Source of the DNA: a virus
Virus record (IMG/VR): IMGVR_UViG_3300008217_002745
Coordinates: 1 to 24,959 of that record
Reading direction: 5' to 3' (one strand)
Length of the DNA: 24,959 bases
Position numbers and translations under genes: made by a program. Under the pieces are notes generated by a model. The model did no database searches. It was not told where the DNA came from and was given only the letters and a program-made list of their open reading frames with translations. Shown here one piece after another: positions 1-24,959 of this stretch (positions within the stretch are counted from its first letter, which is position 1; each line of letters starts with the position of its first letter).

Positions 1-61
1 AAAGCTTAAAATAATTTGACTTTTCTTAAAGCTTAAAATAATTTGACTTTTCTTAAAGCTT
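1..61. repeat. 27-bp tandem direct repeat
   Basis: Two identical 27-bp units (1-27 and 28-54) are followed by the first 7 bases of a third. Each unit holds an AAAGCTTAAAA stretch and one copy of the ATTTGACTTTTCTT 14-mer. On the plus strand, TTGACT at 16-21 lies 17 bases before TAATTT at 39-44, which resembles a sigma70 promoter but may only reflect the repeat. The array touches the window edge, so its full length is unknown. Confidence 0.9.
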
Positions 62-64
62 GTC

Positions 65-223
65 CTAGCAGGTGATAATTATGGACGCTAAGAGGTATAG
101 GGCTCCTAAGAAAAACCACAAACTTAAAGTAAAATCTAAACCAGTTTCAACATTCTCAAAATACTTCCGCATTATGCCATTTGACTTTTCTTGAATTAAA
201 TTAGAGGTTCTTGGAACCCTCAT
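65..223 (-). CDS. Very small predicted membrane protein (35 or 52 aa)
   Basis: A minus-strand ORF runs from ATG at 223 (52 aa) or ATG at 172 (35 aa) to TAG at 65-67. The shorter form is a short polar head, about residues 1-11, followed by one strongly hydrophobic stretch, about residues 12-34, that includes LWFFLGALYLLAS, and it ends in Cys. This fits a single-pass membrane peptide. Copies of the 14-mer lie directly upstream of both possible starts. I see no clear Shine-Dalgarno site for either. The direction agrees with neighbouring genes. The same DNA also carries a plus-strand ORF (81-194), and at most one is likely to be real. No family recognised. Confidence 0.4.
   Translation of the reverse strand: MRVPRTSNLIQEKSNGIMRKYFENVETGLDFTLSLWFFLGALYLLASIIITC
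81..194 (+). CDS. Alternative plus-strand micro-ORF, 37 aa, doubtful
   Basis: ATG at 81 follows AGGTGA at 71-75 with usable spacing. A TTGACT/TAATTT pair lies upstream (16-44) and a hairpin with a T-rich tail lies downstream (237-291), so the parts of a transcription unit are present. The peptide is very basic in its first half and has no recognisable domain. Its last five residues (PFDFS) and its stop are encoded by a copy of the 14-mer. It opposes the strand of all other genes and overlaps the membrane-peptide ORF, so confidence is low. Confidence 0.2.
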   Translation: MDAKRYRAPKKNHKLKVKSKPVSTFSKYFRIMPFDFS

Positions 224-236
224 TTGACTTTTCTTG

Positions 237-291
237 AACTAGCTTAGAACAAGCTTTAAACTAAACTTTAAACTGCTCTAAGCTAGTTTTA
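237..291 (+). terminator. Long hairpin with T-rich tail
   Basis: Arms 237-251 and 274-288 (AACTAGCTTAGAACA against TGCTCTAAGCTAGTT) pair over 15 positions with one mismatch, around a 22-base AT-rich loop. On the plus strand the stem runs into TTTTATTTAGTTTA, as in an intrinsic terminator. On the minus strand no T-run follows. It could instead be a DNA cruciform or protein site in this control region. Confidence 0.5.
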
Positions 292-358
292 TTTAGTTTA
301 AAAGGGGTTGGAGGGGGGGGAGAATAAAAGAGTTTTTTAGGTCTGGGTTAAGCAAAAA

Positions 359-418
359 CTAGTTCACACTAGTTCACACGAACTCACACTAACTTACACT
401 AGTTTACACAAGCTCACC
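359..418. repeat. Six tandem 10-bp iteron-like units
   Basis: Six consecutive 10-base units follow one another without gaps: CTAGTTCACA twice, then CGAACTCACA, CTAACTTACA, CTAGTTTACA and CAAGCTCACC. The period is close to one turn of B-DNA, so every copy presents the same face of the helix. Such arrays commonly bind replication initiators, partition proteins or repressors. The role here is inferred. Confidence 0.85.
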
Positions 419-461
419 TCCCCTCAAATCGCTTATATGTATTTGACTTTTCTTGGAGTAA

Positions 462-512
462 GAATGCAGGATTAAATAAAACTCAGACTTTATTCAGTTT
501 TACTCTACATTC
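462..512 (-). terminator. Imperfect two-part hairpin after the leftmost gene
   Basis: The outer arms (462-469 and 505-512) pair as RNA on the minus strand with one G-U pair, whereas the plus-strand transcript would have a C-A mismatch. The inner arms TAAAACT (477-483) and AGTTTTA (496-502) enclose 12 bases. It lies 17 bases past the stop of the minus-strand gene ending at 530, which suits a weak terminator or 3' RNA-stabilising stem. The T-run afterwards is poor. Confidence 0.4.
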
Positions 513-529
513 CTAGGAGTATCTTAACT

Positions 530-775
530 TTAGCTCTGAACTACTTTATCCTGTTTAGAGCTATTTTTAACCCTGCTTTTCTTGACATATGGGATATACT
601 CACATACACAATACTTCTTCCATAGCTTATTGTTTCTTCTCTTCTCTTTCTCTATTACTAGCTTCTTCTTGGGGTAGTGTTTCTGGAGAGATTTCTTCCC
701 CAACTCTGCTTCTTTTTCGGTTGCGAAGTGAGCGAAGCCTCTTTTAGCTAGTTTTGACTTATTCACCTTAGTCAT
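530..775 (-). CDS. Hypothetical basic protein, 81 aa
   Basis: Small, Lys/Arg-rich protein that I do not recognise. The first 60 residues suggest strand-helix-strand order: GFAHFATEKEAE opens a helix, then KKKLVIEKEKRR and KKYCVCEY look like strands. The tail is basic and probably disordered. The layout loosely resembles the 58-aa product at 6924-7100. The start overlaps the end of the upstream gene by 8 bases, so translation is probably coupled; no good Shine-Dalgarno site precedes it. A nucleic-acid-binding role would fit the charge but is only inference. Confidence 0.65.
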   Translation of the reverse strand: MTKVNKSKLAKRGFAHFATEKEAELGKKSLQKHYPKKKLVIEKEKRRNNKLWKKYCVCEYIPYVKKSRVKNSSKQDKVVQS

Positions 776-953
776 GCACAGGGGGTGGAGTATCTTGTGT
801 TTTGTTATCTACGGGGATATGACCATGATCTCCATCGTAGGGGAACAAGTTAGATCCAGGGCCAGTTAGTCCAGGTGCGGGGACATCGGCTGCATACTGT
901 ATATCGAATAGCAACCCAAGGGGATCTTCTTCTAATGAATAGGGGTTAGGCAT
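768..953 (-). CDS. Hypothetical acidic Pro/Gly-rich protein, 61 aa
   Basis: Short acidic protein rich in Pro, Gly and Asp, with no predicted helix of note, no membrane segment and no signal peptide. The ATG follows the stop of the upstream coiled-coil gene with no gap, and its own end overlaps the next start, so the three small genes look translated as a set. Composition (many Pro and Gly, PPP near the end) suggests an extended or disordered chain. No family recognised. Only a poor, A-rich ribosome site precedes it. Confidence 0.55.
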   Translation of the reverse strand: MPNPYSLEEDPLGLLFDIQYAADVPAPGLTGPGSNLFPYDGDHGHIPVDNKTQDTPPPVHD

Positions 954-1151
954 TTATTTTTTTCTTTCTTCGTCTTCTCTTTTCTTATCTAGGAGATCAA
1001 GGAGTATTTGTAGTTCTTCTTTATCTATTAGATACTCGTCCTCCAAAATTTTAAATACATCTCTAAGCCTTTGGTTGAGGTAGACGCACAATCTCTTCTT
1101 ACTTTCCAGTTCTTGTTCAAGTGCATAGATACTCTGATGGGGGTCAAGCAC
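954..1151 (-). CDS. Hypothetical coiled-coil protein, 65 aa
   Basis: Almost entirely helical and highly charged. Residues 8 to 65 show leucine spacing typical of coiled coils (YALEQELESKKRL, then EELQILLDLLDKKRED). The likely start is GTG at 1151, preceded by GGAGAG at a spacing of about 7. A one-mismatch copy of the ATTTGACTTTTCTT motif lies about 25 bases upstream. It probably self-associates or binds a partner helix. Its neighbours are also small and helical, and a PAAR-like tail protein lies further upstream, so a structural or chaperone role is possible but unproven. Confidence 0.6.
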   Translation of the reverse strand: MLDPHQSIYALEQELESKKRLCVYLNQRLRDVFKILEDEYLIDKEELQILLDLLDKKREDEERKK

Positions 1152-1175
1152 TAGCTTTCTCTCCCCCGTTCCAGG

Positions 1176-1189
1176 ATTTGACTTTTATT
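1176..1189 (-). promoter_or_regulatory. Sixth, one-mismatch copy of the 14-mer
   Basis: ATTTGACTTTTATT differs from the five left-hand copies at one base. It lies in the 53-base gap between two minus-strand genes, about 25 bases before the GTG start at 1151. This placement supports an upstream regulatory role on the minus strand. Confidence 0.4.
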
Positions 1190-1204
1190 ATCTCTAACTT
1201 GCAT

Positions 1205-1453
1205 TTACTCCGTGGTTCCCTGACCTGCGAGTGTAGCCCCTGGGCCTGCAACAACATTACTTTCTTCGTGCGCTTCTTCGGCCAAACCCAAAAGCTCCCT
1301 AAGGTCCGCACACTTTTCTTCCATCTCTAGTTGTGAATCCCTAGCACCTTTAACCTGATCCTCGGTCTGCTTAATAAACTCACGCACGTTTTTAAGATTA
1401 CTCTCGTAACCCTCAAGTAACATCGCCAAATGACCTTCAATTTTTTTATCCAT
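1205..1453 (-). CDS. Hypothetical coiled-coil protein, 82 aa
   Basis: The first 60 residues form an amphipathic, charged helix (GYESNLKNVREFIKQTEDQV and following) with coiled-coil character. The last 20 residues are Gly/Ala/Thr-rich and probably flexible. An AAAGGA ribosome site lies 9 bases before the ATG at 1453. A TATTATA box sits 20 to 30 bases upstream and could be a -10 element, but no good -35 is visible. No family recognised. Position between a PAAR-like gene and another coiled-coil gene is compatible with a tail-associated role. Confidence 0.65.
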   Translation of the reverse strand: MDKKIEGHLAMLLEGYESNLKNVREFIKQTEDQVKGARDSQLEMEEKCADLRELLGLAEEAHEESNVVAGPGATLAGQGTTE

Positions 1454-1510
1454 GATATAAAATCCTTTCTACAGTATAATAGACGGGTAACGAGATTATT
1501 TCATCGAATA

Positions 1511-1897
1511 TTAACCACAGGTTACAAGGGTTGACCCTCTTTGGCCCGACTGAGCAAGCTGATCCGCTTTGGTGTTGTAAGGGGGAGGACCTGGAATTGT
1601 GGGCGACATCCCATTATTGATCGAATAACCGTCCCCTACTCGTGCGACACCCAAACCGTGGATAAAAACTGTCTGAGAAACATCTTGGGAAGATAGGGTT
1701 GGGGCATGTGCCCCCCCACAAAAAAGTCCAGTCCCATGTATCTCAGTCGAGTCTCCTGCCAAAATGACCGCTTTAGCATTTATCCATACGTTGGAAGAGG
1801 TACTAGTAAGAGCACTTTGGGTGGATGTAATGCAACTATGGTTTGTTTGAATCCGAGGTGAATCCCCTAAAACTCCAATCGCTACAGGTTGTGCCAC
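1511..1897 (-). CDS. PAAR-like tail-spike tip protein, 128 aa
   Basis: The sequence has the look of PAAR proteins, which fold as small cones that sharpen the tip of contractile-tail spikes and bind a metal through His and Cys. Two half-repeats are visible: SSNVWINAKAVILAGDSTEIHG (about 34-55) and TVFIHGLGVARVGDGYS (about 76-92), the second close to the usual NGkpvaRvGD pattern. His20, Cys22, Cys60 and His64 are possible metal ligands. The start is probably GTG at 1897 after AAGGG. T4 gp5.4 is the phage precedent. It implies a myovirus-like tail whose other genes lie outside this window. T6SS PAAR proteins share the fold, but the context is phage. Confidence 0.75.
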   Translation of the reverse strand: MAQPVAIGVLGDSPRIQTNHSCITSTQSALTSTSSNVWINAKAVILAGDSTEIHGTGLFCGGAHAPTLSSQDVSQTVFIHGLGVARVGDGYSINNGMSPTIPGPPPYNTKADQLAQSGQRGSTLVTCG

Positions 1898-1906
1898 GAG
1901 GAGCCC

Positions 1907-2665
1907 TTAAACTTTACCTTGCCAACCAGTGCCACCTTTGGCTTTCTTCTTACGTGCAGCCTTCTTGAACCTCTTAGCAAGAGCCTTACGTGCGGGAGTA
2001 CACGTTGATTTAGTCATAGGGGTGCAATAGCCTTTGTGCTCGGGATCAACCGCACCTTGAATCCAATCATCTTTAGAAGACCCTTTAGCTTCTCGTTGGG
2101 CTCTTTGCCGCCTAAGCTCGGCTCCTCGGGCTGCTATTTTATTTTCTTTATCCCTTTGAGCTTTCCTCGCCGCAATTTCAGCAGGGGTCCTATCGGCATC
2201 CATTGTAACAGGATCTCCAGGCTTACGGTCCTGTTCTTTCATCTCGCGCTTCGCCGGTTGGGTGCCCTTCTTTTTAATCGCGTCTTCCATCCCTTTTTGG
2301 GCTAAAGCCTGAACACGTTTCCTCATTTTGTCTAAAGCAGGACTGCGAGTGGTAGTAGAGGTTGTATCTTCGGCCTTTTGGGTTTCAGCTTCCTCTTCGT
2401 CTTCGGCATCAATCTCTTTTGCGTCAATGTCTTCTTGATCCAGAGTGGTATCCACAGCATCCTTGGGATCATTTTTAGCTTCCACCAACTTTTTAATACG
2501 TTCCAATAGTTTGTTCATAGGATTACCCTCCACGGACTCTTTCTTTACATCTTTGATACACCTATCATACCGTTCTTTTGCGGCCTCACTCCACTCACTT
2601 CTTTTAGTAGTGCCTGCGGTCTTCGCTATCGAATCAGTACAGATGGCGTATGCGTTTTTAGCCAT
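1907..2665 (-). CDS. Highly charged phage protein with Cys-bearing ends, 252 aa
   Basis: The N-terminal 40 residues (AYAICTDSIAKTAG, then a YDRCIKDVKK segment) form a small conserved-looking module with two Cys. A long charged, low-complexity middle follows: an acidic block about 65-100, then a basic helical block about 110-195. The C-terminal 45 residues contain GYCTPMTKSTCTPARKALA and a basic tail. Segments like both ends recur, as far as I remember, in hypothetical proteins of environmental phages; I know no function. An AAGG ribosome site precedes ATG 2665. The mix of disorder and charge would fit a head-packaged or scaffold-like protein, but this is a guess. Confidence 0.7.
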   Translation of the reverse strand: MAKNAYAICTDSIAKTAGTTKRSEWSEAAKERYDRCIKDVKKESVEGNPMNKLLERIKKLVEAKNDPKDAVDTTLDQEDIDAKEIDAEDEEEAETQKAEDTTSTTTRSPALDKMRKRVQALAQKGMEDAIKKKGTQPAKREMKEQDRKPGDPVTMDADRTPAEIAARKAQRDKENKIAARGAELRRQRAQREAKGSSKDDWIQGAVDPEHKGYCTPMTKSTCTPARKALAKRFKKAARKKKAKGGTGWQGKV

Positions 2666-2667
2666 TG

Positions 2668-3057
2668 CTAACCTTTCTTGTGAGCCTCCCTGCGGCCTTC
2701 TGCACTACGACTAATGTAAGCCTTGTACCGTTCCTGCAATGCCTTCTTCTGGGTCTCTGAGAGCCCCTGAGACGCCCTGTGGAAACGCTGGCGCATAGAC
2801 GCCGACCGACGAGTAGTTTTACCCCGCCGAGTGACACCGCCAGGGCGACCTGTTCCGCGCTTGGGACCACGACGACGATCCTTCTGGTCTCCACGCACCT
2901 TACGCTTCGAGTGGTGACACACACATTTGCATTCCTTGTCACACTTTTGAACCCGATGGGTTTTTGCCTTGTCGGCAACACGCTTATCGTGGGGTCTTTG
3001 TGCTGAGACTGGAGCACAAACCAGGGTTGCTAATGCTAATACTGCTAAATATTTCAT
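2668..3057 (-). CDS. Sec-exported basic Cys/His-rich protein, 129 aa
   Basis: From ATG at 3057 the product begins MKYLAVLALATLVCAPVSAQ, a classic Sec signal peptide with a probable signal peptidase I site after VSA. AAAGGA lies 6 bases upstream, so this start is preferred over one 14 codons earlier. The mature part is very basic. It has a Cys/His cluster (KCDKECKCVCHH, about 38-49), a disordered Arg/Gly/Lys stretch, and a C-terminal helix starting LSETQKKALQERYKAY. The export signal suggests it acts in the host envelope or periplasm. The Cys/His cluster could bind metal or form disulfides. No family recognised. Confidence 0.7.
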   Translation of the reverse strand: MKYLAVLALATLVCAPVSAQRPHDKRVADKAKTHRVQKCDKECKCVCHHSKRKVRGDQKDRRRGPKRGTGRPGGVTRRGKTTRRSASMRQRFHRASQGLSETQKKALQERYKAYISRSAEGRREAHKKG

Positions 3058-3067
3058 AATTTTTCCT

Positions 3068-3232
3068 TTAATCCAGAAGCACTTTCCCACGTTTGGCAAA
3101 GATTTGAAACGTTTTCATATCAACGGAAACAACCTCCCACCCCTTTTTTGCTAAGTCTTCAATAAATACATTTAAGCTACTTAGCTCTTTGGTAGGAGAC
3201 TCAAAAATCTTCCACTCTGATGTTGATACCAT
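3068..3232 (-). CDS. Small DUF4177-like protein, 54 aa
   Basis: This short gene runs from ATG at 3232 to TAA at 3068-3070. The product has the layout of DUF4177-type peptides: a strand (EWKIFES), a helix (about 16-30, ending LAKKGWEVVSV) and a final strand (FQIFAKR). The GWEVVSV motif is the most recognisable part. Its stop lies next to the ribosome site of the downstream exported protein, fitting a coupled operon. TATAAT lies just before the start, too close to be a promoter for this ATG unless the message is leaderless. Family assignment is tentative; the gene itself is likely real because it fills an otherwise empty gap. Confidence 0.6.
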   Translation of the reverse strand: MVSTSEWKIFESPTKELSSLNVFIEDLAKKGWEVVSVDMKTFQIFAKRGKVLLD

Positions 3233-3250
3233 ATATTATATAGCTCTGAG

Positions 3251-3565
3251 TCACGTAATTTCCACTTCCTTAATATTAATTTTCTTAGCTAACTCTCTCT
3301 CAATTTTAGCGCCGTCACTATACTCCCAGCCTGGGATCATATAAATATATTGGCATTCTACCAAAAGGGCGATAGCCTTCCTCATATAATAGGACCACGA
3401 ATGAACTCCCGACGGAGGAGGCTCGATATGAAGGGGGTTAACAGGGTTGTATCCCAAATTTTTTAAACGACTCTCCGCCTCCGCGAAATCAATCTCAGCC
3501 GACGCGCTACGAGTAATTGGTCCGCTGATGTAGACTCTTATTAGAGAAGATTGTGGGTCCGTCAC
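3251..3565 (-). CDS. DUF4406 protein, 104 aa
   Basis: Matches the DUF4406 family, which shares a fold with nucleoside 2-deoxyribosyltransferases. Visible signatures are VYISGPIT near the start, a helix with FAEAESRLKNLGY, the VNPLH segment, WSYYMRKAIALLVECQYIYM and a PGWEYSDGAKIERELA region. Length is normal for the family. Phage members probably act on nucleotides or nucleosides, but no activity is established that I can name. The start is a GTG overlapping the upstream stop (GTGA), so translation is coupled to the sigma-like gene. Confidence 0.85.
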   Translation of the reverse strand: MTDPQSSLIRVYISGPITRSASAEIDFAEAESRLKNLGYNPVNPLHIEPPPSGVHSWSYYMRKAIALLVECQYIYMIPGWEYSDGAKIERELAKKINIKEVEIT

Positions 3566-4125
3566 AGTTCATTCCCAATTAAAACAGATAAAGAGTGAAC
3601 AGCCTTATTAGTTTCAAACCAACTAATCCCCAAAGAGTCGGATAGACGTTTAATATTTAACTTACCCCCTGCTTTAATGAGAGTAGGATCCTGCACTACC
3701 AAGTGAACGATATCGCGCTGCATCGGAGTAAAACGGTAGTGGAGATCCTCGAAAAGAATTGCCGAATCATCGTTAGCTCTGGGGTCGGCAATGCTGAGAA
3801 CTTCTTCTTTGTGGGTGGGGACCGTCCCCCTCAAAATGGGAGCCTTCTTAGTAATCTTTGCCCCCTTGTTATTCTTCTTAGTCCACATACAAGTTTTAAT
3901 ATACTTGTCAAACCCTACAGAACCCCAAAAATCATCGAATTTACCATTCGCCCCCTCATTTTGTTTTTCGAAACCCTTAACAGCCTCAACCGCTGACATC
4001 TTAATATCTTGAAGATTGTCCTCAAAGCTAGCTATAGCACTGTCGCCGCTGATTTGATGGCTGATCTTGTGCATAAGCATTCCATACTTCTTCTCAATCT
4101 TCTCCCACTGTTCTGCTTCTAACAT
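3562..4125 (-). CDS. Sigma-70-like transcription factor (divergent), 187 aa
   Basis: The middle (about 60-95) resembles sigma region 2: a helix-rich stretch with FWGSVGFDKYIKTCMW followed by KKNNKGAKITKK. The C-terminal third (FTPMQRDIVHLVVQD, then LNIKRLSDSLGISWFETNKAV) reads as region 4 with a helix-turn-helix. The full length is close to small phage sigma factors such as T4 gp55. Such proteins direct host RNA polymerase to phage promoters. The recurring 14-mer and the TATAAT boxes are candidate targets, but that link is inference. The start ATG overlaps the upstream gene by 7 bases and has only a weak ribosome site. Confidence 0.5.
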   Translation of the reverse strand: MLEAEQWEKIEKKYGMLMHKISHQISGDSAIASFEDNLQDIKMSAVEAVKGFEKQNEGANGKFDDFWGSVGFDKYIKTCMWTKKNNKGAKITKKAPILRGTVPTHKEEVLSIADPRANDDSAILFEDLHYRFTPMQRDIVHLVVQDPTLIKAGGKLNIKRLSDSLGISWFETNKAVHSLSVLIGNEL

Positions 4126-4331
4126 ACCTGTTCTACCTTTACTTTCTTTACTTTTGGTGTTGCAACATCATTCAGCATAAATAATGCGTGATATATATCA
4201 TCCCCAACTACGAGCCTTACATTCTCCGATAAATTGTGAAGATGATCCTTTTCCTCACTCCACTCTTTCTCTGTAAATACCCATTCCAGAGTGAGAGAAA
4301 CACAAACTGATTTACTTGCCATAGCTCCCAT
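4119..4331 (-). CDS. Hypothetical protein, about 70 aa
   Basis: A small protein with likely strand (SVCVSLTLEWVF), helix (EKEWSEEKDHLHNLSENV) and strand (VRLVVGDDIYHALFML) elements; not recognised. The start is uncertain. ATG at 4331 and ATG at 4322 are in frame, as is TTG at 4358, which overlaps the upstream HNH stop. None has a good Shine-Dalgarno site. The end overlaps the sigma-like gene by 7 bases. It might be a small partner of that factor, but only position suggests this. Confidence 0.55.
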   Translation of the reverse strand: MGAMASKSVCVSLTLEWVFTEKEWSEEKDHLHNLSENVRLVVGDDIYHALFMLNDVATPKVKKVKVEQVC

Positions 4332-4354
4332 TGTAGCATACTGAGGGACCGAAG

Positions 4355-4903
4355 TCAACCTCTATTGTTTTTTGCTATAAGTCTACAATGTTCCACTAAT
4401 TCATTTAAGGACATTGCTCCTTTCATGTTATTACATTTCCAACAACACGTAGCTACATTATCTTTTAAATATCCCATCTTGGATTCTTTCCTATCCACTG
4501 TATTATGCTCATTATCGCTTCCACAGACGTAGCATTTCTCGGCATAATATATTTCTAAGAAGTCTCCTCTTGAGATCATTTCTTGATCAGGGAATCTTTT
4601 TCTATGTGTTCTTCTCTCTGCATCTCGATACGCTATACACCCTCTACACTCAGATTGCATTCCACAGGGAATTCTAATATCACGACTAAAATGATTTATT
4701 GGACGTTCTTTTCCATTCTCTATGGAACATGGTTTCAGTTCTGTTGGGTATAGTTCTTTGATGTGTTCATCCCATCTACCTTCTTCTATTATTCTTAGGT
4801 TTTCTTTCTTATACCCTTCAGTCCTTAATCTTATCTTCTCTTTATTCTTCTGATACCATTCCTTCTTCCAAGCTTTTTCTTCCTCTTTATCTTTAAAAGA
4901 CAT
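4355..4903 (-). CDS. HNH endonuclease with N-terminal zinc-ribbon-like part, 182 aa
   Basis: The C-terminal half carries an HNH-type fold: CYVCG (about 123-127), TVDRKES, GYLKDNVATCCWKCNNMKG and a final helix with LVEHCRLIA. CxxC pairs are typical of zinc-stabilised HNH enzymes. The N-terminal half has a charged helix and a second Cys set (Cys58, Cys79, Cys85, Cys88). Free-standing HNH genes in phages are often homing endonucleases that cut genomes lacking the gene. A strong AAAGGA site lies 8 bases upstream of ATG 4903. It sits among short unrelated genes, as expected for an inserted selfish gene. DNA target unknown. Confidence 0.8.
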   Translation of the reverse strand: MSFKDKEEEKAWKKEWYQKNKEKIRLRTEGYKKENLRIIEEGRWDEHIKELYPTELKPCSIENGKERPINHFSRDIRIPCGMQSECRGCIAYRDAERRTHRKRFPDQEMISRGDFLEIYYAEKCYVCGSDNEHNTVDRKESKMGYLKDNVATCCWKCNNMKGAMSLNELVEHCRLIAKNNRG

Positions 4904-4933
4904 GCTAGAAGTCCTTTCCTTTAAACCTCTAGT

Positions 4934-5212
4934 TTATGAGGTCTCCCCGCTATATCTCTTCATCCCTAGCAACGCATAACCACAAATATCTTTGTAGGGG
5001 TTTTCCTCAAACGCCGCAGGATTATTGGCAATCCTAAAAAGTTTATCAAGTATTCTCGCTATGGTAAGCAGATCATCATACTGGTCAGGGGAGATGCCCT
5101 CAGGAAACATCTGACGCAAGCATTCTCCGCTACGGCCAAACGAATCCCCGTAAGCTTCCTTCTTCTCCTGAACTAGTTTACCTATGTTGGACCCGATATC
5201 CTCGTATTTCAT
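4934..5212 (-). CDS. DUF1599-like (nucleotide modification associated) protein, 92 aa
   Basis: The pattern IGKLVQEKKEAYGDSFGRSG, QYDDLLTIARILDKLFRIA and PYKDICGYALLGM matches small all-helical phage proteins related to DUF1599, called nucleotide modification associated domain 1. The conserved Lys, Asp and Gly-Tyr-Asp positions are present. The family is inferred to work near nucleotide metabolism; I know no proven reaction. Its ATG overlaps the upstream stop by 4 bases. A DUF4406 gene about 1.4 kb away is another nucleotide-linked family. Confidence 0.55.
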   Translation of the reverse strand: MKYEDIGSNIGKLVQEKKEAYGDSFGRSGECLRQMFPEGISPDQYDDLLTIARILDKLFRIANNPAAFEENPYKDICGYALLGMKRYSGETS

Positions 5213-5514
5213 TTTCTAATTTTAATAGGGTTTTTATAATCTAACACAATGTTATTTTCTTGACACCACTCTTCATACCCTAGACTCACTGAACCTAAGA
5301 TGTATTCATTATTCTCAGTAACGATCCTTCTCCCTTGTGCTTCTTTTATCTTACTCGTTATTACATAACTTCCGTCTTTGACTTCTGGGTGTCCGAATAC
5401 TTTCCCCCGAACGACATTTACTATTGATTCGGGGGCCATGTAAGGGGTATACCTTTCGACTACTACGCTCCAATCTTCGAGCGAACATATACTACCATTT
5501 TTTGCATTCATCAC
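5209..5514 (-). CDS. Hypothetical phage protein, 101 aa
   Basis: The sequence contains PYMAPESI, a VVRGKVFGHPEVKDGSYV stretch, ITSKIKE, NNEYILG and YEEWCQENN. This resembles hypothetical proteins common in phages (APE, GHP, DG, TS, LG and YxxW positions), probably a small beta-rich fold. No reaction is known to me. The start is GTG at 5514 (GAGG 7 bases upstream) or ATG at 5511. The end overlaps the DUF1599-like gene, so the two are likely translated together. Confidence 0.65.
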   Translation of the reverse strand: MMNAKNGSICSLEDWSVVVERYTPYMAPESIVNVVRGKVFGHPEVKDGSYVITSKIKEAQGRRIVTENNEYILGSVSLGYEEWCQENNIVLDYKNPIKIRK

Positions 5515-5579
5515 ATCTATACCTCGATGACATATAGAGATACTCGGGTTTAATTTTACGTTGGGTTTCTTTCTTTAGC

Positions 5580-6107
5580 CTATTGAACCAGATCCATCCG
5601 TGACCGTAACACTTCTTGCAACTCTTCTTGGGTTCCTTTGTGGGAGGTTTGATGTTCATTTTTCTTGGACCTCAACCATTCTTCGTAATGATAGAAGCGA
5701 TGAGAAATAGCGTCTGTGTAGTTGTTACATTTCTTACACATATAATCCTTAACATCCCATGAACTTCCATTGAGTATATCACTTATGGCGTTAACTTTCA
5801 CGCCCTTTTTATAAAATCCGCTTAATTTTAGATCTACAAAGCCTCCCTTATCCCAATATAACCACAGTCCTACTTGCTCATCGTCTCTAAAGAAGCCTTC
5901 CATCCATAGCTTACCTGTGCTCCTCCAAAAAGACCAGAAGCCATGCCGCTCTCCATTTCTTAGAGCACCAAGCAATAGAGGTTGACCGTTAGCATAATAC
6001 TGGATATACTCCCTATAATCACGCCTATCTTTAATTACAAGATTATCATAATCAACAGGAGTTTGGAGACATGAGGCTAGCGCCAACAAAAGAACTAGTT
6101 TCTTCAT
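5580..6107 (-). CDS. Predicted lipoprotein with MORN-variant repeats, 175 aa
   Basis: The N-terminus MKKLVLLLALASC is a short lipoprotein signal with lipobox LASC and Cys13 as the lipidation site, so the product should be anchored to a host membrane. Residues about 35-105 hold two to three repeats of the YwqK/MORN-2 type (YYANGQPLLLG, NGERHGFWSFW, KLWMEGFFRDDEQVGLWLYW). The C-terminal part has a CxxC pair (YMCKKCNNY) and a charged helix. Phage lipoproteins are known to block receptors or exclude superinfecting phages; whether this one does is inference. TATAAT lies about 10 bases before the ATG. No strong Shine-Dalgarno site is visible. Confidence 0.7.
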   Translation of the reverse strand: MKKLVLLLALASCLQTPVDYDNLVIKDRRDYREYIQYYANGQPLLLGALRNGERHGFWSFWRSTGKLWMEGFFRDDEQVGLWLYWDKGGFVDLKLSGFYKKGVKVNAISDILNGSSWDVKDYMCKKCNNYTDAISHRFYHYEEWLRSKKNEHQTSHKGTQEELQEVLRSRMDLVQ

Positions 6108-6114
6108 GGAATTA

Positions 6115-6306
6115 TTATAGTTTTTCTTCGCTTTTTAACTCAAATGTTTCTTTCCAAACTTCTTGTAGCTTCTCATCGGACATACTCTCATACAGATCAA
6201 CTAGGAAATCCCTATACTTATCTTTTGTCCATCTATGGGGGTTTGCGTCTTTTAAGTCGTACTCAATAAGCTTACCGATCATCCTCAGTCTCTTCGTGTA
6301 ATTCAT
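6115..6306 (-). CDS. Hypothetical helical protein, 63 aa
   Basis: Small charged protein, mostly helix, with RWTKDKYRDFLVDLYESM in the middle and an acidic C-terminal helix. No family recognised. From ATG 6306 it overlaps the upstream gene by 35 bases. An in-frame ATG at 6282 would cut this to 11 and follows TGAGG directly, so the real product may be 55 aa. It ends 7 bases before the lipoprotein start. Confidence 0.5.
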   Translation of the reverse strand: MNYTKRLRMIGKLIEYDLKDANPHRWTKDKYRDFLVDLYESMSDEKLQEVWKETFELKSEEKL

Positions 6307-6565
6307 CGTCCGTCAGCATCCTCCATAATCCAAAATCTCCATACTCATTATAGCCCCAAAAGCAACCTTCAACTACAACATAATCATTCAACCAATCCTC
6401 TGCTTCCATTACAGCATCCAGGTAGTGAGCATCTTTGGTGTTAGTAATCTTACCTTCCTCAGGGACCCATCCATGTTGCTCTGCTAGCCTTTGAATATGA
6501 AGACCTACATAAGTGTCTTTGCTACCATCAATATAAACGCCTTCTTTGTGTTTTTGATCCGTCAT
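6272..6565 (-). CDS. Hypothetical acidic protein, 97 aa
   Basis: ATG at 6565 is chosen because AAGGAG lies 9 bases upstream, the best ribosome site in this part of the window; a longer reading to 6634 would run into the tRNA-Lys 3' end. The product begins MTDQKHKEGVYIDG and contains helices (YVGLHIQRLAEQHGW; DAVMEAEDWLND) and an aromatic strand region (CFWGYNEYGDFGLWRML), ending in acidic residues. No family recognised. Confidence 0.65.
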   Translation of the reverse strand: MTDQKHKEGVYIDGSKDTYVGLHIQRLAEQHGWVPEEGKITNTKDAHYLDAVMEAEDWLNDYVVVEGCFWGYNEYGDFGLWRMLTDDELHEETEDDR

Positions 6566-6590
6566 AAAATAATTCTCCTTGGGGGTATAT

Positions 6591-6619
6591 ATGGTATCAA
6601 ATTTCCTTGTCGATTGCAA
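6591..6619 (-). promoter_or_regulatory. Possible promoter between tRNA-Lys and the 97-aa gene
   Basis: On the minus strand TTGCAA (6619-6614) is followed after 17 bases by TACCAT (6596-6591), a moderate match to sigma70 boxes, with an ATATAT stretch just beyond. It would start transcription about 20 bases before the strong ribosome site of the gene at 6565. Confidence 0.3.
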
Positions 6620-6626
6620 ATATAAT

Positions 6627-6702
6627 TGGTACACTTGGTAGGAATCGAACCTACGACCAGCGGATTAAAAGTCCGATGCTCTACCGACTGAGCTACAAGT
6701 GC
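6627..6702 (-). tRNA. tRNA-Lys (anticodon UUU)
   Basis: A full 76-base cloverleaf is visible. The 7-bp acceptor (GCACTTG with CAAGTGT) includes a G1-U72 wobble. The D arm is GCTC...GAGC, the anticodon loop CTTTTAA, and the T arm GTAGG TTCGATT CCTAC, with an encoded ACCA end. The anticodon stem has four good pairs and a mismatch at 27-43. It is the last of three tRNAs in the transcription direction and would decode AAA and AAG. Confidence 0.95.
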
Positions 6703-6710
6703 ATAAATTA

Positions 6711-6786
6711 TGGTAGGACGGGGTAGAATTGAACTACCGACCTGACGCTTATAAGACGCCTGCTCTCACCACTGAGCTACCGTCCC
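6711..6786 (-). tRNA. tRNA-Ile (anticodon UAU)
   Basis: A 76-base cloverleaf with acceptor GGGACGG/CCGTCCT (G1-U72 wobble), D arm GCTC...GAGC, anticodon loop CTTATAA, T arm GGTAG TTCAATT CTACC and encoded ACCA. UAU would read the AUA codon, which bacteria usually read with a lysidine-modified CAU tRNA. A phage copy would help translate AT-rich genes. The anticodon stem GGCGT/GCGTC contains two G-U pairs. Eight bases separate it from tRNA-Lys. Confidence 0.93.
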
Positions 6787-6843
6787 TTATCATTAGAATA
6801 TTGTATCAGAAGGGCCTAAGGATATCAACTAGGAAAATTATTA

Positions 6844-6920
6844 TGGTAGGACGAGTGGGATTCGAACCCACACTGAACGGATTTTAAGTCCGATGCCTCT
6901 GCCGATTGGGCTATCGTCCC
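6844..6920 (-). tRNA. tRNA-Leu (anticodon UAA) with short variable loop
   Basis: A 77-base tRNA with acceptor GGGACGA/TCGTCCT (G1-U72 wobble), anticodon arm CGGA CTTAAAA TCCG as in ordinary tRNA-Leu(UAA), T arm GTGGG TTCGAAT CCCAC and encoded ACCA. The variable region is only about 5 bases, unlike the long arm of bacterial tRNA-Leu. The D arm resembles leucine tRNAs (GCC...GGC around AATCGGCAGA). The anticodon assigns leucine; charging by the host enzyme is not certain because of the missing arm. Confidence 0.88.
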
Positions 6921-6923
6921 TTG

Positions 6924-7100
6924 TTACCGTTTAAGGCGATAAGCGATCCACCGCTTTCTACCTTCTTTGAACCTGTCCCTCTTCTCACAGCGATAAACAA
7001 AACTCTTCTTAGTTAGCTCATCTACCTTTTTCATCTTATCAAGATAAACCTCCGCATCCTCTTGGGAATGAAAGTATCCGTAACTTAATCTGTTTTTCAT
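6924..7100 (-). CDS. Small hypothetical protein upstream of the tRNAs, 58 aa
   Basis: ATG at 7100 to TAA at 6924-6926, ending 3 bases before the 5' end of tRNA-Leu. The product is basic: a strand (RLSYGYFHS), a helix (QEDAEVYLDKMKKVDEL), then strands (KSFVYRCEKRD; RKRWIAYRLKR). The order loosely matches the 81-aa protein at 530-775. AGGA lies about 10 bases before the ATG and a TATAAT box lies 19 to 24 bases upstream. It probably shares a transcript with the tRNAs. No family recognised. Confidence 0.65.
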   Translation of the reverse strand: MKNRLSYGYFHSQEDAEVYLDKMKKVDELTKKSFVYRCEKRDRFKEGRKRWIAYRLKR

Positions 7101-7118
7101 TTTAGGTATCCTAAGACT

Positions 7119-7124
7119 ATTATA
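7119..7124 (-). promoter_or_regulatory. TATAAT -10 element for the tRNA unit
   Basis: A perfect TATAAT on the minus strand lies between a strong terminator and the 58-aa ORF, where a promoter is needed. The -35 region 17 bases upstream (TTTAAT) is weak. TATAATAGT here is shared with the promoter at 10693-10698. Confidence 0.55.
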
Positions 7125-7142
7125 GAAACGCCCACCGCTTTA

Positions 7143-7178
7143 TTAAAAACCCCCACTGGTTGATAGGCAGTGGGGGTT
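7143..7178 (-). terminator. Intrinsic terminator after the Clp-like gene
   Basis: An 11-bp perfect stem (7148-7158 with 7168-7178; AACCCCCACTG on each strand) encloses a 9-base loop and is followed on the minus strand by TTTTTAATAAAG. It lies 29 bases past the stop of the ATPase gene and is the clearest terminator in the window. Confidence 0.93.
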
Positions 7179-7206
7179 AGCAGAGAAGTTCCTTGTCGGG
7201 TAATTT

Positions 7207-8547
7207 TTACTCTGCGCTACTTGTACTGAGATCTCCATCCCTAAGATTCGTAATGGTAAACTCATTGTTTACAATCTTCGGGGTGTAAAGATCTCCTTCT
7301 TTTTGTGGTTCTTTTTTATCCAAGATTATCTGAGCTACAGGAACAGCAATCTCGTTCTTAATAAAACGTTTAATATTTCTCGCACCGTACTCTTCCGAGT
7401 ACCCATTTTTGGCTACGTAATTAAGCAACGGCCTAGTCCTCTTCAAGGGAATGTGTTTAAGATTAAGCGTGGCAATCTTCCTCACATCAGACGGAGTAAG
7501 AGTATTGAAAAAGATAAAGTTGTCGATCCTATTCATGAACTCAGTTGGAAATTTCTTTCGTACCGATTCCGTGATCTCTTCCCGACAACCTGACACGGAA
7601 ATCTTTTCATTGGCAAATCCTAACCTATATCCTCTTCCTATATCGGATAACCCTTGATTAGAGGTAAAGATAAAGATAGACTCTGAAAAATCAATCACCT
7701 TGCCCATATTGTCAGTACACGTACCATCGTCAAGCATAGAGAGCAGAAAATCATAAAACTTAGGATGAGCTTTTTCAATTTCATCAAACAGGATCACCCA
7801 CCTGTTAGATTTCTCAGCTTTTTCAGCAATCAGACTCTTCTCCGTATGCCCCACGTATCCTGGGGGTGAGCCAATCAACTTGTTATACTCGTGTGGCAGG
7901 GCGTACTCGGCACAGTTAAGCTTCCAAAAATTACCACTATACCTAGATCCTAGCAACTTAGCAGCCTCTGTTTTCCCGACCCCTGTAGGCCCAACGAAAA
8001 AGAAAGAGGCGGTCTTATATAAGCCTGTAGCTATCAGTTTCATACTATCCACTAAGCTCTTTACCGCTTCCTTCTGCCCTACCAGATTCTTATCAAAGTA
8101 GCTGACCAGCGAAGTAATATCTCGCTTCGAACTCAGGGACTTCAGAGTATTTCGAGAAGGATTAGCTTGAGCAGCACCTATGTCTTCAAACATGAGGCGC
8201 ATAGAGTCACCTACACCTTCAATAAACTCCCCATTGTTGATATCTGCACACACAAAATTCAGATCAAAAATGGGATAAGCTTCGATGATAGACCGATACA
8301 CGGCCTTAACAATCGTCAACTTGTCTTCATCAGGCGGTAGATTGCTAAAAAACTCCTCCGATTTATGTAAGAAAGACTTGAGAACATACACCATGTAACT
8401 CTCAATGGTAATCGGTTCTTCTAGGGTGCTAATTTTATGCTTTAACTTAAAATAGGCTTTTTGCTCTTCCTCTAATCCTAGCTTTCTAATCAGAAGAACT
8501 AAATTAATAGGATCACAAACTACTTTATAGTAAGATTTTCTTTTCAT
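7207..8547 (-). CDS. Clp/Hsp100-type AAA+ ATPase with a single AAA module, 446 aa
   Basis: ATP-driven unfoldase related to the second AAA+ module of ClpA, ClpB and ClpC. Visible motifs: Walker A GPTGVGKT (186-193), pore loop GYVG (230-233), Walker B VILFDE (251-256), sensor 1 TSN (295-297), arginine finger Arg340 in FMNRID, and sensor 2 GAR (388-390) in the small C-terminal domain. The first 150 residues match no Clp N-domain that I know. LGF (309-311) sits where ClpA has IGL, ClpX IGF and ClpC VGF, the loop that docks on ClpP. No protease gene is in the window. The start overlaps the upstream stop (ATGA), and a strong terminator follows. Confidence 0.92.
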   Translation of the reverse strand: MKRKSYYKVVCDPINLVLLIRKLGLEEEQKAYFKLKHKISTLEEPITIESYMVYVLKSFLHKSEEFFSNLPPDEDKLTIVKAVYRSIIEAYPIFDLNFVCADINNGEFIEGVGDSMRLMFEDIGAAQANPSRNTLKSLSSKRDITSLVSYFDKNLVGQKEAVKSLVDSMKLIATGLYKTASFFFVGPTGVGKTEAAKLLGSRYSGNFWKLNCAEYALPHEYNKLIGSPPGYVGHTEKSLIAEKAEKSNRWVILFDEIEKAHPKFYDFLLSMLDDGTCTDNMGKVIDFSESIFIFTSNQGLSDIGRGYRLGFANEKISVSGCREEITESVRKKFPTEFMNRIDNFIFFNTLTPSDVRKIATLNLKHIPLKRTRPLLNYVAKNGYSEEYGARNIKRFIKNEIAVPVAQIILDKKEPQKEGDLYTPKIVNNEFTITNLRDGDLSTSSAE

Positions 8548-8864
8548 GTTAAGTTGTCTAGTTGGGTATACAAACTTTCACTTGCGTTCGCATCATTCTG
8601 ACGCTGCGCTGCTTCTAACTTAATAAGGAGGTCCACCACTTTAAGAATACTAGTCTTGGAGGTTTGTGCCAACTTAAGGCAGTCTACCATCAAATTCTTA
8701 GCTGTGGAATCCTGAGGGTTCTCATCCAGCATCTGACGAAAGAAGCGGTGCGTTTCGAGTGCAAGCTTCCTATCTTCATTGGCTTCATCAATAACTTTTT
8801 TACAAGTTTTTTGAATCCTATTCTTATCGAGGGGAGGATTTTTTAATACGTAAGGACTTGGCAT
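8544..8864 (-). CDS. Hypothetical helical protein, 106 aa
   Basis: Mostly helical and charged, with NRIQKTCKKVIDEANEDRKL, a helix ending RQMLDENPQDS and a long final helix (SILKVVDLLIKLEAAQ). No recognised domain. ATG 8864 is preferred; TTG at 8891 would add nine residues. No strong ribosome site is visible for either. The end overlaps the ATPase start by 4 bases, so it could be an adaptor or substrate-delivery partner of that ATPase; this rests on position only. Confidence 0.65.
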   Translation of the reverse strand: MPSPYVLKNPPLDKNRIQKTCKKVIDEANEDRKLALETHRFFRQMLDENPQDSTAKNLMVDCLKLAQTSKTSILKVVDLLIKLEAAQRQNDANASESLYTQLDNLT

Positions 8865-9039
8865 TGGTCGCAGTATAGTAAGAGTGAGCAAAATTATGAA
8901 CTAAGGTTTGATAGTCATTTTGCCTACCCTTTTTCCCAAACGGGAAAATAAGGGCTTCCCTATCATAGGGTGTAAGAACAACGGGATTACTTCCGAAATT
9001 TTTCAAAGTTGTTCTGTTCGAAGACTTCATATTCATCAT
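8824..9039 (-). CDS. Possible small basic protein, about 71 aa
   Basis: An ORF that would fill the gap between two better-supported genes, overlapping both by 41 to 53 bases. In-frame ATGs are at 9039, 9036 and 9030. It includes SNPVVLTPYDREALIFPFGK and a basic tail. No ribosome site is seen. A gap of over 100 bases here would be unusual in this compact region, which favours a gene, but the double overlap argues against it. Confidence 0.3.
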   Translation of the reverse strand: MMNMKSSNRTTLKNFGSNPVVLTPYDREALIFPFGKKGRQNDYQTLVHNFAHSYYTATNAKSLRIKKSSPR

Positions 9040-9178
9040 ATTTATCGCCAGAAGGCAGGAAAGGGGCCTCAGAATAAGGAACCTTCTTAAAATTAACCGT
9101 CTTAGGATGGCGACCCTTCTTCTTAGATCGACGAGCCGAAGGGCTGTCATATTTATCATATCGGTGAGTTTTACCCAC
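8987..9178 (-). CDS. Hypothetical basic protein, 63 aa
   Basis: Begins at GTG 9178, six bases after the upstream stop. The first half is basic and probably disordered (RRSKKKGRHPKTVNFKK). The second half is mixed and aromatic (YSEAPFLPSGDKYDEYEVF). No family recognised. The tight spacing with the upstream gene supports it as a real operon member. Confidence 0.5.
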   Translation of the reverse strand: MGKTHRYDKYDSPSARRSKKKGRHPKTVNFKKVPYSEAPFLPSGDKYDEYEVFEQNNFEKFRK

Positions 9179-9184
9179 TACTCT

Positions 9185-9565
9185 TTACCACTCCCCACCC
9201 TCATCGGATGACCACATTTCGTTATTATCATCATCAAAGTAATCATTAAACTTCTGTCTATTTGGCGAGGTATGAAGCTGGATGTCATCAACAGCCGAAG
9301 CTACCGTCCCACTGGCCGGAAAAGCCATAGATACAGTGCCCCGCCTACCATCCCAATACATGATGGCACAAGTGTCATCGTCTTCCATCATGTCTGAAAC
9401 TAAGTTGTAGACCCGACAGACGTTATAGTATTCGAGGAAAGATCCCGTTTTAGTAGCAAATTTCTTTGTACCTTTTGGGCGATTTAAAAAGAACTGCATT
9501 TGAGCCTTGGTGATGTAAGTTCCATCAGGCTCATTTAGCAGGGGCTCCCGAAAATAATTATCCAT
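9185..9565 (-). CDS. Hypothetical phage protein, 126 aa
   Basis: Soluble, acidic protein with a helix (TKAQMQFFLNRPKG; EYYNVCRVYNLVSDMM), a strand pair (CAIMYWDGRRGTVSMAF) and a very acidic tail (DYFDDDNNEMWSSDEGGEW) that is likely disordered. The ATG has no close Shine-Dalgarno site; instead a strong hairpin containing GGAGG ends 9 bases upstream, which may influence its translation. Not recognised. Confidence 0.65.
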   Translation of the reverse strand: MDNYFREPLLNEPDGTYITKAQMQFFLNRPKGTKKFATKTGSFLEYYNVCRVYNLVSDMMEDDDTCAIMYWDGRRGTVSMAFPASGTVASAVDDIQLHTSPNRQKFNDYFDDDNNEMWSSDEGGEW

Positions 9566-9574
9566 CGCAATAAG

Positions 9575-9600
9575 GAAAGGAGGGGTGCTTCCCTCCTTTC
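9575..9600 (-). other. Strong hairpin just before the start at 9565
   Basis: A perfect 10-bp stem (GAAAGGAGGG with CCCTCCTTTC) closes a 6-base loop. On the transcript the 5' arm contains AAGGAGG, so a ribosome-binding-like sequence is locked in the stem about 30 bases before the ATG. No T-run follows. It could be a translational control or RNA-processing element. Confidence 0.65.
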
Positions 9601-9605
9601 GCAGG

Positions 9606-9631
9606 CTTTTTGTCTGCCTTAGACAGAAAAG
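9606..9631 (-). other. Second hairpin overlapping the DUF932 gene end
   Basis: TGTCT and AGACA arms (9611-9615, 9621-9625) extend into T and A runs, with one bulged G, giving a stem of about 10 pairs around 5 bases. It overlaps the last codons of the DUF932 gene and precedes the stronger hairpin at 9575-9600. The tandem arrangement looks deliberate. Confidence 0.45.
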
Positions 9632-10398
9632 CTTTCACTATATGTACTTGCCAAATCCCACAACTGAGAGTTAAAATTGACATCTTTTTGAATATTTTGG
9701 ATAGGCCGCACTCGTCTCCTGGTATCCTCATTAAGATAGCCACCCCGCATAATATTCTCTTGAGCCACATTGAACACCGACCACAAGTCGTTCCCGTTGT
9801 CCTCCTCTCGGCGAATCCTACCAACCTCCCTAATAATGGAATCACTGGGGTTAGTGAACCTTACCTTAGCCGCGTCCACAAAGAAATCTTTACGAGTACG
9901 AGTACTCAACTCAATAGTTTTCCAGGTATTGATTTTTTCGGCGAGACCCGTAGCCTTAACAACCAACTCTCGGGAAGCATCCTTCACTTGCTGGGGGTTA
10001 AAACCAATATGCCGAATGTGAATCTTCCCAAAATCATTTTCAGAAACTACCATCCCATTGGAGCACACCATTCTAAAAATACCCCCTTGAAGGGTGTAAC
10101 CCCCCAACCCATTATGAGCGTTGATAAGAAGCATCTCTGGGAAAGAATCCCCCACCCCAAACGACTCCGCACCAAGGTCATCATGACGTAACCGAATAAT
10201 ATGCTTTGCATGACCCCGACTCCAACTACGGGAGTTTACTTGCTGGGCCCTCCACGCTGTCCACCCTTCGTCCTGCAAAATAGGCAAGATCTCAGTCGTA
10301 GGAAGAAAAGAGTAACGAGAAGATACTCTACCATCCTCAGGGGAGTCTGCAAAAGCCGCAGGAGCAAACGTACGCAACATTTCTTCATTTTTAATCAT
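9619..10398 (-). CDS. DUF932 phage/plasmid-type protein, 259 aa
   Basis: Fits the DUF932 family (phage/plasmid-like protein). Signs are a YSFLPTTEILPIL region, EGWTAWRAQQV, a KHIIRLRHDD strand, EMLLINAHNGLGGYTLQGG and the hallmark FRMVCSNGMVV (about 108-118), followed by a helical C-terminal half. Length is normal for the phage forms. The family is widespread on mobile DNA, and its function is not established. A 3-base gap separates it from the next gene downstream of the promoter at 10693-10721's transcript; the ribosome site is weak (GGAAAC). Confidence 0.85.
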   Translation of the reverse strand: MIKNEEMLRTFAPAAFADSPEDGRVSSRYSFLPTTEILPILQDEGWTAWRAQQVNSRSWSRGHAKHIIRLRHDDLGAESFGVGDSFPEMLLINAHNGLGGYTLQGGIFRMVCSNGMVVSENDFGKIHIRHIGFNPQQVKDASRELVVKATGLAEKINTWKTIELSTRTRKDFFVDAAKVRFTNPSDSIIREVGRIRREEDNGNDLWSVFNVAQENIMRGGYLNEDTRRRVRPIQNIQKDVNFNSQLWDLASTYSESFSV

Positions 10399-10401
10399 TT
10401 T

Positions 10402-10671
10402 TTAGTTTCCGTAAATTTCTGTGAAAGCTTCTTGACGGGTAAGACCGCGCTGCTTCTGATCTTTAGTCATACGAAATCTCTTACCTGTCTTCTCAGTATA
10501 TTCCTTAATGGATGAATACTGTGTACCTACTTTGTTCCGCATAGGGTCCACAACAACATCCTCCACAACATCCGTGGACTTTCCTTTTTTGAAATGGCTA
10601 CAAAAAGCGGAATCAATGAGGTTCCTTAGCTTTGTAACATAATTAACATTAGTGTGTTTATCCATGGTCAT
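10402..10671 (-). CDS. Hypothetical basic protein, 89 aa
   Basis: Start at ATG 10671 (or ATG 10665) because the promoter at 10693-10721 should begin transcription near 10686, ruling out the longer frame to 10734. The product has a helix (YVTKLRNLIDSAFCSHFKKG), a middle strand region (DVVEDVVVDPM) and a conserved-looking C-terminal stretch (GKRFRMTKDQKQRGLTRQEA) that may be a small DNA-binding helix pair. Not recognised. It leads the transcript that includes DUF932. Confidence 0.6.
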   Translation of the reverse strand: MTMDKHTNVNYVTKLRNLIDSAFCSHFKKGKSTDVVEDVVVDPMRNKVGTQYSSIKEYTEKTGKRFRMTKDQKQRGLTRQEAFTEIYGN

Positions 10672-10692
10672 GATCGCTCGTCTCACTGAACT

Positions 10693-10721
10693 ATTATAGC
10701 AAGTTTTTCGCGGACGCTCAA
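10693..10721 (-). promoter_or_regulatory. Sigma70-like promoter
   Basis: TTGAGC (10721-10716), a spacer of exactly 17, then perfect TATAAT (10698-10693), read on the minus strand. It lies in a 68-base gap after the sugar operon and before the 89-aa gene, so it should drive the leftward unit with DUF932 and, unless stopped, the ATPase. Confidence 0.75.
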
Positions 10722-10739
10722 GTAAAAGGCCCAAAAAAT

Positions 10740-11525
10740 TTAGGAGGTGGCTAATTCGTTGATATCACTCAACTTAGAGAGCGGCTTCATAAAACACATC
10801 TCACGTTGGCACCTAGTTTTCTCCTCCATACCCGCACCGTCGTCTCTCTGCCATTCAGTGAGGGGATGATAATTGTGGATCATTAGCTCTTCCTCAATAT
10901 AAGCTAAATTGTCCCACCCTATCATTTCAATAATGGGAAGAAAAATTGCTACGTCCGCAGCACTAGAAAACAGAGTAGCAGATGAATCAAAAAAATAGTA
11001 CGGAGGGATTCTATCAAAGAGAAACTTCTTAAAAGTACGGATCGCCCCATACCGCCACCCTGGATTGTGTATCTGCTGTCTAGGAGCAATATTTGTAACC
11101 TTTGGGCCACACACCGAATGCTTTGTTACTTCAGGGTGAAATTTCTCACTTCCCGCAATTCTATAGTTGCCGTAAGTGGCAAGATAGCCCTTCTCATATT
11201 CTTGCTTAATACGAGACAACACCTCCGCGTGAGCAAAGGCATCATCACCATCTAAATGAACTATGACATCATCAAGGTGCGCCTCCGACAACTCCGTTCC
11301 CAGTATGTGGCTATGCAAAGTACCCAACCGAGTGGACTTGTTAACTACGTAACATCGGGAATCATACGCACATTCTTCTTGAATTATATCAAACGTCTTG
11401 TCAGTAGAGGCATCATTAACCAAGACATGCCTATACTCACAGTCTTTTTGCATCTTGACAGAATCAATACACTCTTTAACAAATTTTTCTGCGTTGTAAG
11501 TAGGAGAAATAATACAAAATTTCAT
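10740..11525 (-). CDS. Family 2 glycosyltransferase, 261 aa
   Basis: GT-A fold enzyme that transfers a sugar from a nucleotide donor. The N-terminus shows CIISPTYNAEKFVKECIDSV, followed by VLVNDASTDKTFDII, and a metal-binding acidic motif VHLDGDDAF (about 89-97). After the catalytic half come aromatic acceptor-side segments (NPGWRYGAIRTFKKFLFD). Donor and acceptor cannot be read from sequence. It is the last gene of the long sugar operon and overlaps recombinase stop by 4 bases (ATGA). No membrane segment, so it is likely cytoplasmic. Confidence 0.9.
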   Translation of the reverse strand: MKFCIISPTYNAEKFVKECIDSVKMQKDCEYRHVLVNDASTDKTFDIIQEECAYDSRCYVVNKSTRLGTLHSHILGTELSEAHLDDVIVHLDGDDAFAHAEVLSRIKQEYEKGYLATYGNYRIAGSEKFHPEVTKHSVCGPKVTNIAPRQQIHNPGWRYGAIRTFKKFLFDRIPPYYFFDSSATLFSSAADVAIFLPIIEMIGWDNLAYIEEELMIHNYHPLTEWQRDDGAGMEEKTRCQREMCFMKPLSKLSDINELATS

Positions 11526-12511
11526 GACAACCCCAGCAGAAGTCTAAGAGGCTCAAACTCTGGCTCACCAGAATCAGAAAGCAACGCTTCAAAATCCTTA
11601 GCCTGGAATTTCCTACCAGTAGAAGAAACGGTATACCAGGACCCACTTCTTTGAAGATGTCCCTCCGCTTCAAATTGTTTCAGTAAACCTGTGTAGGGAT
11701 TTAACCCCTCATCGTAAAGAAGCTCAAAATTACACTCCCTGAAGGGGATAGAAACTTTATTTTTGGTATTCCTAACTCTGCCGCTAATACCCACAACCAG
11801 CTTATGCTCATCTTTTAACAAATCACTAGTTTTATTAGAAATACATTTAAGATTAACTCCCAGATAATACTCTAATGATTTACCCCCCGCCGCCATGGTT
11901 TCAGGATTTCCAAACAGCATCCCCACTTTGTTGCGAATCTGGTTTATAACAACCAAAGCTACCTTGTGCTTTCTCATGAGGGGATTAATTTTACGAAGAC
12001 ACGCCCCCGTAGACTTCGCTCGAATAGCTCCCTGCATATTATTCCCCTCATAATTCTCAGCCTCATACTCCGCTTTTGAAGGAGAAACGGCGATGCTATC
12101 ATACACCACTACAATAGGGGTTTCCTGATCCGTCTCTCTAATTGCGGTGATTGTATCCTCAATAACTTGAAAACAATCTTCCAATGTGTCGGGAGCCGCA
12201 TAAATCAACTTGGTAGGATCAATTCCTAAATGAGCGGCAAACTCAGGATTGTAAGCATTTTCACTATCCACCATCATGGAATAATAGCCTTGAGCCTGCG
12301 CTTCCTTGAGAATGTGTGTACCAAAGACAGTCTTAGCGGTGGAAGCCTCACCGTGAAATTGGGTAATCATTCCGATAGGGACCCCATCTCCATACTTACC
12401 TGAAATAATCTTATTAAGAGCGTAGCTTCCCGTCCCAACAAACCCTAGGTCAGGGACTTGCTCTGATAACAACCCCGCGTTTTTCAATCGTTTTAAGACT
12501 GATTTATCCAT
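11522..12511 (-). CDS. RecA/UvsX-family recombinase, 329 aa
   Basis: Strand-exchange ATPase of the RecA superfamily. Visible parts: Walker A GEASTAKT (54-61), the catalytic Glu region VDSENAYNPEFAAHLG (81-96), Walker B IVVVYDS (133-139), and VVINQIRNKVGM (187-198) leading into the ssDNA-binding loop 2 region, then AAGGKSLEYY. The fold core is complete; the C-terminal 60 residues form a small separate domain. Walker A has Ala where RecA has Gly before the Lys. It would act in phage recombination and repair. AAGG lies just before ATG 12511. Its place inside a sugar operon is unusual. Confidence 0.9.
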   Translation of the reverse strand: MDKSVLKRLKNAGLLSEQVPDLGFVGTGSYALNKIISGKYGDGVPIGMITQFHGEASTAKTVFGTHILKEAQAQGYYSMMVDSENAYNPEFAAHLGIDPTKLIYAAPDTLEDCFQVIEDTITAIRETDQETPIVVVYDSIAVSPSKAEYEAENYEGNNMQGAIRAKSTGACLRKINPLMRKHKVALVVINQIRNKVGMLFGNPETMAAGGKSLEYYLGVNLKCISNKTSDLLKDEHKLVVGISGRVRNTKNKVSIPFRECNFELLYDEGLNPYTGLLKQFEAEGHLQRSGSWYTVSSTGRKFQAKDFEALLSDSGEPEFEPLRLLLGLS

Positions 12512-12514
12512 GCC

Positions 12515-13666
12515 TTATAATAGATCCTCGGACCCTTTTTGTTGGAAAAATAGGAGATTTTCTTGTATACGATCATGGTTCGGAGGGGGAAGGGTTCCAC
12601 TTTCTACCAACTCTTTCCCCAAAGCTAATGCCTTTTCATACTCACCCGTATAATAATAAGCAATAGATAAATCATCTTTAACTTTCCAATCATATACGTC
12701 GCGCTCTATGAACAACGAATCAGTCGCGGGATAGGGGATACCCAAAGCTCTCTCTCCATAAACCAAGGAAATGTGATAAAGCTCCTTCTTTCTGTAATAA
12801 CTTTGGATATCATGCAGGGGTTCCGCTCTAGTAGGTCTACACTGGTAGGCTATAAGAAGGTCACTGACCACCTCCTCCATTGAACACCCCAACTCTATTT
12901 TATACCTTCCTTTACGAAGAAGGAGCATATACTTCTCTTCATCCCATGTAGTAACCTCTAACCCTTTATTGACCGCTGCCAGGGCTCGGTCGTAGTCTTT
13001 TGCATCCGCATACGACTGCGCCAAATAGAACCAAGAACGTGAGTTTGTAGGGTCCTCTATTAAATCAGCTTCAAACAAAAGGGCATCTCTCTTGTACTTA
13101 TTACCCCTCTTACTCCGAGCCCCGTCGCCTCTTGGAATGTTACACATCGTAGGAAGGTAACGGCTAGTCTTATTCTCATCGGACCTACAATACTCATGAC
13201 AGACTCCCACCCACTCCCAAGAAAGTGTACCTTTAAAAAAGGTAGCTCGTTGATAATCCAGACCAGCATAACGGGTGAGTATAAAAGCCATGTCTTCCTC
13301 CATATAGGGCAACGAAGGCAGATCTTCCTCCCAAGCGACTCTCCCATCATTTAAGGGGGCTATTACCTCGTCCGCATCCAAGGTCATTAAATAATCAGCT
13401 TTTCCCTTAGCAAGCTTGAAGCATTCCGTTCTATTATACCCAAAGTTTACCCAAGGTCTTTCAAAAACATAACCCTCTAATTTATTGTCCTTAAAGTAGT
13501 TAAGAATTATTTCTTGCGTTCCATCGGATGATCCAGTATCACAAATATAATAAACATCAACCAAAGAACTAACACTAGAGAAAGCCCGAAGAATGACATC
13601 AGATTCATCCTTTACAATCATACATAGGGCTACAGTCTGTTTAGTGTCCTGTAGAGCCGAGGCCAC
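12515..13666 (-). CDS. Glycosyltransferase fused to TPR repeats, 383 aa
   Basis: The N-terminal half is a GT2-type GT-A domain: VALCMIVKDESDVILRAFSS, CDTGSSDGTQEII and the acidic motif LMTLDADEVIAP (about 93-104). The C-terminal half holds helical TPR-like repeats (SWFYLAQSYADAKDYDRALA; DLSIAYYYTGEYEKALALG). Such GT-TPR proteins are common in surface-glycan clusters. GTG 13666 is preferred: GAGGGG lies 5 bases upstream and the overlap with dUTPase is 26 bases, not 68 as from ATG 13708. Acceptor unknown; TPRs may bind a protein. Confidence 0.85.
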   Translation of the reverse strand: MASALQDTKQTVALCMIVKDESDVILRAFSSVSSLVDVYYICDTGSSDGTQEIILNYFKDNKLEGYVFERPWVNFGYNRTECFKLAKGKADYLMTLDADEVIAPLNDGRVAWEEDLPSLPYMEEDMAFILTRYAGLDYQRATFFKGTLSWEWVGVCHEYCRSDENKTSRYLPTMCNIPRGDGARSKRGNKYKRDALLFEADLIEDPTNSRSWFYLAQSYADAKDYDRALAAVNKGLEVTTWDEEKYMLLLRKGRYKIELGCSMEEVVSDLLIAYQCRPTRAEPLHDIQSYYRKKELYHISLVYGERALGIPYPATDSLFIERDVYDWKVKDDLSIAYYYTGEYEKALALGKELVESGTLPPPNHDRIQENLLFFQQKGSEDLL

Positions 13667-14069
13667 CCTTACCCCTCTCAGTCTCAGAAAGCTCCGTAAC
13701 AACATCAAAGTTTAGCTGATGTACCAAAGAAATCTCAAATTGAGCGATACGATCTCCTGCCTCAACACACGCAACATCCCTATTCCTATTATTATGAAGA
13801 ATTACTTTAATCTCTCCTCTATAATCCGAATCAATCTTGCCTGGAGCATTGGCTACCACCACCCCTCTAGAGGCCAACCCCGATCTAGAATAAATATCCC
13901 CCTTCCAATAACGAGGGATCTCCATTGCTAACCCAGTCCCTACCACCACAGTCTCCCCAGGGGGGATGTAAGCTGTTTCGACCGCATATAAATCATATGC
14001 CGCCGCAAACGGAGTACCCTTATGGGGAACTATAGCCTCCGGAACCAATTTTTTAATTTTTATTTTCAT
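13641..14069 (-). CDS. dut: dUTP diphosphatase, 142 aa
   Basis: Trimeric-type dUTPase, hydrolysing dUTP to dUMP and pyrophosphate and so keeping uracil out of phage DNA. All five motifs are visible: AAAYDLYA (23-30), SRSGLA (61-66), GKIDSDYRGEIKVILHN (77-93) with the catalytic Asp and Tyr, GDRIAQFEI, and the C-terminal RGKGGLGSTG. Length is typical. The ATG overlaps the upstream sugar-kinase stop by 4 bases, so it is co-translated within the sugar operon. Confidence 0.97.
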   Translation of the reverse strand: MKIKIKKLVPEAIVPHKGTPFAAAYDLYAVETAYIPPGETVVVGTGLAMEIPRYWKGDIYSRSGLASRGVVVANAPGKIDSDYRGEIKVILHNNRNRDVACVEAGDRIAQFEISLVHQLNFDVVTELSETERGKGGLGSTGH

Positions 14070-14812
14070 TGGGGAACCCCTACGCCTCTCTGTTGCACCA
14101 CTTTAGTGGCAGCGTCGTTTGCTTGGCTTATAGCATAATCAATATCGTGAGTTTGTAGGTATGCAGCTACAAGGAAAGCCAAGAAGGTATCCCCGGCACC
14201 CGCAACATCTTTAACTGGAACCCGTTCCCCTTTATATTGTTTACCGTTATGTTCACACCCCTGGGGCCCTAAGGTAGTAATTAGTTTCTCCTTTAATAGT
14301 TCCTTCATATCACTAGAAACATTAACCTTAGTTTCATGTGTATTAAGCTTAATGTAAGTTATGTTTTGTGCCCACTCCCCTAGCCTCTTTTTGGTATCTA
14401 AAAAGGTAAGAGAGTGGTTAAGAGAGATATAAGATATGTCCTCCTCAGATAAACACCCTTTATCATAATCCGAAATTATTATCGCATCATAGTGGTCGTA
14501 TTCTATATTCTCAACCACAAATCTAGAAAAAATATTATCATTTTCATCTACCCGAATAAACATATGGTTAGTTCTGTCGTCTACATATCTAATTTTCCTT
14601 GCCTTATCCCATCCAGGAGACGATAAAATTTCTACCTCCAGACTAGGATCCGCCTTTAATAAATTTTTATTAACGTTACCCGCCATCCCCATACTGCGAG
14701 TTTCGCTTCGCGGTATAAATACTGGAATAGGAGCCTCGGGGGACAAGCGTTCACAGTCCCCATAACGGAATATATCCCAACACGATTCGCCAATGATAAG
14801 AACTCTAGTCAT
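14066..14812 (-). CDS. PfkB-family kinase like the HldE heptose kinase domain, 248 aa
   Basis: Ribokinase-fold kinase. GDCERLSPEAPIPVF (about 18-32) is the signature of D-glycero-D-manno-heptose 7-phosphate kinases (HldE N-domain/HldA). The PfkB signature DVAGAGDTFLAFLVAAY (202-218) holds catalytic Asp208. ATP-site segment TTLGPQGCEHNG and the final NDAATKVVQQRGVGVP also fit. It is shorter than HldA (about 310 aa) and lacks the cytidylyltransferase half of HldE. No heptose isomerase or phosphatase is in the window, so it may use a host intermediate or another sugar phosphate. Confidence 0.85.
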   Translation of the reverse strand: MTRVLIIGESCWDIFRYGDCERLSPEAPIPVFIPRSETRSMGMAGNVNKNLLKADPSLEVEILSSPGWDKARKIRYVDDRTNHMFIRVDENDNIFSRFVVENIEYDHYDAIIISDYDKGCLSEEDISYISLNHSLTFLDTKKRLGEWAQNITYIKLNTHETKVNVSSDMKELLKEKLITTLGPQGCEHNGKQYKGERVPVKDVAGAGDTFLAFLVAAYLQTHDIDYAISQANDAATKVVQQRGVGVPQ

Positions 14813-14814
14813 AA

Positions 14815-15768
14815 TTAACTGTTACTATACACCTTTAATGAGGGCTCAAGCATCCTGTATGCCGCTAGTAATTCCTTTATACCATCTTCTAATGTATACT
14901 GTGGTTCCCACCCCAAACTTTCCAGTTTAGCATTAGACACCAAGTAATCTCTTTTATCCGGGTCAGAAGCAAGTGTATCAGATTTTATAGAGAGAGGAAC
15001 AAACTCCGAAATCATCTGTGCTAACTCCATTTTAGTAAGATTAGCATTACTTAAGCCCACATTGTAAACTTCCCCAGCCATAACTTTATAATCTTGTATA
15101 GCTTTAATAAAGACATTCGCTACATCTCGAACATGAATATAATTGCGTCGGAAATATTCTTCAAACAACACAATGTACTTATCCGAAAATGCCTTATAAG
15201 TAAAATCATTAACGAGCAAGTCTAATCTCATACGAGGTGATACACCAAAAACGGTCGCCAATCTGAGAGCAACGCCTCCCTTTTTCAAAATTAATTTTTC
15301 CGAGTCACACTTAGTCTGTCCATACAAACTGATAGGATTCAGAGGAGTTTCCTCGGTGCAATATTCATCTTTAGCTCCGATTCCATAGCCACTGTTAGTA
15401 TTAGGATAAATAATCTTAGTTGAATACTTTTTGTATTTTAAAATGGTTTCTATTTGAGCAACATTAGTCTTAGCTGCTAAATCTGGTTGAGCATCACAAG
15501 CAGGGAACCCCACTATAGCGGCCAAGGGAATGATAACATCGGCTGCTTCAACATACCGACGCAGTAACGACGAATCATTTACATCTCCCCTCACAAACTC
15601 AAACTTCTCATTTATAAAATGATTTAAAAAGGGGGTCTGATTGTGAAGTAAGTTATCTAAAACGATGAGTTTATCAAACTTTAATGAACTGTTAGTTAGC
15701 AGTTTATCCACTAAAACAGAACCGATATACCCCGCACCCCCCGTAATTAGAATAGTCCCCTCACTCAT
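14815..15768 (-). CDS. NAD-dependent sugar epimerase/dehydratase (extended SDR), 317 aa
   Basis: Rossmann enzyme of the extended SDR family. NAD site GGAGYIGS near residue 10; PLAAIVG; active site Ser region NTNSGYG; catalytic pair YGQTK (Tyr-x3-Lys); ALRLATVFGVS; and RNYIHVRDVANVF, typical of nucleotide-sugar epimerases. It acts on a nucleotide sugar in the cytoplasm; the exact sugar cannot be assigned. ATG 15768 is preferred over 15774 because GGGGA lies at good spacing. It overlaps the upstream gene by 8 bases. Confidence 0.88.
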   Translation of the reverse strand: MSEGTILITGGAGYIGSVLVDKLLTNSSLKFDKLIVLDNLLHNQTPFLNHFINEKFEFVRGDVNDSSLLRRYVEAADVIIPLAAIVGFPACDAQPDLAAKTNVAQIETILKYKKYSTKIIYPNTNSGYGIGAKDEYCTEETPLNPISLYGQTKCDSEKLILKKGGVALRLATVFGVSPRMRLDLLVNDFTYKAFSDKYIVLFEEYFRRNYIHVRDVANVFIKAIQDYKVMAGEVYNVGLSNANLTKMELAQMISEFVPLSIKSDTLASDPDKRDYLVSNAKLESLGWEPQYTLEDGIKELLAAYRMLEPSLKVYSNS

Positions 15769-16189
15769 TATCATTTCCCCAACTGACTTCCCAATCTTTA
15801 AAATCTACGCCTAAACAATCAATCTTGTAGTCCTGACGACCCCCAACCTGCTCCTGAATTTTGTTTTTAGCTGTATTACGAATACCATTCAAACCATGAG
15901 TTAACTCTAAATTGTTACCTTCCTTTATACCCTTACGGTAATTGGCTTCATTATGCCAAATATGAAGATTCATCTGGGATAATACAACAATAGCACGAAT
16001 AGTGTCTGCGGTTATTTGGATATCTCCTCCCGAATCTGTTCCGCCCCGCATTGCCATATCAATATCATGTAGAATATCCTCAATCTCCACAGCGTATTCC
16101 TCCTTATGATCAGGGATAAATACTTCCTTAAGCTGGACTATAGATAGTCTGTCAATTAACTCCGACAAAGTAGGTAAATAGCGTCTCAT
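15761..16189 (-). CDS. Helical protein of the sugar operon, possibly DUF4254-like, 142 aa
   Basis: Begins LPTLSELIDRLSIVQLKEVF and continues with helices; about residues 65-120 (VVLSQMNLHIWHNEANYRKG, later RNTAKNKIQEQVGGRQDYKID) resemble DUF4254, a small helical family found beside LPS glycosyltransferase genes. The WHNE and R-N positions are the best points of match. No enzymatic motif is seen. It lies between the DegT-fold enzyme and an epimerase, overlapping both, so a role in the same glycan pathway is likely. Family call is tentative. Confidence 0.5.
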   Translation of the reverse strand: MRRYLPTLSELIDRLSIVQLKEVFIPDHKEEYAVEIEDILHDIDMAMRGGTDSGGDIQITADTIRAIVVLSQMNLHIWHNEANYRKGIKEGNNLELTHGLNGIRNTAKNKIQEQVGGRQDYKIDCLGVDFKDWEVSWGNDNE

Positions 16190-17355
16190 GATGTAGCAGT
16201 CTCCGTGGTGATCTCGGAAAGATCAGAAGAAGCTAAAGTTTCAAAATATTCTAAAAGAGTATCCTCAATATAAGTAACATCCGACGTTGATAAATAATGA
16301 TGAACCCCAAGATGAATGCCAAACTCGCCAATGTACTCCGCATTCGGGAAATCTCCAAGAGCGTGCCCCATAAACTCAAAAGCTTTATGCTGAGTAGGGA
16401 TGCACCCAAAATTTCTCTTCCACTGAATGCCCTTCTCATCTAGGAGATTGCACAAATCCTTAATCGACCTACCGTGTTTTAAAGTGATAGAAAACCCATG
16501 AGGACATACAGTGACGCCGTTCGGTTCTTGGGAAAACCAAGCATAAGGTTTATACTGGTCCAACGATAACATTAATCTCCTAAGGAATTTTTTACGTTTA
16601 CTAAAGGTATGCCAAAAATAAGCAACCCCCTCCAAGCCGATAGATGCCTCCAGATCGTTCATTTTAGAATTATACCCTACCCTAAGATGATCAAAGTAGA
16701 GAGACCCCTCTTCCCTACCATGATTACGGGTACACCCTACGGACTTAGCCACAACTTCATTGTTGGTGGAAACCATTCCGCCCTCGCCACAGTTAATGAG
16801 GTGCGCCGTATAAAAACTAAAAGCTGCCCCATCGCTCAGATTGCCGACATATTCCCCATTATACTTAGCCCCGTGTGCCTCGCAAGCATCCTCAAAGACC
16901 AACAAATCATATCGCGTAGCAATATCCTTAATAACCTCCATATCACAAGGAAGGCCCATAGTATGAACAACTAAAATAGCCCTAGTCTTTTTTGTAATAG
17001 CTGCTTCAATTTTAGAAGGATCAATATTTAAGGTTTCTTTTTCAACATCTACAAACACAGGAGTGAGCCCCGCAGCTAAAACAGCATTAGAGGTAGCAAT
17101 GAAGCTGAGAGCAGGAACGATTATTTCATCACCTCTCTGGGCTCCAAAAGCATAAACTGAGGAAATTAAATTTATAACAGCATCCGTACCAGAACTAACA
17201 GCCTTATTATGTTGATAGTTAAAAAGATCCCCCCAGTTAGACTCAAACTTCTTCACCAAAGGTCCAGCAGTTACCCAATTAGTCTTGAGACAACTCTCTA
17301 CGTAGGTTTTAGCCGCAGGGCCTAAACGTAACTCTCCAAAATTAATTTTGAACAT
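16186..17355 (-). CDS. DegT/DnrJ-fold PLP enzyme of the ColD/RfbH dehydratase type, 389 aa
   Basis: Sugar aminotransferase fold: SSGTDAVINL (54-63) for phosphate binding, EDACEAHGA (155-163) with Asp156 for the pyridine nitrogen, and FSFYTAHLINCGEGG (179-193). In ordinary members the Lys that bonds PLP lies five residues before GEGG; here it is His185. That swap marks the 3-dehydratases ColD (His188) and RfbH/AscC, which remove the C3 hydroxyl of 4-keto-6-deoxy sugars. Length equals ColD (388 aa as I recall). There is no RfbH-type Fe-S Cys set evident. ATG 17355 has GGAG upstream; a longer frame to 17574 overlaps the previous gene and is rejected. Confidence 0.85.
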   Translation of the reverse strand: MFKINFGELRLGPAAKTYVESCLKTNWVTAGPLVKKFESNWGDLFNYQHNKAVSSGTDAVINLISSVYAFGAQRGDEIIVPALSFIATSNAVLAAGLTPVFVDVEKETLNIDPSKIEAAITKKTRAILVVHTMGLPCDMEVIKDIATRYDLLVFEDACEAHGAKYNGEYVGNLSDGAAFSFYTAHLINCGEGGMVSTNNEVVAKSVGCTRNHGREEGSLYFDHLRVGYNSKMNDLEASIGLEGVAYFWHTFSKRKKFLRRLMLSLDQYKPYAWFSQEPNGVTVCPHGFSITLKHGRSIKDLCNLLDEKGIQWKRNFGCIPTQHKAFEFMGHALGDFPNAEYIGEFGIHLGVHHYLSTSDVTYIEDTLLEYFETLASSDLSEITTETATS

Positions 17356-18118
17356 GTTCTTCTCCAAATCTCTTTTCCCAAACCTTCGGAGAGACTTTCC
17401 AGTTTTCAAAATCAATCTTAATCCTGCTAGATTGATCTTGAGAATACATGGAGTTCCACAACGGTAGATCATTTTCTCTATAAGCTCTCCCCACAGGAGC
17501 CCACTCTGCCGAGTGAATATCCCACGTACAACGCAATACCTCCGAAGGGGACAAACTAAAATAACCTCCATCATTTTGAAAACGGAAAGCTAAATCATGA
17601 TTACACATATTTAGATGCTCATATCTACAGTCCCAACCCCCCAACTCTTTAAAATAAGCGAGGTCATACATAGCAACAGGGGCAATTTGGTAATCCTTAG
17701 GAACGCCTGGGAGACGCAGATCCGCATGAGTCCAAGCTGTCCAGTAGGAGTTATCAGGGAAGTTGTTCCCCTCACTATAACGCATAACTACTCCACATTT
17801 AGGAGTGCTAGCTTCTTCTAAAACTGTCACCGCCTCCGATAGAGAATTTCCTATAAAAACCCCATCATCCGAGGCCCAGGTTATATATCTGCCTGTGGCA
17901 TGTGACACCCCAATTTGGGCCGCTCTAGCAGGAGCCCCATAGTCTTGATAAAAAGAAAAATTATCAACTTCCTTTAGTTCAGCAGGAATCTCTCCCGGAC
18001 CAACTATTATCATCTCAAAAGAGTACTCTCCAATAGCCGCAACCGCAGAATCATAAAGAATCTTCCAGTTATGATGACGTATTCCTGGTAAAACTATAGA
18101 TAAATCAAATTTCGACAC
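17342..18118 (-). CDS. GT-A-type glycosyltransferase-like protein (paralog 1), 258 aa
   Basis: Starts at GTG 18118, with AGGAG 8 bases upstream. FDLSIVLPGIRHHNW opens the fold; YITWASDDGVFIG (about 75-87) is the likely acidic donor/metal motif; YFKELGGWDCRYEHLN and a DLAFRFQNDGG segment follow, as in GT2 enzymes (GGWD is common there). The C-terminus ends with WEKRFG. It is clearly related to the next gene upstream and to the partial gene at the right edge. Donor and acceptor unknown. It overlaps neighbours by 14 bases on each side. Confidence 0.8.
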   Translation of the reverse strand: MSKFDLSIVLPGIRHHNWKILYDSAVAAIGEYSFEMIIVGPGEIPAELKEVDNFSFYQDYGAPARAAQIGVSHATGRYITWASDDGVFIGNSLSEAVTVLEEASTPKCGVVMRYSEGNNFPDNSYWTAWTHADLRLPGVPKDYQIAPVAMYDLAYFKELGGWDCRYEHLNMCNHDLAFRFQNDGGYFSLSPSEVLRCTWDIHSAEWAPVGRAYRENDLPLWNSMYSQDQSSRIKIDFENWKVSPKVWEKRFGEEHVQN

Positions 18119-18899
18119 GGCCAAATCTCCTAGTCCATATAGCAGGGGACTGTCGCCAGTTATCCCTATCAATTATAGAAGATATAGAATCAGAACTTTC
18201 ATAAGTTTTTCTAAATAAAGGTTCATCATGCAAAGTTTGAGCATCGTGAATAGGAGCATGGTCCCCAGACCTCCCTGGCATATGCCCACAGTCTAAGAGA
18301 GGAACCCTGGACATAATCGCCTGAGCCCCATCAGCTTGGGCTCTCATAGCTAGGTCAGTATGGCTCATAAAGGTGCCTTCATATTTACAATCCCACCCTC
18401 CTAACTTTTCAAAGTAGGATCTCTCCATAATGGCTACATTAAAAAGCCACCAATCAATATTTGCACTGCTTACGTTGGTACAGGGGGAGCCACAAATTTT
18501 AAAATAATCATCATGTTGCAAAGGCTTCGCAGAGGCTCCTTCGCCTTCAAAATATTTAGACACTACGATTGTTCTCGCATCTACGTAGCACTCCTCAAAA
18601 AAGTCTATATTCTTATCCAGGGCCCCTGGGAGAAAAACCGCATCATCGGCAGTCCAGGTTATAAGGGAACCTTCACAGAAGGTAGAGGCTATGCAGGACG
18701 CTCTAACGGGGGATCCCCAATCTTTCACATGCTTGACGTTGTCTAATCCTTCCAGGTCAGCAGGAAGAGAATAAGGGCTTCCTATAACTAACTCAAATGA
18801 CCTGGAAGTGGAGGCCAAAATGGACTCATACACTTGAAGCCATCTATCTTTCCTAATACCAGGAAGAACTATAGAGATGTGCGGACCAGAAGATGTCAT
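18105..18899 (-). CDS. GT-A-type glycosyltransferase-like protein (paralog 2), 264 aa
   Basis: Same plan as its downstream neighbour: ISIVLPGIRKDRWLQVYESI, LITWTADDAVFLPG as the acidic motif, YFEKLGGWDCKYEGTFMSHTD, and a C-terminal WTRRFG. Unlike paralog 1 it has GRSGDHAPIHDAQTLHDEPL near the C-terminus, which is nearly repeated in the partial gene at 24718-24959. No membrane segment. Role in glycan assembly is inferred from fold and operon. ATG 18899 overlaps the upstream stop by 4 bases. Confidence 0.82.
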   Translation of the reverse strand: MTSSGPHISIVLPGIRKDRWLQVYESILASTSRSFELVIGSPYSLPADLEGLDNVKHVKDWGSPVRASCIASTFCEGSLITWTADDAVFLPGALDKNIDFFEECYVDARTIVVSKYFEGEGASAKPLQHDDYFKICGSPCTNVSSANIDWWLFNVAIMERSYFEKLGGWDCKYEGTFMSHTDLAMRAQADGAQAIMSRVPLLDCGHMPGRSGDHAPIHDAQTLHDEPLFRKTYESSDSISSIIDRDNWRQSPAIWTRRFGRVEI

Positions 18900-19876
18900 A
18901 CCATATACTCTATAACTTCGTCTATGGACTCTTCCAATGAGATTCTAGCCTTAAACCCCAACAATTTGTAGGCTTTAGATACATCAGGAACTCTATAAGC
19001 TACATCATATTTATAAGGAGTGTCACACACATAAGAAAAGGGTTTCTCAGGGTTAAGCCGATCCCACACCATGTTAGCCAGTTCCAAAACTGTGGTGGGG
19101 GTGGATACTGAGATGTTAAAGTCCTCGTTAATGGCGGCATTCGATTCCAACGCGATACGAATCCCTCTAGCTATATCCTTTCCGTTGGTGTAGCACCTCA
19201 CCTGTTTCCCACTCCCTAAAATATGAAGAGGCTCTTGACCCTTCATCACTTTATTAACTAAATCAGGAAGAACATGACTCATCATCAATTCAATGTTTCC
19301 GCTAGTAATTGCTTCTTCCTTAATAGATTTTTCTTCCCCCACACCTACACAATTAAAAGGACGAATAATAGTGTAAGGAAGTTTATACTGTTCCCACGCT
19401 CCTTTTGCAAAATATTCCGTAGATAACTTTTGAAAACCATAAGTACTTAGAGGAGGGGGTATGTGAGTTGCCAACTCCTCCCTAGTGGGAAAAGTTCTCG
19501 TGCTTTCATAGACCATAGAACTAGAGAGAACCACTACTCGTCGCATTTTATCATGAACAGCCTGATCAAAAGTATTAGCAATAATACGTTCGTTATGAGA
19601 AATAAGATCATAAGCATACTTATGGAAATAACTAATCCCCCCAATCATGGCAGCCCCCGCTACCATATAATCTGTTTTAGCAACTTTGGGAAAACTCTGA
19701 GAAAGATCATGCTCTACCAAGGTAAAAGATGGGTGGCTATCGTGGGGTCGTGAAACTTTGCCATACTTAGAGAAGTTATCTATCCCAAGTACCTCCCATC
19801 CATGGTTAAGAAGCTCCAAACACAGGTAACTTCCTATAAATCCTTGAGAGCCAGTAACTGTAATCGTTTTACTCAT
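18896..19876 (-). CDS. NAD-dependent nucleotide-sugar epimerase (extended SDR), 326 aa
   Basis: TGSQGFIGSYL (about 8-18) is the NAD-binding loop, AGAAMIGGISYF follows, SSSMVYE carries the active-site Ser, and YGFQK the Tyr/Lys pair. IIRPFNCVG and YTNGKDIARGI are typical of UDP-glucose 4-epimerase and GDP-sugar epimerase relatives. The substrate cannot be fixed; a hexose epimerisation feeding the adjoining glycosyltransferases is likely. Start and stop both overlap neighbours by 4 bases. Confidence 0.88.
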   Translation of the reverse strand: MSKTITVTGSQGFIGSYLCLELLNHGWEVLGIDNFSKYGKVSRPHDSHPSFTLVEHDLSQSFPKVAKTDYMVAGAAMIGGISYFHKYAYDLISHNERIIANTFDQAVHDKMRRVVVLSSSMVYESTRTFPTREELATHIPPPLSTYGFQKLSTEYFAKGAWEQYKLPYTIIRPFNCVGVGEEKSIKEEAITSGNIELMMSHVLPDLVNKVMKGQEPLHILGSGKQVRCYTNGKDIARGIRIALESNAAINEDFNISVSTPTTVLELANMVWDRLNPEKPFSYVCDTPYKYDVAYRVPDVSKAYKLLGFKARISLEESIDEVIEYMV

Positions 19877-20670
19877 AATCTCATACCGTCAAATACAGTA
19901 GTTTTAAGTTTAGCATTTTCCTTGTCTAAAGTTTCAAACAAGGTTAAATCTAGATCCAACTTCTTACAAAGTTGTACTATAGCCTTAACATCTTTGGGTA
20001 AGCACGTTCCTCCGTACCCTCGAAAGTTATCATTTACATCCAGATAGATGTCAGCTATGCCTCCTCGCTTAATGTATGCATTTTTTACAGATTTGTAATC
20101 AGCATGGAGAGCTTCACAAATTTGATACATGCCATTAGCAAAAATAATTCTAAGAGCATTAAAAACATTAGAGTAATATTTAATTAGTTCGGCCTCCGTG
20201 TACCCTAAAATTTCAACTTCCTTCGGGTATGTTCCATGACACTCAATCACTGCATCAATAGACGCTTGATCGTCTCCTCCCACTACCAAGAGATCGTGAT
20301 TTTCCACAAAATCAGTAATAGCACACCTCTCTCGTAAAAATTCAGGGACAAAGCAAAGTTTTATATTGGGATACTTAGATTTAAACTTTAATGTAGTCCC
20401 TGGCTCTACCGTAGATTTGATAGCCACGACGCCCTCAAATTCTAAAGTGTTTAATTCCCAAATACACTCTTCAACAATAGTAGTATCACATGATCCATCA
20501 CTATAGTTAGGAGGAGTAGGAACACAAATATAGATGATATCACTATCTGTAAGATCCGATAAAGCCGACTTTAATTTGATATCGTGAGCCTTAACTATAT
20601 GCCCTAACTTCTCAAAACCAAACTTACACGCGCTCCCTACGACTCCTAATCCAACAATACCTATCTTCAT
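19873..20670 (-). CDS. NDP-sugar 6-dehydrogenase lacking the C-terminal domain, 265 aa
   Basis: Related to UDP-glucose/GDP-mannose dehydrogenases, which oxidise C6 twice to give a uronic acid. NAD site GIVGLGVVGSA (4-14), STVEPGTT (86-93), PEFLRE (109-114), AELIKYYSNVFNALRIIF with the conserved Lys, and FRGYGGTCLPKDVKA with catalytic Cys223. Family members are about 390-450 aa; this one ends after the central helix region, so the C-terminal UDP-binding domain is missing. The catalytic core looks complete. Natural short phage forms may exist; alternatively activity could be altered. ATGA overlaps on both sides. Confidence 0.88.
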   Translation of the reverse strand: MKIGIVGLGVVGSACKFGFEKLGHIVKAHDIKLKSALSDLTDSDIIYICVPTPPNYSDGSCDTTIVEECIWELNTLEFEGVVAIKSTVEPGTTLKFKSKYPNIKLCFVPEFLRERCAITDFVENHDLLVVGGDDQASIDAVIECHGTYPKEVEILGYTEAELIKYYSNVFNALRIIFANGMYQICEALHADYKSVKNAYIKRGGIADIYLDVNDNFRGYGGTCLPKDVKAIVQLCKKLDLDLTLFETLDKENAKLKTTVFDGMRL

Positions 20671-21218
20671 TTTGCAGCCTCCACATTTAAACTCATTAAT
20701 CTTCCTGTAGCTTTGTCCATATGAGGAAGATAAGCCTGACTGTAATCATCTATATACGAATGCTCAGTTTCCTGCCAACAATAGCTGTTGACTTTTTTAA
20801 ATCCCACTTCGTGCAAATCTTTTTTGAGGGCGGGGTAATCCCACGTATGGTAATGAAAATCAAAATCATATTTTTGACCTCCATATAACAAAGTATGCAA
20901 TACTTCTAAATCCCCTGTTTTATTATAATGGGCACAAACCGCTCTAAAATCAGGAACAGCTAGCCTCAATACCCCCCCATCTGCCAAACAGTTGTACCAA
21001 CTTTGAAGCACCTCTTTATAGGTGGTAGGTTGAAACGTAAAAGCCGTCTTAGGAAAATGCTCCAAGACATGACAAGCATAAATTAGTTCTACATCTGCAT
21101 AATACTCGTCGATACGAGTAATGTCCAGAACCTTGTCAGGGCATACTTCTTTACGAGCATCTATATTAACAAACCCATGTATTTTTCTATCCCCACACCC
21201 CAAATTTAACTTAAGCAT
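20667..21218 (-). CDS. SAM-dependent methyltransferase, class I, 183 aa
   Basis: LKLNLGCGDRKIHGFVNID (2-20) is motif I of class I methyltransferases, with an acidic residue for the SAM ribose. YACHVLEHFP (48-57) and CLADGGVLRLAVPDF (77-91) complete the core, as in Methyltransf_11. A C-terminal region with Tyr and His is probably the acceptor side. It may methylate a sugar, given its place between the dehydrogenase and GDP-mannose dehydratase, but a nucleotide or lipid target is possible. Confidence 0.88.
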   Translation of the reverse strand: MLKLNLGCGDRKIHGFVNIDARKEVCPDKVLDITRIDEYYADVELIYACHVLEHFPKTAFTFQPTTYKEVLQSWYNCLADGGVLRLAVPDFRAVCAHYNKTGDLEVLHTLLYGGQKYDFDFHYHTWDYPALKKDLHEVGFKKVNSYCWQETEHSYIDDYSQAYLPHMDKATGRLMSLNVEAAK

Positions 21219-22188
21219 TAATATTCTCCAACCAGTAATCTATCATATCATCAAGCATAGAAGTAAAAGAGTATATCAACCTTACCTTAGTAGTTTCATT
21301 TAACTTACTGGGATCTCCTCGCAGATTATTTAATTCTAGAGGGCGAAAAAACCTCCTATCTTGTACTACGTAATCCTTGTAGTTGAGATCTAACTTCCCA
21401 AAAACATAATCGCATAACTCTCTTATGCTGTGGGACACCCCCGTAGCGCAAACATAATCATCAGGGTTATCTAACTGCAAGATCTCCCACATCATACGCA
21501 CGTAATCTTTCGCGTGGCCCCAATCTCTTTTACTGTCTAGGTTCCCTAATACTAGTTGTTCGGATAATCCCTTTTTAATTTTAACCGCTTCCTTTACTAC
21601 TTTATTAGTAACAAAAGTTGAACCTCGTCTAGGAGATTCATGGTTGAAAAGGATACCATTAGATGCGAAAATACCATACGATTGACGGTAGCATCTCACC
21701 AGATTATATGCACACAACTTTGCACAACCATACGGACTTACCGGATGCATAGGAGTTGTCTCCCTTTGATACCCGTCCTCATCCACAGAATTTCCAAACA
21801 TTTCAGAACTACTGGCTTGATATAGCTTAATAGAGGGGTCCAGAAGACGAATCAGTTCTAGTAAATTGAGGGTTCCAGAAGCTATAGTGTCCAAAGTATA
21901 CAAGGGTTGATCAAAACTAACCTTAACATGGCTCTGCGCGGCTAAATTATAAATTTCATCTGGCTCTACTTTTTTAATAACATTAAGTAAAGACGCCATG
22001 TCACACATATCAGCATGATATAAATTATTCTTTATCCTCGGGTAAAGATGATCTATCCTAGCCGTTTGATTCTCCGCTATTGAGTTTCTCTTTAAGACCC
22101 CATGAACCTCATAATCTTTACCCAACAGAAACTCTGCTAAATAAGATCCATCCTGGCCGTTAATGCCTGTAACCAATGCAGTTTTCAT
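21211..22188 (-). CDS. gmd: GDP-mannose 4,6-dehydratase, 325 aa
   Basis: Converts GDP-D-mannose to GDP-4-keto-6-deoxy-D-mannose, the branch point to GDP-fucose, perosamine, rhamnose and colitose. TGINGQDGSYLAEFL (8-22) is the typical NADP loop, then VLKRNS, YNLAAQSHVKVSF, QASSSEMFG and SPYGCAKL with the Tyr/Lys pair, NHESPRRG and KRDWGHAKDYV. Every diagnostic stretch is close to the bacterial enzyme, and length is only slightly short (about 325 against 345-375). It overlaps the methyltransferase by 8 bases and the next enzyme of the pathway by 4. Confidence 0.97.
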   Translation of the reverse strand: MKTALVTGINGQDGSYLAEFLLGKDYEVHGVLKRNSIAENQTARIDHLYPRIKNNLYHADMCDMASLLNVIKKVEPDEIYNLAAQSHVKVSFDQPLYTLDTIASGTLNLLELIRLLDPSIKLYQASSSEMFGNSVDEDGYQRETTPMHPVSPYGCAKLCAYNLVRCYRQSYGIFASNGILFNHESPRRGSTFVTNKVVKEAVKIKKGLSEQLVLGNLDSKRDWGHAKDYVRMMWEILQLDNPDDYVCATGVSHSIRELCDYVFGKLDLNYKDYVVQDRRFFRPLELNNLRGDPSKLNETTKVRLIYSFTSMLDDMIDYWLENINA

Positions 22189-23117
22189 CGTCTCACAGCG
22201 GGATAATTATCTACAAACCACTTAATCGTTTTTTCTAACGCCTCATCTATGGAAGTAAATTTAAAAGAGGGGAGAACAGAATTGAAAAGAATTTTGTTAG
22301 TAGGACGACTAAGCTGACCATCGGGCTTATCAGTGAGCCACTCTATGTTATTATAATCAAAAATAGCGGCAATCTTTTCCACCATATCTTTAATTCTTAT
22401 CTCGTGAGGACTTGAGACAATAATCCTCGGGGGGAGAACCTCTTTCCCCAATAGCTCTATACAGGCTCTACCTACGTCCTCCGCATACAAAAATTCTCGC
22501 TTTGCTTTCCCCGTACCCCAAACTTCAAAAGGAACATTGAGACGTTTAGCGTTGTGGCAGCGGTGAATGAGAGAAGGCACTACATGACCATCCTCTAAAT
22601 CAAAATTATCACACTCTCCAAAAATATTACCAGGAATAACTGAACAATAATTTGCGCCATCTTTTTCCCGGTAAGCTTGAATTTGTACATCTACCATACG
22701 TTTTGCATAAGCATACGCGCCATGGGCTGGGAAGGGGGGACCGTCATGCAATAGGCCCTCATATAGCAGTTTAGCCTTCGCTGGGAAAGCGCACACCGAG
22801 GAAAAAGCTAAAAGCTTACTAACTTTCACTCTATTAGCATGATAGATAACATGAGCATTCATTAAAATATTAGAATAATACTGCAACGGTGCCGAGTTAA
22901 GATTCCTCCCTATACCTCCTACTCTAGCTGCGGTGTGGATAACATAGTCTGGTTTCACATCATCAAATAATGCCGCCACCTCTTTCTCTATGGTTAAATC
23001 ACATTCCTGGTGGGTAGTTCCTACGAATTCATATTGAGGGTATTCCTTAGCCAATGTCTGGATAGCTGAGCCTACAAGCCCTCCAGACCCTGTCACTAAT
23101 ACTTTTTTCTTAGACAT
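22185..23117 (-). CDS. fcl: GDP-L-fucose synthase-like epimerase/reductase, 310 aa
   Basis: Acts on the keto-deoxy sugar made by the dehydratase: 3,5-epimerisation and NADPH reduction to GDP-L-fucose in the standard enzyme. GSGGLVGSAI (10-19), SSVCAFP (106-112) with Cys109, Tyr135/Lys139 in YAYAK, and NIFGECDNFDLEDGHVVP with His178, match the E. coli active site residue for residue (Cys109, His179). KPDGQLSRP near the end is typical. The related ColC enzyme makes GDP-colitose from a 3-deoxy ketone, and sequence by eye cannot separate the two. It overlaps neighbours by 4 and 8 bases. Confidence 0.92.
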   Translation of the reverse strand: MSKKKVLVTGSGGLVGSAIQTLAKEYPQYEFVGTTHQECDLTIEKEVAALFDDVKPDYVIHTAARVGGIGRNLNSAPLQYYSNILMNAHVIYHANRVKVSKLLAFSSVCAFPAKAKLLYEGLLHDGPPFPAHGAYAYAKRMVDVQIQAYREKDGANYCSVIPGNIFGECDNFDLEDGHVVPSLIHRCHNAKRLNVPFEVWGTGKAKREFLYAEDVGRACIELLGKEVLPPRIIVSSPHEIRIKDMVEKIAAIFDYNNIEWLTDKPDGQLSRPTNKILFNSVLPSFKFTSIDEALEKTIKWFVDNYPAVRR

Positions 23118-24672
23118 GCGTTAATAACTTTCTCTTTAGTTTAATCTTAGATTGAGCCTCTAGATTTTGGCGGGAGTCAGCCCCAAAAGTCTCTTCTATC
23201 ATCTTCAAGTAATCAGGGTCTGCGTGAAGAATCTCCCATGCCTTATCTCTAAACTCTAATACCTCGGCAGCACTTAAATGATTAGTGGGAAGAGGCTTAC
23301 ATTCGTAAGAGAAGAAGGACCACTCCTGAGGGGTTGAAGGAAGCTCCCAATTATTTTCCTTAGCTTTCCTGTGGAGGGGGCTCCCAGGCAGAGCGGCGGC
23401 ACAATACATGTTCGTGAATTCACATTTAAGTTCTAAAGCTAAGTCCAAGGTCTGTTGCATCTCAGGATAGTCTTCATTCGGGAACCCAAAAATAATATTC
23501 CCCACTACCTTTATCCCAGAGTTTTTAATCTTCTTTACTACATCTCTGATGTCAACATCTTTAAACTTACCCTTCGTTATTTCCTGCCTAATAGTGGGAC
23601 TAGCCGCTTCAATACCCAGAGCTAACCAGTTAACACCTGCTTTTTTAAACTTACTCAAATATTGTTCTCTACAAGTATCAATTCTAGAGTAAGCCCACAT
23701 ATTAAACTTATGATCTCTTTCTATAAGAAGATCAAGCAGAGGCTCATAATATTTCTTGTTAAGGAAAAACATCTCGTCGCTTATACGAATATTCTTCACA
23801 CCGTAGTCTGCTAACTTATCAAATTCTTTGATGATAAACTCAGGGGACCAGAAACGCATAACGTTAAAATCAGAAGAAACCACATCTGCGCTGTTGGAAG
23901 TACGATTTAAGATGTTAATCATACAAAATTCACATTGAAAAGTGCAACCCAAAGAAGTATAAATAGCCGCAAATGGAGATCGTTCATCAGTCTTATAATT
24001 TGTATGCCAAAAATGGGCGCGGTACAAATCAAAAGGGTTCTCTTTATATGGAAGGAGATCCCATGCATAGCCGGGTAAATCTATATCCATCCTATCATGG
24101 GGGACCAACTTCTCAGCCTCATTTAAGATTAATGAAGTTCCAATCTTCCACCCTATACCTTTAATAGTTTCCAACTCCTTTTCTGTGAGTTTAGAGGACA
24201 ACAAGTTATGTAAAGCATACACGCCCTCATTAACCAAAACTATATCAACAAATTTCTTCTCTAGAACCTCCAAGGGGAGAGCACTAGTGTGGGAACCTAC
24301 GAATACGATTTTAGGTGCATACCCCGTGGAACCTACGCCAAACATTGTCCCTTGCGTGGTTAGCAACTTATTTTTAATGAATTCGGCTTCTTGATAAGCC
24401 CCCACCATGTTAGCGGTACCAGAATTAGGATTTTGCCCATATACAACAAAACAAATTATCCTAGGCCTTTGCTCCCACACCTCATCACATACTTCCTGGG
24501 GGGAAAGACGCAATGCGTTAGCATCAAGAATGCCCACATCAAACCCCTTGGACCGACAACTTTGAGCTAAAAGTAGAGACCAAGTAGGAGTCTCAATAGC
24601 TGCGTAATCCTTAGCTAAACCTTGGTATACGTGGGAAGCTGAATTAGGTTCAATAAAAATAATGTCCTTCAT
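23110..24672 (-). CDS. B12-binding-type radical SAM enzyme, 520 aa
   Basis: The N-terminal 200 residues have the layout of a cobalamin-binding Rossmann domain (IIFIEPNSASHV, GFDVGILDANAL, KIVFVGSHTSALP, VDIVLVNEG). The radical SAM core follows with TSLGCTFQCEFC (Cys243, Cys247, Cys250), the CxxxCxxC cluster that binds the [4Fe-4S] centre and SAM, then IRISDEMFFLN and LALGIEAASPTIRQ. Enzymes of this class methylate or rearrange unreactive carbons and occur in glycan and natural-product clusters. No DxHxxG cobalamin motif is seen, as in many such proteins. AGAGGGG precedes ATG 24672 by about 8 bases. Confidence 0.9.
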   Translation of the reverse strand: MKDIIFIEPNSASHVYQGLAKDYAAIETPTWSLLLAQSCRSKGFDVGILDANALRLSPQEVCDEVWEQRPRIICFVVYGQNPNSGTANMVGAYQEAEFIKNKLLTTQGTMFGVGSTGYAPKIVFVGSHTSALPLEVLEKKFVDIVLVNEGVYALHNLLSSKLTEKELETIKGIGWKIGTSLILNEAEKLVPHDRMDIDLPGYAWDLLPYKENPFDLYRAHFWHTNYKTDERSPFAAIYTSLGCTFQCEFCMINILNRTSNSADVVSSDFNVMRFWSPEFIIKEFDKLADYGVKNIRISDEMFFLNKKYYEPLLDLLIERDHKFNMWAYSRIDTCREQYLSKFKKAGVNWLALGIEAASPTIRQEITKGKFKDVDIRDVVKKIKNSGIKVVGNIIFGFPNEDYPEMQQTLDLALELKCEFTNMYCAAALPGSPLHRKAKENNWELPSTPQEWSFFSYECKPLPTNHLSAAEVLEFRDKAWEILHADPDYLKMIEETFGADSRQNLEAQSKIKLKRKLLTHV

Positions 24673-24717
24673 GGTTATGCCCCTCTTATAATAGTGACTA
24701 CTAGAGAGGTAGTGGAA

Positions 24718-24959
24718 TCACAAATCCTCGTACGTTAGGGGTAGCTCATCCCCAAAGCGACGACTCCACACAGCATCACACTCATGCCACGGCGTAAAAG
24801 TGACGGGATGGCGAACGGACGCATAGATATCCTCGTAGAGTTGCCTGAACAAGGGCTCATCATGACCCAGTTGAGCATTATGAATAGGAGCATGGTCCCC
24901 CGTTGTACCTTCATAATGAGTGCAATTAAGCCCCTCGGTTGGGGACATATGAACAACGC
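24718..24959 (-). CDS. C-terminal part of a third GT-A-like paralog (partial)
   Basis: The frame is open to the window edge, so the gene starts outside. The visible 79 residues include TTGDHAPIHNAQLGHDEPLF and a final VWSRRFGDE, close to the C-terminus of the protein at 18105-18899 (SGDHAPIHDAQTLHDEPLF, WTRRFG). The methionine at 24948 is internal by this comparison. It ends 45 bases before the radical SAM start and is the first gene of this operon visible in the window. Confidence 0.85.
   Translation of the reverse strand, partial: VVHMSPTEGLNCTHYEGTTGDHAPIHNAQLGHDEPLFRQLYEDIYASVRHPVTFTPWHECDAVWSRRFGDELPLTYEDL

What the first reader, a model, noticed from the sequence alone, without database searches (positions are those of the whole stretch)
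14..1189. A 14-mer in five exact copies plus one near copy
ATTTGACTTTTCTT occurs five times within 441 bases, and once more with a mismatch in the next wide intergenic gap. On the minus strand most copies lie shortly upstream of an ORF. No regular -10 box follows on the plus strand, so it is not plainly a sigma70 promoter. It may be read by the sigma-like factor encoded at 3562-4125.
Basis: partly seen in the sequence, partly recalled or inferred. Interest (0 to 1): 0.62.

Follow-up and report, generated by a model that had tools for sequence, protein, structure and literature searches.

The report
Polar regulatory repeats ending phage operon
A short DNA word repeated at the end of a gene block in an unstudied group of phages is conserved across the whole group, always faces the same way relative to the genes, also sits in the promoter of the phage recA gene, and is avoided almost everywhere else, so it is probably the docking site of an unidentified phage regulator.

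Summary
The repeat is real: five exact copies plus one near copy, and none in 300 shuffles. The genes run on the minus strand, where it reads AAGAAAAGTCAAAT (core AAAAGTCAA). The window is a whole 24,959-bp IMG/VR fragment of an uncultured contractile-tailed phage. Relatives, including an essentially complete 130-kb genome, carry 2-8 copies at the same place: the 3' end of the operon that holds recA, clp and a sigma-like gene, facing convergent genes. Orientation is almost invariant (71 sense, 2 antisense). Copies are often 49-53 nt apart, and the 5' flank changes by clade. A copy also precedes recA in about 17 relatives; in most it lies 5-8 nt upstream of a strong -10 box with no clear -35. 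The core is depleted about sevenfold genome-wide outside these sites (TTGACTT 12 observed, 81 expected), which points to recognition as double-stranded DNA. The protein at 3562-4125 is a sigma factor by fold, but nothing ties it to the motif, which is absent from the late operon. Best reading: polar operator sites of an unidentified phage DNA-binding regulator, working like L5 operators/stoperators without an L5-type repressor. No binding or transcript data exist.

The parts
14..27 (-). motif copy 1 (AAGAAAAGTCAAAT in gene sense), in 27-bp tandem repeat at record end
41..54 (-). motif copy 2, in the same 27-bp tandem repeat
179..192 (-). motif copy 3, 43 nt from copy 4
222..235 (-). motif copy 4; its 3' end supplies the ATG of the 52-aa ORF 65-223
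441..454 (-). motif copy 5, upstream of the TTTTGCTTAACCC element
1176..1189 (-). near copy (AATAAAAGTCAAAT), 33 nt upstream of the GTG start of ORF 954-1151
345..357 (-). TTTTGCTTAACCC, second conserved element that follows the upstream motif group in relatives
237..288 (.). imperfect inverted repeat (15-nt arms 237-251 and 274-288), T-rich on the + side; terminator-like
65..223 (-). small ORF (36-52 aa depending on start) with one hydrophobic stretch; comparable short ORFs lie in the same place in some relatives
3562..4125 (-). sigma-like factor, regions 2 and 4 (candidate reader in the first-stage proposal; link to the motif not shown)
11522..12511 (-). recA/uvsX-like gene; in about 17 relatives its upstream region carries the motif; the window's copy keeps a -10-like CTATTATA (12516-12523) but no motif

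Best explanation
The repeats are polar binding sites for a sequence-specific DNA-binding regulator made by the phage, not yet identified. Shown: core AAAAGTCAA(AT), conserved family-wide, sense-oriented, mostly intergenic, with an array at the 3' end of the replication/recombination operon and a site at recA, and avoided elsewhere on both strands. Inferred: the protein docks on this site as duplex DNA; at recA it controls initiation (the site lies just upstream of the -10 in most relatives), and between genes and at the operon end it stops or limits RNA polymerase coming from one direction, so that transcription of the operon is ended or insulated from the convergent genes. This is how the operators and stoperators of mycobacteriophage L5 work, but without an L5-type repressor.
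For: Conservation at the same place in relatives whose sigma-like protein is only 28-66% identical to the window's. Orientation 71 sense to 2 antisense in whole records, with few or no control hits per record. Across 34 contigs A[AT]AAGTCAA occurs 111 times sense and 0 antisense; 69 of the 111 fall in the 9% of sequence outside called ORFs. Depletion of the core outside functional sites: TTGACTT 12/81 expected in 871 kb, weakened or lost when any of the central five bases changes, and absent in unrelated IMG/VR loci (204/118) and Clp-only phages (37/44). In the G001 late region both AGTCAA (3/20.7) and TTGACT (2/22.1) are depleted, which points to double-stranded DNA. At recA in about 15 relatives: AAGTCAA, 5-8 nt, TATAAT-like -10, 4-6 nt, start codon, with the same clade-specific 5' flank as that genome's array where both are seen. 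The recurrent 49-53 nt pitch (16 of 44 spacings) suggests a spacing constraint.
Against: No regulator has been identified; no integrase was found in five relatives (controls ring) and no Cluster A-type repressor (positive control rings), so an immunity role is unlikely. In the stoperator phage Trixie, taken as yardstick, the stoperator core is not depleted, so the avoidance is not a known hallmark of such systems. Depletion of many palindromes shows that these phages also avoid restriction sites, so the avoidance could have another cause. The window's own recA lacks the motif. A distant sigma-bearing clade shows the avoidance but no array in the DNA seen.
Confidence: 0.42

Rival explanations
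1. Sigma-appropriation (MotA-like) box: a phage activator binds AAAAGTCAA in place of the -35 and lets a modified host polymerase start from a good -10, as at T4 middle promoters such as that of uvsX.
For: At recA the box precedes a near-perfect CTATAATA with no TTGACA -35, while other promoters in the same genomes have CTTGACA-N17-TGGTATAATA. T4 MotA boxes replace the -35 and lie 12 +/- 1 bp from the -10; uvsX is a classic case (PMC2988021).
Against: Most array and junction copies have no -10 at any fixed distance. The box lies 5-8 nt from the -10, closer than a MotA box. No MotA_activ domain found, but the search control did not ring.
Confidence: 0.15
2. Iterons of a replication origin: an initiator binds the array in the AT-rich gap between convergent operons, and single copies are operators by which the initiator regulates genes.
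For: One main array per genome, direct repeats with a preferred pitch, low GC (0.334 against 0.415 in the window), companion elements TTGCTTRACC and CCAAAGCTAC, initiator-type avoidance possible.
Against: Single junction copies keep the sense orientation; the recA sites keep a 5-8 nt distance to a -10. No initiator identified. GC skew in G001 follows gene direction and cannot locate an origin.
Confidence: 0.15
3. One reading: promoter element read by the sigma-like factor at 3562-4125.
For: The protein has a sigma2/sigma4 fold; arrays in contigs where this sigma was detected go with its closer homologues; spurious promoter sites would be avoided on both strands; weak purine preference just downstream of the motif.
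Against: Absent before structural genes; no second element at a fixed distance; several copies overlap a start codon or have only a terminator and convergent genes downstream.
Confidence: 0.13
4. RNA-level element (3' UTR or translational operator/start-associated sequence) acting in the mRNA AAAAGUCAAAU.
For: Strictly sense orientation; many copies just after stop codons or overlapping ATG.
Against: Depletion of the core on both strands; recA site lies upstream of a near-leaderless promoter; no consistent fold and no Rfam match.
Confidence: 0.08
5. Host restriction explains the avoidance and orientation: AAGTCAA would be the asymmetric site of a type III-like system, which cuts only oppositely oriented site pairs, so surviving sites all point one way.
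For: The family avoids many restriction-type words, and remaining sites share one orientation. The T7/EcoP15I precedent is from memory.
Against: Does not explain the conserved longer motif, clade-specific flanks, the array at one place, or the recA promoter position.
Confidence: 0.05

Closest known systems
Operators/stoperators of Cluster A mycobacteriophages (L5, Bxb1, Trixie; PMC9283540, PMC6550527)
   Same: 13-14 bp asymmetric sites, several per genome, one orientation relative to transcription, found both in promoters and in short intergenic gaps; motif differs between related phages.
   Different: No Cluster A repressor or integrase found here; copies are concentrated in an array at one operon end; the core is strongly avoided elsewhere, which Trixie does not show.
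T4 MotA box / middle promoters (PMC2988021)
   Same: At recA (uvsX counterpart) a phage box stands upstream of a sigma70 -10 without a -35.
   Different: Different sequence, 5-8 nt instead of about 12 nt from the -10; most copies have no -10; no MotA seen (inconclusive).
Start-associated sequences of Cluster K mycobacteriophages (PMC3203893; details from memory)
   Same: Short directional repeats near gene starts in one phage group.
   Different: Different sequence; here many copies have no gene start downstream.
Iteron-type replication origins (from memory)
   Same: Direct repeats with preferred spacing in an AT-rich gap.
   Different: Single sense-oriented copies at gene junctions and at the recA promoter.

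Membership tests
Cluster A mycobacteriophage operator/stoperator system | 13-14 bp asymmetric repeat in one orientation relative to transcription | tested here: met
   71 sense against 2 antisense in whole records; 111 against 0 in 34 contigs
Cluster A mycobacteriophage operator/stoperator system | Cognate repressor with HTH plus Stoperator domain encoded in the genome | tested here: not met
   Trixie repressor finds no relative in G001, G019, G020, G018, G017; positive control rings at 2.9e-135. Sequence-level search only.
Cluster A mycobacteriophage operator/stoperator system | Sites both in promoters and in intergenic gaps | tested here: met
   recA promoter sites and junction/array sites
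Cluster A mycobacteriophage operator/stoperator system | Bound protein halts transcription elongation in one direction | not testable with these tools
   needs reporter or in vitro transcription assays
T4-type middle promoter (MotA box) | Box 12 +/- 1 bp upstream of a sigma70 -10 | tested here: not met
   5-8 nt between AAGTCAA and the -10 at most recA sites; most other copies have no -10
T4-type middle promoter (MotA box) | MotA protein present | tested here: inconclusive
   no match in five relatives, but the control search rang nowhere
Promoter class of the sigma-like factor at 3562-4125 | The protein is a sigma factor | tested here: met
   Sigma70_r2 in 7/15 homologues; sigma2 and sigma4 folds, moderate confidence (pLDDT 72.5)
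Promoter class of the sigma-like factor at 3562-4125 | Motif precedes genes with a fixed second promoter element | tested here: not met
   no conserved element at fixed distance on either side; absent from the late operon
Iteron replication origin | Initiator protein and replication start at the array | not testable with these tools
   no initiator identified; replication starts need experiments
T7-like single-subunit RNA polymerase promoters | Phage-encoded single-subunit RNA polymerase | tested here: inconclusive
   PF00940 not found in five relatives but no control rang; six of seven G001 ORFs over 700 aa showed no polymerase in PHROGs

The most novel reading that the evidence does not exclude
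A previously undescribed regulon in lytic, contractile-tailed phages: an unknown phage protein reads a polar 14-bp site, controls recA initiation and ends or insulates the replication operon at a site array, and its action is strong enough that the core word has been purged from both strands of the rest of the genome.
Probability: 0.3. Interest if true: 0.75.

Novelty: new variant of a known kind. Interest (0 to 1): 0.55.

Why it matters
Little is known of how uncultured large phages time and delimit their gene blocks. A short, easily searched word that marks the end of the replication operon and the recA promoter across a whole phage group, and is avoided elsewhere, gives a direct handle: it labels operon ends in metagenomic contigs, predicts a DNA-binding protein that must exist, and offers a natural case of directional transcription control outside the mycobacteriophages.

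Tried and rejected
Plus-strand reading as a -35 (TTGACT): no -10 at 15-19 nt; orientation always opposite to the operon. C-terminal peptide FDFS* encoded by TTTGACTTTTCTTGA/TTAA on the + strand: in-frame only in a 37-aa ORF, not general. Conserved hairpin around TTGCTTGACC: folds well in some relatives (z -4.8, -3.1) and not in others. Rfam: nothing above threshold near the array. Base-pairing between GTCAA of the motif and TTGAC of the second element: the second element varies (TTAAC, TTTAC) without change in the motif. Exact single-copy scan of IMG/VR mostly returns chance hits; the two-copy scan was informative, although some of its 30 contigs are unrelated repeats. Looking for other repeated words next to the sigma gene in the clade without arrays: none convincing. 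PAAR-protein scan found no relatives. Motif as late promoter: late-region gaps show other AT-rich TAAATA-like words instead (not quantified).

Full report
OBSERVATION. In 300 dinucleotide shuffles the 14-mer never appeared and no 14-mer exceeded two copies. Copies 1 and 2 are part of a 27-bp tandem repeat at the record's end. The window is a complete 24,959-bp IMG/VR record. All substantial genes lie on the minus strand, so the gene-sense reading is AAGAAAAGTCAAAT, and the array is at the 3' end of a leftward operon.

RELATIVES. The proteins at 7207-8547 (Clp-like) and 3562-4125 (sigma-like) recover related contigs. An IMG/VR scan for two nearby copies of AAAAGTCAAAT returned only 30 contigs, about half belonging to this family. 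In each of these the copies point the same way as the operon and sit at its end, next to convergent genes where the contig extends that far. Relative G001 is essentially complete: its ends overlap by 574 bp at 88.7% identity, and it carries terminase, portal, tail sheath, family-A DNA polymerase and a DnaB-like helicase.

ANATOMY. The typical order is: last genes of the operon; a group of 2-3 motif copies; the element TTTGCTTRACC; GC-rich terminator-like sequence; often a second group of copies; the element CCAAAGCTAC; a terminator; then convergent genes or a tRNA. Of 44 spacings between neighbouring copies, 16 are 49-53 nt. The information is confined to about 11 positions, AAAAGTCAAAT, with no other element at a fixed distance (the AAGTCAAAT core was required in that search). 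The bases just upstream differ by clade: AAGAA in the window, L246, G001 and L243/L248/L251; ACCAAA in L235/L236/L240/L242/L261; AAAAA in L206/L207/L135/L136. Related genomes differ by whole units, for example L242 against L261.

RECA. Upstream of recA, 13 distinct relatives show AAGTCAA, then 5-7 nt, then a perfect TATAAT; two more have a near-perfect -10 (L211/L209/L128 with TATCAT, L267 with TATTAT at 8 nt). In two others (L149, L154) the motif is present without a clear -10. Where the -10 is present it lies 4-6 nt from the start codon. The 5' flank of these sites is that of the same genome's array where both are seen. Other promoters in the family are ordinary CTTGACA-N17-TGGTATAATA. The window's recA and those of L206/L132 have the -10 but not the motif. 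Between G001 and G019 the gene upstream of recA has been exchanged, and homology resumes at the motif.

ORIENTATION AND AVOIDANCE. In whole records WAAGTCAAAT is found 71 times sense and 2 times antisense. In 34 contigs A[AT]AAGTCAA occurs 111 times sense and never antisense; 69 lie outside called ORFs although only 9% of the sequence does. Some in-ORF hits are ordinary coding sequence. Outside the conserved sites the core is rare: in 871 kb of family DNA TTGACTT is seen 12 times with 81 expected, changes at the five central bases weaken or abolish the depletion, and it ranks 15th of 9,209 non-palindromic 7-mers, below words that look like parts of degenerate or interrupted palindromes. In the G001 late region, where genes run mostly one way, both AGTCAA (3/20.7) and TTGACT (2/22.1) are depleted. 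Unrelated loci show no depletion. Depletion of both orientations argues for recognition as duplex DNA. These phages also avoid many palindromes, so restriction pressure exists and could contribute.

SIGMA LINK. The protein at 3562-4125 is a sigma factor by profile and by predicted fold (pLDDT 72.5, Foldseek E 0.014 at best, the leading matches all sigma factors). Among contigs where it was detected, arrays go with its closer homologues, but more distant contigs often end before the place where an array would be. The motif does not precede late genes and lacks a partner element. I therefore keep the sigma reading as a rival.

MECHANISM. The pattern of polar asymmetric sites in a promoter and in gaps between genes is that of L5 operators and stoperators (PMC9283540, PMC6550527). 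The defining repressor is absent by sequence search and no integrase was found, so this is not filed as a member. At recA the arrangement resembles a T4 middle promoter (PMC2988021), but the spacing differs and the array copies have no -10. The steps shown are conservation, position, orientation and avoidance; protein binding, polarity of effect and the identity of the protein are inferred.

Noticed in passing
window 81-194, + strand: A 37-aa basic ORF (MDAKRYRAPKK...MPFDFS) with AGGTGA upstream overlaps motif copy 3, which encodes its last residues; opposite strand to all neighbours.
   Followed up: partly
window 358-417: Degenerate 10-bp tandem repeat (ACTAGNTCAC), six units, between motif copies.
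   Followed up: no
family contigs, e.g. L246:2056, L246:2591, L141:15669, L261:4827: Strong sigma70-type promoters CTTGACA-N17-TGGTATAATAGGGGCATG whose -10 ends about 5-7 nt before the start codon, implying leaderless or near-leaderless mRNAs.
   Followed up: partly
family-wide (871 kb): Near-complete absence of many 6-bp palindromes (CTCGAG 0/138, GAGCTC 3/216, CTGCAG 3/167), suggesting heavy restriction pressure.
   Followed up: partly
L242:889-1000, L261:659-770, L236:3678-3758: Short (81-112 nt) matches to the tmRNA model RF00023 spanning both model ends, next to tRNAs in L242 and L261.
   Followed up: no
L242:10932-11017 (-): Pistol ribozyme above the Rfam gathering score.
   Followed up: no
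L264:3340, reverse-complement L268:525, reverse-complement L267:9838: A motif copy lies antisense between two leftward genes, about 16-19 nt upstream of a conserved TATATAC: possibly a -35 or operator of a leftward promoter.
   Followed up: partly
G001 24671-25241 against G019: Gene exchange upstream of recA with homology resuming at the motif.
   Followed up: no
G001, intergenic regions: The word TTCTACACTT(A) is repeated almost only between genes (6 of 6 for CTACACTTA); some copies lie in the leftward island 42-47 kb.
   Followed up: no
window 12515-24672: Long run of glycosyltransferase and nucleotide-sugar type genes between the recA region and the right end (read from the translations).
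   Followed up: no
window 1511-1897 (-): PAAR-motif protein (Pfam 3.4e-6, PHROG 5e-11), usually a spike tip, inside the accessory gene block.
   Followed up: no
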